Shown here: piece after piece, positions 1-64,000 of the stretch
How the letters are laid out: every line of letters starts with the position of its first letter
Numbering within the stretch: the stretch's first letter is position 1
Origin: Sphingobium sp.
Lineage (GTDB): Bacteria > Pseudomonadota > Alphaproteobacteria > Sphingomonadales > Sphingomonadaceae
Length of the DNA stretch: 64,000 nucleotides
Reading direction: 5' to 3'
Assembly (NCBI GenBank): GCA_023266575.1
Contig: JAHFPV010000002.1
Coordinates: forward strand, 1 to 64,000
Made by a program: the position numbers and the translations under genes
The notes under the pieces: model-generated
Seen by the model: only the letters and a program-made list of their open reading frames with translations
The model's database searches: none
Told to the model about the DNA's origin: nothing

Positions 1-856
1 CCAGCGCGCCGCCGGCCGCGAGCACGGTTCCGGCCGCCGCGCCCGCCCCGAGCGCGGGACCGCCAGAAACGATGCCGTTGGCGATGCCGGGACCGAAAAT
101 CGAAAGGCCGAGCAGCGACAGTGCGGCCAGCGCGATCGCCATGACCTGGTTGATGTCGGGCGCGACGCCGAGGCTGGCGTTGGTGAACTGGCTGAAGAGC
201 GTCGTGCCGATGCCGGTGATGACGGCCAGGACCAGCACCTTGATGCCGGTCGAGACGACATGGCCCAAGACCTTCTCGGCCATGAACGCGGTCTTGTTGA
301 AGAAGGCGAAGGGCAGCAGCACGAAGCCGGCGAGCGTCACCAGCTTGAACTCGATCAGCGTGATGAAGACCTGCACCGCGATGATGAAGAAGGCGAGCAC
401 GACGATGACCCAGGCGAGCAGCAACACGAGGATCAGCGCGAGGTTCGAGAAGACCGCCCAGAGGTTGGAAAATTGACCTGCGGCGTCGAGTAGCGGCCTG
501 CCGGCTTCGAGGCCCTTCGCGGCGATCATGCCGGGTTTCATGAAATCGGAGATCGACATCGCCCCGCCGCTCGCCTTGAGGCCGAGCCCGGCGAACGACT
601 GGAACACGATATTGGCGAGCGAGGAGAAGTTGCCGATGATGAAGGCGAAGGTGCCGATATAGAGCGTCTTCTTGATGAGGCGCTGAAGCACGTCCTCGTC
701 CGCGCCCCAGGCCCAGAACAGCCCGGCGAGCGTCACGTCGATGGCGATCAAGGTCGTCGAGAGGAAGCTGACCTCGCCGCCGAGCAGGCCGAACCCGCTA
801 TCTATGTAGCCGGTGAAGACGCTGAGGAAGGTGTCGATGACCGATGTGTCGTTCAT
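1..856 (-). CDS. trbL: TrbL, P-type conjugative transfer membrane protein (partial)
   Basis: Polytopic inner-membrane component of the Trb (VirB6-like) mating-pair apparatus. Only the first 285 codons are in the window; the gene runs off the left edge. The translation begins MNDTSVIDTFLSVFTGYIDS and has several hydrophobic segments, including one rich in Leu, Val and Ile around residues 140-170, followed by a Gly/Ala-rich stretch that is usual for TrbL. The ATG overlaps the stop of the trbK-alt gene in an ATGA, so the two are translationally coupled. Gene order trbB-C-D-E-J-K-L supports the name. trbF, trbG and trbI would be expected further left. Confidence 0.92.
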   Translation of the reverse strand, partial: MNDTSVIDTFLSVFTGYIDSGFGLLGGEVSFLSTTLIAIDVTLAGLFWAWGADEDVLQRLIKKTLYIGTFAFIIGNFSSLANIVFQSFAGLGLKASGGAMSISDFMKPGMIAAKGLEAGRPLLDAAGQFSNLWAVFSNLALILVLLLAWVIVVLAFFIIAVQVFITLIEFKLVTLAGFVLLPFAFFNKTAFMAEKVLGHVVSTGIKVLVLAVITGIGTTLFSQFTNASLGVAPDINQVMAIALAALSLLGLSIFGPGIANGIVSGGPALGAGAAAGTVLAAGGAL

Positions 857-1158
857 GGCGCGTCGCCTTTGGCGGGCGACGACGGGCCGCCGTCGCGCTC
901 GGTGTCGGGGGCAGGCTCATCCTGTCGGAAGAAGCGGCGGCGGTTCTCGGCCCAGGCCGCCTCGCAGCCCGCGTCCGGCATGGTGAGCGTCGCGCATCGA
1001 TCCAGCTCACGCGCGAGCCGGGCGCGGCCTTCGTCCGCCGCTACGGCGGCGCGCGGTGATGGAGGTGGTGCGCTCGGCCGGGTGGCGGCGACGATCGCCA
1101 CCGTCATCATCAGCCCGGCCAGCGCCGACACCCCCGCGATCTTCGCCGTGCGCGACAT
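853..1158 (-). CDS. TrbK-alt, putative entry-exclusion protein
   Basis: This 101-residue protein sits exactly where trbK lies in P-type clusters, between trbJ and trbL. It has an N-terminal hydrophobic segment at about residues 8-26, then a Pro/Ala-rich linker and a charged C-terminal half with two cysteines (motif RCATLTMPDAGCEAAW). This matches the alternative TrbK family seen in alphaproteobacterial ICEs, thought to be an inner-membrane or periplasmic protein that blocks redundant transfer; the exclusion role is inferred from the family name. It starts six bases after the trbJ stop and overlaps trbL by four bases. Confidence 0.75.
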   Translation of the reverse strand: MSRTAKIAGVSALAGLMMTVAIVAATRPSAPPPSPRAAVAADEGRARLARELDRCATLTMPDAGCEAAWAENRRRFFRQDEPAPDTERDGGPSSPAKGDAP

Positions 1159-1164
1159 GGGCGA

Positions 1165-1881
1165 TCAGTTGCCCATGAAGCGGCGGAACCGCTCGCGGCC
1201 CTCCGCCTCCTCGGCGGCCTGGCGCGCGGATTGCAGCGCCTGTGCGCGGCCCTGCGCGGCGACCGCAGCGGTAAGGTCCGCGAGCTGCTGCGATTGCAGG
1301 GCGAGAAGCTGGTTGCCCGCCTGCGTCGCCTGAAGCGCGCCGGTCGCCGACTGGCTGGCCGAGACCAGACCGTCCATCGCCGTGCGCGCGCCGTCGATAT
1401 TGCCGACGACGCCTGCCTGCACCTTCAGCGAGTCCTCGAACGCGCCGACGCTATCCTCCCACCGCGCATTCGCATTGGCGACCATCTGCGCCTGCGTGCC
1501 CGTCAGCGTCGCACCCTTGTAGCGGCTGCCGAACACCTGCTGGACGTTCTGCACGTCATAGGCGATGCGTTGCGCTTGCCCAAGAAGCTGCTGGGTGCGC
1601 TGCACCTGCTGCTGCAACTGCTGGAGCGAGCTGAACGGCAGCGAGGTCAGGTTGCGCGCCTCGTTGATGAGCGAGGTCGCCTGGTTCTGGATTTGCTGGA
1701 TCTGGTTGTTGATCTGCTGGAGCGACCGGGCCGCCGTCAGCACGTTCTGCGCATAGTTGGTCGGGTCATAGACGATCCCGCCGAACTGCGCGTGCGCCGG
1801 TGTCGCGGCAGTGATGCCGATGGCGCTCGACGTCGCGATGGCGCCGGCCAGGATGGCACGGCGCAGGATAGTCGTCTTCAT
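1165..1881 (-). CDS. trbJ: TrbJ, P-type conjugative transfer protein (VirB5-like)
   Basis: Periplasmic component of the Trb apparatus, the counterpart of the minor pilus protein VirB5. The chosen ATG gives 238 residues with a clear Sec signal peptide (Arg/Lys near the start, Ala/Ile-rich core, cleavage near AHA at about residue 30). The mature part is largely helical and Gln-rich, with coiled-coil heptads around residues 60-110, as usual for TrbJ. An AGGAG lies eight bases upstream of this ATG, and the ATG overlaps the trbE stop (ATGA). An in-frame extension of 28 residues upstream is therefore not used here. Confidence 0.9.
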   Translation of the reverse strand: MKTTILRRAILAGAIATSSAIGITAATPAHAQFGGIVYDPTNYAQNVLTAARSLQQINNQIQQIQNQATSLINEARNLTSLPFSSLQQLQQQVQRTQQLLGQAQRIAYDVQNVQQVFGSRYKGATLTGTQAQMVANANARWEDSVGAFEDSLKVQAGVVGNIDGARTAMDGLVSASQSATGALQATQAGNQLLALQSQQLADLTAAVAAQGRAQALQSARQAAEEAEGRERFRRFMGN

Positions 1882-4328
1882 AGTGGTAACTCCTGCTGAG
1901 GTTGATGCGAGGGATCGGGAGGAAGAAGCTCGACGGCCCAGGCGCAGCCGCGATGGCGCAGCCATTCGGCCGCGAAGGCGGATTGCCCGTGGGCGTCGAT
2001 CAATTCGGCGATGCGGAGCTGGTCGGTCTTTGACGACGCGGCGGCAAACGCCAGCGCCACCTCGCCCAGCCCCAGCTCGAAGAGCCGATTGCCGCGGCGT
2101 GACTGGCAGTAATAGTCGCGCTTGGGCGTCGCCCGGCTGAGGATTTCGATCTGCCGCGCGTTGAGCCCGAACCGCTCATAGATCGCCGCGATCTGCGGCT
2201 CGGCCGCGCGCTCGTTCGGCAGGAAGATGCGTGTCGGGCAGCTCTCGATGATGGCCGGCGCGATGCTCGACGTCTCGATGTCGGCGAGGCTCTGCGTGGC
2301 GAACACCACGCTGGCGTTCTTCTTCCGCAAGGTCTTGAGCCATTCGCGGAGCTGCGCGGCGAAATCCGGGCTGTCGAGGACCAGCCAACCCTCGTCGATG
2401 ATGATGAGCGTCGGCGAGCCGTCCAAGCGGCCTTCGATCCGGTGGAACAGGTAGGACAGGACCGCCGCGGCCGAGCCGGCGCCGACCAGGCCCTCGGTCT
2501 CGAACGCCTGAACCGACGCCTCGCCGAGCCGTTCGGTCTCGGCGTCGAGCAGCCGGCCCCACGGCCCGCCGATACAATAGGAAGCGAGCGCCTGCTTGAG
2601 CTGCTGGCTCTGGAGCAGCACGGCCAACCCGGTCAGCGTGCGCTCGGGCGCCGGGGCGGACGCCAGCGATCCGAGCGCGGACCAGAGATGCTCCTTGGCC
2701 TGCGGATCGACCGCGACGCCTTCGGAGGCGAGGATCGCCGCCAGCCATTCAGCCGCCCAGGCGCGCTCGGCGGGATCGTCGATCGCTCCAAGCGGCTGAA
2801 GCTGGACGCCTGTCTCCGCTTCGTCGGCGAGCATCCCGCCGAGATCCTGCCAGTCGCCGCCCATGCCGAGCGCGGCGGCGCGGATGCTGCCGCCGAAATC
2901 GAAGGCGAAGACCTGAGCACTCTCGTAGCGGCGGAACTGCATCGCCATGAGCGCGAGCAGCACCGACTTGCCGGCGCCGGTCGGGCCGACGATCAGCGTA
3001 TGGCCGACATCGCCGACGTGAAGGGAAAACCGGAACGGGGTCGAGCCTTCGGTCCTGCCATAAAGCAAGGGGGGTTGTCCGAAGTGCTCGTCCCGTTCCG
3101 GCCCCGCCCATACCGCTGACAGGGGGATCAGGTGGGCGAGATTGAGCGTGGAAACCGGGGGCTGACGAACATTTGCGTAGGTGTGGCCGGGAAGGCTCCC
3201 CAACCATGCCTCGATCGCGTTCATGCCCTCGGGGATGACCGTGAAGTCGCGGCCCTGGATGACCTTCTCGACCAGCCGCAGCTTCTCGGCGGCTATGGCC
3301 GGATCGCGGTCCCACACCGTCACGGTCGCGGTGACATAGGCCATGCCTGCATAGTCGGCGCCCAGCTCCTGCAGGGCGGTGTCGGCGTCGGCGGCCTTGT
3401 TCGAGGCGTCGCTGTCGAGCAGCGTTGATGCCTCGTTGGTCATCACCTCTTTCAGGATCGCGGCGACGCTCTTGCGCTTGGCGAACCACTGGCGACGGAT
3501 CCGGGTGAGCAGCTTGGTCGCGTCGGTCTTGTCGAGCATGATCGCGCGGGTGGACCAGCGATACTCGAAGGCGAGCCGGTTCAGCTCGTCGAGCAGTCCG
3601 GGGAACGTGACGGACGGGAAGCCGACGATGGTCAGCGTGCGGAGATGATGGTCGCCCAGCTTCGGTTCGAGACCGCCGGTCAGCGGCTCGTCAGCCAGCA
3701 GCGCGTCGAGATGCATGGGCGTCTCAGGAACGCGGACGCGCTGACGGCGGGTCGAGATCGTGCTGTGCAGATAGGTCAGCGTCTCTTGCGTCTGGAGCCA
3801 GCGGACTTCGGGCACGAAACCTTCGACCAGGTTCAGCACGCGGTCGCTGCGATCGGTGAAACCCTTGAGCAGCTCCCAAGGGTCGACACCGGATGTTGAA
3901 CGGCCCTCGTAGAGCCAGCCTTCGGCGCGCGCGGCTTCCTCGGCCGGCGGCATCCACAGCAGCGTCAGATAATAGGCACTCTCGAAGTGTGCCCCTTCCT
4001 CGCGGAACTGTTCGCGGCGCTCCATATCGACCAGCGCCGAGACCGGATCGGGGAACGTGGATTCGGGATAGTCGAGCGCGGGCGTGCGCTGCGCCTCGAC
4101 GAAGATCGCCCAGCCCGAACCGAGCCGGCGCAGCGAATTGTTGAGCCGCGCCGTCGTCGCGACCAGCTCGGCCGGCGTGGCGCTATCGAGATCGGGGCCG
4201 CGGAAACGCGCCGTGCGTTGAAAGCTGCCGTCCTTGTTGAGCACGACGCCTTCGCCGACCAGCGCGGCCCAGGGCAGGAAGTCGGCAAGGTGCGCCGCGT
4301 GCCCGCGGTATTCGCGAAGGCTCATCAT
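1878..4328 (-). CDS. trbE: TrbE, conjugative transfer ATPase (VirB4 family)
   Basis: Cytoplasmic ATPase that drives assembly of the mating-pair apparatus. The 816 residues match the family's usual length. The N-terminal half is the CagE/VirB4 domain; the Walker A motif GPTGAGKS lies at about residues 448-455, and a Walker B strand LIIIDEGW at about residues 640-650 is followed by the ATQS switch motif. The gene overlaps trbD and trbJ by four bases each, so it is embedded in a tightly coupled operon. No truncation or frameshift is seen. Confidence 0.97.
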   Translation of the reverse strand: MMSLREYRGHAAHLADFLPWAALVGEGVVLNKDGSFQRTARFRGPDLDSATPAELVATTARLNNSLRRLGSGWAIFVEAQRTPALDYPESTFPDPVSALVDMERREQFREEGAHFESAYYLTLLWMPPAEEAARAEGWLYEGRSTSGVDPWELLKGFTDRSDRVLNLVEGFVPEVRWLQTQETLTYLHSTISTRRQRVRVPETPMHLDALLADEPLTGGLEPKLGDHHLRTLTIVGFPSVTFPGLLDELNRLAFEYRWSTRAIMLDKTDATKLLTRIRRQWFAKRKSVAAILKEVMTNEASTLLDSDASNKAADADTALQELGADYAGMAYVTATVTVWDRDPAIAAEKLRLVEKVIQGRDFTVIPEGMNAIEAWLGSLPGHTYANVRQPPVSTLNLAHLIPLSAVWAGPERDEHFGQPPLLYGRTEGSTPFRFSLHVGDVGHTLIVGPTGAGKSVLLALMAMQFRRYESAQVFAFDFGGSIRAAALGMGGDWQDLGGMLADEAETGVQLQPLGAIDDPAERAWAAEWLAAILASEGVAVDPQAKEHLWSALGSLASAPAPERTLTGLAVLLQSQQLKQALASYCIGGPWGRLLDAETERLGEASVQAFETEGLVGAGSAAAVLSYLFHRIEGRLDGSPTLIIIDEGWLVLDSPDFAAQLREWLKTLRKKNASVVFATQSLADIETSSIAPAIIESCPTRIFLPNERAAEPQIAAIYERFGLNARQIEILSRATPKRDYYCQSRRGNRLFELGLGEVALAFAAASSKTDQLRIAELIDAHGQSAFAAEWLRHRGCAWAVELLPPDPSHQPQQELPL

Positions 4329-4606
4329 GACCGCATCCAGCTCGGGTAACGGAGGTGGCGGCGGGCCACGTCCACGAATTGCGGGTCACGGCGCGCGGCC
4401 CAGACGGAGAGCGCATGGCCGATGGCCCAGATGACGAGGCCGGCGATCCAGAGGCGCAGGCCAAGGCCGATCGCGCCCGCCAACGTCCCGTTGACGATGG
4501 CGAGCGACCGGGGGGCGCCGCCGAGCAGGATCGGCTCAGTCAGCGCCCGGTGGACGGGGGCGTAGAAGCCCGCGATCGGTTCGCCATATTCGGCTGCGCC
4601 CGTCAT
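4325..4606 (-). CDS. trbD: TrbD, conjugative transfer membrane protein (VirB3-like)
   Basis: A 93-residue inner-membrane protein equivalent to VirB3. It starts MTGAAEYGEP, carries the typical FYAPVHRALTEPILLGG segment, and has two hydrophobic stretches at about residues 36-48 and 52-68. A longer in-frame extension exists, but this ATG overlaps the trbC stop (ATGA) and gives the family's usual length. VirB3-type proteins act with the VirB4-type ATPase, encoded next door by trbE. Confidence 0.9.
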   Translation of the reverse strand: MTGAAEYGEPIAGFYAPVHRALTEPILLGGAPRSLAIVNGTLAGAIGLGLRLWIAGLVIWAIGHALSVWAARRDPQFVDVARRHLRYPSWMRS

Positions 4607-4938
4607 GCGATCAGCGCCCCGCCGCCGAAGCTGAAGAAGGACAGGAAGAAGCTCGACGCAGCGAATGCGATGCTCAGCCCGAACACGATCTGGATCAGCC
4701 GGCGGAAGCCGCCCGACGTGTCGCCGAAGGCCAGCGTCAGGCCGGTCACGATGATGATGATGACCGCGACGATCTTGGCCACCGGCCCCTCGATGCTTTC
4801 GAGGATCGACTGGAGCGGCGCTTCCCATGGCATCGACGATCCACCCGCATGGGCCGGGACGGCGAAGGTCAGCGCGATCACGCTGGCGGTGGCGGCAAGC
4901 ATGGCGCGACGTGCGCCATGCCGGATGGCATGGATCAT
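4603..4938 (-). CDS. trbC: TrbC, conjugative pilin precursor (VirB2-like)
   Basis: Pilin subunit of the conjugative pilus. The 111-residue product has a long signal sequence ending near PAHA (about residue 31), then two hydrophobic segments at about residues 53-71 and 82-103, the standard VirB2/TrbC layout. TrbC pilins are cyclised after trimming by the TraF peptidase, and a TraF gene lies at 11799-12344 in this element. The start is set by a four-base overlap with trbB, preceded by GGAGA on the coding strand. Confidence 0.92.
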   Translation of the reverse strand: MIHAIRHGARRAMLAATASVIALTFAVPAHAGGSSMPWEAPLQSILESIEGPVAKIVAVIIIIVTGLTLAFGDTSGGFRRLIQIVFGLSIAFAASSFFLSFFSFGGGALIA

Positions 4939-5921
4939 GGCAGGTCTCCCGGTTGGGTGTTGGAAAGCGGTGTGAGCCGGTAATCGCCGGTCGCAGGGTC
5001 GAGCCCTTCGACACGGGCCAGCTCGGCGAGGCGGCGGCCGTGCCCGTCGCGGACCAGCACGGCGATCAGGTCGATGGTCTCGGCGAGCAGCGCGCGCGGG
5101 ACCGTGATGACGGCCTCCTGGATGAGCTGCTCCATGCGGCGCAGCGCGCCGAGCGCCGTCCCGGCGTGGATCGTGCCGATGCCGCCGGGATGGCCGGTGC
5201 CCCAGGCTTTGAGGAGGTCGAGCGCTTCGGCGCCGCGCACCTCGCCGATCGGGATACGGTCGGGGCGCAGGCGCAGCGAGGACCGCACAAGATCGGACAG
5301 CGAGATGACGCCATCCTTGGTCCGCATGGCGACCAGATTGGGCGCGGCGCATTGCAGCTCGCGCGTGTCTTCTATGAGGACGATGCGGTCGGTGGTCTTG
5401 GCGACTTCGGCCAGGAGCGCGTTGACCAGCGTGGTCTTGCCGCTGCCGGTGCCGCCTGCGACGAGGATGTTGGCGCGGGTCTCGACGCCGTGCCGTAGCG
5501 CCTCGGCCTGGCGCCCTGACATGATCCCCGCCGCCGCATAGTCGTCGAGCGTGAACACAGCGACGGCGGGCTTGCGGATCGCAAAGGCCGGCGCGGCGAC
5601 CACGGGCGGCAACAGCCCCTCGAACCGCTCGCCGCCTTCGGGCAGCTCCGCCGAGACGCGCGGAGACTTCGCGTGAACCTCGACGCCGACATGGTGTGCG
5701 ACGAGACGAACGATGCGCTCGCCGTCCGCTGCCACCAGCGTCATGCCGGTGTCGCTGATGCCCTCACCGAGCCGATCGACCCACAGCCGGCCGTCCGGGT
5801 TCAGCATAACCTCGATGACGGCGGGGTCTTCGAGCCAGGCCGCGATCGAGGCCCCGAGCGCGGTGCGCAGCATCCGCGCGCCGCGGGATTTCGCTTCGGA
5901 TCGGATCGGGTGGACGGTCAA
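4935..5921 (-). CDS. trbB: TrbB, conjugative transfer ATPase (VirB11 family)
   Basis: Hexameric traffic ATPase of the Trb system. The 328 residues include an N-terminal domain with the [11 protein letters not shown] segment common in TrbB, Walker A GGTGSGKT at about residues 156-163, an Asp/Glu box (LIEDTREL) and a Walker B region with the GEVRG motif. The start used is a TTG with a GGGG run about eight bases upstream; an internal ATG 16 codons later (MLRTALG) is a fair alternative. It is the first gene of the trb operon as seen here; about 170 bases separate it from the copG-type gene. Confidence 0.95.
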
Positions 5922-6091
5922 GACTTGGCCCCTGCAATGGACCGGGCGAACCGCCGCCCGGCGTCAGGAGCACATCAAGAGAGCCAGAAATTTATCCGCC
6001 GCAACAGCTAGTTGAAGGCGTAGTAGAGGCGGCGGCATATACTTGCAGGATGCGGATCGGCCGACCGGCATCCCGCCCGCCGAGACCATGA

Positions 6092-6517
6092 TTATTCCGA
6101 ATCGGGCGACTGCTTCGGCCAGACGTCCTCGGGGATCTCATCCATCAGGCTCTTGCCGCTCGCGTAGCGGCGGCCGAGTGTTTCTACGAACCCCTCATAG
6201 CGCTTGCGCCCCTTGACCTGGGCCGCGGCCTGCTCGTCGTCGGGAAGCGGCGGCGTTACGGCCAGCCAGAAGCGGACGAATAGCGTCAGCGCCTCGGTCG
6301 TCAGGCCCGTATTGCGCTCAAGCCGTTGAACCTGTCGCGACAGGCGGTCAAGCCGCCGCGCGAACGCGGCCTCCATCCGATCGGCGCCGTCCGGCGACAG
6401 ATAGGAGGCGACCGCCGCCTCCACGATCGCCGAACGAGAGATGCGCCGACGGATGGCCAGCTCGTCGACCTGTTTGGCGAGCGCCGGCGGGAAATAGACA
6501 TTGAGGCGGGTGCGCAT
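6092..6517 (-). CDS. CopG-type ribbon-helix-helix protein linked to traG
   Basis: A 141-residue protein with an N-terminal ribbon-helix-helix signature (MRTRLNVYFPPALAKQVDEL, then a helix with SRSAIVEAAVASYL) and a longer C-terminal part of unknown role. Such CopG-like genes routinely lie between traG and trbB in this ICE family and may regulate transfer genes or assist the relaxosome; that role is inferred. An AGGAG six bases before the ATG overlaps the end of traG, only nine bases away, so it is cotranscribed with traG. Confidence 0.8.
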   Translation of the reverse strand: MRTRLNVYFPPALAKQVDELAIRRRISRSAIVEAAVASYLSPDGADRMEAAFARRLDRLSRQVQRLERNTGLTTEALTLFVRFWLAVTPPLPDDEQAAAQVKGRKRYEGFVETLGRRYASGKSLMDEIPEDVWPKQSPDSE

Positions 6518-6526
6518 CACGGACTC

Positions 6527-8500
6527 CTACAGATCGATCCCGTCGCCGGGGTCGAGCGACGCCTGCCGCGCGAGCCCCTGCATCCGGCGCCTCACGGCGG
6601 CCTGCCGCGCCGCGTCCTCGGGTTCGTCGTCGACGATCGCGAACTCCTGTGCGGGCGGCGCCGTCGTCTCCGGCGCGATGGCGACATGCTCGGGCAGCTC
6701 GGGCTCCCGGCGCAGCCCGCCATTGGCGGCGTCCTCCTGCGCACGAACGATCCGCGCCACATCGGCGGGATCGGCGGCGGCCGCGCGGCCGGTCCAGTCG
6801 TCAGGCCGGGCCGCGACCGCGGCCGGCTCGGGCGCGGCCATGATCCGCTCGGCGAAACGCGGATCGCGGAAGTAGCGCGCCTTCTTCGCGCGGATCGGAT
6901 GAACGCCCGCCACCATCACGATCTCGTCGTCGGGCGGGAGCTGCATCACCTCGCCCGGCGTGAGGAGCTGCCGGGCGGTCTCGGACCGCGACACCATCAA
7001 ATGTCCGAGCCAAGGCGAGAGACGGTGCCCGGCATAGTTCTTCATCGCGCGCATCTCGGTCGCGGTGCCGAGCGCGTCCGACACGCGCTTGGCGGTCCGC
7101 TCGTCGTTGGTGGCGAAGCTCACGCGCACATGGCAGTTGTCGAGGATCGCGTTGTTGGGGCCGTAAGCCTTTTCGATCTGATTGAGCGACTGTGCGATGA
7201 GGAACGCCTTCAGCCCGTAGCCCGCCATGAACGCCAGCGCGGACTCGAAGAAGTCGAGCCGGCCGAGCGCCGGAAACTCGTCGAGCATCAGCAGCACGCG
7301 ATGCCGGTCGCCCTTCGGCGTCAGCTCCTCGGTCAGCCTCCGTCCGATCTGGTTGAGGATGAGGCGGATCAGCGGCTTGGTCCGCGAGATGTCGCTGGGC
7401 GGCACGACGAGGTAGAGCGTCGCCGGCCGGTCGCCCTCGACCAGATCCGATATGCGCCACTGACAGGCCCGCGTGACCTGCGCGACGACCGGATCGCGGT
7501 AAAGGCCGAGGAACGACATGGCGGTGCTGAGCACGCCCGATCGCTCGTTATCGGATTTGTTCAGCAGCTCGCGCGCGGCCGAGGCGACCACGGGATGCAC
7601 GCCGGCCTTGCCCAGGTGCGGCGTCGCCATCATCGCGGCCAGTGTCTGCTCGATCGTGCGCGACGGATCGGACAGGAATCCCGCAACGCCGGCCAGCGTC
7701 TTGTCGGGCTCGGCGTAGAGGACGTGGAGGATCGCGCCGACCAGCAGCGAGTGAGAGGTTTTCTCCCAATGATTGCGACGCTCGAGACTGCCTTCGGGAT
7801 CGACCAGCACGTCGGCGACATTCTGCACGTCGCGCACTTCCCACTGGCCGCGCCGCACCTCCAGCAGCGGGTTGTAGGCGGCCGACGCGGCGTTGGTCGG
7901 ATCGAACAGCAGCACCCGGCCATGCCGCGCGCGGAAGCCCGCGGTGAGCTGCCAGTTCTCGCCCTTGATGTCGTGGACGATCGCCGATGCCGGCCAGGCC
8001 AGCAGCGACGGCACGACCAGGCCCACGCCCTTGCCGCTCCTCGTCGGCGCGAAGCACAGCACATGCTCGGGGCCGTCGTGGCGAAGATAGTCGCGCGCGA
8101 GCTTGCCGAGCACCACGCCGTTTGGTCCGAGCAGGCCGGCGGCGCGAACCTCCCGCTCGGTCGCCCAACGCGCCGACCCGTAGGTCTCGGCGTTCTTCAG
8201 CTCGCGGGCACGCCATACCGACATGCCGATGGCGACGGCGATCGACACGAACCCGCCCGACGCCGCGATATAGGCGCCCGTCAGGAAGATGCCGGGCGCA
8301 TAGGCGTCGAACGAAAACCACCACCAGAAGAAGGCAGGCGGCGGATAGATGCGCCACTCGCCAAGCATGAACCACGGCGGACCAAGCTCGGGCTGATAGG
8401 CGAGCGCGGCGGCGGTCCACTGCGTCGCGCCCCAGACCGCGGAAAGCACGATCAGGAACACGATGATGATCTGGCCCCACAAAATCTTGGTCGCGGACAT
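6527..8500 (-). CDS. traG: TraG/VirD4 type IV coupling protein
   Basis: Membrane ATPase that hands the relaxase-DNA complex to the Trb channel. The 657 residues include N-terminal membrane segments at about residues 8-30 and 68-92, Walker A APTRSGKG near residues 151-158, a Walker B region LLMLDEFPALG near residue 400, and the IAQSLNQIEKAYG segment typical of TraG. The C-terminal 70 residues are acidic and low in complexity. AGGAG precedes the ATG, and the relaxase gene ends 15 bases upstream. Confidence 0.96.
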   Translation of the reverse strand: MSATKILWGQIIIVFLIVLSAVWGATQWTAAALAYQPELGPPWFMLGEWRIYPPPAFFWWWFSFDAYAPGIFLTGAYIAASGGFVSIAVAIGMSVWRARELKNAETYGSARWATEREVRAAGLLGPNGVVLGKLARDYLRHDGPEHVLCFAPTRSGKGVGLVVPSLLAWPASAIVHDIKGENWQLTAGFRARHGRVLLFDPTNAASAAYNPLLEVRRGQWEVRDVQNVADVLVDPEGSLERRNHWEKTSHSLLVGAILHVLYAEPDKTLAGVAGFLSDPSRTIEQTLAAMMATPHLGKAGVHPVVASAARELLNKSDNERSGVLSTAMSFLGLYRDPVVAQVTRACQWRISDLVEGDRPATLYLVVPPSDISRTKPLIRLILNQIGRRLTEELTPKGDRHRVLLMLDEFPALGRLDFFESALAFMAGYGLKAFLIAQSLNQIEKAYGPNNAILDNCHVRVSFATNDERTAKRVSDALGTATEMRAMKNYAGHRLSPWLGHLMVSRSETARQLLTPGEVMQLPPDDEIVMVAGVHPIRAKKARYFRDPRFAERIMAAPEPAAVAARPDDWTGRAAAADPADVARIVRAQEDAANGGLRREPELPEHVAIAPETTAPPAQEFAIVDDEPEDAARQAAVRRRMQGLARQASLDPGDGIDL

Positions 8501-8515
8501 GAGTTCACTCCTGAA

Positions 8516-10273
8516 TTAGAGGCCGAGGCCGCGCTTGCGGCCCAGCGCCCAGTCGATGCCGCCGCCTGCGCGGACGACGCCGGACACCTGCCGGCCGAGT
8601 TGCTGTTCGAGGGTGCTGGCCCAAGGCACGAGCTGGAAACCGAGGCCGTCGTCGATCATGGCGAAGCGGCCGGACGTGAGCGCGAGGCGCTGGCGCACGA
8701 CGCCTGCGATCTTCTCGCCGGTGGCAGCCGGGCGATAGGCAAGCCCGGTCTCGCCCGCGATCTTCGCGCCGACGGAATCCAGCTCGCGCTTGCGGAGCCT
8801 GTCGAGCATCCCGCGCTCGAACACCGTGCGTTCGCCGAAGCGGCGCGCCAGCCCCTCGCGAACGAGATGATCAGTGCGCGCGTCCATCGCCCGGCGCACC
8901 TCGGCGCCGAACCCGCCGTCCGCGACGCCGGCGCCGCGCTCGATCAGGCGATGGTCGAGCCAGGTCGCGCCGGGCGCCTTGATCTGCGCGGGCAAGTCGA
9001 GATCTGATCGCGTGGCGAGGATGAGCGCCGGCTTCTCGTCGCCGGGCCTGCCGACGCCGCGCAGCTCGACGATGCCGCCGAGCGCCGGGCTATGCTCCAG
9101 CGCTTCGAGACCCGGCAGGCGGACGTGATGGGTGCGGCCGTCCGTGCCGTCGATGACGGCATAGGCCGTCCCGGTCAGTTCGTCGTGCAGTCCTTTGTCG
9201 ATCAGCCGGCCAGCGATCGGCTTCTCGGGAGCGCCGCTGACGACGGCATAGCTGTCGAGCGGCCGATCCTGTCCGCGCTCTTTGAGCGCCGCGCCGATCG
9301 TGCGGATGATGTCGCCGCGTGACCCCAACTCGCGCAGCTTCGCCTGCGCGCCTGTCGCAACCGCCCATTGACCCGGCTCACCCTCGGCCGCCAGCCCCAT
9401 CGTCTCCAGATGCTGCAACCGCCCGATCATCAGCCGGCGGAGTCGCGGATCGTCCGGGCCGGGCCGCTCGGGGCGCAGGTCGATCACGCCCAGCTCGTCG
9501 GCGGCGCGCCCGATCTCCCCGTCGAGCCGGGTCCAGCGCTCGGCCGTCACCTCGCGGTCGAGCGCGCGCTGGACTTCGTGCTCGGGTTTCGGCCCTAGCT
9601 CCGCGAACGCCAACTCCTCGGCGCGCGAGCGCAGGCCGTGGCCGATATAGTCGCGCGCCATCACGAGATCGGCGCCGGTGTCGGTGACACCGCGCACGAG
9701 CAGATGGACGTGCGGATTGTCGGTGTTCCAGTGATCGACCGCGATCCATTCCAGGCGTGTGCCGAGGTCGGCTTCCATCTGGCGGACGAGATCGCGGGTG
9801 TATTCGCGCAGGTCGGAAAGATCGGCGGCATCCTCGGGCGAAACGATGATGCGGAAATGATGCCGGTCGTCCTTGCATCGCTCCGCGAAACCGCGATCGT
9901 CGGCACGATCCCCGTCGGCGTCGAACATGCGCGCGGGCGAGCCGTCGCGGGTGACGCCCTCGCGCTTCAGATAGGCGATGTGCGCGGACAGCGGCGCCAT
10001 GCGCCGGCCGCCGACGCGGTGGCGGACGGGCAGCGCCTTGACCAGCACGCGCCGGCCCGATCCGAACAGGCGGCTCCGCGCGAACGATGTGCGCCCGCGC
10101 CCGAAGCTCGATTGCCCCCGCGAGCGCGATCCGCCCCACCCGGCGCGCTTGCCGCCGCCGCTGCGGGCGGCGACGCGCAGCACCTCGGCCACCAGGCCGC
10201 GCGCATTGCGGCCCTGCGCCTTGCTGCGCTTGGCCTTGCCTGGCCGGATGCGGAAATCGCTGTCCTCGCTCAT
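8516..10273 (-). CDS. VirD2-like relaxase with DUF3363 region (MOBP type)
   Basis: Nicks and covalently binds one strand at oriT and pilots it through the channel. In the 585-residue product, residues 1-80 are Arg/Lys/Gly-rich. The relaxase fold follows, with HHFRIIVSPEDAADL at about 138-152 and the metal-binding histidines in DHWNTDNPHVHLLVRG (H188 and H190). The C-terminal half matches the DUF3363 region commonly fused to such relaxases. The ATG overlaps the stop of a possible 38-codon frame by four bases. The catalytic Tyr cannot be fixed by eye; Tyr101 in HIAYLKREGV is a candidate. Confidence 0.92.
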   Translation of the reverse strand: MSEDSDFRIRPGKAKRSKAQGRNARGLVAEVLRVAARSGGGKRAGWGGSRSRGQSSFGRGRTSFARSRLFGSGRRVLVKALPVRHRVGGRRMAPLSAHIAYLKREGVTRDGSPARMFDADGDRADDRGFAERCKDDRHHFRIIVSPEDAADLSDLREYTRDLVRQMEADLGTRLEWIAVDHWNTDNPHVHLLVRGVTDTGADLVMARDYIGHGLRSRAEELAFAELGPKPEHEVQRALDREVTAERWTRLDGEIGRAADELGVIDLRPERPGPDDPRLRRLMIGRLQHLETMGLAAEGEPGQWAVATGAQAKLRELGSRGDIIRTIGAALKERGQDRPLDSYAVVSGAPEKPIAGRLIDKGLHDELTGTAYAVIDGTDGRTHHVRLPGLEALEHSPALGGIVELRGVGRPGDEKPALILATRSDLDLPAQIKAPGATWLDHRLIERGAGVADGGFGAEVRRAMDARTDHLVREGLARRFGERTVFERGMLDRLRKRELDSVGAKIAGETGLAYRPAATGEKIAGVVRQRLALTSGRFAMIDDGLGFQLVPWASTLEQQLGRQVSGVVRAGGGIDWALGRKRGLGL

Positions 10274-10386
10274 GGCCGGGCCGTTTTCCGCCGAAAACGG
10301 CCTGTGGTGCCGTTCGAGGCGCTGTTTTTGCTCGCTTTTTTCTTCCGCGCGGCACGCGCGCCGACCGACGCCCCCACGTTAGCCAT
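10270..10386 (-). CDS. possible 38-residue basic leader protein
   Basis: A short frame starting MANVGASVGARAARKKKASK ends in an ATGA overlap with the relaxase start, and GAGG lies eight bases before its ATG. The product is very basic (many Lys and Arg) and could be either a translational leader for the relaxase or chance. No family is recognised. It lies inside the stretch where oriT is expected, which argues for caution. Confidence 0.25.
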   Translation of the reverse strand: MANVGASVGARAARKKKASKNSASNGTTGRFRRKTARP

Positions 10387-10440
10387 AAGAAAAGCCTCGG
10401 CTTTTCGGCAAAACGGGGTGCGGCTTGTATCTTGCCCTCG
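10386..10440 (+). other. candidate oriT nic region
   Basis: The gap between the relaxase and the transglycosylase gene holds an inverted repeat, GAAAAGCC-TC-GGCTTTTC, at 10388-10405. It is followed by TATCTTGCCC at 10428-10437. That motif fits the YATCYTG|Y nick consensus of IncP, IncI and Ti-border relaxases (RP4 has TATCCTG|C). The predicted nick lies between 10434 and 10435 on the plus strand, which would send traF and DUF genes first and traG and trb last. The assignment rests on motif and position only. Confidence 0.45.
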
Positions 10441-10511
10441 TCTGTCCCGGCCGTTTTCTCCCTCCCCAGCCTCACTTCTGCTTCGGATGGTCGAGGGTTG
10501 CGCGATGCCGA

Positions 10512-11423
10512 TCATTGCGATCGGCCCGCGCGAGCGCGGGAGACGAACAGCGTGTCGGCCTGCCTCTCCGTTGGCGATGCAATGGCGTTATCCTCGCCGG
10601 GTGCTGGTCGGCCCGGCGGTGCTGGCGCTGCACCAGTCGCGCTCCCCGGTTGCACAGGAACCGCATCCGAATCCGCGCTCGCCGTGCGCACGAACAGCGC
10701 GGCGCGGCGCCAGGCGAATGGATCGGGCGAAGCGCTCACCGCCGTTTCAACTGCGTCCGACGTGCCGACAATCGACGTCAGTTTTGCGAGATAGGCGCGC
10801 GTCTCGGCGGGCAGCGGACGGCCGCGCGACAGGTAATCTTCGTAGCGTCCCGGCCCCGCGTTGTATGCCGCCAGCATCGCCGTCGCGCTGCCATAGCGGT
10901 CGAACATCGCGCGCAGATAGGCCGCGCCCGCCATGATGTTGTCGCGCACGTCATAGGGATCGCTCCCGAGACCGTGGCGGGCGCGAAGATTGGCCCAGGT
11001 CGCGGGCATGATCTGCATCAGGCCCATCGCCCCGGCCGACGAAACGGCGCGGGCATCGCCGTTGCTCTCGACGCGCATCACCGCCCAAATCCACGCCTCG
11101 GGGATGCCGAACCGGCGCGCCGCGTCGGCGACATGCTCGGCATAGGGATGACGCGCCACGGCTCGATCCGTCGCCGCGTCCTGCGCCGACGCCGCCATTG
11201 GGACAGCCCCGGCCGAAAGCAGACCGAGGGCGAGCGCCACCGCCGATCCGGCTCCGCACCGCCGCCAGCCTGCCAGCGTGCTCGCTGCGGTAAAGGGTAC
11301 GCGCGGCGCGCCGGCCTTCGGCCGCCCTTGACCTTCGCTGCGCGCCCCGGCCGGCCTACGCCCGAGCGGGACGAAGGGATGAGACGGCTTTCCCGCGAAC
11401 AAAGGGATGATGGAGAAGCGCAC
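10512..11423 (-). CDS. conjugation-associated lytic transglycosylase (VirB1-like)
   Basis: Cuts peptidoglycan locally so that the transfer apparatus can span the wall. The SLT domain begins near residue 95; the catalytic Glu is in RVESNGD (E119), followed by GAMGLMQIMP and later AYNAGPGRYEDYL. A hydrophobic export segment lies at about residues 58-80. The start used is a GTG five bases after the upstream DUF736 stop, preceded by AGGA; it leaves an unusually long N-terminal region before the export segment, so a later start is possible. The C-terminal 90 residues are Pro/Ala-rich. Confidence 0.85.
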   Translation of the reverse strand: MRFSIIPLFAGKPSHPFVPLGRRPAGARSEGQGRPKAGAPRVPFTAASTLAGWRRCGAGSAVALALGLLSAGAVPMAASAQDAATDRAVARHPYAEHVADAARRFGIPEAWIWAVMRVESNGDARAVSSAGAMGLMQIMPATWANLRARHGLGSDPYDVRDNIMAGAAYLRAMFDRYGSATAMLAAYNAGPGRYEDYLSRGRPLPAETRAYLAKLTSIVGTSDAVETAVSASPDPFAWRRAALFVRTASADSDAVPVQPGSATGAAPAPPGRPAPGEDNAIASPTERQADTLFVSRARAGRSQ

Positions 11424-11427
11424 GATC

Positions 11428-11763
11428 TCAGTCCTGCTCGCGCGGCTTCTGGGGCCGGTTCCAGCGCAGCGACCATGCCGATTTGTCATTGGTGTTCTGG
11501 AACAGCGCGGCGCGGATCGGCTGCGCGAAGGTGGGATCGTCGATGCGCAGCGAGACGTAATCCCCGGCGCGTTCGCCGCTCTCGTTCCAGCCCGCGCCGA
11601 TCTCCGGTCCGTCGCCGTCATCGCCGCGATGGACGCGCCAGTCCGGCGCCTTCTCGGCATCGCTCGGCTCGGCCGGAACGATGGAGATGCGGATGTCGAG
11701 CATCGCGCTTTCGAGGATGCCTTCAAAGCCATTGGCGGTGCGGATGAAGCTGCCGATCTGCAT
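11428..11763 (-). CDS. DUF736 family protein
   Basis: A 111-residue protein of the DUF736 family, which is largely confined to ICEs and plasmids of alpha- and betaproteobacteria. It begins MQIGSFIRTANGFEG and contains APDWRVHRG, GAGWNESGE and DYVSLRIDDPTF, the conserved strands of the family. Function is unknown. A strong AAGGAG precedes the ATG. It lies between traF and the transglycosylase gene in the transfer operon. A second, diverged copy lies at 17186-17485. Confidence 0.88.
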   Translation of the reverse strand: MQIGSFIRTANGFEGILESAMLDIRISIVPAEPSDAEKAPDWRVHRGDDGDGPEIGAGWNESGERAGDYVSLRIDDPTFAQPIRAALFQNTNDKSAWSLRWNRPQKPREQD

Positions 11764-11798
11764 GGGAATCTCCTTTGGGTTGGCAGGGAAAAATCGGG

Positions 11799-12344
11799 TC
11801 AGCGCCAGGTGAGCGGCGCGTCGGGGGTCTGGCGGGTGAGGATCGGGATCGCGCGGCCGAGCACGGCGGACGCGCGGAGCGGCCCGAAATAGCGGCCGTC
11901 CAGGCTGTCGGGATGATCGGGATTGAGCAGCAGCAGCTCGCCCGCCGCGAGCGTGCGGCAGCCCTGCCAGACCGGCAGCGGACGGCCGATCCGGTCGCGC
12001 ATCAGCGCGACAGCGACGGGCCGTCCCTCGACGCTCACCGCGACACCGATCCGGCACACATGCTGCCCGGCCTTGGCGGCGACGTGCTTCAACAGCGGCA
12101 CGTTCCTGCCGAGATAGCCGCGCTCGGCCATCCAGCGGCCAAGCCGCTCGGGCGGCTCGACCGCGACCAACGCGCCGCGCGGCGGATCGCGGTCCGGCTC
12201 GATCCGATAGAGGCCGAGCGGCGCGCTCGCGCTGGCGTTCCAGACGACGCGCGGCAGCGGATCGGTGATCGCGATGACCGCGAACGCGCCAGCGAAAGCC
12301 GACGCGGTGATCGCTGTCGCGCGGACGTAGAAGCGGCGGGTCAT
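11799..12344 (-). CDS. traF: TraF, S26 family pilin-processing peptidase
   Basis: A serine peptidase related to signal peptidase I that trims TrbC pilin before cyclisation. In the 181-residue product, a membrane segment spans about residues 8-28. The nucleophile motif SAPLGLY places Ser40, and the general-base Lys is in PLLKHVAA (Lys86). The later GRYFGPL motif is the usual S26 box. The ATG overlaps the DUF2840 stop (ATGA); a longer in-frame extension upstream is rejected on that ground. Confidence 0.9.
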   Translation of the reverse strand: MTRRFYVRATAITASAFAGAFAVIAITDPLPRVVWNASASAPLGLYRIEPDRDPPRGALVAVEPPERLGRWMAERGYLGRNVPLLKHVAAKAGQHVCRIGVAVSVEGRPVAVALMRDRIGRPLPVWQGCRTLAAGELLLLNPDHPDSLDGRYFGPLRASAVLGRAIPILTRQTPDAPLTWR

Positions 12345-12847
12345 CCTTCGATCTCCCGGCGCTTGAGCCAGGCGCGATGTCGCTCCAACGTGTAGAGTCG
12401 CGGCTGATGTCCGGCGGCGATGCGGTTGTGGACGTGGCGCCAATGATCGGGTGCGGCGTCGCACGGATCGACACCGGCCGCTTCGGTCGCGTCGATCGCG
12501 GCCAGCACCTGTTGGACCTTGGGCCAGCCCTCGATCTTGAGCAGGATGTCGCCGCCCGGCCGCACGAACGGCAGCGTCGTGAACGGCTCACCGGCTGCGA
12601 CCGCGCGCACCACGTCGATGCGCGAGATGATCGTGCCGTAGTCGTTCGACGCCCAGCGGACGAACGCGAACACGGCGCCCGGCCGGAAGCTGACGATGCG
12701 GCGGCGGCGATCGACGATCTCGTCCTTGGCGATGCGGCCGAACCTGATCCAGTGCTCGACCCGCTTCTCGATCCAGGTCAGTTCGACGCGGGTTAGGCCG
12801 TCGCCGGTGGCGGTCGGCAGGCGCATAGGTGACGGCGGCATGATCAT
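12341..12847 (-). CDS. DUF2840 family protein
   Basis: A 168-residue soluble protein of the DUF2840 family, found almost only in alphaproteobacterial ICEs between an AlpA-like gene and traF, as here. Recognisable stretches are TWIEKRVEHWIRFGR, NDYGTIISRIDVVRA and LLKIEGWPKVQQVL. Its biochemical role is unknown. It overlaps both neighbours by four bases. An alternative ATG lies two codons downstream. Confidence 0.85.
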   Translation of the reverse strand: MIMPPSPMRLPTATGDGLTRVELTWIEKRVEHWIRFGRIAKDEIVDRRRRIVSFRPGAVFAFVRWASNDYGTIISRIDVVRAVAAGEPFTTLPFVRPGGDILLKIEGWPKVQQVLAAIDATEAAGVDPCDAAPDHWRHVHNRIAAGHQPRLYTLERHRAWLKRREIEG

Positions 12848-13110
12848 CGCCGGCTCCGGGCGATGGCCGAGTCGGCGCGCGGCATGAGGTCGTCCTGCCC
12901 CGGATCGGAGGTCGAATGCTTGATGCCGATGTCGGCCCAGGCGCGCAGGTCATCGACCGAATAGACGACGCGGCCGCCGATCCGGCGGTAGGCCGGGCCG
13001 GTCCCGAAATAGCGGTGCTTCTCCAGCGTTCGGCCCGAGAGGCCGAGAAAGCGCGCGGCTTCCGGCGTGCGCAGGAAGCGGGGCGGCAGGTTGGTGGGCG
13101 TATCGGACAA
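12844..13110 (-). CDS. AlpA-like helix-turn-helix protein (excisionase type)
   Basis: A small winged-helix DNA-binding protein of the MerR/AlpA/Xis class: the core FLRTPEAARFLGLSGRTLEKHRYFGTGP is followed by YRRIGGRVVYSVDDLRAW. Such proteins act as excisionases or activate excision genes in ICEs; the role here is inferred. The start chosen is a TTG, because AGGAG stands seven bases upstream and the product (88 residues) then has the family length. A longer reading from an upstream codon would add 39 residues of unlike composition. Confidence 0.85.
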   Translation of the reverse strand: MSDTPTNLPPRFLRTPEAARFLGLSGRTLEKHRYFGTGPAYRRIGGRVVYSVDDLRAWADIGIKHSTSDPGQDDLMPRADSAIARSRR

Positions 13111-13240
13111 GTGACGGCTCCTGCGGGCAGTGGCGGCAGGAGGCGTAAATGACAGGCCGGACGCGGCCGGGTGGGGTATGAAGATGTGCGGCTGCACGGA
13201 TCTGACCACCCCCTGCGAGGGCGCCACCGGGGCGGACGGA

Positions 13241-13864
13241 TCAGCGAATGCGGAGCAGTTTGCGGTAGTCGCCGTTCATCATCGCGATGCCGTCGCGGAC
13301 CAGGCGCACGACGAACGACCGCGAAGCGGACATCTTCCAATCGCTGGCGGACAATCTGGTCGCGTCATCACGTCCGAGCTCGACCGCGATCTGGCGATAG
13401 GTCGCCCCGCCATCGCGCAGGTCGAGCGCGCGGAGCATCAGGTCGAGCCGCGCCAGCCGGTAGGCGGTGAGCGGCCAGCCGCGCGGCAACGGCCCCGCCG
13501 CACGCCCGAACAGGCGGCGGTGGAAGCGCAGCAGGCTCGCGATGCGCGTGATGAAATCCTTGTCGAGCGGGATGACGGCGGCGAGCGGGCGACCGGGCTC
13601 CGGATCGCGCAGCCAAAGCCGATGCTCGCCGGCAGCGTCAGAGACGATGACATGGCGCCCTTCGATACCGGCCACGTCGGCGAACAGCGCGCCGAGCGCG
13701 CGCGGATCGACCGGCGCGGCACGCTCGAATCCATCCGGGGCGGCGTCGAGAATGACCGTGACGGCGGTCAGTTCCGGCCGCCAGACGACCGGCTCTGAAA
13801 GATCATCCGGCGCCGTGGCGAAAGGACAACCCCCAGCGCCGCGCGAATGCCGCCTCGGCGGCAT
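13241..13864 (-). CDS. DUF2285 (RovC-like DNA-binding) protein
   Basis: A 207-residue protein with the C-terminal DUF2285 domain, now linked to the DNA-binding region of the regulator RovC. Visible blocks include LSEPVVWRPELTAVTVILDA, LWLRDPEPGRPLAAVIPLD and a helix-turn-helix-like tail (YRQIAVELG, then KMSASRSFVVRLVRDG). It overlaps the end of the DUF6499 gene by about 60 bases, so the two look like halves of one split regulator. The start is uncertain: the ATG used has GAAGG immediately before it, which is too close. Confidence 0.75.
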   Translation of the reverse strand: MPPRRHSRGAGGCPFATAPDDLSEPVVWRPELTAVTVILDAAPDGFERAAPVDPRALGALFADVAGIEGRHVIVSDAAGEHRLWLRDPEPGRPLAAVIPLDKDFITRIASLLRFHRRLFGRAAGPLPRGWPLTAYRLARLDLMLRALDLRDGGATYRQIAVELGRDDATRLSASDWKMSASRSFVVRLVRDGIAMMNGDYRKLLRIR

Positions 13865-14045
13865 CCTTCGCGACGGCGCCGCTGGCGATGCGCTTCTGCA
13901 TCTGCGCATGTTCGGCGCGATAAGTGGGGTTTCGCCGTAGAAACTCGGCGGCGATTTCAGCGCGCCCGCTTGCATCGGACAAGCCGCCGATGCGTTGCTG
14001 GCGCCGTCCCGGCGGCATCGGCATTGCATCCTCCCAGCCGCGCAT
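13803..14045 (-). CDS. DUF6499-like N-terminal partner of the DUF2285 protein
   Basis: An 80-residue protein starting MRGWEDA and containing EFLRRNPTYRAEH, the hallmark of the short DUF6499 domain that precedes DUF2285 either as a separate gene or fused. The C-terminal KDAAEAAFARRWGLSFRH is also typical. The conserved leading half is less well matched than usual (MPMPPGRRQQRIGG), so it is a diverged copy. The ATG lacks a good ribosome site and upstream starts cannot be excluded. It probably works with the adjoining DUF2285 gene in control of the element. Confidence 0.65.
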   Translation of the reverse strand: MRGWEDAMPMPPGRRQQRIGGLSDASGRAEIAAEFLRRNPTYRAEHAQMQKRIASGAVAKDAAEAAFARRWGLSFRHGAG

Positions 14046-14178
14046 TGCGCGAATTTCGGGAGGGACAACATTGCCGCGCAGGAAGCGTCGCAATAGCGCG
14101 AAGGTTGCGCTCAACCATGCTCGGAAGGCTGCGGCGCGAACCACGAGGAAGCGCCAAAATGGATGAAATCTTAACGCT

Positions 14179-14442
14179 TTAGGGACGCTCGCAACCGAGC
14201 AGATGGGCGTAGCCAACTTCGGTCATCCACCGCGCTCGCGCGAGATGGCTGGCGTGCATGGTCTTCGCCCTATGCGGTTCGGCGGCGGCGTCGATGCCGA
14301 GAATAAGGGCGGCGACCTCGCGCCAGTCGGCGCCCTCCTCGGCCGCGTCGAGCAAGCGCAGATAGTCCGCCAAATGGCTTTCGTCATAGGCGGTGAGCTG
14401 CGATACATCCGGCGCGCGATCTGCGAAATGGCTGGTGCTCAT
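14179..14442 (-). CDS. small DUF2285-type protein
   Basis: An 87-residue acidic protein whose central part (YDESHLADYLRLLDAAEEGA, DWREVAALILGID, then HLARARWMTEVGYAHLL) matches the short helical DUF2285-like proteins found as the first gene leftward from the ICE control region. No enzymatic motif is present; a DNA-binding role is inferred. The ATG at MSTSHFAD is used because frames further upstream run into the divergent promoter region shared with the XRE gene. Confidence 0.65.
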   Translation of the reverse strand: MSTSHFADRAPDVSQLTAYDESHLADYLRLLDAAEEGADWREVAALILGIDAAAEPHRAKTMHASHLARARWMTEVGYAHLLGCERP

Positions 14443-14556
14443 GGCGCCCCCGACATGATCCTCATTAACGAACCTAGACCAAATACATGCGCCGGCTATG
14501 TGCAAGTCTCGCATCGTTCGTTGCACCTGTTGCAGCGACAAGCGCCGCCAGACCGG

Positions 14557-14596
14557 CGATACACCTTATAGGAGATAAACCGGATAGTGTGTATCG
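14557..14596. promoter_or_regulatory. inverted repeat, candidate XRE operator
   Basis: Two perfect 8-base arms, CGATACAC (14557-14564) and GTGTATCG (14589-14596), lie 32 bases apart, close to three helical turns, in the divergent region between the DUF2285-type gene and the XRE gene. A TTATAGGAGATAAAC stretch sits between them. The pattern fits autoregulation by the XRE protein encoded 15 bases downstream. Binding itself is not shown by the sequence. Confidence 0.45.
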
Positions 14597-14611
14597 TCCA
14601 GTTTGCCGCGC

Positions 14612-14839
14612 ATGGATATGCGCCGCCTCGTGGGATTGAACTTCGCCAGATTGAGGAAGGAGAAGGGCTTTACCCAGGAGCGCTTTGCCGAGACATCGGG
14701 CTTTACTCAACAATATGTAAGCGATCTGGAGCGCGGGCGACGCAATCCCACGGTCGTCACCCTGTTTCATCTGGCATCGGCGCTTGGCGTTACACCGGCC
14801 GAACTTGTCGCCGAAACCGACTTGCCTGGGGGCGACTAA
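14612..14839 (+). CDS. XRE family repressor-like regulator
   Basis: A 75-residue Cro/CI-type protein that is almost all helix-turn-helix: LRKEKGFTQERFAETSGFTQ, then YVSDLERGRRNPTVVTLFHL, then ALGVTPAELV. Such single-domain repressors commonly sit opposite the ICE operon and keep transfer genes silent; that is an inference from position. A TTG three codons upstream could also serve as start. No strong ribosome site is visible at either start, which would suit low expression. Confidence 0.85.
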   Translation: MDMRRLVGLNFARLRKEKGFTQERFAETSGFTQQYVSDLERGRRNPTVVTLFHLASALGVTPAELVAETDLPGGD

Positions 14840-14958
14840 CCTCTCCTGAGAAGCGAGCTGGGCGCCAGCCCGGCGAGCGCGCCATTGCGGCCGCGCGGAC
14901 CTTGGGACGCGCGGCCGCCGCCGATCCGGTGCAGCGGATCGGCGCGAAACGGGAAAGG

Positions 14959-14986
14959 CCGCAGGGCCGGAAACTCGGCCCTGCGG
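14959..14986. terminator. hairpin 3' of the DUF932 and XRE genes
   Basis: CCGCAGGGCCG (14959-14969) and CGGCCCTGCGG (14976-14986) form a perfect 11-bp stem with a GAAACT loop between two convergent genes. No long T-run follows on either strand, so it may be a weak or factor-assisted terminator. A second stem, CCGATCCG/CGGATCGG, lies just to its left at about 14921-14942. Confidence 0.5.
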
Positions 14987-14996
14987 TGGCGAATGC

Positions 14997-15839
14997 TCAA
15001 GCGGCTTTGAGGCGCTGCATCCCCTCGGCCAGCGTCCACAGCGCACGGTTGAGCGTCACATTCTGGTCGATGCCGTTGATCGCGCGGGTCTGACTGCGCC
15101 GGATGCGGCCCTCGGCATTGCGCTTGCGGCCATGCAGCCCGCCGCGAACGACATTCTCCTGAATGACGTTGAACGTGGTCCAGAGACTCCGGTCCACATC
15201 CTCGCGGCGGCGCGGCTCGATGATCTGGTCGGGCCGCACCGGACTTTCATCGTCGCCGTAGCGGGCGACAAGGCTCACCTCGCCAAGCAAGCGCTGTTCG
15301 TCGGGGGAAAGCTGAATCCCCTTCATGGTTTCGCTGGCGTCGATCAGCCGGGGAAAGTCCTCGGCGACGGTGTAAACGCCCTCGATAATGTCATGCTCGA
15401 TATTCCCCTTGTGCGGAACGCGGACCTCCTCGAACCGCTCGCCTGCAATCATGCTGTTGGTGCAGACGAACCGCAGCATCCCGGCGAACATCTGGTAAGC
15501 GCTGGTCCCGTCATGGCTGTTGACGATGATGACTTCGGCGGCCTCGGGCTTACCGATCCCGTCATCGCGGCGCAGGCGCAGCATGTGCTTGGCGTGGCCG
15601 TGGCGGCTGCCGTCGCGAGGAACGGACTGCACGGCGAAGAACGGAAACCATCCTTCCCGGCGCAACCCCTCCACGATGTCGATGGTGGGAACATAGACGT
15701 AGCGATCAGAACGGCTGTCGTGCGCCTCGCGGGCAAAGATGGACGGGACATGGCGATAGAGCGCCTCGTTATCGAGCGCCTCATGGCCGCTGATCTGGTG
15801 GGCGTTGCGGCCGAACCGGGTGGCGAGTTGATGGTACAT
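14997..15839 (-). CDS. DUF932 family protein
   Basis: A 280-residue protein with the DUF932 signature: SDRYVYVPTIDIVEGLRREG, RDGSRHGHAKHMLRLRR, EVIIVNSHDGTSAYQMFAG and FVCTNSMIAG. The family is frequent in plasmids, phages and ICEs, and its function is unknown. AAGGAG five bases ahead of the ATG fixes the start; in-frame sequence further upstream is Arg-rich and unlike the family. The gene faces the XRE gene and closes the conserved part of the element. Confidence 0.85.
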   Translation of the reverse strand: MYHQLATRFGRNAHQISGHEALDNEALYRHVPSIFAREAHDSRSDRYVYVPTIDIVEGLRREGWFPFFAVQSVPRDGSRHGHAKHMLRLRRDDGIGKPEAAEVIIVNSHDGTSAYQMFAGMLRFVCTNSMIAGERFEEVRVPHKGNIEHDIIEGVYTVAEDFPRLIDASETMKGIQLSPDEQRLLGEVSLVARYGDDESPVRPDQIIEPRRREDVDRSLWTTFNVIQENVVRGGLHGRKRNAEGRIRRSQTRAINGIDQNVTLNRALWTLAEGMQRLKAA

Positions 15840-16307
15840 GGCTGAACTCCTTGGGCTTGGGTTTCCGCGCAGCGGAGCGCCGCGCTGAAACCCTGCCCGT
15901 CGGCGAGACCGGGGGTGCAACCGGAGTGGGCGGCTTCGCGGGGAACCGGCTGCACGGAATGGCGAAGCCGTGGAGGAAGCTGGGCGGAAGCCGCTCCGAA
16001 GGGCGCTGGGGGCAGCGCCCCAAGCACTGCGGCGCCAAGTGGCGCCGCACGACAAATGCGCCTAAGCGGGATCAGTCCGCGTAGAAGCTGCTGAGCGACA
16101 CGAACGAACAGGGCTACACCTGCTCACCTCGAGCCACCGGGCAGATCGGGCGGAAGGCGTTCACATAGCCCGTCTAGATGAACGCGCTCAAGCAGAGCGG
16201 CAGCGCGCGCCTGTCGATGCACATGCGTGGCCGAGGAAAAGGAATAGTCGTGGGGAATGGTGAACGGGAGTGCGAGGACGAGTTGCTCGCGCTGGAGCGA
16301 GCACGCG
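15840..16307. other. 468-base gap without a convincing gene
   Basis: This stretch joins the conserved ICE genes to the cargo. It carries the promoter side of the DUF932 gene. From 16178 a 48-codon plus-strand frame begins (MNALKQSGSARLSMHMRGRG), which I cannot assign. Several short frames on both strands look like fragments, but none is recognisable. A recombination scar from cargo insertion is possible. Confidence 0.4.
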
Positions 16308-17117
16308 ATGAAAGACGCTGACGCGGCAGTCCGCAACCCTATCCCGGCCTTCGCTGCTGGCGGCGTGATTGGCACGCTCGGCGGGCTCATCGGTCTCGGT
16401 GGGGCTGAGTTCCGGCTGCCCCTGCTGGTGGGGCTGTTCGGCTTTCCGGCGCTCGAAGCGGTCATCCTGAACAAGGCGATGAGCCTGATAGTTGTGGCGA
16501 CGGCGCTTCCGTTCCGCACCGGCACCGTGCCGTTCGCCGAAATCGCCACGCACTGGCCGGTCATCGTCAACCTGCTCGCTGGCAGCATCGCAGGCGCCTG
16601 GTTCGGGGCGGGTTGGGCGATCGGGCTCAAGCCCGAAACGCTGCACCGGATCATCGGTGTTCTGCTGGTCCTGATCGCGTTGGCGCTGGCATTCGGTCAC
16701 GGCCTCACCGGCGGCCATGCGCTGGTGGCGAACGACTTAGTGCGGATCGCAGCCGGCATCCTGGCCGGGTTCGCGATCGGCATCGTCGCTGCTTTGCTCG
16801 GGGTCGCTGGCGGCGAGTTGCTGATTCCGACTCTGATCCTGTTGTTCGGGCTCGATGTGAAGCTCGCCGGCAGCCTGTCGCTCGCGATCAGCCTGCCCAC
16901 GATGATCGCCGGGTTCGCGCGCTATAGCCGCGACCGTAGCTTCGCCGTGATCGGCCGGTATCGCATGTTCGTCATCGTCATGGCGCTCGGCTCGATTCTC
17001 GGCGCTTTCATCGGGGGGCGGCTTCTCGGGATCGTGCCTGAAGCCGTGCTGATGCCACTGCTGGCGACGATCCTCATCTTGTCCGCCGCCAAGATGCTTC
17101 TCCACCGTCGGCACTGA
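16308..17117 (+). CDS. TauE/SafE family sulfite/anion exporter-like permease
   Basis: A 269-residue integral membrane protein with about eight hydrophobic segments and the internal duplication of the TauE/SafE family: the first half has GGVIGTLGGLIGLGGAEFRLP, the second AALLGVAGGELLIPTLILLF. The family exports sulfite, sulfoacetate or other organic anions; the substrate here cannot be read from sequence. The ATG (MKDADAAV) has a GGAG about 11 bases upstream. It is the only plus-strand cargo gene in its neighbourhood and is followed by two strong hairpins. Confidence 0.85.
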   Translation: MKDADAAVRNPIPAFAAGGVIGTLGGLIGLGGAEFRLPLLVGLFGFPALEAVILNKAMSLIVVATALPFRTGTVPFAEIATHWPVIVNLLAGSIAGAWFGAGWAIGLKPETLHRIIGVLLVLIALALAFGHGLTGGHALVANDLVRIAAGILAGFAIGIVAALLGVAGGELLIPTLILLFGLDVKLAGSLSLAISLPTMIAGFARYSRDRSFAVIGRYRMFVIVMALGSILGAFIGGRLLGIVPEAVLMPLLATILILSAAKMLLHRRH

Positions 17118-17122
17118 TCCGT

Positions 17123-17177
17123 CCCTCTCTGGCGGCGAGCCGCCGAGAGGGAAACGCCCCGCCGGAGGGCGGGGCGT
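17123..17177. terminator. paired hairpins between convergent genes
   Basis: The first hairpin pairs CCCTCTC with GAGAGGG around a GGCGG/CCGCC inner stem (17123-17151). The second pairs ACGCCCCGCC (17154-17163) with GGCGGGGCGT (17168-17177). They start a few bases after the TauE/SafE stop and end nine bases before the stop of the converging DUF736 gene, so they can serve both directions. Confidence 0.65.
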
Positions 17178-17185
17178 CGCGTCGC

Positions 17186-17485
17186 TCAGCGCGACCAGAT
17201 GAGTGCATATTCGCCGGCGGTGTCGGTCTCGCTCAGGGTGGCGTAGATCGGCGCCGGGAAGCTCGGATCGTCCAGCTTGATCGAGATGTAATCGCGGTTC
17301 TCGCGGCTGGTCTTCTTCCATCCCGCGCCGCATTCGACCGAGCCGACCGCGAGGCGGTAATCGGGCGCCTTGTCGCTTTCCTTGTCGATCGGCCGGAGGG
17401 TCGCCTTGGCGTTGAGGGTCAAGGTCTTGACGGTTCCGGTGAAGGAGCCGTTGCTTGCCTGGGTGAAGGTGCCGATGGTGGCCAT
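17186..17485 (-). CDS. second DUF736 family protein
   Basis: A 99-residue DUF736 protein ([55 protein letters not shown] pattern). It shares the family framework with the copy at 11428-11763 but is clearly diverged, so it is not a recent duplicate. AAAGGAA precedes the ATG. Unlike the first copy it stands alone, apart from the transfer operon. Function is unknown. Confidence 0.85.
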
Positions 17486-17731
17486 GTCGTAGTTCCTTTC
17501 GCTTTCGGGCCACGACCGCCGCGGCCTCGATGGCGATCGGTGAAGCGGGGATGATCGGACGCGCACCGCTTGCGGCCAGAGCGCAGCGGAGATAGAGCGG
17601 CGGTCCCGCAGGGAGGCGCCAAACCGCCTTTCAAATGCTGAACGCCATCAGTGAAGCAACGATGATGAATCGGCATCGCTTCATGCAGCCCTTGCTCTTT
17701 CCGGAGTAAATGAGGCTGCTATTTTGGGCCG

Positions 17732-17998
17732 ATGTCTTTCAAGCGATTCACCGCCGAACTGCCGACCCAACTTGCTGCGAGGGTCGATGCAATCGCCGCC
17801 TGCAACGGCATGACACGCGATGAAGCCGTGCAGCAGGCATTGCAAACATGGCTGCTGCACGATGAAGAGGAGAGGCACCGCATGACATGGGAAGGACTGG
17901 ACGACGTCGATGCGGGCCGCGTGGTCTCCCACGACGCCATCCAAGAGCATGTCGGCGCTTTGCTACATGGACGATCCTCGGGCCGAGGGCCGGTGTAA
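17732..17998 (+). CDS. CopG/ribbon-helix-helix protein, antitoxin-like
   Basis: An 88-residue protein: the N-terminal KRFTAELPTQLAARVDAIA, followed by GMTRDEAVQQALQTWL, is a ribbon-helix-helix dimerisation and DNA-binding fold, and the tail GLDDVDAGRVVSHDAIQEHV is the element usually seen in CopG-type antitoxins that pair with ParE/RelE toxins. The next gene overlaps its stop codon (TAATG) but does not encode a recognisable ParE. Low-complexity ends are absent, and the gene looks intact. Confidence 0.75.
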   Translation: MSFKRFTAELPTQLAARVDAIAACNGMTRDEAVQQALQTWLLHDEEERHRMTWEGLDDVDAGRVVSHDAIQEHVGALLHGRSSGRGPV

Positions 17999-18222
17999 TG
18001 AAGCGCCGGGCCAAGCGCCGGTTGCCGCGCGGGTGGGCGAAGGGGCTGACGTTCCCGCCGGATGAGCCGAAAAATCCGCCGCTGCGTCGCCGGAAGGATG
18101 ATGGTCCGATCGTCGTGACCGACGACTGGCCCGAAGAGATTCCGATCGGTGACGACGAACTGCGGGTCATCGAACGCTACATGCGAAGCGAGCTGGACGA
18201 TCTGTTCGGGCCGCTGCCCTAA
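17998..18222 (+). CDS. 74-residue protein of unknown function coupled to an RHH gene
   Basis: Starts in a TAATG overlap with the preceding ribbon-helix-helix gene, so it is translationally coupled. The product has a very basic N-terminal half (MKRRAKRRLPRGWAKGLTFP) and an acidic C-terminal half (DDWPEEIPIGDDELRVIERY and on to LDDLFGPLP). No family is recognised and the ParE/RelE fold is not apparent. By position it could be a toxin or an accessory factor of a two-gene module; that is inference only. Confidence 0.6.
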   Translation: MKRRAKRRLPRGWAKGLTFPPDEPKNPPLRRRKDDGPIVVTDDWPEEIPIGDDELRVIERYMRSELDDLFGPLP

Positions 18223-18253
18223 GGTGCACAACCTTGCAGTTTTGCGCGTCATC

Positions 18254-18268
18254 GACTGACATGCAGTC
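18254..18268. promoter_or_regulatory. short inverted repeat upstream of fitA-like gene
   Basis: GACTG (18254-18258) and CAGTC (18264-18268) are separated by ACATG, 20 bases ahead of the FitA-like start. FitA/VapB proteins bind inverted repeats that overlap their own promoters, so this is a candidate operator. The arms are only five bases long, so chance is possible. Confidence 0.3.
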
Positions 18269-18288
18269 ATTGACTTATGGAGGTCAGC

Positions 18289-18537
18289 ATGGCGGTGATA
18301 ACGATCCGAAACATCGACGACGCGATCGAGAAGCGGCTGCGCGTGCGCGCCGCGATCAACGGCCACTCTATGGAGGACGAAGCGCGCGACATCTTGCGCT
18401 CAGCGCTTTCGACCGATGATCCGCGCCCCCGCAATCTCGCGCAAGCGATCCATCGGCGCTTCGGTCCGCTCGGCGGTGTCGAGCTTCCCGAGACGCCCCG
18501 CGAGGCCATCCAGCGGCCGGTGAACTTTGGCGAATGA
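18289..18537 (+). CDS. FitA/VapB-type antitoxin
   Basis: An 82-residue antitoxin with an N-terminal ribbon-helix-helix (MAVITIRNIDDAIEKRLRVR, then NGHSMEDEARDILRSAL) and a C-terminal toxin-binding tail (NLAQAIHRRFGPLGGVELPE). GGAGG lies seven bases before the ATG used; an earlier in-frame ATG overlaps that ribosome site. Its stop overlaps the start of the toxin frame in ATGA. The gene is intact, although the toxin frame after it is broken. Confidence 0.85.
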   Translation: MAVITIRNIDDAIEKRLRVRAAINGHSMEDEARDILRSALSTDDPRPRNLAQAIHRRFGPLGGVELPETPREAIQRPVNFGE

Positions 18538-18932
18538 TCGTCCCCGGCATCAACGTCATCTCCGAGCTGATGCGGCGCGAGCCCGACGCAGCGGTGATCG
18601 CGTGGATCGGGCAGCGACCGACGGAGGGCGCTTCACCACGACATTGACGCAGGCGGAAATCTTCTATGGCTTGGCGCTGCCGCCCGAAGACCGCCGTCGG
18701 GACGCGCCGATGGTGGCCGCGCTGCCGATGTTCGAGGTCGATCTGGCCGGGGGGCTATCGTTCGATAGCGGTGCCACCTTGGCCTATCCTGACATCGCGG
18801 CGCCAGCGCGGCGCACGGTTAGCGATTCGCAATGTCATCGACTTGACCGATTGCGGCATCGCGGTGGTAAACCCTTGGACAGAGACATGGACTGCGCCGC
18901 CGTCCGTTCTTATCTGCGCTGCCCGGCACTAG
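18534..18932 (+). pseudogene. decayed FitB/VapC PIN-domain toxin
   Basis: The frame opens MIVPGINVISELMRREPDAA, matching the FitB/VapC start, but the catalytic Asp expected in the usual LDTNV motif is Gly here. Near 18625-18635 the reading shifts to another frame (FTTTLTQAEIFYGLALPPED). Near 18800-18812 it shifts back (GARLAIRNVIDLTDCGIAVV, ending NPW). The segment between the last two parts, which normally holds the second acidic cluster (a DAQIAA-like motif), is missing. With a lost catalytic residue, two shifts and a deletion it cannot make an active RNase. Confidence 0.85.
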
Positions 18933-19060
18933 GCGAATCCGCCGAGACCGCCCCGTTCAATTTGGCCTATTGTGCCATTCGCCGTCCTACACGCCGCCGA
19001 CGGCGGATGCGCTCATCCCCGTCGTCGGCGAGTATATCGACTTTCAGGCCATGCCTCCGG

Positions 19061-20167
19061 TTAAGCCAGTAGTTCAAGCTCTTCATCGCCTGGCCATTCT
19101 GGATCAAAGAATTTCTGGTCGTCTCCATGTTCGACGAAAATGCCGTTAAACCCGCTCGTTGCGGTGCGGAAACTGTCGCAGATGGCATCGGCGAGTCCGC
19201 GTCGATCCATGCCGAGCGTAACCGTGACGCTGTAGATGGCGGAGGCTTTGGAATCGCACCAGATTGTGGAGACACGTAGCCGCACGTCATCAGGCATTGC
19301 GTCCACGACGGCCTTCATCGTCTGCAATTCATGTGCGACCGAGTAGCGGCTCTGGAGGAGAACCCCTCGATGCTCCAGTTCATCGTAGGGGACCTTGGGG
19401 CCAGCATCGCGCCATTCGATCCCCTCTTGATGGGCGAGCGCGGCGGCCAGATCGTCGTCCATCTGCTCATAGTCGACCGGCGGTGTCTGCGGCGCTCCCC
19501 ATTGCGACGCCCGGCGCAGAATCTCTGTGTGCAGTTCCGAGTCATCCGCGATCTGGACCGTCGTCATGTTCTTCTCGACCACCAAGATGCCGGCATCGAC
19601 CAGCGAGTGCAGGGCGACATCGAAATTCGGATCGCGCGCGAGGTTGGGCAGTATCGATACAGGCGTTCCCTCGAAGGTCAGCCATAGCCGTTTGGGATCA
19701 AGCTTAGGCGTGAAGCCGGAACCGCCTTCGACATTCAGCAGCATTCCCGAGATGATCGCAAGGCGCAGACGCTGCCCCGGACCCGAACCAGGCCGCAGCA
19801 ACGATGCGTTCGCCCGAAGGACGATCTCAAGACTGAGCGCATAGGGAAGGACATCGCGCACCCACAGGTCTGAGGGTGTCAGCGCTCCCTTACTCTTCTG
19901 ATCGAGAGAAGCCGATACCGGACGATGGCAAGCCTGCGGCAGCGCCTTGATCAGATTCCCCCAATAATCATACGGACTGGCCGCGCCCTGCCGCTGACCG
20001 ATCCGGGCGTTGAGATCGTGCCAACTGCGATAGCCACCCGCCACAGCGACGGCATTCTGGCATTCGGACAGCGGAAAAATCATCGCGCTGGCCTGGAGGA
20101 GGCGCTTGAGCTGCTTGGCGCACTTCTTGGCGCCATCGAGAGTGGAGTACATCGTCGCATCCTTCAT
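19061..20167 (-). CDS. unknown protein with N-terminal GYxxWHDL motif
   Basis: A 368-residue soluble protein. Residues about 12-55 hold GAKKCAKQLKRLLQ and then LSECQNAVAVAGGYRSWHDL, a short helical module seen at the N-termini of many otherwise unrelated alphaproteobacterial proteins. The rest is not recognised: it contains WLTFEGTPVSILPNL, an acidic QMDDDLAAALAHQEG stretch and an acidic tail. No membrane segment or catalytic motif is evident. A second ATG five codons in (MYSTLDGA) has the better ribosome site, AAGGA. It is a lone gene between the toxin remnant and the methylase cassette. Confidence 0.7.
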   Translation of the reverse strand: MKDATMYSTLDGAKKCAKQLKRLLQASAMIFPLSECQNAVAVAGGYRSWHDLNARIGQRQGAASPYDYWGNLIKALPQACHRPVSASLDQKSKGALTPSDLWVRDVLPYALSLEIVLRANASLLRPGSGPGQRLRLAIISGMLLNVEGGSGFTPKLDPKRLWLTFEGTPVSILPNLARDPNFDVALHSLVDAGILVVEKNMTTVQIADDSELHTEILRRASQWGAPQTPPVDYEQMDDDLAAALAHQEGIEWRDAGPKVPYDELEHRGVLLQSRYSVAHELQTMKAVVDAMPDDVRLRVSTIWCDSKASAIYSVTVTLGMDRRGLADAICDSFRTATSGFNGIFVEHGDDQKFFDPEWPGDEELELLA

Positions 20168-20413
20168 TCCGGCCTTGAAGATGCGCTGCTCATCTCTCTA
20201 GCGGCCGAATAAAGTTGCGGTCACAACAGAGCAAAATTCGTTGGATCAACGATCCTTCGCCAAGGCAGCGGCCGCGCCGACGATAGCGGCGCACGCCAGA
20301 AACTACGCCGGTCCATTCAAATTGCAATACCGGACCCGCGACGATGAGCGCGGTGCGGGCTGAGGATCGTCGAATAGGACCAAGTTCGGCACGACCGGGC
20401 CATCCTCCATCGA

Positions 20414-20866
20414 TCAGGGGGCTGCCGAGCGCGCGCCTACTTCAATCGCTTTGAGCTCACTTCGGGCCGCATCGACGAACGCGCATTTCGCCGCGAAGTG
20501 ATCGCCGTCCTCCCCGCTGCTTTCTCTGCCGTTGGCTGAAAGCGCCAAATCGCAAACTCGCTTCGCGCACTGCTGCACGGCATCGGTGGAGAGAAGGGAT
20601 ATCTCCGCGTAGAGCGCAAGCAACGGCGTGACGTTGTCGATCGACTTCGAACCGGCCCCTGCGACGAGCAGCACATTGCGGTCCGCTTCCGCGATGAACT
20701 TCGCGTAGAGCCGTTGCCGTTCCAACAGGCGCTCGCGGACAAGCCCAAGCTTCCACTCATGCGAGCGCATCCCGCGCCCTGCGACATAGCTCGCGATACC
20801 GGCGATCAGGGCGGCGCCGAGCGACGCGATGATAGGGATAAGAAACTGTGCGGAAGACGCTGTCAT
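20414..20866 (-). CDS. small membrane-anchored protein of the methylase cassette
   Basis: A 150-residue protein with one N-terminal hydrophobic segment (about residues 7-30, FLIPIIASLGAALIAGIASY), then a long charged helix (KLGLVRERLLERQRLYAKFI) with coiled-coil character and a helical C-terminal part. No family is named with confidence. It begins only 13 bases after the stop of the PD-(D/E)XK-like gene and reads in the same direction, so it is likely the last gene of that transcript. A GGGGG stretch precedes the ATG. Confidence 0.65.
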   Translation of the reverse strand: MTASSAQFLIPIIASLGAALIAGIASYVAGRGMRSHEWKLGLVRERLLERQRLYAKFIAEADRNVLLVAGAGSKSIDNVTPLLALYAEISLLSTDAVQQCAKRVCDLALSANGRESSGEDGDHFAAKCAFVDAARSELKAIEVGARSAAP

Positions 20867-20879
20867 AATGCGGCCCCCA

Positions 20880-21650
20880 TCAGTCGCGAACCCCGGATTG
20901 TGGTAACGCCTTCTCTATGAGCTCAACCTTTGCGATCTTCTTCCGCGATCTAGCGGACCGCTGGCTGGAGACGGAATAGCCGAATTCCAGAAAGAAATGT
21001 GCGACCCTGATCGTCCCATGGATCGGTGCGAGATGCGCGTCCCGGTCATGTTCGGTGTCGAAATCAGCGGCGGGAAACATCGTCGAAGGGGCCTCAAAAG
21101 CGCCGCCCGTCGGTGACGGTCTCAGCCGAAGAGTTGTCGATCGGGCCGCGTTGGACAACTCTTCGCACAGCGGCGTCAGCACATCGTGCTTGGGATCGGT
21201 CAGCATAGCGACCATCGCGGCGACAGCTTCCCCGCGCGCGTAGATGCCGGTCACGAAGCGGCCCAGACCCTTGTCGCCAAGATAATGATCCCGGTCGGCC
21301 TTGAAGCGGCTCATCTTCTTGAACTCGAATACCAACGCAACGGATTGAGTGGTGGTGTTGAAGCTGTAGACGATATCAGTCCGTCGCTCCTCTTGAACCT
21401 CCGCCGTTTCGAGATCCATTTCCAGAATGACATTCTCGGCGGACCAGTGGCCGAGCAGACCACGGCGCCGGCCCGTCACCAACTCAGCATGGGTCTTCAG
21501 CGCCTTTGTGAGCACGGGTTCATGAAGTTTCGGATGGAAGCCTGGCTTTTGGTGAGCGGCAAGCGTGGACCAACTCTCCATTAGCGCGTCAACCGCCTCG
21601 GTCGCGCTTTGGAGAGGAAATGCCGTTAGCCAGTCGGATGTGCCAGTCAC
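20880..21650 (-). CDS. PD-(D/E)XK nuclease-like protein of the methylase cassette
   Basis: A 256-residue protein starting at a GTG that overlaps the methylase stop (GTGA); the reading further upstream lies inside the methylase gene. Around residues 91-112 the sequence TDIVYSF is followed by VALVFEFKKM, giving Asp92, Glu109 and Lys111 in the spacing and strand pattern of a PD-(D/E)XK nuclease core, with an upstream helix carrying Glu. This fold assignment is by eye. The C-terminal half has no recognised domain. It is probably the effector or restriction partner of the neighbouring methylase, but that is inferred. Confidence 0.6.
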   Translation of the reverse strand: MTGTSDWLTAFPLQSATEAVDALMESWSTLAAHQKPGFHPKLHEPVLTKALKTHAELVTGRRRGLLGHWSAENVILEMDLETAEVQEERRTDIVYSFNTTTQSVALVFEFKKMSRFKADRDHYLGDKGLGRFVTGIYARGEAVAAMVAMLTDPKHDVLTPLCEELSNAARSTTLRLRPSPTGGAFEAPSTMFPAADFDTEHDRDAHLAPIHGTIRVAHFFLEFGYSVSSQRSARSRKKIAKVELIEKALPQSGVRD

Positions 21651-24600
21651 GCAGGCACTCGCTTCGATGGAGAAGGGTCGGCCGCCACGCGCTGCACTGT
21701 GCGGACCATCTGCTCGGCGTCGCGTAGCGCATGGCGAACGGTCCAACTTCGGCGGGCGAGCGGGCGTACGAGATAGAGATCGCCGCCGTTCCATATCTGC
21801 GTGTCAGGAACTAGTTGCATAGCATCGCCCGACGGGATGACCGTCAGCCCAGCCTCACGAAGCTGCGCAACGGTGGCAAGCACCAGCGCGTCATCTATCT
21901 GGCTGCGGTCCAGAACAGGTTTATCAGTCACGTCCGGGCGATACCGCACGCGCACGATGCCGAGCGGTCCCGCCCGGCTTGGTTCGCTCGCCATCACGCC
22001 GACCTCGAACTGCCCCTGACCCCCCATCCGTTCTCGCCACTCGGTCAATGCGCGACCGAGCGTGCGGGCGTAGGCATCGAGGTCGCCATGAGCGAGCCGA
22101 AGTTGCGCCAGCTCGCGCATCCGCTTGAAGCCGCGCGGACGGATCGCCGGCATCAGCTTGTCGACCGTCTCGCGCACCAATTCCTTCTCGGTCGCGCCGA
22201 GATCGAAGAAATTGAAGACATGCTCGTCGAGCGTCGCCTGGTCGGCTTCGTAGCGTGCCGCTTGCTGCAATTCGGGTACGCTCTCCAGCGCGATCAACCA
22301 GTCGCTGATGGCCTGCATCGCGACGAGCGCCTTGGAGGGATCAGGAGCCATCTCGGGGCGGAAGAAGGGGAAGGTCTCGACATCCTTGAGATGGACGCCG
22401 TTCCGTTCCGCGAGCATCTTCCATGCGCGCATCATCAGGAAATAGCGGGCGAGGCTTGAGCGCAGATAGATGGTTGCAAAGCGGAGCAAGGGGGCATCGA
22501 CAGACGCCCCGGAGATCACGCCGACGCTGTGGGTGAAGCTCGCAGGTTTATCGAAGAAAACGGCGCGAATCGATAACTCCGCGCGCGAGAAGCCGTCCGG
22601 GAACAGCACACGGGGCCCGTCGAACACCGACATCAGGCTGTCGTTCAGCCCGACGACGGTCGTGCGCGAAGGGGGCCAGGCACTAAGGCGATCGGGATGG
22701 AGCACTGGTGCGCCGGTGCGCAGCGCCTCAATCGGAACATGCTTCATGTTCTTGAGCCGGTCAGCGCTTTCCGGTGTGCGGCTCTTGTCTTCGAGATGCA
22801 CGCCTTTCCGGTTGACCCATTGCCGGAATTCCTGCGGGCCTTTCCAGAGGTCGCCAAACGAGCCAAGCGCACTGAGCCGCGACCAAAGAGACAGATCGTT
22901 TGCGTCGCCCCACATATAGGTGATGAGACGTTGAGGGTCCTGCGCGATCGACCTCGTATCGAGGAAATGGCGATCAGCGGTCTGCATGGTGAGACGACCG
23001 AACGCCAGGCTGAGATCGGCTTTGGGCACGCAATAGTCGAAGCTTTCGCCGTGCGGGATGCGTGTTGCCCGGATTCGTTCTACGCCGTCGTCGCGGGATT
23101 CGGCTGCGGGCCGCGCTGTCCCGACAAACAAATGGCATGTGTTCGCCGCGGTCGGGAACAGGAGCTGCTGAAGATCGCCGAAATTGATCAACCGGAGCGG
23201 CTTAACACGTTCGAGAAATTCGCTGACAAAGACCGCGCTGGACGCGCCGAGGAATTGCCCGATCGGGAGGATGAGGCAGATCTTGCCGCCGCCCTCGACG
23301 AAGTCGAGCGCACGCATGGCGAACGCCCCGGCGATCTGCCGTCGCACGAAGGGAATATCGGTCGATTCGGCCCAGACGTCCGCACTGGTCTTCACATCGC
23401 CGGGGGGCTCAGTCCAAGGCGGGTTCGACAGGATCAGCGTGAAGCGCTTCCCCGTGAAACCGTGCTTCGGACTGAACAGGTCGCCAGTTGCGCCATAGAA
23501 GAGATTGGTCTGCTTGAGCGACGGAAGCTTGACCTGCTCGCGCTCCTGGGCGGTGAGGATGTCCGCGGGATCGAGACCTTCAAGCACCGAGAGATAGAGG
23601 CTGAACGCCGTCACTCGGCATGCCATCTCGTTGATGTCGGCACCGAAGATCTGGCGCTGCAGCAGTTCGCCGCGTTCCTTGAAACCGAGCTGGCGGCCGG
23701 AAATCGCCTCCGCATGGGCGAGCAGCCGGCGAAAAGCGGTGGTGAGCAGAATACCCGACCCGCACGCGCCATCGAAAATCCGTTCTGCCAGCGGGTTGTC
23801 CGAAAGCGCCAGGACCTGTTCGACCGCCAGCATCGCAAGGTGCCGGGGCGTATAATATGCGCCGTCACGCTCCTGCTGCTCGTCGGAGAGCAACTCCTCG
23901 TAGAGGCCCGACAGCAACTCGACCGGAATGTAGCTAAAGTCGTAATTCCAGAATGATCCCTGGCCGGTGCGCATGTTGGTGCGTCGCAGGAACGAATCGA
24001 GCGTTAGGAAACCTTTGCTGTCGAGTTCCGACCAGGGATCGTGGCGATCGTCCCCCAGGAAGTCGCCGTTGAAGTCCTGTCGCAGGCAATCGATCAGCTT
24101 GATGATGCCGTCCCGGTCGCTGGCCGTGACAAGTTCATGGAGGGAGGTCACGCCGCGCCGCTTCCGATAGTGTGCGCCGACGATCTGACGATGTTCGAGA
24201 TAGGAGATGAAAAGTATTTGCCCCATCAGCAGTTCGGCGAGACGGCGCCAGAGCCGCTCGCGTTGTTCGGGGTCTAGATCGTCCCGCTGCTTGAAGCCTT
24301 CTTCCGCCAGGATTTCCACGGCAGCCGAGAGATTTTCCAAGAGTTTGCGATCGACGCGGGCGCGCAACTCGAACCATTTGGGTAGGCGCTCAGAGAGATT
24401 CGCCGATGCGACCTCCAGTGCCGAAAAGGGGCCATCGGGGGCCGCCTCGGCGAGCGTCAGACGCTCCTGTGCATTCTTGAGGCGCCGGACCGGTAAGGCG
24501 ACGGCGGTGTCGCCGCGCACATCGATCACGACGGTGGCGAGGTTCTGGTTCCAGATGCGCTGGCGGATAGTGTCGAGCTGGTCGCGCGACAGCGGCTGAT

Positions 24601-24805
24601 CCTCGCGGGAGACGAACACGACCGCAGGCACGCCTTCGACATCGAAGACTGCGCGCGCGCCGATCGCCCCGTCGTCGCTCAGCATCGCGCGTAGTTCGAG
24701 CGCGTAAGGGTGCGTGTCCGGGACGTCGTCGGTCCGCAGATGCAGTTGCGCCGGCTCGGCCGAATAGCCGAGGCGGTCGAGCCAACCCTGCAGCATCTCG
24801 CTCAT
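21647..24805 (-). CDS. Eco57I-type N6-adenine DNA methylase, large
   Basis: A 1052-residue SAM-dependent DNA methylase. Motif I (DGACGSGILL) is at about 345-354 after GAYYTPRHLA, and the catalytic motif IV is SNPPW at 460-464. This marks an N6-adenine methylase of the Eco57I class. The N-terminal 110 residues contain VPAVVFVSREDQP and IRQRIWNQNLATVVID, a module that often precedes such methylases in defence loci. The C-terminal 500 residues probably hold target recognition. No clear nuclease motif is seen inside it. Four-base overlaps join it to the regulator gene before it and the PD-(D/E)XK-like gene after it. Confidence 0.88.
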   Translation of the reverse strand: MSEMLQGWLDRLGYSAEPAQLHLRTDDVPDTHPYALELRAMLSDDGAIGARAVFDVEGVPAVVFVSREDQPLSRDQLDTIRQRIWNQNLATVVIDVRGDTAVALPVRRLKNAQERLTLAEAAPDGPFSALEVASANLSERLPKWFELRARVDRKLLENLSAAVEILAEEGFKQRDDLDPEQRERLWRRLAELLMGQILFISYLEHRQIVGAHYRKRRGVTSLHELVTASDRDGIIKLIDCLRQDFNGDFLGDDRHDPWSELDSKGFLTLDSFLRRTNMRTGQGSFWNYDFSYIPVELLSGLYEELLSDEQQERDGAYYTPRHLAMLAVEQVLALSDNPLAERIFDGACGSGILLTTAFRRLLAHAEAISGRQLGFKERGELLQRQIFGADINEMACRVTAFSLYLSVLEGLDPADILTAQEREQVKLPSLKQTNLFYGATGDLFSPKHGFTGKRFTLILSNPPWTEPPGDVKTSADVWAESTDIPFVRRQIAGAFAMRALDFVEGGGKICLILPIGQFLGASSAVFVSEFLERVKPLRLINFGDLQQLLFPTAANTCHLFVGTARPAAESRDDGVERIRATRIPHGESFDYCVPKADLSLAFGRLTMQTADRHFLDTRSIAQDPQRLITYMWGDANDLSLWSRLSALGSFGDLWKGPQEFRQWVNRKGVHLEDKSRTPESADRLKNMKHVPIEALRTGAPVLHPDRLSAWPPSRTTVVGLNDSLMSVFDGPRVLFPDGFSRAELSIRAVFFDKPASFTHSVGVISGASVDAPLLRFATIYLRSSLARYFLMMRAWKMLAERNGVHLKDVETFPFFRPEMAPDPSKALVAMQAISDWLIALESVPELQQAARYEADQATLDEHVFNFFDLGATEKELVRETVDKLMPAIRPRGFKRMRELAQLRLAHGDLDAYARTLGRALTEWRERMGGQGQFEVGVMASEPSRAGPLGIVRVRYRPDVTDKPVLDRSQIDDALVLATVAQLREAGLTVIPSGDAMQLVPDTQIWNGGDLYLVRPLARRSWTVRHALRDAEQMVRTVQRVAADPSPSKRVPA

Positions 24806-25317
24806 CGCCCGGCTGCCTTAGCTCTTGCAGGCATGGCCGGCGAAGCGGCCGTGTCACGCACCGCGCGGACCGGAAACAATTCAAGCTGGCCTTCGCGGCG
24901 CACAGGTGATGGCAGGGCAAAGCCCTCGCGGAGGATATCGAGATGTTGATCGAGACCGAGGATGAGGGCGTCTTCGCCAGACGCCGGGGTATCGCCGGCG
25001 CCCAGCAACTCCCAACGATCATTGCCATAAAAGGCGATACGTCGCCCCCACAGCGCAATGAACGAAGTGCCCTTCAGTGTCTGGCGCAGGCTGTCGAACA
25101 GGTCCTTGTGCCCCTGCAGCTCAATGCGGAACTGGCGATGCAGCGTCGTTGCCAAGCGGAGGACAAGGATCGTCTGCCAGCTATATTGCGCCGGCGCACC
25201 CTTGCGACCAGGCCGTTCGTCTGCCGGAATGAGCGCGCGCCGAACCGTCCATTCCCGTAGCAGGTCAATGGAAAGGCCGGTCAGGCGGCTGGCAACTGGC
25301 GTAGCGACATAATTCAT
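24802..25317 (-). CDS. MerR-like regulator of the methylase cassette
   Basis: A 171-residue protein with an N-terminal winged-helix of the MerR type (SRLTGLSIDLLREWTVRRAL, then YSWQTILVLRLATTLH) and a C-terminal part rich in Leu and Arg with no recognised ligand-binding domain. It is the first gene of the cassette and overlaps the methylase start by four bases. The ATG used is one codon after a TTG. Two matching palindromes lie 13-60 bases upstream, so autoregulation is likely. Confidence 0.75.
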   Translation of the reverse strand: MNYVATPVASRLTGLSIDLLREWTVRRALIPADERPGRKGAPAQYSWQTILVLRLATTLHRQFRIELQGHKDLFDSLRQTLKGTSFIALWGRRIAFYGNDRWELLGAGDTPASGEDALILGLDQHLDILREGFALPSPVRREGQLELFPVRAVRDTAASPAMPARAKAAGR

Positions 25318-25329
25318 CAAACGGCCTAA

Positions 25330-25387
25330 ATCGGGTATCGTGCCCGATCTCCCCCGAGAACGGGTACTCTACCCGATGTCCCGGGTA
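25330..25387. promoter_or_regulatory. twin 19-bp palindromes, candidate cassette operator
   Basis: Two sites share the layout 8-3-8: ATCGGGTA-TCG-TGCCCGAT at 25330-25348 and AACGGGTA-CTC-TACCCGAT at 25359-25377. Each has one mismatch between arms, and together they give a consensus ATCGGGTA-N3-TACCCGAT. Their centres are 29 bases apart. A third half-site, CGGGTA, follows at 25382-25387. They sit directly ahead of the MerR-like gene. Confidence 0.65.
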
Positions 25388-25854
25388 AAGCGGCTTCGTG
25401 CGGCCTCGGCCGATGAACCTCTCCGAACGCCGCCAATTTGAGGACATACTCGGCCATTCTCGCAAGCCGACACGGGTTGATCCATACGGTGTTCCGCTCC
25501 ATTGACGAAGCGGTGCTTGGCTCGGCGACTGCCTAGCGGAGCTACCTTCGATGGGGCTTTTGTGAAGCGTCTCCGGCAACGCTAGGATGAAGGGCTGCCT
25601 AGGGCCCGCTACCACGCAGTTGCGATGGAAATGGTGATTACCGGGTGATTGCAACGATGAAAATCCCCACGGGATTCTCCGGAAATTCCGTTTTGATATC
25701 AATGCAATGTTACGATTTTGTCTCTGAGGTCTGGTACTTCCGCTACCGGCGTAAATGAATCCTCCCCTGCAAGGGGAGGTGGCAGGGCAAAGCCCTGACG
25801 GAGGGGTGTCACCCTCTCGTTCAGGCAACAGCCAACACGCTAACTTTACCCTGA
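25388..25854. other. gene-free junction between cargo and chromosome
   Basis: No convincing gene is seen. The left part borders the cassette operator and the right part carries chromosomal-type repeats, including a hairpin pairing CCTCCCCT (25761-25768) with AGGGGAGG (25772-25779) and a small AGGGC-AAA-GCCCT stem at 25784-25796. If the element ends on this side, its attachment site should lie here; no target gene such as a tRNA is visible. Confidence 0.45.
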
Positions 25855-25962
25855 TCCGTTCGTTTCGAGCGAAGTCGAGAAACGTTGCGCACAGGTTTCT
25901 CGACCTTGGCCTGTCCTGAGCGCCTGCCTTGGCAGGCAGTCGAAGGGCTCGAAACGAACGGA
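25855..25962. repeat. REP-like palindromic element with 16-base ends
   Basis: TCCGTTCGTTTCGAGC at 25855-25870 is matched by its exact reverse complement at 25947-25962. The inner part repeats the motif GAAGTCGAGAAAC in both orientations with some drift and includes a TGCCTTGGCA palindrome. The same core recurs at 39441-39507 and 59405-59432, so this is a dispersed family, common between sphingomonad genes. Confidence 0.8.
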
Positions 25963-25982
25963 GGTTGGTGCTTCAGCCCCCC

Positions 25983-27719
25983 CTAAAAATCCTCCGCCGC
26001 CAGCGCCATGATCGCCCCCTCACCCGCCGCGATACTCGCCGCCAGCCCCCCGGCCTGCGGCAACACCCGCCGCGCATAATAGTCCGCCACCGCCAGCTTG
26101 CCCTGATGCAGCGTCGTCTCGCCAGACCCGGCCGCCATCGCCATCCGCGTCCACATCCATCCCATCGCCACCAGAGCGAACAGCCGCAGATAGTCGACCG
26201 CCGCCGCCCCGGTCGCGTCCACGTCCGCCCCGCGCAGCGCCACCGTCGCCTCGCGCAGCAACGCCAGCGCCTCGCCGGTCCGCACCGCAATCACCCGGTC
26301 GCCCGCCGCCGCGACATCGACCGCGATGCCATCGAAGAAGCCCTCGACCACCGCGCCGCCCGCCATCGGCAGCTTGCGCCCGACCAGATCCATCGCCTGC
26401 ACCCCGTTGGTGCCTTCGTAAATCTGCGCGATCCGCGCATCGCGGACATATTGCTCCATCCCCCATTCGCGAATGTAGCCATGGCCGCCAAAGACCTGCT
26501 GCGCCTGCACCGCGCTCTCGAAACCAAAATCGGTAAAAGCCGCCTTGATCACCGGCGTCAGCAGCGCCACCAGCGCATCGGCTTGTCCCCGCTCGCCCGC
26601 ATCCTCATGCCCCTTCGCCCGGTCGAGTTGCAGCGCGGTCCACCCCGCCAGCGCCCGCCCGGCCTCCACGAAGGCGCGGACATTCAGCAGCATCCGCCGC
26701 ACATCGGCATGGTCGATGATCGCCACCGGCCCGCGCGTCCCGTCCGCGCTACGCCCCTGCACCCGGTCGCGCGCATAGGCCGCCGCCTGCTGATAGGCGC
26801 CACCCGCAATGCCCAGCCCTTGTATGCCCACCATCAACCGCTCGGCATTCATCATCGTGAACATCGCCGCCAGCCCGCGATGCGCCTCCCCCACCAGCCA
26901 GCCGGTCGCGTCATCATAATGCATCACGCAGGTCGGCTGGGCGTGGATGCCCATCTTCTTTTCCAGCGACCCCACCGACATGGCGTTGCGCACGGTAAAG
27001 CCGCCATCGGCATCGGGCAGATACTTTGGCACCAGGAACAGGCTGATCCCCTTCACGCCGGGCGGCGCATCGGGCAGCCGCGCCAGCACCAGATGGACGA
27101 TATTGCCGCCAAAATCATGGTCGCCCGACGAAATGAAAATCTTGGTCCCCGCCACCGCATAGCTGCCATCGCCGTTCGGCGTCGCCCGCGTCTTGAGCAG
27201 CGCCAGATCGGTCCCCGCCCCGCTCTCGGTCAGCGCCATCGCCCCGGTCCATGTCCCGCTCACCAGTGGCCCCAGATAGCTGGCTTTCAATTCGTCGCTG
27301 GCATGGGCCGCAATCGCCTCGCACGCCCCGCGCGACAGGCCGGGGAACAGGCCGAAGGACAGGTTGGTCGCCGATATCATCTCGTCGAACCAGAGTTGCA
27401 GGACAAAGGGCAGCCCCTGCCCGCCATGCGCCGGGTCCGCCGACAGCGACGTCCAGCCCGCCTCGGCAAAATCGCGATAGGCCTGCGCGAACCCGTCAGG
27501 CGTCTGCACCGCGCCATCGACCAGACGGCTGCCCTGCTCGTCACCCTCGCGGTTCAACGGATGCAACCGCTCGGCACACACCTTCCCCGCCTCCTCCAGC
27601 ACCGCCACCGCCAGATCAGCGTCGACCTCCTTGCCCAACTCCGCCATCGCCCGGTCGAAACCCAGCACCTCGGTCAGCAAAAAACGATAATCGTCGATCG
27701 GCGGGACATAGCTCTGCAT
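25983..27719 (-). CDS. acyl-CoA dehydrogenase (long, with C-terminal extension)
   Basis: FAD-dependent dehydrogenase that introduces a double bond into an acyl-CoA thioester in beta-oxidation-type pathways. The 578 residues exceed the classical 380, matching the subfamily with an extra C-terminal domain that includes 3-methylmercaptopropionyl-CoA dehydrogenases. Family motifs are TESGAGTDLALL, GTKIFISSGDHD and FGGHGYIREWGMEQYVRDAR followed by IAQIYEGTNGVQAMDL. The substrate is not evident. AGAGGAA precedes the ATG. It appears monocistronic. Confidence 0.92.
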   Translation of the reverse strand: MQSYVPPIDDYRFLLTEVLGFDRAMAELGKEVDADLAVAVLEEAGKVCAERLHPLNREGDEQGSRLVDGAVQTPDGFAQAYRDFAEAGWTSLSADPAHGGQGLPFVLQLWFDEMISATNLSFGLFPGLSRGACEAIAAHASDELKASYLGPLVSGTWTGAMALTESGAGTDLALLKTRATPNGDGSYAVAGTKIFISSGDHDFGGNIVHLVLARLPDAPPGVKGISLFLVPKYLPDADGGFTVRNAMSVGSLEKKMGIHAQPTCVMHYDDATGWLVGEAHRGLAAMFTMMNAERLMVGIQGLGIAGGAYQQAAAYARDRVQGRSADGTRGPVAIIDHADVRRMLLNVRAFVEAGRALAGWTALQLDRAKGHEDAGERGQADALVALLTPVIKAAFTDFGFESAVQAQQVFGGHGYIREWGMEQYVRDARIAQIYEGTNGVQAMDLVGRKLPMAGGAVVEGFFDGIAVDVAAAGDRVIAVRTGEALALLREATVALRGADVDATGAAAVDYLRLFALVAMGWMWTRMAMAAGSGETTLHQGKLAVADYYARRVLPQAGGLAASIAAGEGAIMALAAEDF

Positions 27720-27749
27720 GACGGTTCCTCTTCTGTCGCGGCAATACTA

Positions 27750-27779
27750 CACCAAACATATGTTACAGTCAATTTGGTG
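27750..27779. promoter_or_regulatory. inverted repeat in acyl-CoA dehydrogenase promoter
   Basis: CACCAAA at 27750-27756 and TTTGGTG at 27773-27779 are perfect 7-base arms flanking an ACATATGT palindrome, about 30 bases upstream of the dehydrogenase start. A TetR- or MarR-type operator is possible. No regulator gene lies next to it. Confidence 0.35.
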
Positions 27780-27931
27780 CGCGCGGGGAGCGCAACCTTC
27801 TCCCTTGGGGGGAGAAGGATACGAAGCCTTGACGACGCAGTCGTCTAGGCAAAGTTGGATGAGGGGGATCGACGCTGGTGGCGCGCGCCGCACCTTCTTC
27901 ACCCCAGATCCTTCGACAGGCTCAGGACAGG

Positions 27932-27999
27932 CTTGATCCGGGGTCCCGCTTCTTCTCTTACGCACGCGAAGAAAAGCGGGATGCCGGGTCAAGCCCGGC
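27932..27999. repeat. REP-like inverted repeat
   Basis: A 20-base arm starting CTTGATCCGGGGTCCCGC (27932-27951) pairs with 27974-27993 with a few mismatches, and a second stem, GCCGGG-TCAA-GCCCGGC, overlaps its right end. Just to the left are two other repeat-like stretches (CCTTCTCCCTT...GGAGAAGG near 27791, and CCTTCGACAGGCTCAGGACA at 27910). The whole 27783-28014 interval looks like clustered intergenic repeats with no gene. Confidence 0.65.
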
Positions 28000-28106
28000 A
28001 TGACGAAAAGGGGAAATCGTGATGGACGACCAAAAGCGACCAGTTGCGGCCATAGCCACAGAAGAGCATTTGTCCTGCAAGCAGACGAACGAGATGTGAG
28101 GCAGTC

Positions 28107-28367
28107 ATGCCAATTGAGATGTTAAGTTCAGAAGATGCGTTAGAGCGCATCAAAGCCAGCACACAAAGCGGGGGGCAGGTGCTTGGCGTGGACGGTTTTA
28201 AAATCGTGCCTGAGGGCTATATTGGATTGCTCGACCTAATTCTCGACTTGTCCGTGCATCCTATCTCGCCTCACGCTGCCGAAAGCGCCGCTTTGCAATT
28301 CGTTGAGGCCCATGCACGGGAGGGCATCATGTGGGAAATTGTTATCGGGCTGACGACCATCGGCTAA
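28107..28367 (+). CDS. small hypothetical protein between repeat clusters
   Basis: An 86-residue acidic protein (MPIEMLSSEDALERIKASTQ, then VDGFKIVPEGYIGLLDLILD) without recognisable domain, signal peptide or membrane segment. TGAGG lies seven bases before the ATG. Its base composition is less GC-rich and its codon choice less biased than that of its neighbours, and repeat clusters flank it on both sides, so it may have been acquired. Confidence 0.55.
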   Translation: MPIEMLSSEDALERIKASTQSGGQVLGVDGFKIVPEGYIGLLDLILDLSVHPISPHAAESAALQFVEAHAREGIMWEIVIGLTTIG

Positions 28368-28388
28368 CGACCAAGAGCCGACCTTGTC

Positions 28389-28510
28389 CCCCCTCCCGCA
28401 AGCGGGAGGGGGTTAGGGGGTGGGCCTGCGCAAGGTTGCATTTGCCCACCCCGCTGCGACTAAGGCGCTTCGCGCCTAAGTCTCGCTACCCCTCCCGCCT
28501 GCGGGAGGGG
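28389..28510. repeat. composite palindromic repeat
   Basis: Three stems are nested in about 120 bases: CCCCCTCCCGC/GCGGGAGGGGG (28389-28412), GGGGTGGGC with GCCCACCCC (28417-28452) and CCCCTCCCGC/GCGGGAGGGG (28489-28510), with an AGGCGC/GCGCCT stem between the last two. This is a typical intergenic mosaic of sphingomonad genomes. It also lies after both converging genes and could end their transcripts. Confidence 0.7.
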
Positions 28511-28525
28511 TGTGGGAAAGCCCCC

Positions 28526-29293
28526 CTACTCCGCCGTCCACCCGCCATCGACGACCAGACTCGTCCCCGTCATCAGCGCGCTGGCATCCGACGCCAGGAA
28601 CACCACCGCGCCCATCAGATCCTCGACCGTCCCCAGCCGCCCCAGCTTGATCTTCTCCAGCACGCTCGCCAGAAACGCCTTGTCCTCGAAAAAGGGCTTG
28701 GTCATCGGCGTTTCGATGAAGGTGGGCGCAATCGTGTTGGATCGGATGCCATGGCCCGCCAGGTCCAGCGCCATCGCCTTGCTCAGCCCCTCCAGCCCCC
28801 ATTTGGACGCGCAATAGAGCGAGCGGCGCGGCCCGCCGACATGGCCCATTTGCGATCCCATATGGATGATCGACCCGCGCAGCCCCGCGCCGATCATGCC
28901 GCGCGCCACCGCCTGGCCCATAAAAAAGGCCGCGCGCAGGTTCAGCCCCAGCACCGCGTCATAGTCCTCTTCGGACACATCGGTGAACGGCTTGGGCCGG
29001 TTGGTCCCGGCATTGTTGAGCAATATGTCGAACGCCGCGACGCCATCCAGCGCTTGCCCCACGCCCGCCACGTCATTGACGTCGATCTGAAGCGTATCGG
29101 CCTGTCCCCCCGCCGCGCGGATCGCCTGCGCGCCCGCCTCAATCTCCGCCCCGCTGCGCGCCGCCAGCGTGACATGCGCGCCTGCCTGCGCCAGTGCCGC
29201 CGCGCAGGCCAGGCCAATGCCCCGCCCCGCGCCCGTCACCAGCGCCCGCCTGCCATCCAGCCGGAAGCTTGGGGTTGTCGGCAGCGCGTCCAT
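28526..29293 (-). CDS. SDR family oxidoreductase
   Basis: A 255-residue classical short-chain dehydrogenase: the NAD(P)-binding motif TGAGRGIG, LLNNAGTN, the catalytic Tyr-Lys pair in YCASKWG, and a C-terminal GTSLVVDGGW. It resembles gluconate 5-dehydrogenase and sugar-acid dehydrogenases, but the substrate cannot be fixed. It starts in a TGATG overlap with the stop of the HpsN-like gene, so the two are coupled, probably consecutive steps of one catabolic route under the divergent LacI regulator. Confidence 0.9.
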   Translation of the reverse strand: MDALPTTPSFRLDGRRALVTGAGRGIGLACAAALAQAGAHVTLAARSGAEIEAGAQAIRAAGGQADTLQIDVNDVAGVGQALDGVAAFDILLNNAGTNRPKPFTDVSEEDYDAVLGLNLRAAFFMGQAVARGMIGAGLRGSIIHMGSQMGHVGGPRRSLYCASKWGLEGLSKAMALDLAGHGIRSNTIAPTFIETPMTKPFFEDKAFLASVLEKIKLGRLGTVEDLMGAVVFLASDASALMTGTSLVVDGGWTAE

Positions 29294-30624
29294 CACGCCG
29301 CCGTCGTCGCCGTGGGCGTCGCCGTCCCTGCATAGGGAACATCGCGCCCGCCATAGCGCCGCACACGGATATTGGCCTGCTCGCCATGCCCGGCAAAGCC
29401 CTCCAGCGCGCACAACCGGCTGCAATATTCGCCGACCAGCGCCGACGCCTCATCGGTCAGTATCTTCTGATAGGTGCAGGTCTTGATGAACTTGCCGACC
29501 CACAGCCCGCCGGTAAAGCGCGCCGATTTCTTCGTGGGCAAAGTATGGTTGGTGCCGATCACCTTGTCGCCATAGCTCACATTGGTCCGCGCGCCCAGAA
29601 ACAGCGCACCATAATTGGTCATATGCGTCAGGAAATAATCGGGGTCTGCGGTCATCACCTGGACATGCTCGGACGCCAGATCATCGGCAATCCGCACCAT
29701 CTCGGCCTCATCTTCCGCCACGATCACCTCGCCATAGCTTTCCCACGCCCGCCGCGCATAGTCGGCGGTCGGCAGGATGGTCAGCAAGCGCTCGACCTCC
29801 TTCATCGTCTCGCGCGCCAGTCTCTCGGACGTGGTCAGCAATATGGCGGGGCTGTCCGGCCCATGTTCCGCCTGTCCCAGCAGGTCGGTCGCCGCCAGCT
29901 CCGCGTCGCATCCGATCTCGTCGGCAATCACCAGCGTCTCGGTCGGCCCCGCAAACAGGTCGATCCCCACCCGCCCGAACAGCTGCCGCTTGGCCTCCGC
30001 GACAAAGGCATTGCCCGGCCCGACGAGTATGTCGATCGGGTCGATGCTCTGCGTGCCGATCGCCATCGCGCCGACCGCCTGAATGCCGCCCAGCGCATAG
30101 ATGGCGTCCGCCCCCGCCATCGCCTGCGCCGCCACGATCGCGCGGGCGGGCTGGCCCTGGAATGGCGGCGCGCAGGTGATGACGCGCGGCACGCCCGCCA
30201 CCTTGGCGGTGATGACCGACATATGCGCGGACGCCAGCAGCGGATATTTGCCCCCCGGCACATAGCAGCCCGCCGAATTGAGCGGAATATTGCGATGGCC
30301 CAGAATGACCCCCGGCAGCGTCTCGACCTCCACATCCTTCATGCTATCGCGCTGGATCTGCGCGAAATTGCGGACCTGCGTCTGCGCAAATTCTATGTCC
30401 TTGCGCTCCTGTGGGGTCAGGCTGTCGACGCACGCATCAATCTCCGCCTGGCTCAGGCGATAATCGTCCCGGTCCCAGCCGTCGAACTTGATCGACAGGT
30501 CGCGCACCGCGGCATCGCCCCGCGCCTCGATATCGGCCAGCGTCGCCTCGACAATATCGCGAACCTTGCGATCGGCATCGGCCTTCGCCTGCGCGGTCGC
30601 GCCCCGCTTCAGATAGTGCGCCAT
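29293..30624 (-). CDS. histidinol dehydrogenase-like catabolic dehydrogenase (HpsN type)
   Basis: A 443-residue member of the histidinol dehydrogenase superfamily. Motifs include [67 protein letters not shown] and [17 protein letters not shown]. It is separated from any other his gene and is coupled to an SDR and a LacI regulator, so a catabolic role is more likely. Known examples of this branch include sulfopropanediol 3-dehydrogenase HpsN, but the substrate here is not shown. GGGAGG precedes the ATG. Confidence 0.8.
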
Positions 30625-30732
30625 CCTGTCATCCTCCCGGCATTGAACATTCGACGAATAGGCTTGCACGGCGCACCATCGCCGTCAGCCAAGCCCGGTG
30701 CGGTTGGTCCGCCACACCGAATCGTCATCTTG

Positions 30733-30748
30733 TTGCATACATATGCAA
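30733..30748. promoter_or_regulatory. LacI-type operator 1
   Basis: TTGCATACATATGCAA is a 16-base palindrome with perfect 7-base arms (TTGCATA and TATGCAA) and a two-base centre. It lies in the divergent region between the HpsN-like gene and the lacI-type gene. A related site occurs 76 bases away, at 30808-30825. Confidence 0.65.
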
Positions 30749-30807
30749 TACCAGGCCATTCAGGCAACCCCGAACCAGCAACCCCTCGCAATTGCCGCAG
30801 CAAAGCC

Positions 30808-30825
30808 GTTGCAAACCTATGCAAC
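30808..30825. promoter_or_regulatory. LacI-type operator 2
   Basis: GTTGCAAACCTATGCAAC keeps the TTGCA/TGCAA arms of the first site with an imperfect centre. It lies 20 bases upstream of the lacI-type start. Spacing from the first operator is close to seven helical turns, which would allow looping. Confidence 0.6.
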
Positions 30826-30844
30826 ATATCCCATGCATTGGCCC

Positions 30845-31903
30845 ATGAACGACCGCATCTTCGTCACCGCCCATGATGTCGCCCGCGCCGCCGGTGTCTC
30901 ACAATCGGCGGTCTCCCGCGCCTTTACCCCCGGCGCCAGCATCTCGCCCGACACCCGCGCCCGCATCCTGACCGCCGCAGATCAGCTGGGCTACCGCCCC
31001 AATCTCCTCGCCCGCTCGCTCATCAATGGCCGCTCGAACATTGTCGGGGTCGGTGTCGGCAATCTCGCCAACCCCTTCTTCGTCGAAACCATGCAATTGC
31101 TCTCCCGCGCCCTCGACGACGCCGGACTAAGGCTGCTGCTTTTCCCGGCGGACAGCGGCGCAACCGCCGAACCCTCGATCCACGAAATCCTGCACTACCG
31201 GCTCGACGCCCTCGTCCTGCTCTCGGTCGGCCTGTCCTCGACGCTCGCCGAAGAATGTCGCCGCGCCCAGGTGCCGGTCGTCCTCTACAACCGCACCACG
31301 CTGGACGATGCGACCTCCAGCGTCATTGGCGATAATCAGATCGGCGCGCGCACCATCGCCGCCCATCTGCTCGCCGGCCGCCATCAGCGGATCGCCTATA
31401 TCGCCGGCACCGCCGGATCATCGACCAACGCCCAGCGTGAAGCCGCCTTCTTCGCCTATCTCGCGCAGCAGGGCGCACCCGCCCCGTTGCGCGAGGATGG
31501 CCATTACGACATCGCCGCCGCCACCGCCGCGACCCGCCGCCTGCTCACCCGCCCGGATCGGCCCGACGCGATCTTCTGCGCCAACGACCTGATGGCCATC
31601 GCCGCGATCAATGTCGCCCGCCACGAATATGGGCTGGATGTGGGGCGGGAAATTTCGATCGTGGGCTATGACGATGTCCCCATGGCCGCCTGGCCCGCAT
31701 TCTCGCTGACCAGCTACTCGCAACCCGCCGAGCAGATGGTCGCCCAGACCGTCCGCCTCATCCGCATCCTGCGCGATGATCCGGATGCGCATCAGGACGT
31801 CATAGTCGATGGCACGCTGATGCTGCGCGGCAGCAGCCGATCGGTGGCTAATCCCTCGGCTTATGCGACGACAACAAATATCGCCACACCCCGACCAGAT
31901 TGA
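30845..31903 (+). CDS. LacI family transcriptional regulator
   Basis: A 352-residue regulator: the N-terminal helix-turn-helix VTAHDVARAAGVSQSAVSRA and hinge RPNLLARSLINGRSNIVGVG are followed by a periplasmic-binding-like sensor domain (FCANDLMAIAAINVARHEYG, then ISIVGYDDVPMAAWP). It is divergent from the HpsN-like/SDR pair and flanked by two matching operators, so it very probably represses that pair and itself until an inducer binds. The upstream in-frame extension is rejected because it would cover the operators. Confidence 0.92.
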   Translation: MNDRIFVTAHDVARAAGVSQSAVSRAFTPGASISPDTRARILTAADQLGYRPNLLARSLINGRSNIVGVGVGNLANPFFVETMQLLSRALDDAGLRLLLFPADSGATAEPSIHEILHYRLDALVLLSVGLSSTLAEECRRAQVPVVLYNRTTLDDATSSVIGDNQIGARTIAAHLLAGRHQRIAYIAGTAGSSTNAQREAAFFAYLAQQGAPAPLREDGHYDIAAATAATRRLLTRPDRPDAIFCANDLMAIAAINVARHEYGLDVGREISIVGYDDVPMAAWPAFSLTSYSQPAEQMVAQTVRLIRILRDDPDAHQDVIVDGTLMLRGSSRSVANPSAYATTTNIATPRPD

Positions 31904-32111
31904 TCCCCAGCATGGCAACATTCTGCCAGCCAATCCCCTCGCTGTCCTGCGCCAGAAATCCCCAGGCGATCAGCGCGATCGAACTGGTGACGAACAGCAC
32001 GAACGCCCATCCCGTCACCCGCCGCCCGATATTGAGCGACACCAGCAGCGCCGCCAGCACCGCCACCCCCGCGCCATAATATTGCAGCCCTGTCAGCAGC
32101 GTGTCGCTCAT
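31848..32111 (-). CDS. small membrane protein
   Basis: An 87-residue protein with three hydrophobic segments (about residues 11-27, 33-52 and 63-79; text includes LLVSLNIGRRVTGWAFVLFV). Similar small proteins of sphingomonads carry the same SLNIGRR and NLVGVWRYL motifs; function is unknown. Its 3' end overlaps the end of the convergent lacI-type gene by 56 bases. Confidence 0.65.
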   Translation of the reverse strand: MSDTLLTGLQYYGAGVAVLAALLVSLNIGRRVTGWAFVLFVTSSIALIAWGFLAQDSEGIGWQNVAMLGINLVGVWRYLLSSHKPRD

Positions 32112-32164
32112 ACAACCCAAACGCAACGGCAGTACCCAGGTTGCAATCATTCCTGTAAAATGCT

Positions 32165-32230
32165 GTTCCCCGGCGAAGGCCGGGGTCCAGTCCAGAGCGC
32201 GGAACTGGACCCCGGCCTTTGCCGGGGAAC
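32165..32230. repeat. REP-like inverted repeat
   Basis: A 27-base arm beginning GTTCCCCGGCGAAGGCCGGG at 32165 pairs almost perfectly with the segment 32204-32230, around a 12-base centre (CCAGAGCGCGGA). It sits between the small membrane protein gene and the aminotransferase and is a dispersed type common in this lineage. Confidence 0.75.
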
Positions 32231-32294
32231 GCCATGATCTTTTGCGCAAGTCACTATTCTAGCAATTTGCGATCACCCCCTCTAGGCAGGCAGC

Positions 32295-33440
32295 ATGATC
32301 GCCAGCATTGACCCGTTCCACGCCATCGCCATCAGCCGCGAAGCCCACCGCCTCGAAGCGGCAGGGCGCTCCATCCTGCACATGGAATTTGGCCAGCCGT
32401 CCACCGGCGCGCCCGCCGCATCCATCGCCGTCGCGCACCATGTGCTGGACACCGACCCTATGGGCTATTGGGAAAGCCAGCCGCTCAAAGACCGGATCGC
32501 CCGCCATTATCGGGACCGGCATGGCGTCACTATCGATCCTGAACGGATTTTCCTGACCTGCGGCGCATCGCCCGGCCTTGTCTTGGCGCTCACCAGCCTG
32601 TTTGCGCCCGGCGCACGGGTCGCCACCGCCCGCCCCGGCTACGTCGCCTATCGCAACACATTGAAAGCGCTCTATCTGGAGCCGCTAGAAATCCCCTGCG
32701 GCCCAGCCGAACGCTACCAGATCAGCGCCGACGCGCTGTCAGCGCTCGATCCCGCGCCCGACGGCCTCATCCTCGCCAGCCCCGCCAACCCCACCGGCAC
32801 GATCATCCCGGCGGATGAACTCGCCCGCATTGCCGCCACCTGCGCCGCGCGCGGCATCGCCATCATCTCGGACGAAATCTATCACGGCCTGTCCTTCGGC
32901 GACCCGGCCCGATCGATGCTGGAATTCGCCCCCGACGCGATCGTGGTCAACAGCTTCTCCAAATATTTCAGCATGGCCGGCTGGCGTCTGGGCTGGATCG
33001 TCGTGCCGCCTGTCCTGATCGACGCCGCCCGCGCCCGCATGGGCAATCTCTTCCTGACGCCCCCCGTCCTCGCTCAACAGGCCGGGCTACAGGCGTTTGA
33101 GGAGAGCGCCGAACTGGACGGCCATGTCGCCACCTACCGCCGCAACCGGCAGTTGCTGCTGGACGCCCTGCCAGCCCTCGGTCTCGCCAGCATCGCCCCG
33201 CCCGACGGCGCTTTCTACCTCTATGCCGACATCAGCCACCTGACCGACGACAGCCTCGCCTTCTGCCACCGCCTGCTCCAGGACACCGGCGTCGCCACTG
33301 CGCCCGGCATCGATTTCGATCCGGTCGAAGGCCACCACTTCATCCGTTTCAGCTTCGCCGTCTCCACCGACCGCGTAGAGGACGCCATCGCCCGGATGGT
33401 GCCATGGTTCCAGGCTCAGCGTAACGACAAAGCGCCATAA
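32295..33440 (+). CDS. class I/II PLP-dependent aminotransferase
   Basis: A 381-residue fold-type I aminotransferase. Visible family elements are CGASPGLVLALTSLF, ASPANPTGTIIP, ISDEIYHGLSFG and the PLP-lysine motif NSFSKYFSMAGWRLGW. It is closest in look to the AspC/MalY-type group; the amino acid substrate is not evident. It stands alone, with tRNA-Leu downstream on the other strand. Confidence 0.9.
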   Translation: MIASIDPFHAIAISREAHRLEAAGRSILHMEFGQPSTGAPAASIAVAHHVLDTDPMGYWESQPLKDRIARHYRDRHGVTIDPERIFLTCGASPGLVLALTSLFAPGARVATARPGYVAYRNTLKALYLEPLEIPCGPAERYQISADALSALDPAPDGLILASPANPTGTIIPADELARIAATCAARGIAIISDEIYHGLSFGDPARSMLEFAPDAIVVNSFSKYFSMAGWRLGWIVVPPVLIDAARARMGNLFLTPPVLAQQAGLQAFEESAELDGHVATYRRNRQLLLDALPALGLASIAPPDGAFYLYADISHLTDDSLAFCHRLLQDTGVATAPGIDFDPVEGHHFIRFSFAVSTDRVEDAIARMVPWFQAQRNDKAP

Positions 33441-33540
33441 CGGACCCAAAGGGTCCGCAAGGCCGAACGGCGGTCCTTGTCTTTGCGAGGGAAGCCAAGG
33501 CGGCGAATGCCGCCGCCGGCGCTTGAGGCCAAACAAACAG

Positions 33541-33625
33541 TGGTGCGGGCGGTCGGAATCGAACCGACACTCCTTGCGGAACCGGATTTTGAGTCCGGCG
33601 CGTCTACCAGTTTCACCACGCCCGC
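33541..33625 (-). tRNA. tRNA-Leu (anticodon CAA)
   Basis: An 85-base class II tRNA with encoded CCA. The acceptor arms GCGGGCG and CGCCCGC pair fully, the anticodon stem-loop CCGGACTCAAAATCCGG gives CAA, and the variable arm and T-loop GGTTCGATTCC are present. It reads UUG leucine codons. No integrase is next to it. Confidence 0.97.
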
Positions 33626-33855
33626 ACGGCCTGGGTGCCGCCAAATGACAAAATCCTTGCCCCCCGTCCAGCCGAAAATCAGTCCGCGCGACATTCATCA
33701 CCCAAAGTCTCGCACCCGCCCGATTTTCGCTGCACCACAGCAGAGCCGTTGCAGCATTGCTGCCGGAACGATAGCCTCCTTGCGCTATCATCCGCGTGCG
33801 CTATAAGGGCGTCATCGTGCAGATATAGATATGTTCAACGGAGAAGGACCATCCT

Positions 33856-35319
33856 TTGACCGAATCGTCTGCTACGTTCCTGTTATTCGGCGCCACCGGT
33901 GATCTTGCGCGGCGCATGATCTTCCCCTCGCTCTATAATCTCCTGTCGGACGGGCTGCTGCCCGACGACTTTCTGATCGTCGCCTCCGGCCGGTCGGAGA
34001 TGGATGACGATGCCTTCCGCGACGATGTCGACGCGGCGCTGCGTCAATTCCTGGCGGCCGACCGCTACGACGGCCAAGTCGCCGCCACCTTCCGCACCAT
34101 GATCTGCTATCAGCCGGTCGAGGCAGGCAATGCCGTCCAGTTCGCCGCGCTTGCCGAACGGATCGACGGGCGGCTGGAGCGCGGCCTGTCCGTCTATCTT
34201 TCCACCCCGCCCTCGCTCTTTGCCCCCACGGCGCAAGGTCTGGCCGATGCTGGCCTTATCACCCCGCTCACCCGGATCGCGATGGAAAAGCCGATCGGCA
34301 AGGATCTGGCGTCCTCCAAGCAGGTCAATGACGGCATCGGCGCGCTCTTTGCCGAAGATCAGATTTTCCGCGTCGACCATTATCTGGGCAAGGAAACCGT
34401 CCAGAACCTGCTGGCGCTGCGCTTTGGCAATCTGATGTTCGAGCCTTTGTGGAACGCCACCGGCATCGACCATGTCCAGATCACGGTGGGCGAAACCGTG
34501 GGGCTGGAAGGCCGCGTCTCTTATTATGACGGGGTCGGCGCGCTGCGCGACATGGTGCAGAACCATATGCTCCAGATCCTCTCGATCATCGCGATGGAAC
34601 CGCCCGCCCGCATGGACCCCACGTCTGTGCGCGATGAGAAGGTGAAGGCCTTGCGCTCGCTCCGCCCGATGACCGCCGAAACGGTCAAGACCCACAGCGT
34701 CCGCGGCCAATATACGCCGGGCGCAGTCGGCGGCAAAATCGTCACCGGCTATGCCGATGAACTGGGCCAGCCATCGACCACCGAAACCTTTGTCGCGATC
34801 AAGGCGCATATCGACAATTGGCGCTGGCAGGGCGTTCCCTTCTACCTGCGCACCGGCAAGCGGATGCCCGCGCGCCAGTCCGAAATCATGATCCAGTTCA
34901 AGCCGGTCCGCCACTCCATCTTCGGTCGCGACGGTCACGGATCGGGGCTTGAATCCAACACGCTGGTCATCCGCCTCCAGCCCGAAGAATATATCCGCCT
35001 GACCATCATGTCGAAACGGCCGGGCCTTGAGCGGCAGGTGCATCTGGACGAAGTGACGCTCGACGTGTCGCTCACCGCCGCCTTTGCCGGGCAGCGCCGC
35101 CGCATCGCCTATGAACGGCTGATCCTTGACCTGCTGGCCGGCGACGCCACCCTGTTCGTCCGCCGCGACGAGGTGGAGGCGCAATGGGCGTTTATAGACT
35201 CGATCATCGACGGGTGGAAAGAGGCCAATATGAAGCCCGCCCCCTATTCTTCCGGCAACTGGGGTCCATCCTCGGCCATTGCCCTTATCGAACGTGACGG
35301 AGCCAGCTGGCATGACTGA
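33856..35319 (+). CDS. zwf: glucose-6-phosphate 1-dehydrogenase
   Basis: Oxidises glucose 6-phosphate to 6-phosphogluconolactone with NAD(P), the entry to the Entner-Doudoroff route. The 487 residues contain the dinucleotide-binding FGATGDL at 11-17, the substrate and active-site motif DHYLGKE at 174-180, and YFRTGKR-like [15 protein letters not shown]. The start is a TTG with AAGGA seven bases upstream. It overlaps edd by eight bases and leads the cluster zwf-edd-glk-eda. Confidence 0.96.
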
Positions 35320-37138
35320 ACTGCATCCCACCATCGCCAAGGTGACGGAGCGCATCGTCGCGCGCAGCGCCAAAAGCCGCCGCCACTATCTCGACCTCAT
35401 CGAACGGGGCCGGGACGCAGGCACCAACCGTGAGTCGCTGAGTTGCGGCAATCTCGCCCACGCCTTTGCCGCCAGTGGCGAGGACAAGCCCGTCATCCGC
35501 ACCGGCGCGGCGATGAATATCGGCATCGTCACCGCCTATAATGACATGCTGTCCGCGCATCAGCCCTATGGCCGCTATCCCGAAGCGATCAAGCTGGCCG
35601 CCCGCGAAGTCGGCGCCACCGCCCAGGTTGCTGGCGGCGTCCCCGCCATGTGCGACGGCGTGACCCAGGGGCAGGCGGGCATGGACCTCTCGCTCTTCAG
35701 CCGCGACACGATCGCGCTCTCCACCGCCATCTCCCTGTCCCACGCCATGTTTGAAGGCGTCGCCCTGCTTGGCATTTGCGACAAGATCGTGCCTGGCCTG
35801 CTGATGGGCGCGCTGCGCTTTGGCCATCTGCCGACCATCCTGATCCCCGCCGGGCCGATGCCATCCGGCCTCGCCAACAAGGAAAAGGTCCGCATCCGCC
35901 AGCTTTATGCCGAAGGGAAAGTGGGCAAGGACGAACTGCTCGAATCCGAAAGCGCCAGCTATCATGGCGCTGGCACCTGCACCTTCTATGGCACCGCCAA
36001 TAGCAACCAGATGATGATGGAAGTGATGGGTCTCCACATGCCCGCCGCCGCCTTCGTCAACCCCGGCACGAAGCTGCGCCAGGAACTCACCCGCGCCGCC
36101 ACCCACCGCCTCGCCAGCATCGGCTGGGACGGCGATGATTATCGTCCACTCGGCCACTGCGTCGATGAAAAGGCGATCGTCAACGCCATCATCGGCCTGA
36201 TGGCAACCGGCGGCTCCACCAACCACGCCATCCATCTGCCCGCCATCGCCCGCGCCGCCGGGATCAGCATCGACTGGACCGATTTCGCCGAAATCTCCGA
36301 TGCTGTCCCGCTGCTCGCCCGCGTCTATCCCAACGGCTCCGGCGACGTGAACCATTTTCACGCCGCTGGCGGCATGAGCTATATCATCCGCGAACTGCTC
36401 GCCAGCGGGCTGCTCCACCGCGACATCATGACCGTCGCGCGCGGCGACCTCACTGACTATGGCAAGGAACCGGTGCTGGAAAATGACGCGCTGCAATGGC
36501 GCGACGTCCCCGCCTCGCGCGACGACAATATGCTCCGCCCCGTGTCCAACCCGTTCAGCGCCGATGGCGGCATGAAGCTGCTGGCGGGCAATCTGGGCCG
36601 CTGCGTCATGAAGGTCAGCGCCGTCGATCCCGCCCTCTGGACCATCGAGGCACCGGCTGCCGTATTCCACGATCAGGACGACGTCCTGCGCGCCTTCAAG
36701 GCGGGCGAACTGGAACGCGACGTCGTCGTCGTCGTCCGCTTCCAGGGACCAAAGGCCAACGGGATGCCCGAACTGCACAAGCTGACGCCCGCACTGGGCG
36801 TGCTACAGGATCGCGGTTTCAAGGTCGCACTGGTGACCGATGGCCGCATGTCCGGCGCATCCGGCAAAGTCCCCGCCGCCATCCACCTTTCGCCCGAAGC
36901 ACTGGGCGGCGGCCCCATCGGCAAGCTGCGCGACGGCGATCTCGTCCGGGTCTGCGCCCAGAGCGGCACCATCGACGCGCTGGTCGATGCCGCAATCTGG
37001 GACGCCCGCGACATCCCCGCCGCCCCGCCCCCGCCCTATGATACCGGTCGCGAACTTTTCGCCCTGTTCCGCCATCATAGCGACCTGGCCGAACAGGGCG
37101 CCTCCCCCATCCTCGCCGCCATGGAAGCCGAGCTTTAA
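35312..37138 (+). CDS. edd: phosphogluconate dehydratase
   Basis: Iron-sulfur dehydratase that turns 6-phosphogluconate into 2-keto-3-deoxy-6-phosphogluconate. The 608 residues match the family. Cluster-related cysteines are seen in [21 protein letters not shown] and [16 protein letters not shown], with [20 protein letters not shown] and [19 protein letters not shown] further on. The ATG is chosen because GGAG lies upstream and an earlier in-frame start would extend 33 bases into zwf. It is the second gene of the cluster. Confidence 0.97.
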
Positions 37139-37154
37139 CCCTAACTTCCGTCAT

Positions 37155-37170
37155 CCCCGCGAAAGCGGGG
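37155..37170. repeat. small REP-like hairpin between edd and glk
   Basis: CCCCGC-GAAA-GCGGGG forms a perfect 6-bp stem with a GAAA tetraloop, within the common sphingomonad repeat CGTCATCCCCGCGAAAGCGG. It lies 17 bases after the edd stop, inside the cluster, and may stabilise or partly end the upstream mRNA. Confidence 0.6.
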
Positions 37171-37243
37171 ACCCATCTCCCGACCTTGCGGTTTCAACCG
37201 TTGGCGGAGACGACAATAAGAATATGTTTTGAGGCGCCTGACC

Positions 37244-38218
37244 ATGACCAACATCATCGCCGCCGACATTGGCGGCACCAACGCCCGCTTCGCGCGCGCC
37301 TCGCTCGACGATCGCGGCGTGCCGACGCTCGGCACCGTGCGCAAATATAAGGTCGCCGACTATCCCAGCCTGCAAGCCTGCTGGGCCGCCTTTGCCGAAG
37401 ACGAAGCCAAAGGTGGCGAAGGCGACCTGCCCGACGCCGTCTCGATCGCTTTCGCCACCGCCATCGGTCGCGAAGTCATCAAGCTGACCAACTCCAGCTG
37501 GGTCGTCCGTGCCGATACGCTGGCCGACGATCTGGGCGTCCGCACCGTCAAGCTGGTCAATGATTTCGAGGCGGTTGCCCACGCCGTCTCGCGCCTTCCG
37601 CAAGAAAATCTCCCTTTGCTCTTCGGCGAGGACCGCCCCTTCCCCCGCGATGGCGGCGTCACCATCCTTGGCCCCGGCACCGGCCTTGGCGTCGCGATGA
37701 TCGCCTATGACAATGGCCATCCCCATGTCATCGCGACCGAAGGCGGCCATCTCGACTTCGCCCCGCTCGACAGCCTAGAGGAAAAAATCCTCGCCTATCT
37801 GCGCGACAAATTCCTCCGCGTCTCGACCGAGCGGATCGTGTCCGGCCCCGGCCTCAACTATATCTACAAGGCGATGGCGACCATCGGCCATGATCGCGTC
37901 ATGCTGATGGAGGACCCCGAATTGTGGCAGGCGGCGCTGGAGGATAGCGATCCCTTCGCCCGCGCCGCGCTCGAACGCTTCTGCCTCTGTTACGGATCGG
38001 TCGCGGGCGACCTCGCGCTCGCCCATGGTCCCCATGCCGTGGTGCTGGCCGGTGGCCTGACCCAGCGGATGCGCGACTTCCTGCCGCACAGCGGCTTCCA
38101 CACCCGTTTCAAGGCCAAGGGCCGGTTCGAAAGCCTGATGGCCTCCGTCCCGATCCGTATGGCCATCCATGATGAAATCGGCCTGTTCGGGGCCGCCGCC
38201 GCCTTTAGGGAGCAATGA
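37244..38218 (+). CDS. glk: glucokinase
   Basis: Phosphorylates glucose to feed zwf. The 324-residue product has the ATP-binding ADIGGTNARFARA near the N-terminus, the sugar-binding LVNDFEAVAHAV, GPGTGLGVAMI and EGGHLDFAPL, and C-terminal VLAGGLTQRM, all typical of the bacterial Glk family without a ROK cysteine cluster. GAGG lies upstream of the ATG used; an in-frame TTG five codons earlier is less likely. The gene is separated from edd by about 105 bases holding a short hairpin, and its stop overlaps the ATG two codons before the eda start used here. Confidence 0.95.
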   Translation: MTNIIAADIGGTNARFARASLDDRGVPTLGTVRKYKVADYPSLQACWAAFAEDEAKGGEGDLPDAVSIAFATAIGREVIKLTNSSWVVRADTLADDLGVRTVKLVNDFEAVAHAVSRLPQENLPLLFGEDRPFPRDGGVTILGPGTGLGVAMIAYDNGHPHVIATEGGHLDFAPLDSLEEKILAYLRDKFLRVSTERIVSGPGLNYIYKAMATIGHDRVMLMEDPELWQAALEDSDPFARAALERFCLCYGSVAGDLALAHGPHAVVLAGGLTQRMRDFLPHSGFHTRFKAKGRFESLMASVPIRMAIHDEIGLFGAAAAFREQ

Positions 38219-38220
38219 AC

Positions 38221-38844
38221 ATGAGCAAATTGACCGTCGAAAAAGTGATGGGCCTCGCCCCGGTAATCCCGGTGCTGGTGGTCGACCGGGTCGAGGACGC
38301 CCTCACCATCGCCCGCGCCCTTGTCGCCGGTGGCCTGCCCGCGCTCGAAGTCACGCTGCGCACCCCCGCCGCGCTTGATGTGATCCGGGAAATGAGCCAG
38401 GTCGAAGGAGCGGTCGTCGGCGCAGGCACCGTCCTAAACCCCGAACAGCTCGACGCCGCGATGGAGGCAGGTGCGCGCTTCATCGTCAGCCCCGGCCTCA
38501 CCAAGCCGCTGGGCAAGGCCGCGATCGCCGCCAAAATCCCCTTCCTGCCCGGCACCGCCACGGCGGGCGACATCATGCGCGGCATGGACATGGGCCTGAC
38601 CCATTTCAAATTCTTCCCCGCCGAAACATCGGGCGGCCTGCCAGCGCTCAAAGCCCTCGCCGCACCGCTCCACACCGCCCGCTTCTGCCCCACCGGCGGC
38701 ATCACGCTCAAAAGCGCCCCGGAATGGCTGGCCCAACCCTTCATCAAATGCGTCGGCGGCAGCTGGGTCGTACCAAAGGGACCGGTCGATGGCGCAAAGA
38801 TCGAAGAACTGGCCCGCGCCGCCGCCGCCCTCCCGCGCGGATAA
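38221..38844 (+). CDS. eda: KDPG aldolase
   Basis: Splits 2-keto-3-deoxy-6-phosphogluconate into pyruvate and glyceraldehyde 3-phosphate, the last step of the cluster. The 207-residue class I aldolase has the general-base Glu in ALEVTLRTP, the Schiff-base Lys in THFKFFPAE and the phosphate site CPTGGI. Two ATGs are possible; the second is used because GGGAG stands eight bases before it, whereas it is only two bases from the first, which overlaps the glk stop. Confidence 0.95.
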   Translation: MSKLTVEKVMGLAPVIPVLVVDRVEDALTIARALVAGGLPALEVTLRTPAALDVIREMSQVEGAVVGAGTVLNPEQLDAAMEAGARFIVSPGLTKPLGKAAIAAKIPFLPGTATAGDIMRGMDMGLTHFKFFPAETSGGLPALKALAAPLHTARFCPTGGITLKSAPEWLAQPFIKCVGGSWVVPKGPVDGAKIEELARAAAALPRG

Positions 38845-38909
38845 AAGTGGGCGGATGACGTAGGGCGGGGCCATTGCGCCCCGCCACATCGCGCCCTAGA
38901 TGGAACGCC

Positions 38910-39422
38910 ATGATGACCCGTCGGCTGCTCCCCTATCTCGCCCTGCTCCTGTCCGGCTGCACCGGCGCGCAGCTGAGCTATCCCTCGCTCGCCAAGCGCC
39001 CGATCGAGAGCGCCCCGGTCGCCGAAGCTACCCCGCCCCCGGCCCCTGTCGCCGCAGACGCCAAACTGGCCGCGCAGATCAGCCGCTTCACCGCCCAGTC
39101 GGAAACCGGCCGCACCGGCTTCGACGCTGCCTACGCCGCGGCTGAAAAAGCCGCCCGCGCCGCGTCGGGATCGTCGGTATCCAGCGACGCCTGGGTCGCC
39201 GCGCAGGTCGCCATCAGCGCGCTGGAAACCGCCCGCAACGACAGCGTCTCCGCCCTCGCCAGCCTCGACACCCTCTATGTCGATCGCACCAGCGCCATCG
39301 CCGATGGCAAGGAAAATGGCGGCCTCGACGCCCTCGACACCGCCCGCACCGCCGCCCTCGCCATCGTCGACAACCAGAATGACCGCATCGACGCGCTCAA
39401 GGGCCAGCTGGCCCAGCCTTAG
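38910..39422 (+). CDS. putative lipoprotein
   Basis: A 170-residue protein with a lipoprotein signal: MMTRRLLPYLALLLSGCTGA places the lipid-attachment Cys at residue 17 after LLSG. The rest is Ala/Asp-rich and helical, with two repeats of an ALETAR/ALDTAR pattern, and no recognised domain. It is probably held in the inner or outer membrane facing the periplasm. It is a separate gene after eda. Confidence 0.7.
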   Translation: MMTRRLLPYLALLLSGCTGAQLSYPSLAKRPIESAPVAEATPPPAPVAADAKLAAQISRFTAQSETGRTGFDAAYAAAEKAARAASGSSVSSDAWVAAQVAISALETARNDSVSALASLDTLYVDRTSAIADGKENGGLDALDTARTAALAIVDNQNDRIDALKGQLAQP

Positions 39423-39440
39423 GGCGGAATAAACCCCACT

Positions 39441-39507
39441 CCGTTCGTTTCGAGCGAAGTCGAGAAACGTCGCGCGGAGGTTTCTCGACTTCGCTCGAAA
39501 CGAACGG
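39441..39507. repeat. REP-like element with perfect 28-base arms
   Basis: The left arm (39441-39468, starting CCGTTCGTTTCGAGCGAAGT) and the right arm (39480-39507) are exact reverse complements over 28 bases with an 11-base spacer. The right arm is identical to 59405-59432, and the ends match the element at 25855-25962. It lies between two convergent genes and could also act as a terminator. Confidence 0.85.
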
Positions 39508-39529
39508 GTAACGGTAAAGTTATCGCGCC

Positions 39530-40099
39530 CTAAACCGCGTCCACTGCCGCCTTATGCGCCCGCGCATAATCGACATAACGCGCCGCGCCACCCCTCACCT
39601 TCTTCACCATCTCATCGGACAGGTCGCGCATATATTTGGCCGGTCGCCCCGCCCAAAGCTGCCGCCCCGGCAGTCGCTTACCCGGCGAGAGCAAGGCACC
39701 CGCCGCCAGCATCCCGTCACTCTCGATCACGCAGCCATCCATGACGATCGCGCCCAGCCCCACAAAGGCCCGGTCCTCCAGCGTGCAACCATGCACCATC
39801 GCCATATGGCCGATCAGCACATCATCCCCGATGATCGTCGGCCACCCTTCCAGCGGCCGGTCGATCCCGTCGCCGGGGCTGTCGCAATGGATCACCGTGC
39901 CATCCTGCACATTGCTGCGCGCGCCGATCCGTATCTGGTTCACGTCCGCGCGGATGACGCAATTATACCAGATGCTCGCATCCTCGCCGATCTCGACATC
40001 GCCGATGATCCGGCATCCCGGCGCGATGAAGGCGCTGGGGTGGATAACCGGCGCCTTGCCCTTGAACGGAATGAGGCTGACGCCCGGATAGTCACTCAT
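39530..40099 (-). CDS. gamma-class carbonic anhydrase-like protein
   Basis: A 189-residue left-handed beta-helix protein of the YrdA/PaaY/CaiE family. Hexapeptide repeats run through IGDVEIGEDASIWYNCVIRA and onward, and the metal ligands are seen as the His in GTVIHCDSPG and the pair in LIGHMAMVHGC. The family binds zinc or iron and may hydrate CO2; activity is not certain for every member. The ATG is one base after the hemB stop, so it is cotranscribed with hemB. Confidence 0.88.
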   Translation of the reverse strand: MSDYPGVSLIPFKGKAPVIHPSAFIAPGCRIIGDVEIGEDASIWYNCVIRADVNQIRIGARSNVQDGTVIHCDSPGDGIDRPLEGWPTIIGDDVLIGHMAMVHGCTLEDRAFVGLGAIVMDGCVIESDGMLAAGALLSPGKRLPGRQLWAGRPAKYMRDLSDEMVKKVRGGAARYVDYARAHKAAVDAV

Positions 40100-40100
40100 C

Positions 40101-41096
40101 TCACGCCCCCAGCAGCCGCGCCGCGTGCAGCGCATGGTAGGTCAGCACGCCCGAACAACCCGCCCGCTTGAACGCCATCAGCGTCTCCAGCACCAGCGCG
40201 TCGCGGTCCCCCGCGCCAGCGGCAGCGGCATGTTCGATCATCGCATATTCGCCCGACACCTGATAGGCGAACACCGGCACCGCAAACTGCTCCTTAACCC
40301 GGCGGATGATGTCGAGATAGGGCAGCCCCGGCTTCACCATCACGCTGTCCGCGCCCTCGGCCAGGTCCAACGCCACCTCGCGCAATGCTTCTTGCCCGTT
40401 GGCCGGGTCCATCTGGTAATTTTTCTTGTCGCCCTTCAACAACCCGCGCGATCCCACCGCATCGCGGAACGGCCCGTAAAAGGCGCTCGCATATTTTGCG
40501 GCATAGGACATGATCTGGACATTGGCATGGCCGTCCGCCTCCAGCGCCGCGCGGATCGCGCCGACCCGCCCGTCCATCATGTCGCTGGGCGCAATGATGT
40601 CCGCCCCCGCCGCCGCCTGGTTGAGCGACTGGCCGATCAGCACATCGACGGTCGCATCGTTGAGAACATAGCCGGTGTCGTCCAGCAGCCCGTCCTGCCC
40701 GTGCGCCGTATAGGGGTCCAGCGCCACATCAGTCAGCACGCCGATATCCGGCACCGCATCCTTGATCGCCCGGATCGCCCGGCACATCAGATTGTCGGGA
40801 TTGAGCGCCTCCGCCCCATCATCGCTGCGCCGCTCGGCCTGCGTATTGGGAAACAGCGCCAGACAGGGAATCCCGGCATCCCGCGCATCCCGCGCCCGCG
40901 CGACGATGCCATCCACCGACCATCGCGACACGCCGGGCAGCGCCGCGATCGGCTCCTCGACATGATCCCCCTCGGTCACGAACAAGGGCCAGATGAAATC
41001 GCTGGGTGACAGGCGATTTTCCGCAAACATCGCCCGGCTCCACGCCGAAGCCCGCACGCGCCGCATCCGCAGCGCCGGATAGGAAGATTGGCTCAT
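40101..41096 (-). CDS. hemB: delta-aminolevulinic acid dehydratase (porphobilinogen synthase)
   Basis: Condenses two 5-aminolevulinate molecules into porphobilinogen for haem and cobalamin. The 331 residues include the Schiff-base lysines in MSYAAKYASAFYGPFRDA and SVMVKPGLPYLD. At the metal site the sequence is DVALDPYTAHGQDG, with Asp/Ala replacing the cysteines of zinc enzymes, so this is the magnesium-type enzyme known from Pseudomonas and rhizobia. It is the first gene of a two-gene unit. Confidence 0.96.
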   Translation of the reverse strand: MSQSSYPALRMRRVRASAWSRAMFAENRLSPSDFIWPLFVTEGDHVEEPIAALPGVSRWSVDGIVARARDARDAGIPCLALFPNTQAERRSDDGAEALNPDNLMCRAIRAIKDAVPDIGVLTDVALDPYTAHGQDGLLDDTGYVLNDATVDVLIGQSLNQAAAGADIIAPSDMMDGRVGAIRAALEADGHANVQIMSYAAKYASAFYGPFRDAVGSRGLLKGDKKNYQMDPANGQEALREVALDLAEGADSVMVKPGLPYLDIIRRVKEQFAVPVFAYQVSGEYAMIEHAAAAGAGDRDALVLETLMAFKRAGCSGVLTYHALHAARLLGA

Positions 41097-41240
41097 GGCG
41101 CGGGTCTAGGCGCGGTCGAGCGGGGGATCAAGCAAGAGTGATCAAACAGGGGACGTCCCGCTCCTCAGCGCGGAAAGAATAGGGACTATCCAATCCGGTC
41201 CCCCATTCCCACGATCCTGCCGATATCCTAGAAGCCGCCC

Positions 41241-41627
41241 ATGCGCACCGTCCATCACATAGCCATCATCTGTTCCGACTATGCCCGCTCTCGCGCCTTT
41301 TACCGCGACATATTGCAGTTGCCGGTGATCCGCGAAGTCTGGCGCGCCGAACGCCAGTCGTGGAAGTGCGATCTGGACGCGGGCAATACCCAGATCGAAC
41401 TATTTTCCTTCCCCAACCCGCCTGCCCGCATAAGCCGCCCGGAAGCCTGCGGCCTGCGACACCTTGCCTTCACCATCGCCAATATCGATGCGGAGGTAGC
41501 GCGGCTCGACGCCGCCGGGGTCGCGTGCGAACCGATCCGGATCGATGAATATACCGGCCAGCGCTTCACTTTCTTCACCGACCCTGACGGGCTGCCGCTC
41601 GAACTTTATGAGCAGCCGACGCCCTGA
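41241..41627 (+). CDS. VOC family protein, YaeR/glyoxalase-like
   Basis: A 128-residue vicinal-oxygen-chelate protein. Metal-ligand positions are the His in MRTVHHIAIICSDY, the Glu in TQIELFSF, the His in GLRHLAFTI and the Glu in GLPLELYEQ. The layout matches the YaeR group of glyoxalase I-like proteins, whose physiological substrate is not established. Confidence 0.85.
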   Translation: MRTVHHIAIICSDYARSRAFYRDILQLPVIREVWRAERQSWKCDLDAGNTQIELFSFPNPPARISRPEACGLRHLAFTIANIDAEVARLDAAGVACEPIRIDEYTGQRFTFFTDPDGLPLELYEQPTP

Positions 41628-41633
41628 CCTCCG

Positions 41634-43241
41634 CTACTTCGCAAACCGCCGAAAGAAACTGTCCCCATTCCAGCTTGGCCGCGCCGCGCCATTGGCCACC
41701 CTCAGCGTCACCGCCGTCACATAGTCGTTGAGCTTCGCGCTCTCTGCGGGCATCACCGGCTGGTTCAGATCGTCGAAGGGCGAATGGTAGATATTCGCCC
41801 GCCACGCCTTTTCGGTGGCCGCTTCGGGCGTCCCGGCCTTGAATCCATATTTGAAGAACAGCGCCGGTATGCCTTCGCGGATGAAGGCATATTGGTCCGA
41901 CCGGATGAACACGTTGCGGTCGGGGAAGGGATCGGGGGTGATGGGCAGGTTCATCGCCGCGCTCACCGCCTCGGCATCCTTGCCCAGCGAGCTTTGATCA
42001 TAGCCGATCGGGGTCACGCTGGTCAGCGGGAAGATCGGCAGCGCCATGTCGAAATTCAGGTCGGCGACGATGCTTTTCTGCGGCACGGTCGGGCGGCGCG
42101 CAAAATAGCGGGCGCCCAGCAACCCCTTCTCCTCCGCCGTAACGATGGCGAACAGGATCGACCGTTTGGGCTTCACCTTGCTGGCTTTGAGCGCGCGACC
42201 AATCTCCAACAGGCTGGCGACCCCCGACGCATTGTCGAACGCGCCATTATAAATGGCGTCCCCCTTGATCGGCGTGCCGACGCCATAGCCGTCCAGATGC
42301 GCCGACAGCACGACATAGTCATGCCGCAGCTTGGGATCGCTGCCGGGCAGCACAGCCACCAGATTGGGCGATGACAATTCGGCCCGCGTCGCACTCACCT
42401 GCGCCTTCAGTCGCACTGCTAACGGAAAGGATGCGACCGGCGCAGACGCATCCGCCGCCGCCGCAATCGCGCCGAAATCCTGCCCAGACCCGGCAAACAG
42501 CAGATCCGACTTGGCCGGGTCCATCTGCGCCCCCAGAAACGGCGTCTGCGTATCCCGCAAACTGACATCGCTATAATAAAGCGCGGGCGCGCCCGACAGG
42601 GCGATCCGCCGGTCCCAGGGAATCTCCACCTGCTTGGGCGTCACCAAAGTAATCAGCCCCAGCGCGCCCTGCTCCGCCAGCCAGTGCGACCGTTCCGACC
42701 GCGCATGGGATTTGAGCGCGCCCGACAGGCTCGCCGGACCACCGGACAGCACGACGACGATCTTGCCCTTCAGGTCCAGCCCGGCAAAATCATCATGCCC
42801 CGCTTCGGGCAGATGCAGGCCATAGCCCGCAAACACCAGGGGCGCGTCGATGCTTTCAGGCACCGGCCCGCCCCCGCCGCCAAAGATCAGGTCGCCCGGC
42901 ACTGCCAACGGCACCACCCCCTGCGGACCCGTCAGCGCCGCGCTGGACTTGTCCGACACGATCCGCTGCTCGACAAAGGCGACCGGCTGGCGATAGCCCT
43001 GCGTTCCCGCCGGTTTCAGCCCCATCGCCTGAAACTGGCCGATCACATAGGCCGCCGCCTTGTCATAGCCGGGCGTCCCGGTGCCGCGCCCCTGCATCGC
43101 GTCGCTCGCCAGCGCCTCGACATGCGCCCACCAGCGCGCGCCCCTGTCCCCCTCAGCCTCCCCTTCCGCCTCGGCCAGCGCGGTGCTGCCGACCATCAAC
43201 GCGATCAGGGATATGCCGAAGGAAAGGCCGCGCATGCTCAT
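41634..43241 (-). CDS. M28 family metallopeptidase, exported
   Basis: A 535-residue zinc aminopeptidase-type enzyme. Its signal peptide (MSMRGLSFGISLIALMVGST, cleavage near ALA) sends it to the periplasm. A PA-domain-like insert (VFAGYGLHLPEAGHDDFAGL) precedes the catalytic part, whose two-zinc ligands are in LSAHLDGYG, GAFDNASGVASLLE and TAEEKGLLGARYF, with a later DLNFDM. GGAG before the second of three possible starts decides the one used. Confidence 0.92.
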   Translation of the reverse strand: MSMRGLSFGISLIALMVGSTALAEAEGEAEGDRGARWWAHVEALASDAMQGRGTGTPGYDKAAAYVIGQFQAMGLKPAGTQGYRQPVAFVEQRIVSDKSSAALTGPQGVVPLAVPGDLIFGGGGGPVPESIDAPLVFAGYGLHLPEAGHDDFAGLDLKGKIVVVLSGGPASLSGALKSHARSERSHWLAEQGALGLITLVTPKQVEIPWDRRIALSGAPALYYSDVSLRDTQTPFLGAQMDPAKSDLLFAGSGQDFGAIAAAADASAPVASFPLAVRLKAQVSATRAELSSPNLVAVLPGSDPKLRHDYVVLSAHLDGYGVGTPIKGDAIYNGAFDNASGVASLLEIGRALKASKVKPKRSILFAIVTAEEKGLLGARYFARRPTVPQKSIVADLNFDMALPIFPLTSVTPIGYDQSSLGKDAEAVSAAMNLPITPDPFPDRNVFIRSDQYAFIREGIPALFFKYGFKAGTPEAATEKAWRANIYHSPFDDLNQPVMPAESAKLNDYVTAVTLRVANGAARPSWNGDSFFRRFAK

Positions 43242-43355
43242 GCTACTCCGCTCTAAACTCATCTCTATCTTGCCCGATCCTGTCCGACGAACAAGGGGGC
43301 TTGGAACCACCACCCCGAACGTGTATTAACATGACAATACAGTATGGAGATGATG

Positions 43356-44105
43356 ATGCCCCATTCCCCGACTTTGTCCGCCCTGCTCGTCGCCGGACTC
43401 GCCCTCTCGACCACTGCCTGCTCGCGCCACGCCGATGATAGCGCGCGCGCATCCAATACCAGCGCGACGCAGGACTGGTCGACGCTCAAAAATTTCACCG
43501 CGATCGACGCCACCGGCCCGGACGATGTCGCCGTGACGATCGGCGACAGCTATTCCGTCAAGGCAGAGGGTGATCCCAAGGCGATCGAACAGCTCGACAT
43601 CATGGTCAAGGGCGACCGGCTGGTCATCGGCCGCAAGTCGAACGGCAACTGGAGTTGGGGCCGCAAGGACGATAATGAGGGCGCGACCATCCGCGTCACC
43701 ATGCCCGCCATCCGCGCCGCTGCCTTGACCGGCGCGGGCGATTTCACGCTCGACCGGGCGGAGGGCGACACGCTCGACCTCTCGCTCACCGGCGCTGGCG
43801 ATTTCGACATTGGCGCGGTCAAATTGCGCAGCCTGAAAACCGACATCACCGGCGCAGGGTCGGTCAAGATTTCCGGCACAGCTGATGAAGGCAAACTCGC
43901 CATCACCGGCGCGGGCGATATCGACGCGGACGGCCTCAAACTGGGCAAGGCCGACGTGTCGATCCTGGGTGTGGGTGACATTGCCTTTGCGTCGGACGGC
44001 GCGGTCGCTATCAGCATCATGGGGCCGGGCGACGTGACGGTGAAGGGCAAGGCGCAATGTACGACCAGTGGCACAGGACCGGGCGAGGCGCGCTGCGCGC
44101 CCTGA
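43356..44105 (+). CDS. DUF2807 (head-GIN) lipoprotein
   Basis: A 249-residue exported protein. The signal MPHSPTLSALLVAGLALSTT ends in a lipobox TTAC with Cys at residue 22. The mature part has the repeated beta-strand motif TGAGDF/TGAGSV/TGAGDI of the DUF2807 domain, a right-handed beta-helix-like fold of unknown function. The start is placed at the ATG that has GGAG six bases ahead; three earlier in-frame ATGs overlap that site. It overlaps the next DUF2807 gene by 49 bases. Confidence 0.85.
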   Translation: MPHSPTLSALLVAGLALSTTACSRHADDSARASNTSATQDWSTLKNFTAIDATGPDDVAVTIGDSYSVKAEGDPKAIEQLDIMVKGDRLVIGRKSNGNWSWGRKDDNEGATIRVTMPAIRAAALTGAGDFTLDRAEGDTLDLSLTGAGDFDIGAVKLRSLKTDITGAGSVKISGTADEGKLAITGAGDIDADGLKLGKADVSILGVGDIAFASDGAVAISIMGPGDVTVKGKAQCTTSGTGPGEARCAP

Positions 44106-44779
44106 TCGGCGCGGCACTCCTGATCGCGACGCCCGCACCGGCGGCAACGCGCGGCTATACCATCACCAGCTTCGACGCGATCCGGCTCGACGCACCGGTC
44201 AGCGTGATCGTCACCACCGGCGCAGGCGCATCGGCCCGCGCGGAGGGGCATCAGGCGCTGCTCGACCGGCTGAACGTCAATGTCTCCGGTCGCCTGCTGA
44301 CCATCACCATGATCCGACCGCGGCCCGGCGAGAAAAGCGGCGGCACGGCGACCCTGCGCCTCTCCACCGGCGATCTTTCCCGCATCGTCCTGACCGGCGG
44401 CGGATCGGTCGCGGTCAGCCGGATGAAGGGGCTGAGCGGGGATATCGTGCTGGGCGGCAATGGCGATGTGAGTGTGGCGGCGATCGACCTCGACCAGCTC
44501 GATCTGTCGCTGGCGGGCGGTGGCCGCGCGACCCTGACCGGGCGAACCGGCATCGCCAATATCCGCGTGTCCGGTCCGGGCGCGGTCGCGGGCGACGCCC
44601 TGCGCGCGCGACAGGCGACCCTTGCCAATGACGGGCCGGGCAGCATCGCCCTGACCGCCGATGTCACGGCCAGGATCACCGCCACCGGCTCCGGCGACGT
44701 CACCGTCAACGGCAAGGCCGCCTGCTCGGTCGACAATCGCGGCACCGGGCGCATCGCCTGCGGCGGCGAAAGCTATTGA
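44057..44779 (+). CDS. second DUF2807 protein, exported
   Basis: A 240-residue DUF2807 protein with a signal-like segment (RALIGAALLIATPAPAA) and the same strand repeats (LTGGGSVAVS, LGGNGDVSVA, LAGGGRATLTG, SGPGAVAG, GSGDVTVNG). Its end, KAACSVDNRGTGRIAC, resembles the tail of the preceding gene, pointing to a tandem duplication. It begins inside the previous gene in another frame, so translation is probably coupled; a later start is possible. Confidence 0.8.
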   Translation: MYDQWHRTGRGALRALIGAALLIATPAPAATRGYTITSFDAIRLDAPVSVIVTTGAGASARAEGHQALLDRLNVNVSGRLLTITMIRPRPGEKSGGTATLRLSTGDLSRIVLTGGGSVAVSRMKGLSGDIVLGGNGDVSVAAIDLDQLDLSLAGGGRATLTGRTGIANIRVSGPGAVAGDALRARQATLANDGPGSIALTADVTARITATGSGDVTVNGKAACSVDNRGTGRIACGGESY

Positions 44780-44844
44780 ACGATAATGACAAAGCCCCGC
44801 CGCTCTGGCATCGGCCAATCCGACATAGTGCGAACGGGGCGATC

Positions 44845-45609
44845 ATGACGACTATCGGGATTTTCGGGGCCGCAGGCCGGATGGGCCGCGCCATCGCGCA
44901 GGTCGCGGCGGACGCAGGCCTTGGCATAGCGGGCGGCACCGACCGCGACGGCATCGGCGAGATCGCACCGGGCATCGCCATCACCACCGATCCGCTGGAA
45001 CTGGCGCAGCGCAGCGACGTGCTGATCGACTTCTCCGTCCCCGGCGCCCTCTCTGTCCATCTCGATGTCTGCATTGCCGCCAACAAGCCGATCCTGATCG
45101 GCACCACCGGCCTTGAAGCCGTCCATCACGCCCTGGTCGACGAAGCCGCCGCGATGATCCCCATCCTCCAGACCGGCAACACCTCGCTCGGCGTCAACCT
45201 GCTCGCCGCACTGGTGGAACAGGCCGCAGCGGGCCTTGGCGACGACTGGGATATCGAGATTGTCGAGATGCACCACCGGCACAAGGTCGATGCCCCTTCC
45301 GGCACCGCCCTGCTGCTGGGCGAGGCCGCCGCGCGTGGACGCGGCATCACGCTCGCCGACCATAGCGAACGCGGCCGCGACGGCATCACCGGCGCACGAG
45401 CGCAGGGCGCGATCGGCTTTGCGAGCCTACGTGGCGGATCAGTCGCGGGCGACCATCAGGTCATCTTCGCGGCTGAAGGCGAACGGATCGAAATCGGCCA
45501 CCGCGCCGAAAACCGCGCCATCTTCGCGCGCGGCGCGGTCAAAGGCGCGCAATGGCTGATCGGCCAGAGCGTCGGGCGTTACGACATGAAGGGCGTGCTG
45601 GGTCTCTGA
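44845..45609 (+). CDS. dapB: 4-hydroxy-tetrahydrodipicolinate reductase
   Basis: NAD(P)H-dependent step of the diaminopimelate-lysine pathway. The 254 residues contain the nucleotide-binding GIFGAAGRMGR, the DFSVPGA and GTTG signature regions, and the catalytic His/Lys motif MHHRHKVDAPSGTA. The ATG is that of MTTIGIFG; sequence further upstream overlaps the DUF2807 gene. nth follows five bases later. Confidence 0.96.
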   Translation: MTTIGIFGAAGRMGRAIAQVAADAGLGIAGGTDRDGIGEIAPGIAITTDPLELAQRSDVLIDFSVPGALSVHLDVCIAANKPILIGTTGLEAVHHALVDEAAAMIPILQTGNTSLGVNLLAALVEQAAAGLGDDWDIEIVEMHHRHKVDAPSGTALLLGEAAARGRGITLADHSERGRDGITGARAQGAIGFASLRGGSVAGDHQVIFAAEGERIEIGHRAENRAIFARGAVKGAQWLIGQSVGRYDMKGVLGL

Positions 45610-45614
45610 CGCCC

Positions 45615-46256
45615 ATGAACAAGGCCCAGATCTTCGACTTTTTCAGCCGCCTGACCGAAGCGAATCCCGCGCCGGTGACGGAGCTGGCCTATGGCAATCC
45701 CTATCAGCTGCTGGTCGCGGTCACGCTCTCGGCCCAAGCCACGGACGTCGGCGTCAACAAGGCGACCCGCGCCCTGTTCATGGACGTGACGACGCCCCAG
45801 CAGATGTTGGACCTTGGCGAGGAAGGCCTCAAAACCCATATCCGCACCATCGGCCTGTTCAATACCAAGGCGAAGAATGTCATCGCCCTGTCGGACATAT
45901 TGGTGCGCGATTTCGGCGGGGAAGTGCCGCAGGATCGCGACACGCTGACCACCCTGCCCGGCGTCGGGCGCAAGACCGCCAATGTCGTCGTCAACACCGC
46001 CTTCGGGCAGGAGACGTTCGCGGTCGACACCCACATCTTCCGCGTGGGCAACCGCACCGGGCTGGCCCCCGGCAAGACGGTGCTGGCTGTGGAAACAAAA
46101 CTCGACAAGCGCGTCCCCCAGCCCTTCCGCCGCGACGCTCATCACTGGCTGATCCTGCACGGTCGCTACATCTGCAAGGCGCGCAAACCCGAATGCTGGC
46201 GCTGCCCGGTCGCCGACCTGTGCCGCTTCAAGCCCAAGACCCCGCCGCCCGCCTAA
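45615..46256 (+). CDS. nth: endonuclease III
   Basis: DNA glycosylase/AP lyase for oxidised pyrimidines. The 213-residue protein has the helix-hairpin-helix LPGVGRKTANVV with the catalytic Lys, the catalytic Asp in FAVDTHIFRV, and a C-terminal [4Fe-4S] site with cysteine spacing C-X6-C-X2-C-X5-C in CKARKPECWRCPVADLC. It is transcribed with dapB. Confidence 0.96.
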   Translation: MNKAQIFDFFSRLTEANPAPVTELAYGNPYQLLVAVTLSAQATDVGVNKATRALFMDVTTPQQMLDLGEEGLKTHIRTIGLFNTKAKNVIALSDILVRDFGGEVPQDRDTLTTLPGVGRKTANVVVNTAFGQETFAVDTHIFRVGNRTGLAPGKTVLAVETKLDKRVPQPFRRDAHHWLILHGRYICKARKPECWRCPVADLCRFKPKTPPPA

Positions 46257-46356
46257 AATCGCACCGTTCTTCCCCGGTTCAGACCCGCTCGGCTAGAGAC
46301 GGGTTTCATCGTCCTGCGACGTCGATTCGTTCAAACGCAATCGAAGGAGAGAAAGC

Positions 46357-46734
46357 ATGTCCGTCCGTCTCGCTTTGGGTCTCGCGCTGGCCTGCGCCGT
46401 CACCCCCGCCATCGCCAAGACCGCGCCCGACCCCTATGTGCCGACCGGCGGCAAGGCGCTCGACTGCGTCCCGCTGACGTCGATCCGCTCAACCAATGTG
46501 CGCGATGACCGCACCATCGACTTCATCATGAACGGCAATAAAATCTACCGCAACACCCTTCCCAACAGCTGCCCCAGCCTGGGATTTGAGAAGCGCTTTT
46601 CCTACCGCACCAGCCTATCGCAGCTCTGCTCGGTCGATATCATCACCGTGCTGTGGAACAATGGCCCCGGCCTGCAACCGGGTGCCAGCTGCGGCCTGGG
46701 CAAATTCCAGCCGATGCAGAAAGCGCCGAAATAA
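46357..46734 (+). CDS. exported small protein of unknown function
   Basis: A 125-residue protein with a Sec signal peptide ([20 protein letters not shown], cleavage after AIA) and four cysteines in the mature part (DCVPL, NSCPSL, QLCSVD, ASCGLG), probably disulfide-bonded in the periplasm. GGAGAG precedes the ATG. Similar short proteins are frequent in sphingomonads, with no assigned role. Confidence 0.7.
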
Positions 46735-46821
46735 GATGGCCCGGCGGCGATTTTGCCGCTGGCGCGGACGAACGGCCTTTGCTAAGCGGCCTGTCTGACA
46801 CGGCTTACCGGCCAGCGTCAC

Positions 46822-46898
46822 GCACCCATAGCTCAGCTGGATAGAGCGTTGCCCTCCGAAGGCAAAGGCCAGTGGTTCGAATCCACTTGGGTGCACCA
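46822..46898 (+). tRNA. tRNA-Arg (anticodon CCG)
   Basis: A 77-base tRNA with encoded CCA. The acceptor arms GCACCCA and TGGGTGC pair fully, the anticodon stem-loop TTGCCCTCCGAAGGCAA reads CCG, and the D-arm (AGCTCAGCTGGATAGAGC) and T-arm (GGTTCGAATCC) are standard. It decodes CGG codons. Confidence 0.97.
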
Positions 46899-46938
46899 TA
46901 ACCTCGCAATCAAACCGCTTTCCCTGAACACGGGCGTC

Positions 46939-47640
46939 TCATGCCCGATAGCTTCTGACCCCTGCCCCCATGCGCCGGGCCAGCATTTCGGACAATAGCA
47001 GCGCGGTCAGCGACAACAGGATCGACGCGATGGCAAGGCGGGTGACCACGGCTTCCGCGCCGGGGGCTTGCAGCGCCGCATAGATGGCGATCGGCAGCGT
47101 GCGGGTTTCGCCGGGAATGTCGGACACAAAGGTGATGGTCGCGCCAAATTCGCCGATCGACCGGGCAAAGCCCAATATCACGCCCGCCAGCACACCGGGC
47201 AGGGACAGGGGAAGGGAAATGGTCAGGAACACCCGCAGCGGCCCCGCGCCCAGTGTCCGTGCCGCGCCTTCCAGTCGTCTGTCCACCGACTCGATCGAGA
47301 GGCGGATCGCCCGCACCATCAGCGGCATGGCCATGATCCCGGCGGCAAGGGCTGCGCCGGTCCAACGGAACAGCAGGGTGATGCCAAACCAGTCCGCCAG
47401 CCAGCGCCCGACCGGACCATTCGCGCCGAACAGCAGCAACAGCAGCCAGCCGGTGACGACCGGCGGCACCACCAGCGGCAGATATACCAGCGCGTCGAGC
47501 AACATCCTGCCGGGAAACTGCCATCGCACCAATATCCAGGCCAGCGCGAACGCAATCGGCAGCATCGCCCCGACCGCAACCGCGCTGACCTTGAGCGACA
47601 GGGCGATAATCGGCCAGTAATCGGGCGGCAGGTCAAGCAT
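46939..47640 (-). CDS. modB: molybdate ABC transporter permease
   Basis: A 233-residue inner-membrane permease with about five or six hydrophobic segments. The cytoplasmic EAA-type loop GAARTLGAGPLRVFLTISLP, followed by FARSIGEFGATITFVSDIPG, is characteristic of ModB/CysW permeases, and the GEFGATI sequence favours molybdate. It follows modC with a 37-base gap. The periplasmic binding gene modA is not present next to it. Confidence 0.88.
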   Translation of the reverse strand: MLDLPPDYWPIIALSLKVSAVAVGAMLPIAFALAWILVRWQFPGRMLLDALVYLPLVVPPVVTGWLLLLLFGANGPVGRWLADWFGITLLFRWTGAALAAGIMAMPLMVRAIRLSIESVDRRLEGAARTLGAGPLRVFLTISLPLSLPGVLAGVILGFARSIGEFGATITFVSDIPGETRTLPIAIYAALQAPGAEAVVTRLAIASILLSLTALLLSEMLARRMGAGVRSYRA

Positions 47641-47677
47641 CACGGCATCTTCCTGTCCATGGCCTGACTGGCAGCCA

Positions 47678-48361
47678 TCATTCGAAATCCATCTGGACGA
47701 TATGGGCGGACAGGCGTTCCGCCTCCGCCAGATCATGGGTGACATACAGGATCGGCACGCCCACTTCGTCCCGCAACCGTTCGACCAGCTGCAATATGTC
47801 AGCGCGCCGTGCGCGGTCGATCGACGCCAGCGGCTCATCCATCAACAGGCAGGACGGGCGCGTCAGCAAGGCCCGGCCAATCGCCACCCGCTGCGCCTCC
47901 CCCATGGACAGGGTCGATGGCCAGCGATCGAGCAGCGATGCAATGCCAAGGAAGCGGGCCATTTCCTCCAGCGCATCCGCCGCATCGGGCAAGTGGCGGA
48001 TACCGTAGAGCAGGTTGCCGCGTACCCGCAGGTGCGGGAAAAGCCGGGCATCCTGAAAGATATAGCCCAGACGCCGATGTTCGGGTGCCACATCGATGCC
48101 CAGCGCGCCGTCGAACAGTGGCACGTCCTGCACATGAATATGCCCGCCATCGGGCCGCAACAGTCCGGCGACCATGTTGAGTATCGTCGTCTTGCCCACC
48201 CCCGACGGGCCGGACAGCGCCGTCACCCCCGGCCCGGCATCGACCCGGCACACGATTCGCCGATCACCAAGGCTGCGCCAGATGTCGATGCGAAATGTCG
48301 ACGCGGTCGAAGGCGGCGATGGATCGGGACGGGCTGTCACAGCGGGTTGGGAAAGGGACAT
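47678..48361 (-). CDS. modC: molybdate ABC transporter ATP-binding protein (short)
   Basis: A 227-residue ABC ATPase: Walker A GPSGVGKTT, Q-loop YIFQDARLFPHL, the signature LSMGEAQRVAIGRAL (Met in place of the usual Gly), Walker B CLLMDEPLASID and the H-loop YVTHDLAEAERL. The C-terminal TOBE/Mop molybdate-binding domain found in full ModC (about 350 residues) is missing; the stop follows directly after the ATPase domain. It pairs with the downstream modB. Confidence 0.85.
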   Translation of the reverse strand: MSLSQPAVTARPDPSPPSTASTFRIDIWRSLGDRRIVCRVDAGPGVTALSGPSGVGKTTILNMVAGLLRPDGGHIHVQDVPLFDGALGIDVAPEHRRLGYIFQDARLFPHLRVRGNLLYGIRHLPDAADALEEMARFLGIASLLDRWPSTLSMGEAQRVAIGRALLTRPSCLLMDEPLASIDRARRADILQLVERLRDEVGVPILYVTHDLAEAERLSAHIVQMDFE

Positions 48362-48451
48362 TGCCGCCCTTGTGCCCCGATCCTGTCCAGCGATGCAAGC
48401 GCGCAACGATGGCGCAGGACAATCCATCAAGACGTCAACATGGCGTCCCGA

Positions 48452-49231
48452 TCAGCCGGGTGCCGCCGCGGAACCGGCCAGCAGGCCACCGTCGATATTG
48501 ACCTCCGTCCCGGTCATATAGGTCGCTTCGTCCGACGCCAGCATCACCGCAATCGTCGCGACCTCATCGGGCGTGCCGAACCGCTTGAGCGGCGTGTCGG
48601 CCACCATCGCGGCCATCCTGGCGTCCCGATCCGGGCCATCGCCGATCATGGTTTCCCACATCGGCGTCAGGATCGCGGCGGGATGGATCGAGTTGCAGCG
48701 GATGCGCCAGCCCTGCTGCGCGCAATAGAGCGCCACCGACTTGCTATGGTTGCGGATCGCCGCCTTGGACGAGGCATAGGCGGCGGCCAGCGGAATGCCC
48801 ACCAGCCCCGATCGCGACGACATGTTGATGATAGATCCGGTGCCGCGCGCCTTCATCGCGCCGATTGCATAGCGGCACCCCAGAAATGTGCCGTCCAGGT
48901 TGATCCGGTGGACAGCCTGCCAGTCTGCCAGCGTCGTATGTTCTGGATCATGGGCGACCCGGCCATGCTCGAACCCGGTCACGCCCGCATTATTGACCAT
49001 GACGTCGATCGTCGGGACAGCGTCAGCAAGACGCGCCCAGTCCGCTTCCTCCCGCACGTCGAGCGCGATGAAGCGGCATCCGATTTCCGCCGCCGCCGCT
49101 GCGCCCGCCGACTCGTCAATATCGGTCAGAATGACGGTCGCGCCCTCGTCATGGAAACGCGCCGCAATCGCATGGCCAATGCCGCGCGCAGCGCCGGTGA
49201 CGACGCAAATCTTCTTATTCAATTTGTGCAT
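48452..49231 (-). CDS. SDR family oxidoreductase
   Basis: A 259-residue classical short-chain dehydrogenase with [16 protein letters not shown], an SSRSGLVG active-site Ser strand, the Tyr-Lys pair in YASSKAAI and the C-terminal GTEVNIDGG. The [20 protein letters not shown] stretch resembles cyclohexanol/2,5-diol dehydrogenases of sphingomonads, but the substrate remains unknown. It lies alone between modC and ogt. Confidence 0.9.
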
Positions 49232-49366
49232 GATGATCTCGAAACAGAGCCAGAAGGGCGGATACCTCCGCAACTATTGTCGTGCCGCTTCAGCGGTTAC
49301 GCTGCTTCATTTCGATGACTCCTTACGTCATCCAGCCTAGGCCGGTCGCCCGATCGGCGCAACCGC

Positions 49367-49867
49367 CTATGGCCGGGCATCCCCCTTCACTTGCCGCTCA
49401 TGATCGATCAGCCATGTCTTGGCCGCCAGTCCGCCTGCAAAACCGGTCAGCGCGCCGTTGCTGCCCACCACCCGGTGGCAGGGCGCAATGATCGAGATCG
49501 GATTGCGGCCATTGGCGGCCCCTACGGCGCGCGAAGCGGTCGACTGGCCGATCGCGCAGGCAATCGCGCCATAGCTGCGCGTTTCCCCGAACGGGATCGC
49601 CAGCAGCGCGGCCCAGACCCGTTGCTGGAACGCCGTCCCCCGGAAATCGAGCGGCAGGTCGAACTGCCGGCGCGCTCCAGCGAAATAATCCGCCAGTTGC
49701 GCGGCGGTCTGGCGCAGCACCGGATGATCCGCGTCATCCTGCGTTGCTGGCAGCTTGACCCGCGCGGGATCATCCTCCTCCCACAGGACAGCCACCAGCC
49801 CGGCGTCGCTGGCTACCAGCGTCAATATGCCGACGGGCGAGGGAAACAGGGTCGTGGCAAGGGGCAT
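49367..49867 (-). CDS. ogt: methylated-DNA--protein-cysteine methyltransferase
   Basis: Repairs O6-alkylguanine by irreversible transfer to Cys. The 166-residue protein has FQQRVWAALLAIPFGETRSY, the helix-turn-helix with the Arg finger, and the active site SIIAPCHRVVGSNG, whose Cys is the acceptor; the lid GFAGGLAAKTWLIDHE follows. There is no N-terminal Ada domain, so the short Ogt type fits. Confidence 0.94.
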   Translation of the reverse strand: MPLATTLFPSPVGILTLVASDAGLVAVLWEEDDPARVKLPATQDDADHPVLRQTAAQLADYFAGARRQFDLPLDFRGTAFQQRVWAALLAIPFGETRSYGAIACAIGQSTASRAVGAANGRNPISIIAPCHRVVGSNGALTGFAGGLAAKTWLIDHERQVKGDARP

Positions 49868-49901
49868 CGAACAGTCTCTCTATCGGTCCTGCCATATGTA
49901 G

Positions 49902-49934
49902 CAAGGGACGGGACGGCACGCCTCCCGCCCCTTG
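49902..49934. terminator. hairpin after the RND operon
   Basis: CAAGGGACGGGA (49902-49913) pairs with TCCCGCCCCTTG (49923-49934) with a single mismatch around a nine-base loop. It starts 14 bases beyond the stop of the outer-membrane factor gene, the last gene of the efflux operon on the minus strand. A T-tract is weak. Confidence 0.55.
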
Positions 49935-49948
49935 CGATCAAAGCCGTC

Positions 49949-51349
49949 TTATTTCAGCCCGCCACCCATCGCCCGATACAGTTCGACCATATTGGTCGCA
50001 CGGGTCAGCCGCGTCGCCAGCAGGCTTTGCTCCGCCGTGGACAGCGCCCGCTGCGAATCCAGCGTCGTCAGGAAGGGATCGACCCCGGCGCGAAAACGGG
50101 CGTCCGACAGCGTATAGGCGACCCGCGCCGCATCGCGCTGCGACGTCTGCGCCTCCAATTGCTGGCTCATCGTCCCGCGCCGCGCCAGCGCATCGGCTAC
50201 TTCGCGGAAACCGGTCTGGACGCTCTTTTCATAGGTCGCCAGCATCGCGTCATAGGTCGCCTTGGCATAGGCCAGATTGCCCTTATTCTTGCCGAAGTCG
50301 AAGATCGGCAGCGATGCCGACGGCGCGACCGACCAGAATTGGCTGCCCGACCCGAACAGGTTGGAGAGGCCAAGGCTCAGCGATCCGAACGCGGCGGTCA
50401 GCGAGATATTGGGGAAGAACGCCGCCCGCGCCGCGCCGATATTGGCGTTGGCGCTGCGCAGCTGATGCTCCGCCGCCGCAATATCGGGCCGCCGCAACAA
50501 TATGTCCGACGTTATGCCAGCGGGCAGATTGTCGATCGTCGCTCCGGCAGGTGGCAAAGCGTCGGGCAGGTCGCTCGCCGCAACCGTCGTACCCGCCAGC
50601 AGGTTGAGCGCATTCTGGTCCTGCGCCACCAAAGTCAGCGTCTCGGCAATGGTCGATCGCGCTGCATCATAGCTCGTCTGCGCCTGCCGCACTTCCAGTT
50701 CGGACGCGATCCCCTTGGCAAAGCGCGCACGGTTCAGCTCCAGCGTCTTGCCGAACGCGCTTTCCAGATCGCGGGCGATGCGCAAGCGTTCCTGATCCGC
50801 CGCCATGGTCAGCCAGGCATTGGCCACCTCCGCAATCAGCGCGGTCTGCGCCGCGTTGCGCGTTTCGACGCTGGCGAAATATTGCTCCTGCGCCGCCTTG
50901 CTCAGGTTGCGGACCCGCCCGAACAGGTCGATTTCCCAGGCCGATATCCCGACCTGCGCCTGATACAGATCCGTCCGGCCCGATCCGACCTGCGAGAAAG
51001 GCGTATCCTGATAGGTTGCGCTACCGCCTGCCGCCACCCTCGGCAACAGGTCGGCCCGCTGCACCTTATATTGCGCCCGCGCCTGCTCGACATTGGCCAG
51101 CGCGACACGCAGGTCGCGATTATTGGCGAGCGCCGTTTCGATCACCCGCGCCAGCCGGGCGTCGGTAAAGAAATCGCGCCATGCCGTGTCGGCCGGAACG
51201 ATCGCCGCCCCGTCCGCCGCGCCATAGGCCGGTCCCTGCGGACTGGTCGCTGGCACCGGCAATACGGGCCGCACATATTTGGGGGCCATGTCGCAGGCGG
51301 CCAGCGTCAGCGACAGGGTGATGGCGCCCAGCGCCTTGATATTACGCAT
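49949..51349 (-). CDS. RND efflux outer-membrane factor (OprM/TolC-like lipoprotein)
   Basis: A 466-residue outer-membrane channel. The lipoprotein signal MRNIKALGAITLSLTLAACD sets Cys19. Two repeated coiled-coil halves follow, each with the family motifs (AQYKVQRADLLPRVAAGGSA; SANANIGAARAAFFPNISLT). It completes the tripartite pump with the two upstream genes, separated from the RND gene by only three bases. GGAGG lies eight bases before the ATG. Confidence 0.94.
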   Translation of the reverse strand: MRNIKALGAITLSLTLAACDMAPKYVRPVLPVPATSPQGPAYGAADGAAIVPADTAWRDFFTDARLARVIETALANNRDLRVALANVEQARAQYKVQRADLLPRVAAGGSATYQDTPFSQVGSGRTDLYQAQVGISAWEIDLFGRVRNLSKAAQEQYFASVETRNAAQTALIAEVANAWLTMAADQERLRIARDLESAFGKTLELNRARFAKGIASELEVRQAQTSYDAARSTIAETLTLVAQDQNALNLLAGTTVAASDLPDALPPAGATIDNLPAGITSDILLRRPDIAAAEHQLRSANANIGAARAAFFPNISLTAAFGSLSLGLSNLFGSGSQFWSVAPSASLPIFDFGKNKGNLAYAKATYDAMLATYEKSVQTGFREVADALARRGTMSQQLEAQTSQRDAARVAYTLSDARFRAGVDPFLTTLDSQRALSTAEQSLLATRLTRATNMVELYRAMGGGLK

Positions 51350-51352
51350 CTC

Positions 51353-54300
51353 TTATGCCTCCTGCGGCGCAGCAGGGCTCGCCTGCTCATCGGCCGCATC
51401 ATGGGTCTTATGTTCACGGAACAGCCGCTTCACCACGGTGAAGAATACCGGCACGAAGAAGATGGCCAGCACGGTCGCCGACAGCATCCCGCCGACCACG
51501 GCCCAGCCGATCGCATTCTGGCCACCGGCCCCTGCCCCGGACGATACCGCCAGCGGCAGCACGCCGAATATGAAGGCGAAGCTGGTCATCAGGATCGGCC
51601 GCAACCGCAGCTTGCCCGCTTCCAGCGCCGCCGCCGCGGGCGACATGCCCTCGCGCATCTTCTCCTCGGCAAATTCCACGATCAGGATCGCATTCTTCGC
51701 CGACACGCCGATCGTGGTGATCAGGCCGACCTGGAGGTAGATGTCATTGTTCAGCCCCGCCAGCGTCGCCGCGATCACCGCGCCCAGCACGCCCAGTGGC
51801 ACCACCAGCAGCACCGCGATCGGCACCGACCAGCTTTCGTAGAGCGCAGCAAGGCACAGGAACACGATCAGCATCGACAGCGCATAGACATAGGGTGCCT
51901 GCCCGCCGGACGTGCGTTCCTCATAGGAAATGCCGTTCCAGCTATAGCCGATGCCAGCAGGCAATTTGGCGGCATATTCCTCCATCGCCTGCATCGCGTC
52001 GCCGCTCGAAACGCCCGGTGCAGGCGCGCCCTGAATGTTCATCGACGGCACGCCGTTGAACCGTTCCAGCCGCGCCGGACCCTGGGTCCATTCCGTCGTG
52101 GCAAAGGCCGACAATGGCGCCATGACACCGCTACTGCCCCGGACATGCAGCGCGCCGATGGAATCGGGCGTCGTGCGGAACGGTGCATCCGCCTGCACGA
52201 ACACCTTTTTCACCCGGTCGCGGTCAATGAAATCATTGACGTAACTGCTGCCCAGATTGGTGCTGATCGTGTCGTTGACGTCCGCCTGGGCAATGCCCAG
52301 TGCGCCTGCCGCCGCCTGATCGACGGTCAGCTTCAATTGCGCGCTGTCCTCCAGGCCATTGGGCCGCACCTGCGCCAATCGCTTGTCGGCCATAGCCATG
52401 CCGAGCAACTGATTGCGCGCCTCCAGCAGCTTTTCATGGCCGACATTGCCCTGATCCAGCAGCTGGAAGTCGAAACCCGACGCATTGCCCAGTTCCTGCA
52501 CGGCGGGCGGCACGAAGGCGATCACCATAGCGGACGAGATTTTGTGCAGGGCGGCGTTGGCGCGCTGCGCCACGGCCATGACGCTATTGTCATGCCCCTT
52601 GCGCAGCTTCCAATCCTTCATCCGCACAAAGGCGATGCCGACATTCTGCCCCTGCCCGACGAAGCCGAAGCCGGAAATGGTGAATACCGCCGCGACATTC
52701 TTGGACTCGTCCTTCAGATAATAGTCGCGCACCCGGTCGAGCGTCCGCTCGGTCTCCTCGATCGTCGCGCCCGATGGCAGCGAGACCTGGTTGATGATGC
52801 GCCCCTGATCCTCTTCGGGCAGGAAACCGCTGGGCAGCCGCAGGAAGATGACCGCCATGCCGACCGTGACCAGGCCAAAGACCAGCATGGTCCGGCCCCA
52901 GCGCCGCTCGACCTTCTCCACACCCTGCCCATACCGCACCACGCCCTTGTCGAACGTCCGGTTGAACCAGCCGAAAAAGCCCTTCTGCGTGGCATGATCA
53001 TGCTTGGCTGGCTTCAGGATCGTGGCGCACAAAGCGGGCGTCAGGACCAGCGCCACCAGCACCGACAGGATCATTGAGGAGACGATGGTGATCGAAAACT
53101 GGCGGAAGATAACGCCGGTCGAACCACCGAAGAAAGCCATCGGCAGGAACACCGCCGACAGGACAAGCCCGATGCCGATCAGCGCGCCGCTGATCTCGTC
53201 CATCGACTTTTTCGCGGCTTCCTTGGGACTAAGCCCTTCGTCCTGAATCAGCCGCTCGACATTCTCCACCACAACAATGGCATCGTCGACCAGCAGACCG
53301 ATCGCCAGCACCATGCCGAACAATGTCAGCGTGTTGATGGTGAACCCCGCGACATGCAGGATTGCCAGCGTTCCCAGCAGCACAACCGGCACGGCGATGG
53401 TGGGGATCAGGGTCGCACGCCAGTTCTGGAGGAACAGGAACATCACGACGAATACCAGCAACACCGCTTCGACCAGCGTGTGGATCACCTGTTCGACCGA
53501 CAATTTCACGAAGGTCGAATTGTCGACCGGGAAGTCATATTTGACCCAGGTCGGGAAATTCTTGGACAGCGCAGCCATCTGCGCCTTCACGTTGGTGACG
53601 GTATCCAGTGCATTGGCACCTGGTGCCAGCTTGATGCCGAAACCGGCGGCCGGATGGCCGTTGAACTTGGCGCCGAAGCTGTAATTTTCCGAACCCAGCT
53701 CAACCCGCGCAACGTCGGACAACAGGACGACTGAACCGTCACCGTTGCTGCGCAGGCGGATGGCGCGAAATTCCTCAGGCGTCCGCAACCGCGACTGGGC
53801 GGTGACGGTGGCGTTGAGCGCCTGGCCCTTGGGCGATGGCGTGCCACCGACCTGACCCGCCGAGACCTGCGCATTTTGCGCCTGGATCGCGGCCTTTACG
53901 TCGCCGGTGGTGACGCCCAGATTGGCCATCTTATAAGGGTCCAGCCACACCCGCATCGCATATTGCGCACCCAGCAACTGGGTATCGCCCACACCACTGA
54001 TACGGCTGATCGGGTCTTGCAGCGATGACGCCACGAAATCGCCTGCATCCTGCTGATCATGGATGCCGTCATCGGCATAGACCGCCATCACCATCAGAAA
54101 ACTGGCGGTTGATTTGGTAACGCGCAGCCCCTGTTGCTGCACTTCCTGCGGCAACAGCGGCGTGGCCTGAGACAGCTTGTTCTGGACCTGCACCTGCGCG
54201 ATGTCGGCGTCAGTGCCCTGCTCGAACGTCAGGGTGATGGTCAGATTGCCCGCGCTGTCGCTGGTCGACGAAAAATAGCGCAGATTGTCGATGCCCTTGA

Positions 54301-54505
54301 GCTGCTGCTCGATAATCTGGGTCGTTGTGCTTTCCAGCGTCTGGGCGTTGGCGCCCGGATAGCTGGTGCCGATGCTGACGGTGGGCGGCGCGATTTCAGG
54401 AAATTGCGCGACGGGCAGCATCCGCATGGCGAGCAGCCCCGCCAGCATGATGACGATGGCGATGACCCATGCGAAGATGGGCCGGTCGATAAAATAGCGG
54501 GCCAT
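51353..54505 (-). CDS. RND multidrug efflux transporter (AcrB/MexB type)
   Basis: A 1050-residue inner-membrane proton antiporter of the HAE1 family, full length. It has twelve expected membrane helices, a porter domain with [20 protein letters not shown], and TM4 with the proton-relay pair ([19 protein letters not shown], two adjacent Asp), followed by the [20 protein letters not shown] segment. It exports drugs or other hydrophobic compounds; the substrate is not defined. It lies between the adaptor and outer-membrane genes. Confidence 0.96.
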
Positions 54506-54508
54506 GAT

Positions 54509-55657
54509 TTACTGCGCCCCGCCCGTGGAGGCGGTAACCTGCTGCGGCGCACCGGGCTTGACCACCGTGCCGGGGCGCAGATTGACCAGTCCTTCGACGA
54601 TCAGCCGGTCGCCCGCCTTCAGGCCGCTTGTGACGATCCACTTGTCACCAACCGCACGATCCACGGTCACCTGGCGCATTTCCGCCTTATTATCCTTGCC
54701 CACGACCATGGCGGTCGCGCGGCCACGCGCGTCGCGGCTGATGCCCTGTTGCGGTGCCAGGATGGCCTGGGTCCGCTGGCCCTCGATCATTTTCGCACGG
54801 ACATACATGCCCGGCAGCAACAGGCCGTCGGGATTGGCGAAGGACGCCCGCAGCGTTACCGCGCCCGACGTCGGATCGACCGACACTTCGGAAAATTGCA
54901 GCCGACCCTCGATCGGATAGGCGCTGCCATTGGGCAATAACAGCTGGACACGCGCGCCATCCGCGCCGCTCACCCCGCCGCTCTTCATCGCCTGTTTGAG
55001 GTCAATGATCTGCGCGGCGGACTGGGTGACATCGACATAGACAGTGTCGGTGCGCTGGATCGTCGCCAGCGGGTCCGCCTGCCCCGCCTGCACCAGAGCG
55101 CCCGGCGTGAACAAAGACCGACCGATCCGGCCGGAAATGGGCGCGCGGATGCGGGTGAAATTCTGGTTCACCTGCGCCGATTTCACCGCGCCACGCTGCG
55201 CTGCAACATCGGCACGCGCCTGTTGGGCTGCGGCATCGGCATTGTCATATTCTTGACGGCTGACTGCATTGATGCCGACCAGTTCCTTGTAGCGTTGCGC
55301 CTGCAAGCTGGTGGAGCGGATCGCGGCATTGGCCCGCGCCAGCGATCCCTGCGCCTGCGCGACGGCAGCGCGATAGGGGGCATCCTCAATCTCGTAGAGC
55401 AGTTGCCCGGCCCGCACGACGCTGCCCTCGGCAAACAGGCGGCGACGGATCACGCCGCTGATTTGTGGCCGGACTTCTGCGGTTTCCACCGCAACAATGC
55501 GGCCGGGCAGCTCATTGAGCAGCGGCGCGGAGCCTGTCGCCAGCGTCACCACGCCCACGGCGGGCGGCGGCGGCGCGGGCGGCGGGCTGTCCCCGCAGGC
55601 ACTGAGCGCCAATGCCGACGCACAGGCCAGCAATCCGATGAACTTCCCCTTTTGCAT
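54509..55657 (-). CDS. RND efflux periplasmic adaptor (AcrA/MexA type)
   Basis: A 382-residue membrane-fusion protein. The lipoprotein signal MQKGKFIGLLACASALALSA has its Cys at residue 21. A lipoyl-like half (GRIVAVETAEVRPQISGVI), an alpha-hairpin (QAQGSLARANAAIRSTSLQA), the second lipoyl half (TRIRAPISGRIGRSL) and a beta-barrel follow. It is the first gene of the efflux operon. The start lies 34 bases from a perfect palindrome shared with the divergent TetR gene; a longer reading would cover that operator. Confidence 0.94.
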   Translation of the reverse strand: MQKGKFIGLLACASALALSACGDSPPPAPPPPAVGVVTLATGSAPLLNELPGRIVAVETAEVRPQISGVIRRRLFAEGSVVRAGQLLYEIEDAPYRAAVAQAQGSLARANAAIRSTSLQAQRYKELVGINAVSRQEYDNADAAAQQARADVAAQRGAVKSAQVNQNFTRIRAPISGRIGRSLFTPGALVQAGQADPLATIQRTDTVYVDVTQSAAQIIDLKQAMKSGGVSGADGARVQLLLPNGSAYPIEGRLQFSEVSVDPTSGAVTLRASFANPDGLLLPGMYVRAKMIEGQRTQAILAPQQGISRDARGRATAMVVGKDNKAEMRQVTVDRAVGDKWIVTSGLKAGDRLIVEGLVNLRPGTVVKPGAPQQVTASTGGAQ

Positions 55658-55690
55658 CGCGCATATTTCCGTTTTGATAGGATACTGATA

Positions 55691-55708
55691 GGAATGAACG
55701 TTCATTCC
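55691..55708. promoter_or_regulatory. perfect 18-bp palindrome, TetR operator candidate
   Basis: GGAATGAACGTTCATTCC is an uninterrupted perfect palindrome midway between the divergent tetR-type gene and the efflux operon. It resembles the TGAACGTTCA core bound by several AcrR/TtgR-like repressors, so it very likely controls both directions. Confidence 0.75.
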
Positions 55709-55773
55709 GCTTGCGCGGCAGGTAGGATCATGCAAAGACTAATTCAAGAGAGAAAAAAGGCCGAGGGGTAAAA

Positions 55774-56376
55774 ATGACCGCAGTGCAGCAAGATCAGCCA
55801 GCGTCCGAAAAGACGGGTAAGGAACGGATTATGGAGGCTGCGCGCGACCTGTTCGACAGTCACGGCTTTCACCAAACCTCCATGGCCGAACTCGCTGTAG
55901 CAGCACAGGTTTCGGTCGGGCAGATCTATCGCCTGTTCAAGGGCAAGGAGGATATCATCTCCGCCATTGTCCAGGCCGATGCCGACGAACGCTACCTGCA
56001 CATGGATGCGCTGCGCACCCGGCTCAACGCGGGCGAACTGACGATCGAACAGACGTTCGAGCAATTGCTGTTGCATATCGTCGATGAAAAGGACGAAGCC
56101 CTGTCCTTCGACATCATGGCCGAAAGTTTCCGTAATCGGCCGGTCGGCGACACGATCGCCGCGATGTGTGTGCGCTTTCGCCGCTACATCCGCGACTTTG
56201 CCTGCGCCGCCAATCCCGACCTGTCCGGCGAAGCGCTGGACGGCGCAGAAGAAATTGTCCTCGCCTGCATGTTTGGCCTCGGCCATCGCAGTCTGTCGCG
56301 CCCTAGCCTGAGCGCGGCGGACACCGCCCGCCTGTCCGCCCGGATGATCGTCGCGGCGCTGCGCGCGATCGGCTAG
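55774..56376 (+). CDS. TetR family regulator of the adjacent efflux operon
   Basis: A 200-residue repressor with an N-terminal helix-turn-helix (AARDLFDSHGFHQTSMAELA, then VSVGQIYRLFKGKEDI) and a helical C-terminal ligand domain rich in Leu and Ala. GAGGGG precedes the ATG. Divergent placement across a perfect palindrome from an RND operon indicates it represses the pump until a drug-like ligand binds. Confidence 0.92.
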   Translation: MTAVQQDQPASEKTGKERIMEAARDLFDSHGFHQTSMAELAVAAQVSVGQIYRLFKGKEDIISAIVQADADERYLHMDALRTRLNAGELTIEQTFEQLLLHIVDEKDEALSFDIMAESFRNRPVGDTIAAMCVRFRRYIRDFACAANPDLSGEALDGAEEIVLACMFGLGHRSLSRPSLSAADTARLSARMIVAALRAIG

Positions 56377-56416
56377 GCCATGCGCCAACCGAGCGCGCGT
56401 TTTTGTGCAGCCCCGG

Positions 56417-59305
56417 CTATTTCGCGGTGACCCCTTCGGGCAGGACGATCGCCGACCAGCTTTTTGCAGGGGCCAGATAGCGGGCGGCCAGCGCCTGCAA
56501 CTGCGCCGGGGTGACGGTCAGCATATCCTGCGCCATGGTCTGCATCGCTGCGACATAGCGGGCATCATGGGTCGCGCCCTCCATCTGGTTCATCCAGAAG
56601 GCATTGCCCGTCCCTGCCCGCATCAGCATCTGCCGCATCGGGGCGACCGCGCGCTGCAACTCATCATCACTGACCGGCGTCTTGGCCAGATCAGCCGCGG
56701 TCGATTTCACCACATCGTAGAAATAGCCGATCCGGTCGGGCCGCACCTGACTGGTCACCAATATATAGCCGCCACTCTCATAGGAGAAAGGCCAGCTATT
56801 CTGGACACTGGGCGAATAGGCCGCCCCCTCGGTCGATCGCAGCCGGTCGAACAGCCGATCGTTGAAGATCTGCGTCAGTATCTCCAGCTGGCGGGCTTCC
56901 TTTTGCAGGGTGAAGCCGCCCGATGTCGGCCATGCCATGACGGCAGCGGCCTGTTCCTTGTCCCCCTTGTGCCGCAGCACCACCGGCGCTTCGACATGGG
57001 CGGGAAAGCGCATCGCCCGGTTGGCCGCTGGCACCGGCGTATCGGGACGCGGCGGCAGCGCGCCTAGCGTCGCAGCCACCGCCGCGATCGCATCATCCGC
57101 CTTCACCTGCCCGAAAATCTGCACCTCGATCGGACCCGACGCCAGGATCGGTTCCCATGTCGCGCGGAAGGCCTGCGGCGTCAGCGCATTGATTTCAGCC
57201 AGCGAGGGCGTGCGGAACCGCACATCCTTGCCATGCAGCAACCAGCTAAGGTCACGGCTCAATACCGCATCGGGCGACCGGGTCATGGCGTCATAAGCCA
57301 CGGTCGCGCCGGTCTTGACCCGCGCGATCGGTGCCGGGTCCCAACCGGGCGCGCCCAGCTTGGTCGCGAACAGGCGCAACTGGTCCTTATAGTCCGCCGG
57401 ACGCGTCACCGCCTGCAACTCGAACGCATCCTCGTCGGTCGCAAAGTCCATGCCCATGCGGCGACCATTGGTCAGATCATCCAGTTCCCGCTGCCCCAGC
57501 GTGCCGATGCCACTGGCAACCAGCGCATAGTCGCCCGCCCAACTCGCTACCGGCTTGACCGGAGAGAAAGCCTGCTGGCCATGGCCGAACCGCACATTGA
57601 TCCGCACCTTCTCGGTCTCGGCATCATTGGCGAACAGGGTCAACTTGACCCCGTTGGAGAAAGTGATGCTCTCCATCCCCGGCAGGCCGATCGGCGTGCG
57701 GGACAAAACGGTCGCCGGCGCGCCCAATTTGGGCAGGTCGGCCATCGTCACCAGCTTGTCGGCCAGCCGCGCATTGGTCGCGGCCTTGACCGGCGCGGCG
57801 ACGGCAGCGGCCAGCTTCGCGTCCAGCCCCGGCTGCGCCTTCCCCGTCACCAGCAGGGTGCGGAACACGCCCGCGGAAAACAGCCGGTTCGTCGATTCGA
57901 CGATCTTGGCAGGCGTCATGCTGGCCTTGCCGGATCGGAAGATGCTGAGCGCCGCGTCGGGGCTGACCGTGGTTTCGCGAATATCGACCGCGCTGATCAG
58001 GTCGCTCGCCTGCTTGGCGCCAGCCTCCGTATCGGCATTTTCGACCTGGATCGCCAATGCCGTGTCCATCTGCGCATATTCGCGGTCAATCTCGGTCTGG
58101 CTGGGCGGCGTGGTCTTGGCGTCCTCCACAATGGCGCGCACGTCGGCCAGCGCTTTCTCCCAATTATCGCCGGTCGGGATGATCGTCATGAACGTGCCGT
58201 CGACCGACCGGCTGACATCCTGCTGCTCGACGCTCGATTGCAGAAAGCTGCCGCCACTGCGCGCAGCCTGCTCCAGCCGCCGGCTGATGATCTGCAAGGC
58301 CAGCATGTCAGTCAGCTTATCCTGATTGTACAGGATAGTGTCGGCGCGCGGCTTCCACGGGCGCAGCCACGCCAGCGTCATGCCCAGCGGCACCCCCGGT
58401 TCCACCGCAACGCGGGTAGCGGGCAATTTGGGATCGGGCGTGCCGAAATCGGGCAAAGGCGCGCCCTTGCCCGGCACCGACCAGCCACCAAACTGCTCCT
58501 TGATCAACTGTTCGGCCAGCGCCGGGTCGATATCCCCAGCAATCGCGATCACCGCATTTTCCGGGCGATACCAGCGCTGGTGAAACGCCGTCATCTTGGC
58601 CGCCGTTGCCGCATTGAGCGTCGCGACCGTGCCGATTGGCGCATGGTCTGCCAGTGGTTGCCCGGCGAAGAAATGCAGGCGGCTGATGTCGGAAATCCGC
58701 ATCTGCGGCCCGTCGCCCTCGCGCCGTTCGGCCAGCACCACCGCGCGTTCGGCATTGACCGCGCTGTCGATGATATTGGGATCGGCCATCATGCCGGACA
58801 GGATTTTCAGGCTCTCGCCCAGCGTCTGCTGCGTCGCCTGCGGCAGGTCGAGCGCGTAGCTGGTGCCGGTCGGCGTCGTCTGCGCATTGCTGTCGCTGCC
58901 AAAGGTCACGCCCAGCCGCTGCCAGATACGCTTGGATTCGCCATCGGGGACATGGCGTGACCCGCGAAAGGTCAGATGCTCCATGAAATGCGCGTAACCC
59001 TGCTCGTCGGGTCGCTCCATCAGCGATCCGGCATCGATCCGCAGCCGCACCGACACCTGCCCCGGCGGCACGCCATTGCGACGGATCGCATAGCGCAACC
59101 CGTTGGACAGCGTGCCAAAGCGCCACGCCGCGTCGATGGGGACATCGCTATTTTCATACAGCCACGGCCGCACCTGCGGCGCAAGCGCGCCGCCCGCAAC
59201 GGCAGGAGCAGGATCGGTCCGGGCAGCGAGTGGCGCGGGCGAACCCGACAGCAACAGGGCAAGGACAGTCAGCGAAGCGGCGGTGCGCCGTGGGGAAAAT
59301 CTCAT
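56417..59305 (-). CDS. M16 family zinc protease, exported
   Basis: A 962-residue pitrilysin/insulinase-type protease with a signal peptide (TAASLTVLALLLSGSPAPLA). The inverted zinc motif HxxEH is AHFMEHLTF (His106, Glu109, His110), with a distal Glu in NAERAVVLAERREGD near residue 185. Two tandem M16 domains, active and inactive, fill the length as in family proteins of about 950 residues. It probably acts in the periplasm. Orientation is convergent with the TetR gene. Confidence 0.93.
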   Translation of the reverse strand: MRFSPRRTAASLTVLALLLSGSPAPLAARTDPAPAVAGGALAPQVRPWLYENSDVPIDAAWRFGTLSNGLRYAIRRNGVPPGQVSVRLRIDAGSLMERPDEQGYAHFMEHLTFRGSRHVPDGESKRIWQRLGVTFGSDSNAQTTPTGTSYALDLPQATQQTLGESLKILSGMMADPNIIDSAVNAERAVVLAERREGDGPQMRISDISRLHFFAGQPLADHAPIGTVATLNAATAAKMTAFHQRWYRPENAVIAIAGDIDPALAEQLIKEQFGGWSVPGKGAPLPDFGTPDPKLPATRVAVEPGVPLGMTLAWLRPWKPRADTILYNQDKLTDMLALQIISRRLEQAARSGGSFLQSSVEQQDVSRSVDGTFMTIIPTGDNWEKALADVRAIVEDAKTTPPSQTEIDREYAQMDTALAIQVENADTEAGAKQASDLISAVDIRETTVSPDAALSIFRSGKASMTPAKIVESTNRLFSAGVFRTLLVTGKAQPGLDAKLAAAVAAPVKAATNARLADKLVTMADLPKLGAPATVLSRTPIGLPGMESITFSNGVKLTLFANDAETEKVRINVRFGHGQQAFSPVKPVASWAGDYALVASGIGTLGQRELDDLTNGRRMGMDFATDEDAFELQAVTRPADYKDQLRLFATKLGAPGWDPAPIARVKTGATVAYDAMTRSPDAVLSRDLSWLLHGKDVRFRTPSLAEINALTPQAFRATWEPILASGPIEVQIFGQVKADDAIAAVAATLGALPPRPDTPVPAANRAMRFPAHVEAPVVLRHKGDKEQAAAVMAWPTSGGFTLQKEARQLEILTQIFNDRLFDRLRSTEGAAYSPSVQNSWPFSYESGGYILVTSQVRPDRIGYFYDVVKSTAADLAKTPVSDDELQRAVAPMRQMLMRAGTGNAFWMNQMEGATHDARYVAAMQTMAQDMLTVTPAQLQALAARYLAPAKSWSAIVLPEGVTAK

Positions 59306-59404
59306 AGGCGGGTGAGCCTAACGGGATTTTCCTGAATGGCTACTGACAAAGACGGTCATGGGAGACGCGCAAAACGCCCGTCCGCCTCGAGCGTGTCGAG
59401 ATGC

Positions 59405-59432
59405 GTTTCTCGACTTCGCTCGAAACGAACGG
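59405..59432. repeat. single arm of the dispersed 28-base REP-like element
   Basis: Identical over 28 bases to the right arm of the element at 39480-39507. A degenerate partner (CTCGAGCGTGTCGAGATGCG) lies just to the left, so the second arm has decayed. It sits between the protease gene and the helicase gene end. Confidence 0.75.
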
Positions 59433-59441
59433 CGGATTGGT

Positions 59442-60824
59442 TTAGCGCGGCGCGCCGGTGCGCTGAACGGCACCCTTATGCGCACCAACGGCACCGCCAC
59501 TGCGGCGACGGCGGAAGGGGCGCTTTTCGCCACCCTCTGCGTCGGGGCGATGGGCGCGGTCGGGGGTGCCGCGCTGCTGCTTCTGGCCGTCCTGATATTT
59601 GCGCTGGCCATCGGCACGACGTGCCTGCTGTTGCGGCGTCTGGCTCGGTCCCTTCTTGGGGGCAGCCGGCTTGGGCAGGTTACGCACCGCTTCCATGAAA
59701 TTCTCCGGCAGCGGCTCCATTTCCAGCTTGACCCGCGTCGCCTTTTCAATGGCCTTCAGATAGGGCCGCTCATCGTCCGCCACGAAGCTGATGGCAATGC
59801 CTTCGGCTCCGGCGCGCGCGGTGCGGCCAATGCGGTGGACATATTGTTCGGCCACGTTGGGGATTTCAAAGTTGATGACGTGCGACACGCCCGACACGTC
59901 GATGCCGCGCGCGGCAATGTCGGTCGCGACCAGCAGCTTCACCTTGCCCTGACGGAAAGCCTGGAGCGCGGTGGTGCGCTGGCCCTGGCTCTTGTTGCCA
60001 TGGATCGCAAACGCCTCGATCCCCGCGCCTTCCAGGAAGCGCACGACGCGGTCGGCGCCATGCTTGGTGCGGGTGAAAATGAGCGCCCGGTCAATATCTT
60101 CGCTTTTCAGGATCAGGTGGAGCAGCGCCTGCTTCTCACCCTGATTGACGAAGGTCGCGCGCTGATGGACGCGCTCGGCAGTGGTCGATTGCGGCGCGAC
60201 GCTGACCTTGACCGGATTGTTCAGGAACTGGGCGGCAAGCGCCTCGATTTCCTTGGGCATGGTGGCCGAGAAAAACAGGTTCTGGCGATCGGCCGGCAGC
60301 ATCTTAGCGACGCGCTTCAAGGGCTGGATGAAGCCCATGTCCATCATCTGGTCCGCTTCGTCGAGGACGAAGATTTCGGTATCCTTGATCGTCAGCGCGC
60401 GCTGGTCGATCAGGTCGAGCAGGCGACCAGGGGTCGCAACGACGACATCGACGCCGCCCGCCAGCGCGCGGATCTGCTTGTTGATCGGCACGCCGCCGAA
60501 CACAGTTTCGACCGACAGTTTCAGGAAGCGGCCATAGTCGCGGAAGCTCTGCGCAATCTGCGCGGCGAGTTCGCGGGTCGGGGCCAGCACCAGCATCCGG
60601 CAGCCCTTGATCGGCGTCGCTCTGGGGTTACGCGCGAAATAATCGAGGCTGGGCAGCGCGAAGGCTGCGGTCTTGCCGGTGCCGGTCTGGGCGATGCCGC
60701 ACAGATCCTTGCCTTCCAGCAGGACGGGGATCGCCTTTTCCTGAATAGGCGTCGGGGTCACATAATTTTTGGAGGCGAGCGCCTTCATGATCGGCTCAGC
60801 CAGACCAAAGTCATTGAATTGCAT
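59442..60824 (-). CDS. DEAD-box RNA helicase (RhlE-like)
   Basis: A 460-residue ATP-dependent RNA helicase. The Q motif (TPTPIQEKAIP), motif I AQTGTGKT at about 40-48, motif II DEAD in FVLDEADQMMDMGF, motif III SAT and motif VI HRIGRTARAG are all present. The C-terminal 90 residues are Lys/Arg/Gln-rich and disordered, typical of RhlE-group proteins acting on ribosome assembly or RNA decay. Confidence 0.95.
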   Translation of the reverse strand: MQFNDFGLAEPIMKALASKNYVTPTPIQEKAIPVLLEGKDLCGIAQTGTGKTAAFALPSLDYFARNPRATPIKGCRMLVLAPTRELAAQIAQSFRDYGRFLKLSVETVFGGVPINKQIRALAGGVDVVVATPGRLLDLIDQRALTIKDTEIFVLDEADQMMDMGFIQPLKRVAKMLPADRQNLFFSATMPKEIEALAAQFLNNPVKVSVAPQSTTAERVHQRATFVNQGEKQALLHLILKSEDIDRALIFTRTKHGADRVVRFLEGAGIEAFAIHGNKSQGQRTTALQAFRQGKVKLLVATDIAARGIDVSGVSHVINFEIPNVAEQYVHRIGRTARAGAEGIAISFVADDERPYLKAIEKATRVKLEMEPLPENFMEAVRNLPKPAAPKKGPSQTPQQQARRADGQRKYQDGQKQQRGTPDRAHRPDAEGGEKRPFRRRRSGGAVGAHKGAVQRTGAPR

Positions 60825-61075
60825 TTAGAAAACTCACAAGTCGGCCTTGGCGCCAACTTGCTCTGCGGACGCAGGAAGGGCGCGAGGCGGGTTACGAAAC
60901 GACCCGCGTGAAAAGGGAAGCCTCAAGCTTGGCGCAGACTCTCATTGGCCGGTCCGTGGTCCTTGAGCGGCTGTTCCAGCCCCCCAGGTTGCGGACGATC
61001 ACGCTGCCAATCGCTGTGGAACCGTCATGGCCCCTCTGCTGCGCTGCAACGCATATGGCGAAGATGCAGGCAAAT
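60825..61075. other. helicase upstream region, no gene seen
   Basis: This 250-base stretch is the probable promoter and leader of the DEAD-box helicase. Long leaders are usual for cold-shock-type helicases. A short CTTGGCGCCAAC palindrome near 60847 and no convincing coding frame are seen. Confidence 0.4.
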
Positions 61076-61115
61076 AGCAAGCGGCCGTGCGGAATGGCAC
61101 GGCCGCTTGCTTTTT
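61076..61115 (+). terminator. rho-independent terminator-like hairpin
   Basis: A perfect 15-bp stem (61076-61090 with 61097-61111), a GGAATG loop and an immediate T-run (CTTTTT) on the plus strand. No plus-strand gene lies just upstream, so it would end either antisense transcripts of the helicase leader or an unannotated RNA. Confidence 0.65.
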
Positions 61116-61137
61116 GGATGTGCTTTCGCACATTCGG

Positions 61138-61217
61138 CCGCACCGGCCCGTTCCCCCACCCGATTACCCCACGGCAGTATATTCTGGGTGGTCGGGTGGG
61201 GTAGCGGGCCGGTGCGG
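61138..61217. repeat. 80-base nested inverted repeat
   Basis: CCGCACCGGCCCG (61138-61150) pairs exactly with 61205-61217. Nested within it, CCCCACCCGA (61154-61163) pairs exactly with TCGGGTGGGG (61192-61201). The central 28 bases (TTACCCCACGGCAGTATATT onward) hold a less GC-rich loop. It stands between two separate terminator hairpins. Confidence 0.7.
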
Positions 61218-61220
61218 ATC

Positions 61221-61246
61221 AAAAATGCGCCCTTTCGCGCATTTTT
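61221..61246. terminator. bidirectional rho-independent terminator
   Basis: AAAAATGCGC (61221-61230) and GCGCATTTTT (61237-61246) form a stem with A and T tracts on both sides and a CCTTTC loop. It lies 14 bases after the stop of the minus-strand PNPOx-fold gene and is the likely end of that transcript. Confidence 0.8.
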
Positions 61247-61259
61247 CAAAGAGTCGCCC

Positions 61260-61730
61260 TTAGAGCGAGATTTCAGCGTGCTTGGACTGCATTTCCTTGG
61301 CGACGTCTCCACCGAACATCATCTTGAACACCCCGACAATCGACAGGTCAGCCAGCCATATTTCCGCGGTGCCAAGATCAAAGCGCAGCATCAGCAAATT
61401 GGGATCGTTGCGACCGCCCTCATACCAGGCCTCGACTTGGCTTGACCAGTAACGGTCGATCACCGCCGGATCGGTTTCTTCGACCAATGTGCCGTTGATG
61501 CAGGCAAACAGGCCGTGATCCTTGGCCGCAAACTGGGCCATGGCCGGGCCGCCGGGGGCCAGACGATTGTCGCGCGAGGTATAGAACCAGAAGCAATGAT
61601 CAGCATCTGGATCAAGCTGCGCCGTCATCGGCAGGCTATGCTCGTGACTATTATTCAGCCCCACCATCAGGAAGGGGCTTTTGCTCAGATCGCTCCAGAA
61701 ATGTTCGCGAATATCTTTTTCCGTCGCCAT
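61260..61730 (-). CDS. pyridoxamine 5'-phosphate oxidase-fold protein (general stress protein 26 type)
   Basis: A 156-residue split-barrel flavin-binding-like protein: FLMVGLNNSHEHSLPMTAQL, FWFYTSRDNRLAPGGPAMAQ and LLMLRFDLGTAEIWLAD are typical of the general stress protein 26 group. It probably binds FMN or F420-like cofactors; the reaction is unknown. It is monocistronic, with a clear terminator after it. Confidence 0.85.
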   Translation of the reverse strand: MATEKDIREHFWSDLSKSPFLMVGLNNSHEHSLPMTAQLDPDADHCFWFYTSRDNRLAPGGPAMAQFAAKDHGLFACINGTLVEETDPAVIDRYWSSQVEAWYEGGRNDPNLLMLRFDLGTAEIWLADLSIVGVFKMMFGGDVAKEMQSKHAEISL

Positions 61731-61827
61731 TATATCTCTCCTGCTGGGTCATCGCGAATAATCGACGGCCGGCAGCGAAGTTCCCGAGACGCTTGATCTT
61801 CCCCCCGCACATCTCCACATAGCGGCC

Positions 61828-62403
61828 ATGCTGATCGAGACCGAACTCACGCCCAATCCGGCGACCATCAAATTCCTCCCCGGCCAGGCGGTCATGGGCA
61901 ATGGAACCCGCGACTTTGCGACGCCGGAGGAAGCCGAAGCGTCACCATTGGCCGATGCGCTGTTCGGCTTGGGCGATGTGACTGGCGTGTTTTTCGGCGG
62001 CGACTTTATTTCGGTGACGATCGCCCCCGGATCGGAATGGCGCGACGTCAAGCCGGACGTGCTGTCGATCCTGCTGGAACATTTTTCCGCCAACATGCCG
62101 CTGTTCGCGCCGGGATCAGCCGCGGGCATAGCCGTGCCTCTGGATGACGATGCCTTTGGCGATGACCCGGAAGATGCCGAGATCGTCGCGCAAATCCGCG
62201 ACCTCATCGACACCCGCGTCCGCCCTGCCGTCGCCAATGATGGCGGCGACATCATCTATCGTGGCTTCGACAAAGGCACCGTATTCCTCCAGTTGCAGGG
62301 CGCCTGTTCAGGCTGCCCTTCCTCCAGCGCGACGCTGAAAAACGGGATCGAGCAACTGCTCAAACATTATGTCCCCGAAGTCACGGAAGTCCGCGCGGTC
62401 TGA
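61828..62403 (+). CDS. nfuA: NifU family Fe-S carrier (NfuA-like)
   Basis: A 191-residue scaffold/carrier for Fe-S clusters. The N-terminal Nfu_N domain (MLIETELTPNPATIKFLPGQ) is joined by an acidic linker to the C-terminal NifU domain with GACSGCPSSSATLKNGIEQL, whose CxxC binds a [4Fe-4S] cluster at a dimer interface. It precedes tsaB in the common sphingomonad order. Confidence 0.93.
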   Translation: MLIETELTPNPATIKFLPGQAVMGNGTRDFATPEEAEASPLADALFGLGDVTGVFFGGDFISVTIAPGSEWRDVKPDVLSILLEHFSANMPLFAPGSAAGIAVPLDDDAFGDDPEDAEIVAQIRDLIDTRVRPAVANDGGDIIYRGFDKGTVFLQLQGACSGCPSSSATLKNGIEQLLKHYVPEVTEVRAV

Positions 62404-62485
62404 TCGGGGCGGCCTTCCCTTTCCACCATTTGGCAAATCGCGACGGATCGACTAACCGCAAGAGGCAACTTGAGGGGAGTATCGT

Positions 62486-63115
62486 TTGCGCCTGCTGGTG
62501 ATTGACACCGCGACACAGGCTTTGTCCGTGGCGCTGCTGGAAGAAGGCGTGCCGGTCGCGCGCTTTCATGAGATTGTCGGGCGCGGCCATGCCGAAGCTT
62601 TGTTGCCCGCCATTGCCGCCCTGCCCGATGGCGGCCGCGCCGACGCCATCGCCGTCAATGTCGGTCCCGGCAGCTTCACCGGCGTCCGCATCGGCATCGC
62701 TGCCGCTCGCGCGCTGGCGCTGGCCTGGGGGCTGCCACTCCACGGCTATAGCGCACCATCGCTGATCGCGGCGCAGGCCGCGCAAATCCATGCCAGTAAC
62801 GGGCCGATCGCCGTCACCATCACCGGCGGGCATGGCGAACTTTTCTGGCAATGCTTCACTGCCGACGGGCAAAGCGCGACCACGCCGATCGCCTCTACCG
62901 CTATCGCCACGCTGGCGACGCAGCTTGAGATCGCCACCCTCTATGGCACTGGCGCGGAAGCATTGGTGACGGCGCGCGGCCATGGTGCAGCGGTCAATCT
63001 CTATCCCGATGCGGCGGATTACGGCCTGATCGCCGCCCTGCCCGCCCTGCCCCCGACCCCTATCTATGGCCGGGGTGCCGATGCGCAGACCATGGCGGAG
63101 CGCGCCGCGTCATGA
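62486..63115 (+). CDS. tsaB: tRNA threonylcarbamoyladenosine biosynthesis protein TsaB
   Basis: A 209-residue partner of TsaD in making t6A37 in tRNA. It has the ASKHA-fold start LLVIDTATQALSVALLE, then HAEALLPAIAAL and the signature VGPGSFTGVRIGIAAARALA. The second half is short and diverged, as usual for TsaB. The start is a TTG preceded by GAGGGGAG. Its stop overlaps the rimI start (ATGA). Confidence 0.92.
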   Translation: MRLLVIDTATQALSVALLEEGVPVARFHEIVGRGHAEALLPAIAALPDGGRADAIAVNVGPGSFTGVRIGIAAARALALAWGLPLHGYSAPSLIAAQAAQIHASNGPIAVTITGGHGELFWQCFTADGQSATTPIASTAIATLATQLEIATLYGTGAEALVTARGHGAAVNLYPDAADYGLIAALPALPPTPIYGRGADAQTMAERAAS

Positions 63116-63591
63116 TGCCGGGCCTTGTCCTCGACACCTATGACCAGAGCGAGCGCAATGCGATGGCAGACGCCATGACGGTGATGGAGCCCGCCTTCGA
63201 CCCGGTCTTTGGCGAGGCGTGGACCTTGCCGCAACTGGCCGGCGTCATGATGATGCCCGGCACCTGGCTGACGATCGCGCGGGTGGACGCCGCGCCGCTG
63301 GGCTTTGCGCTGGTGCGATCCGTGCTGGACGAATGCGAATTACTGCTGCTGGCGGTCGATCCGGCCTGGCGCGGACGGGGTATTGGTGACGCCTTGCTGC
63401 GCGACAGTTTGCGCACAGCACGCCGTAGGGGCATCACATCCATGAATCTGGAAGTGCGCGCGAGCAACACTGCCGTGCATCTCTATGAGAAAACAGGCTT
63501 TGAATATGTACATCGTCGTCCCGGTTACTATCGCGGTAATGATGGACAACTATATGATGCTCTGAGTTTTCGCTTCGACATGCTGGCTTGA
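63112..63591 (+). CDS. rimI: GNAT acetyltransferase, RimI-like
   Basis: A 159-residue N-acetyltransferase with the acetyl-CoA loop VDPAWRGRGIGDALLRD (R-G-R-G-I-G) and the RimI-typical tail NTAVHLYEKTGFEYVHRRPG. RimI acetylates the N-terminus of ribosomal protein S18 in enterobacteria; the target here is assumed. It is coupled to tsaB by a four-base overlap, an arrangement conserved in many bacteria. Confidence 0.9.
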   Translation: MMPGLVLDTYDQSERNAMADAMTVMEPAFDPVFGEAWTLPQLAGVMMMPGTWLTIARVDAAPLGFALVRSVLDECELLLLAVDPAWRGRGIGDALLRDSLRTARRRGITSMNLEVRASNTAVHLYEKTGFEYVHRRPGYYRGNDGQLYDALSFRFDMLA

Positions 63592-63702
63592 CGCCATATG
63601 CTCTTGCGAAAAGGTCCGGCAAGGTCTAGCGGATATGTACCGCTCCTGAAATGAATCTCGTAGGACGGGTCGCACAACAATAGCCTTACAGGATACAGGA
63701 CA

Positions 63703-64000
63703 ATGGAAATCGAATCCGCCCAGAGCGAACTGCTTATTACTTTGACGTCCGACATTGTCGCCGCTCATGTCTCCAACAACAGCGTGTCCGTCTCTGATGT
63801 CGCCGCTCTGATCCAGAATGTCCATGCCGCCTTGTCGGGCCTCAGTGAACCGATCACCGTGCCAGACGTAAAGCCCGAACCTGCCGTGTCGGTTCGTTCG
63901 TCGATCAAGCCGGATTTCATCATCTGTCTGGAAGATGGCAAGAAACTCAAGATGCTCAAGCGCCACCTGATGACCCATTATCAGATGACGCCTGACGACT
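63703..64000 (+). CDS. mucR: MucR/Ros family transcriptional regulator (partial)
   Basis: The first 99 codons of a Ros/MucR zinc-finger regulator; the gene continues past the right edge. The N-terminal helical oligomerisation part (LLITLTSDIVAAHVSNNSVS, then VADVAALIQNVHAALSGL-like text) leads to the zinc finger FIICLEDGKKLKMLKRHLMT with one Cys and two His visible. MucR proteins are global, H-NS-like repressors in alphaproteobacteria. An AGGATACAGGA stretch precedes the ATG, and the 111-base gap to rimI should hold its own promoter. Confidence 0.92.
   Translation, partial: MEIESAQSELLITLTSDIVAAHVSNNSVSVSDVAALIQNVHAALSGLSEPITVPDVKPEPAVSVRSSIKPDFIICLEDGKKLKMLKRHLMTHYQMTPDD

Follow-up and report, generated by a model that had tools for sequence, protein, structure and literature searches.

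Gene layout and the carrying element

The window (the whole stretch of 64,000 nucleotides analysed here, from Sphingobium sp., contig JAHFPV010000002.1) encodes on its minus strand a MerR-like open reading frame (ORF), a methylase (M), a 256-residue ORF (R) and a 150-residue ORF, that is, three overlapping genes and a trailing one. Overlaps of 4 bp join the MerR-like gene to the methylase gene (24802-24805) and the methylase gene to the 256-residue ORF (21647-21650), and a spacing of 13 bp separates the latter from the 150-residue ORF. An earlier note on this DNA had described this layout, along with a D-x16-E-x-K pattern in the third protein, and both are confirmed from the sequence. The features are:

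1878..17566, minus strand: the carrying element's conjugation and backbone genes (VirB4/TrbE-like, T4SS ATPase of the T2SSE type, VirD4, DUF3363 relaxase, SLT, DUF736, DUF932), from a profile scan of 10 ORFs
17573..25754, no strand: 8.2-kb cargo block, 99.9% identical to Sphingobium sp. CECT 9361 (L015)
20414..20866, minus strand: 150-residue protein with hydrophobic N-terminus, element cargo outside the conserved module; among L001-L072, homologues occur only within its own genome and in L002/L015, where the block is identical
20880..21650, minus strand: R, 256 residues, predicted nuclease subunit of PD-(D/E)XK-like type; D92, E109 and K111 kept, AF2 model, weak Foldseek matches, position after M
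21647..24805, minus strand: gamma-class N6-adenine DNA methylase M, 1052 residues; N6_Mtase and Eco57I Pfam matches, PADLOC PDLC03623, NPPW, AF2 model
24802..25317, minus strand: MerR-like regulator (controller-like), ATG start (end 25320 with a TTG start); sub-threshold MerR_1 match, homologue upstream in 40/55 genome loci
25333..25345, no strand: proximal operator-like palindrome (one mismatch), spaced 29 bp from its distal counterpart
25362..25374, no strand: distal operator-like palindrome GGGTACTCTACCC, whose placement ahead of the regulator gene is conserved

The 256-residue R reads from a GTG start, and the same frame is open further upstream (304 residues). Carriage by an ICE, which the earlier note had proposed, is supported insofar as the VirB4/TrbE-like, T2SSE-type ATPase, VirD4, DUF3363 relaxase, SLT and DUF736 genes point to a conjugative element; a TauE permease, also among the 10 scanned backbone ORFs, lies on the plus strand. 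We considered the 150-residue protein, whose N-terminal stretch is hydrophobic as judged by eye, as a membrane partner of the other three and rejected it, since homologues sought in L001-L072 and the window region (E <= 1e-3) are limited to its own genome and to one other, in the identical 8.2-kb block, which does not make it a conserved partner. It is probably a mere neighbour of the restriction module, and the four-gene cassette of the earlier note is not supported, the fourth gene having been found at no non-identical locus among L001-L072.

The same note had listed HsdR, HsdS, BrxC, PglZ and DISARM genes as absent. The first four are not among the 25 listed of 40 PADLOC families matched by 61 chosen window ORFs. 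These 25 families do include helicase- and nuclease-type matches, namely BrxHI (1e-26), REase_II (4e-21), DpdF and DrmD (1e-10), none of them assigned to a particular ORF. The four cassette proteins themselves gave no match to these families except via the methylase, and the module proteins gave none to the HsdR motor-nuclease or separate HsdS profiles of Type I restriction-modification (R-M) systems.

The methylase and the nuclease-like protein

M matches the Pfam families N6_Mtase and Eco57I and carries motifs I and IV of gamma-class adenine methylases: NPPW is kept in all 43 chosen rows of the M alignment, and motif I reads DGACGSG in 38, DPACGSG in four and DPAAGAG in one. The PADLOC profile PDLC03623 (REase_MTase_IIG), which scores 821.6 bits with M and matches all 43 proteins, labels them as Type IIG. 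The AF2 model of M (pLDDT 85) has CamA, M.BseCI, BrxX/PglX, BpuSI, DrdV and MmeI as its closest PDB folds, and the C-terminal part is probably a specificity region. Scores against PglX profiles lie far below the cut-offs, and BrxX is a distant fold relative only, so that the BREX-like character suggested earlier is not borne out.

We did not find in M the same-chain cleavage domain of Type IIG enzymes (usually PD-(D/E)XK and N-terminal): no D..[ED]-x-K is conserved at 90% in the M alignments of 43 or of 36 rows, which leaves room for a cleavage domain of another kind. An N-terminal domain acting as a live or dead nuclease was considered and rejected, as this part of M has no conserved motif, does not match R at profile level (hhalign probability 2.6) and has no PDB sequence match, a profile of the N-terminal 125 residues finding no PDB chain by sequence. 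The possibility raised earlier that M is a known solitary Type IIG enzyme thus holds as far as its filing by PADLOC goes, but M is accompanied by R and has no conserved nuclease motif.

R is 210-256 residues long in complete copies, a size near that of Type IIP enzymes that recognise DNA alone, which speaks against an R that depends on M. D92, E109 and K111 are invariant in 56/56 aligned R (the window and 63 complete copies give 64 sequences, of which L015, L017, L018, L030, L031, L051, L058 and L072 were omitted as actual or presumed near-duplicates), and D..E-x-K also occurs, as read by eye, in three more distant plasmid R. Taken alone the D-x16-E-x-K pattern is weak, appearing in 4.9% of 20,000 shuffles of the R protein (70% for the looser D-x(8-30)-[DE]-x-K), and it gains weight only because 56/56 aligned relatives keep D92-E109-x-K111. 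The AF2 model of R (pLDDT 87, pTM 0.82) has, by eye, the element order H44-62, E68-79, E84-98, E103-113, H117-124, H130-134 and E143-150, an alpha-beta-beta-beta-alpha-beta core, and we read its modelled topology as PD-(D/E)XK-like, with weak Foldseek support: the best PDB match has E 0.017 and a TM-score of about 0.3, none reaches 0.001, BamHI is nearest with unrelated proteins listed alongside, and a second weak match is a viral PD-(D/E)XK nuclease. The earlier assignment of the third protein to the PD-(D/E)XK type thus fits a nuclease-like predicted fold with weak structure matches.

Searches against curated profiles at 0.01 matched 0/56 R in Pfam and 0/56 in NCBIfam; in PADLOC one of the 56 matches, to AbiEi at 5e-4. 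None of these profiles names R a nuclease. In the database records that we opened, R carries the label 'hypothetical protein' or 'Fis family transcriptional regulator'. Two PDB sequence searches were read as noise, one with an 11-row profile that reached protein A constructs (E 1.1e-7 over 32 profile positions, no stretch passing alone) and one with the 56-row profile (best E 0.11).

Pairing of M and R and the promoter palindromes

The predicted M-R restriction module is found in many Proteobacteria. Searching through M yielded 55 genome loci, three of which break off within M, at a contig end or close to one, and R is the next gene in all 52 whose contig extends past M; near-duplicates among the 55 are L016-L018, L029-L032 with L051, and L045, L046 and L058, and L015 is the window's own block. 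A gene order confined to this genome, which the earlier note had allowed for, is therefore replaced by a widespread M-R order. R starts were set by script at the nearest 4-bp overlap, after which 46/52 overlap M by 4 bp. Conversely, an M sequence lies upstream of R in 14 of 15 genomes sampled from the R profile (two at E 7e-4 and 1.5e-4), and in the 15th the match begins at a contig end. On plasmids, an R-like gene follows M in 13/13 opened loci. These represent the 25 plasmid records that M matches at 1e-20: for 11 of the 12 Pseudosulfitobacter records and one of the two Agrobacterium records a representative was used, and by match coordinates R lies next to M in each of the 12 from Pseudosulfitobacter. 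Of three loci on IMG/VR viral contigs, L070 and L072 have R beside M and L071 lacks it, and phage records gave no M match at 1e-10 and no R match at 0.01. M and R identities correlate across 43 loci with r = 0.966, a value attained in 0/1000 permutations, and linkage alone could explain this lock-step divergence.

Several loci retain R with a damaged M. In L006, which equals 12 plasmid records and is probably one event, a single open frame links some 38 residues of the regulator with M's C-terminal half; motifs I and IV of M are missing, one operator-like site lies ahead of the fusion and R is intact. In L007, L010 and L050, M is split over several frames and R is open. Plasmids without the M core, yet with an operator-like site and an intact R, suggest that R needs M. 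The L006 argument is confounded in that these plasmids may carry an R that is not expressed or not active, or their host may be protected by a different methylase.

We also scanned 138 of 148 chosen flanking ORFs (31/32 loci), the 10 left out being mostly the longest, plus the MerR-like gene of L053 and one ORF of L042. The families listed (25 of 81 in Pfam, 25 of 220 in PADLOC) include conjugation and metabolic ones as well as Mrr, HipA and ATPases of the GajA/Old-like and AbiL-like kinds, the ATPase matches coming from several profiles that hit the same 3-4 proteins. Defence-type genes in some flanks are only suggestive of a defence context, the count having no background rate behind it.

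A dedicated regulator, as claimed in the earlier note, is supported by a MerR-like homologue preceding M in 40/55 genome loci. The window's protein scores 16.7 bits against Pfam MerR_1, under the gathering cut-off of 21.6, and is therefore called MerR-like only; a PDB search by sequence found one designed protein at E 0.013. As 15/55 loci have no regulator homologue (one of them, L041, starts at a contig edge), the putative switch is optional. Palindromes resembling GGGTAnnnTACCC occur at least once in 27/27 non-redundant regulator promoters versus 155/7783 control windows, and a pair 29-31 bp apart is present in 19/27 promoters, missing from 8/27, and found in 0/7783 control windows. The motif had been derived from the window and L005 before counting, both are among the 27 (the window as L015), and the loci are related; the promoter rows numbered 46 and then 45, the window copy not being counted beside L015. 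The locus thus combines a small HTH regulator with repeated palindromes in its own promoter, as C-protein systems do, the operators being putative.

A proposed two-chain restriction model and its relatives

A restriction-type unit, as the earlier note proposed, is supported, and we think it fairly likely that the locus encodes a two-chain R-M system, a split relative of Type IIG, in which M has its own specificity, R docks on M and a MerR-like protein acts as a switch. M, a gamma-class adenine methylase with its own specificity region, would mark host DNA, and R, the small PD-(D/E)XK nuclease of the next gene, would cut unmarked DNA, incoming phage DNA presumably included. Most likely R would have little or no sequence specificity of its own and would cut only while docked on the methylase, leaving M to supply recognition for both marking and cutting, in the manner of a split Type IIG enzyme without motor or ATPase. 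Where present, the MerR-like protein would bind the palindromes before the operon, often paired about three helical turns apart, and would set the expression of itself, M and R, as a C protein does in other R-M systems. The bolder claim that this is a distinct restriction class, in which a complete gamma methylase fused to its specificity region (M~S) recruits a non-autonomous PD-(D/E)XK subunit, without translocase or ATP and controlled by a MerR-like protein that has an operator code of its own, seems to us evenly balanced.

An ordinary two-enzyme Type II system, in which M and R recognise the same site independently and share nothing, like BamHI or AhdI, is rather unlikely, though it would suit an R of classic Type IIP size with BamHI as its nearest (weak) PDB fold and an M resembling the stand-alone gamma methylases CamA and M.BseCI. 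The loci with broken M and open R (L006, L007, L010, L050) are unexpected for an independent nuclease, save where that nuclease is not expressed or the host has some other protection, and the near lock-step divergence of M and R also tells against independence, though linkage alone could produce it. Those plasmids whose M has no core would agree with an R that is a methylase accessory, for example a stabiliser or repair factor, in a pair serving epigenetic regulation; none of the curated profiles identifies R as a nuclease, and its nuclease role is a predicted one. We hold this accessory role to be highly improbable, as the D, E and K invariant in 56/56 point, at sequence level, to a working metal-dependent nuclease site, and the pair is carried by plasmids and an ICE-like element with defence-type genes in some flanks.

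Were M instead a single-chain Type IIG enzyme, as the PADLOC label has it, R would be a constant but dispensable neighbour. The match of PDLC03623 to 43/43 M and the length of M (about 1000 residues) suit this reading, which is nevertheless very unlikely given an M without conserved D..[ED]-x-K, an N-terminal 125-residue profile that finds neither a PDB chain nor R, and R in 52/52 testable genome loci. The reading of the earlier note, four genes forming a BREX-like defence unit that includes a membrane partner, is barely credible: four consecutive genes do lie in the window and M is distantly related to PglX/BrxX, but among L001-L072 the fourth gene recurs only in the identical block, and BrxC and PglZ are not among the 25 listed of 40 PADLOC families matched by the 61 window ORFs.

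If the two-chain model is true, it corrects a defence-database reading, in that the nuclease of these 'Type IIG' systems has so far gone unrecognised behind the labels of hypothetical protein or transcriptional regulator. The module would then be a simple two-protein model for how recognition is shared or split between marking and cutting in R-M systems; its MerR-like controller and candidate operator would be useful for studying R-M entry into new hosts via ICEs and plasmids. On the bolder claim of a distinct class, the module would be the reverse of AhdI, where S is split off, and would connect Type I with Type IIG; many proteins now classed as single-chain Type IIG (PDLC03623 and kin) would in fact make up one half of a system of two genes. 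In a literature search, mainly of open-access papers, no title or abstract opening among the papers listed describes this M-R gene pair.

Among known systems, BREX shares a related gamma methylase fold through PglX/BrxX and differs in that the module has no other BREX gene and scores far under the PglX cut-off. C proteins of systems of the Esp1396I, Csp231I and Kpn2I type are XRE/HTH_3-like, and AhdI is under C-protein control. The C-protein Type II systems resemble the module in having a gene for a small HTH regulator alongside the R-M genes and in operators ahead of these, and differ from it in that the regulator here is MerR-like. RptR, a repressor of Type I R-M islands, is described (PMC12255303) as the product of the first operon gene with repeated palindromes in its own promoter, and the module is like it in both respects; the RptR repeats are short (TAGCTA) and its R-M system is of Type I, and the likeness is one of description, not of protein comparison. 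AhdI (Type IIH or 'Type 1 1/2') is presented in reviews as a gamma methylase with a separate nuclease (PMC4081073), M being split from S and the nuclease Type IIP-like (PMC4081073, PMC3874165); our module shares with it a gamma methylase with the nuclease on a separate chain, and differs in that M and S appear fused. Type IIG enzymes (Eco57I, BpuSI, and MmeI/DrdV of Type IIL), defined in the same reviews by cleavage and methylation domains on one chain (PMC4081073, PMC3874165), resemble it in a gamma-class methylase of about 1000 residues, in PDLC03623 and in the fold relation to BpuSI, MmeI and DrdV, and the difference is that the sole conserved nuclease-type site found here sits on a second chain, R.

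Constant pairing of the methylase with a small downstream protein

The window, which belongs to contig 25 in a genome of 3.6 Mb, carries the following genes:

24802-25317, minus strand, MerR-like ORF
21647-24805, minus strand, methylase M, 1052 residues
20880-21650, minus strand, R ORF, 256 residues
20414-20866, minus strand, 150-residue ORF

These coordinates bear out the layout of four genes described in the earlier note, with 4-bp overlaps between the MerR-like ORF and M and between M and R, and then a 13-bp gap to the 150-residue ORF. M matches the Pfam families N6_Mtase and Eco57I, and the PADLOC profile PDLC03623 ('Type IIG restriction enzyme-methyltransferase') covers nearly its full length (821.6 bits); this profile is matched by 43/43 aligned relatives of M, and NPPW is likewise kept in 43/43. 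The folds nearest to the AlphaFold model of M (pLDDT 85, pTM 0.85) are CamA and M.BseCI, followed by BrxX/PglX, BpuSI, DrdV and MmeI. A D..[ED]-x-K pattern at 90% conservation was sought in M and was absent, and its N-terminal 125 residues matched neither R nor, by sequence, any PDB chain.

A four-row alignment of methylases, scanned against genome contigs, yielded 55 loci, whose record titles name Alpha-, Beta- and Gammaproteobacteria; single MAG loci titled Nitrospinia and Chloroflexi may be misbinned. R directly follows M in 52 of the 55, that is, in all those with contig beyond M, including one (L041) in which R is truncated by the contig end; in the three others the contig ends within M (L061 and L063) or the frame stops 41 bp short of the contig end (L069). 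On plasmids, an R-like gene lies downstream of M in 13/13 opened loci, which represent the 25 plasmid records that matched the methylase, and this pairing holds even where the methylases share just 23-25% identity. Conversely, a reverse search with an R profile found matches in 6/398 phylum-sample genomes and 10/94 genus genomes; a methylase sequence lies immediately upstream in 14 of the 15 distinct genomes (two weak, E 7e-4 and 1.5e-4), and in the 15th the R match begins at the contig end. A single R sequence as query matched 3/100 relatives and 1/385 genomes of the class sample, the latter being its own genome. M and R identities correlate across 43 loci (r = 0.966). R is thus a constant partner of M, the exceptions being a fragment of R alone without M (L008) and, on an IMG/VR viral contig (L071, 5998-8832), a family member of M whose C-terminus differs and which has no R.

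R as a candidate nuclease

Ten residues are invariant in 56 R sequences (E44, T48, D92, E109, K111, Y123, G128, R131, Y137 and M146), and the confident AlphaFold model of R (pLDDT 87, pTM 0.82) has the helix/strand order expected of PD-(D/E)XK enzymes. When this model was compared with the PDB by Foldseek, BamHI chains came out best (top seven E 0.017-0.044, probability <=0.90, TM ~0.3), with SwaI, FokI, MspJI and AddAB lower down, no match reaching 0.001 and unrelated proteins interspersed. The catalytic residues of BamHI (D94, E111 and E113) are spaced like D92, E109 and K111 of R. Among viral structures, the top match is an annotated PD-(D/E)XK nuclease (E 1.2e-3). R falls into no curated family (0/56 in Pfam, 0/56 in NCBIfam), PADLOC gave one marginal match on the 56 sequences, and records name it a hypothetical protein or a 'Fis family transcriptional regulator'. 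The PD-(D/E)XK type that had been proposed for the third protein is upheld by the invariant D92/E109/K111 and the model topology, the PDB fold matches being weak, and R is most likely a nuclease judging from sequence and model.

Loci with a broken M and an open R bear on how such a nuclease would act. In L006 (Pseudosulfitobacter plasmids, 10351-12675; a match carried by 12 records), a single open frame joins ~38 regulator residues to model positions 523-1019 of M, and motifs I and IV are missing because only the C-terminal half of M is present; one operator-like site (9 of 10) precedes the fusion, and R is intact. M is split over several frames in L007, L010 and L050, possibly through sequencing errors, and R is open there. 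An autonomous R would be expected to kill M-broken cells, which favours an R that depends on M; survival would be explained as well if R were silent or another methylase protected these cells. On the IncP plasmid pRSB223 (L007), where the record has M in two frames, the module adjoins a class 1 integron.

Regulator and carrying element

A MerR-like homologue lies upstream of M in 40/55 genome loci. The other 15 include L041, which starts at a contig edge, and L053, with a different, weakly MerR-like gene; of the remainder inspected (L069 excluded), most lacked a convincing upstream regulator. In plasmid members that are more distant, this position is taken by small proteins, XRE-like or unnamed, and in one locus (L097) the annotation has no gene there. 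GGGTAnnnTACCC-like sites, often paired, precede the MerR-like genes. With one promoter per regulator (<80% identity) and >=8 of 10 bases matching, at least one site was found in 27/27 promoters versus 155/7783 control windows, and a pair spaced 29-31 bp in 19/27 (15 at exactly 30) versus 0/7783. The sites in the window are:

25362-25374, operator-like site
25333-25345, operator-like site, 29 bp from the other

A one-mismatch search of the 64 kb found none beyond these two (0.32 expected), and at least two sites arose in 2/100 shuffles of the window. Two putative operators about three turns apart suggest cooperative binding and autoregulation, of the kind reported for RptR and for C proteins.

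An 8.2-kb block with the module (window 17573-25754) recurs, 99.9% identical, in L002/L015, of which L015 is Sphingobium sp. CECT 9361; identical coordinates were obtained for a genome of the window's own genus (G043). The earlier note had counted the membrane gene as a cassette partner and placed the cassette on an ICE. The former was not borne out: among L001-L072, homologues of the 150-residue gene occur only in its own genome and in the same block of L002/L015, and it was rejected as a module member. The evidence does support an ICE-like carrier, as conjugation genes adjoin the block and the two genomes diverge at either end of it. Close to the right end of the element lies GGAAGTACCAGACCTC (25726-25741), with a one-mismatch copy on another contig of the same genome (C26:43860-43875, L093) between ORFs named by eye as tyrosine-integrase-like and TrmB-like; the two are possible att sites of the ICE. 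The block also carries as cargo a 368-residue protein (19061-20167) whose N-terminus matches Glyoxalase_8 weakly, below the threshold. A FitA-like antitoxin gene lies at 18277-18537, and a TauE/SafE permease, itself on the opposite strand, at 16257-17117 amid the conjugation genes. Among the matches listed by PADLOC for 61 window ORFs are helicase-type (BrxHI, DpdF, DrmD), REase_II and mad8 ones, perhaps housekeeping helicases and nucleases.

Comparison with known systems

A partial literature search, with REBASE and most subscription papers beyond its reach, found no description of the M-R pair. The earlier note had held that a solitary Type IIG methylase would speak against a cassette; M does match the Type IIG profile, but it is not solitary, given the R that follows. 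By the definitions given in reviews, a Type IIG enzyme is a single chain that both cleaves and methylates, and in Type IIH (AhdI) M and S are separate and the nuclease is Type IIP-like (PMC4081073, PMC3874165). As far as the analysis could tell, the module departs from the single chain of Type IIG because R stands apart from an apparently fused M and S, and that apparent fusion distinguishes it from AhdI. The module may well work like a Type IIG enzyme.
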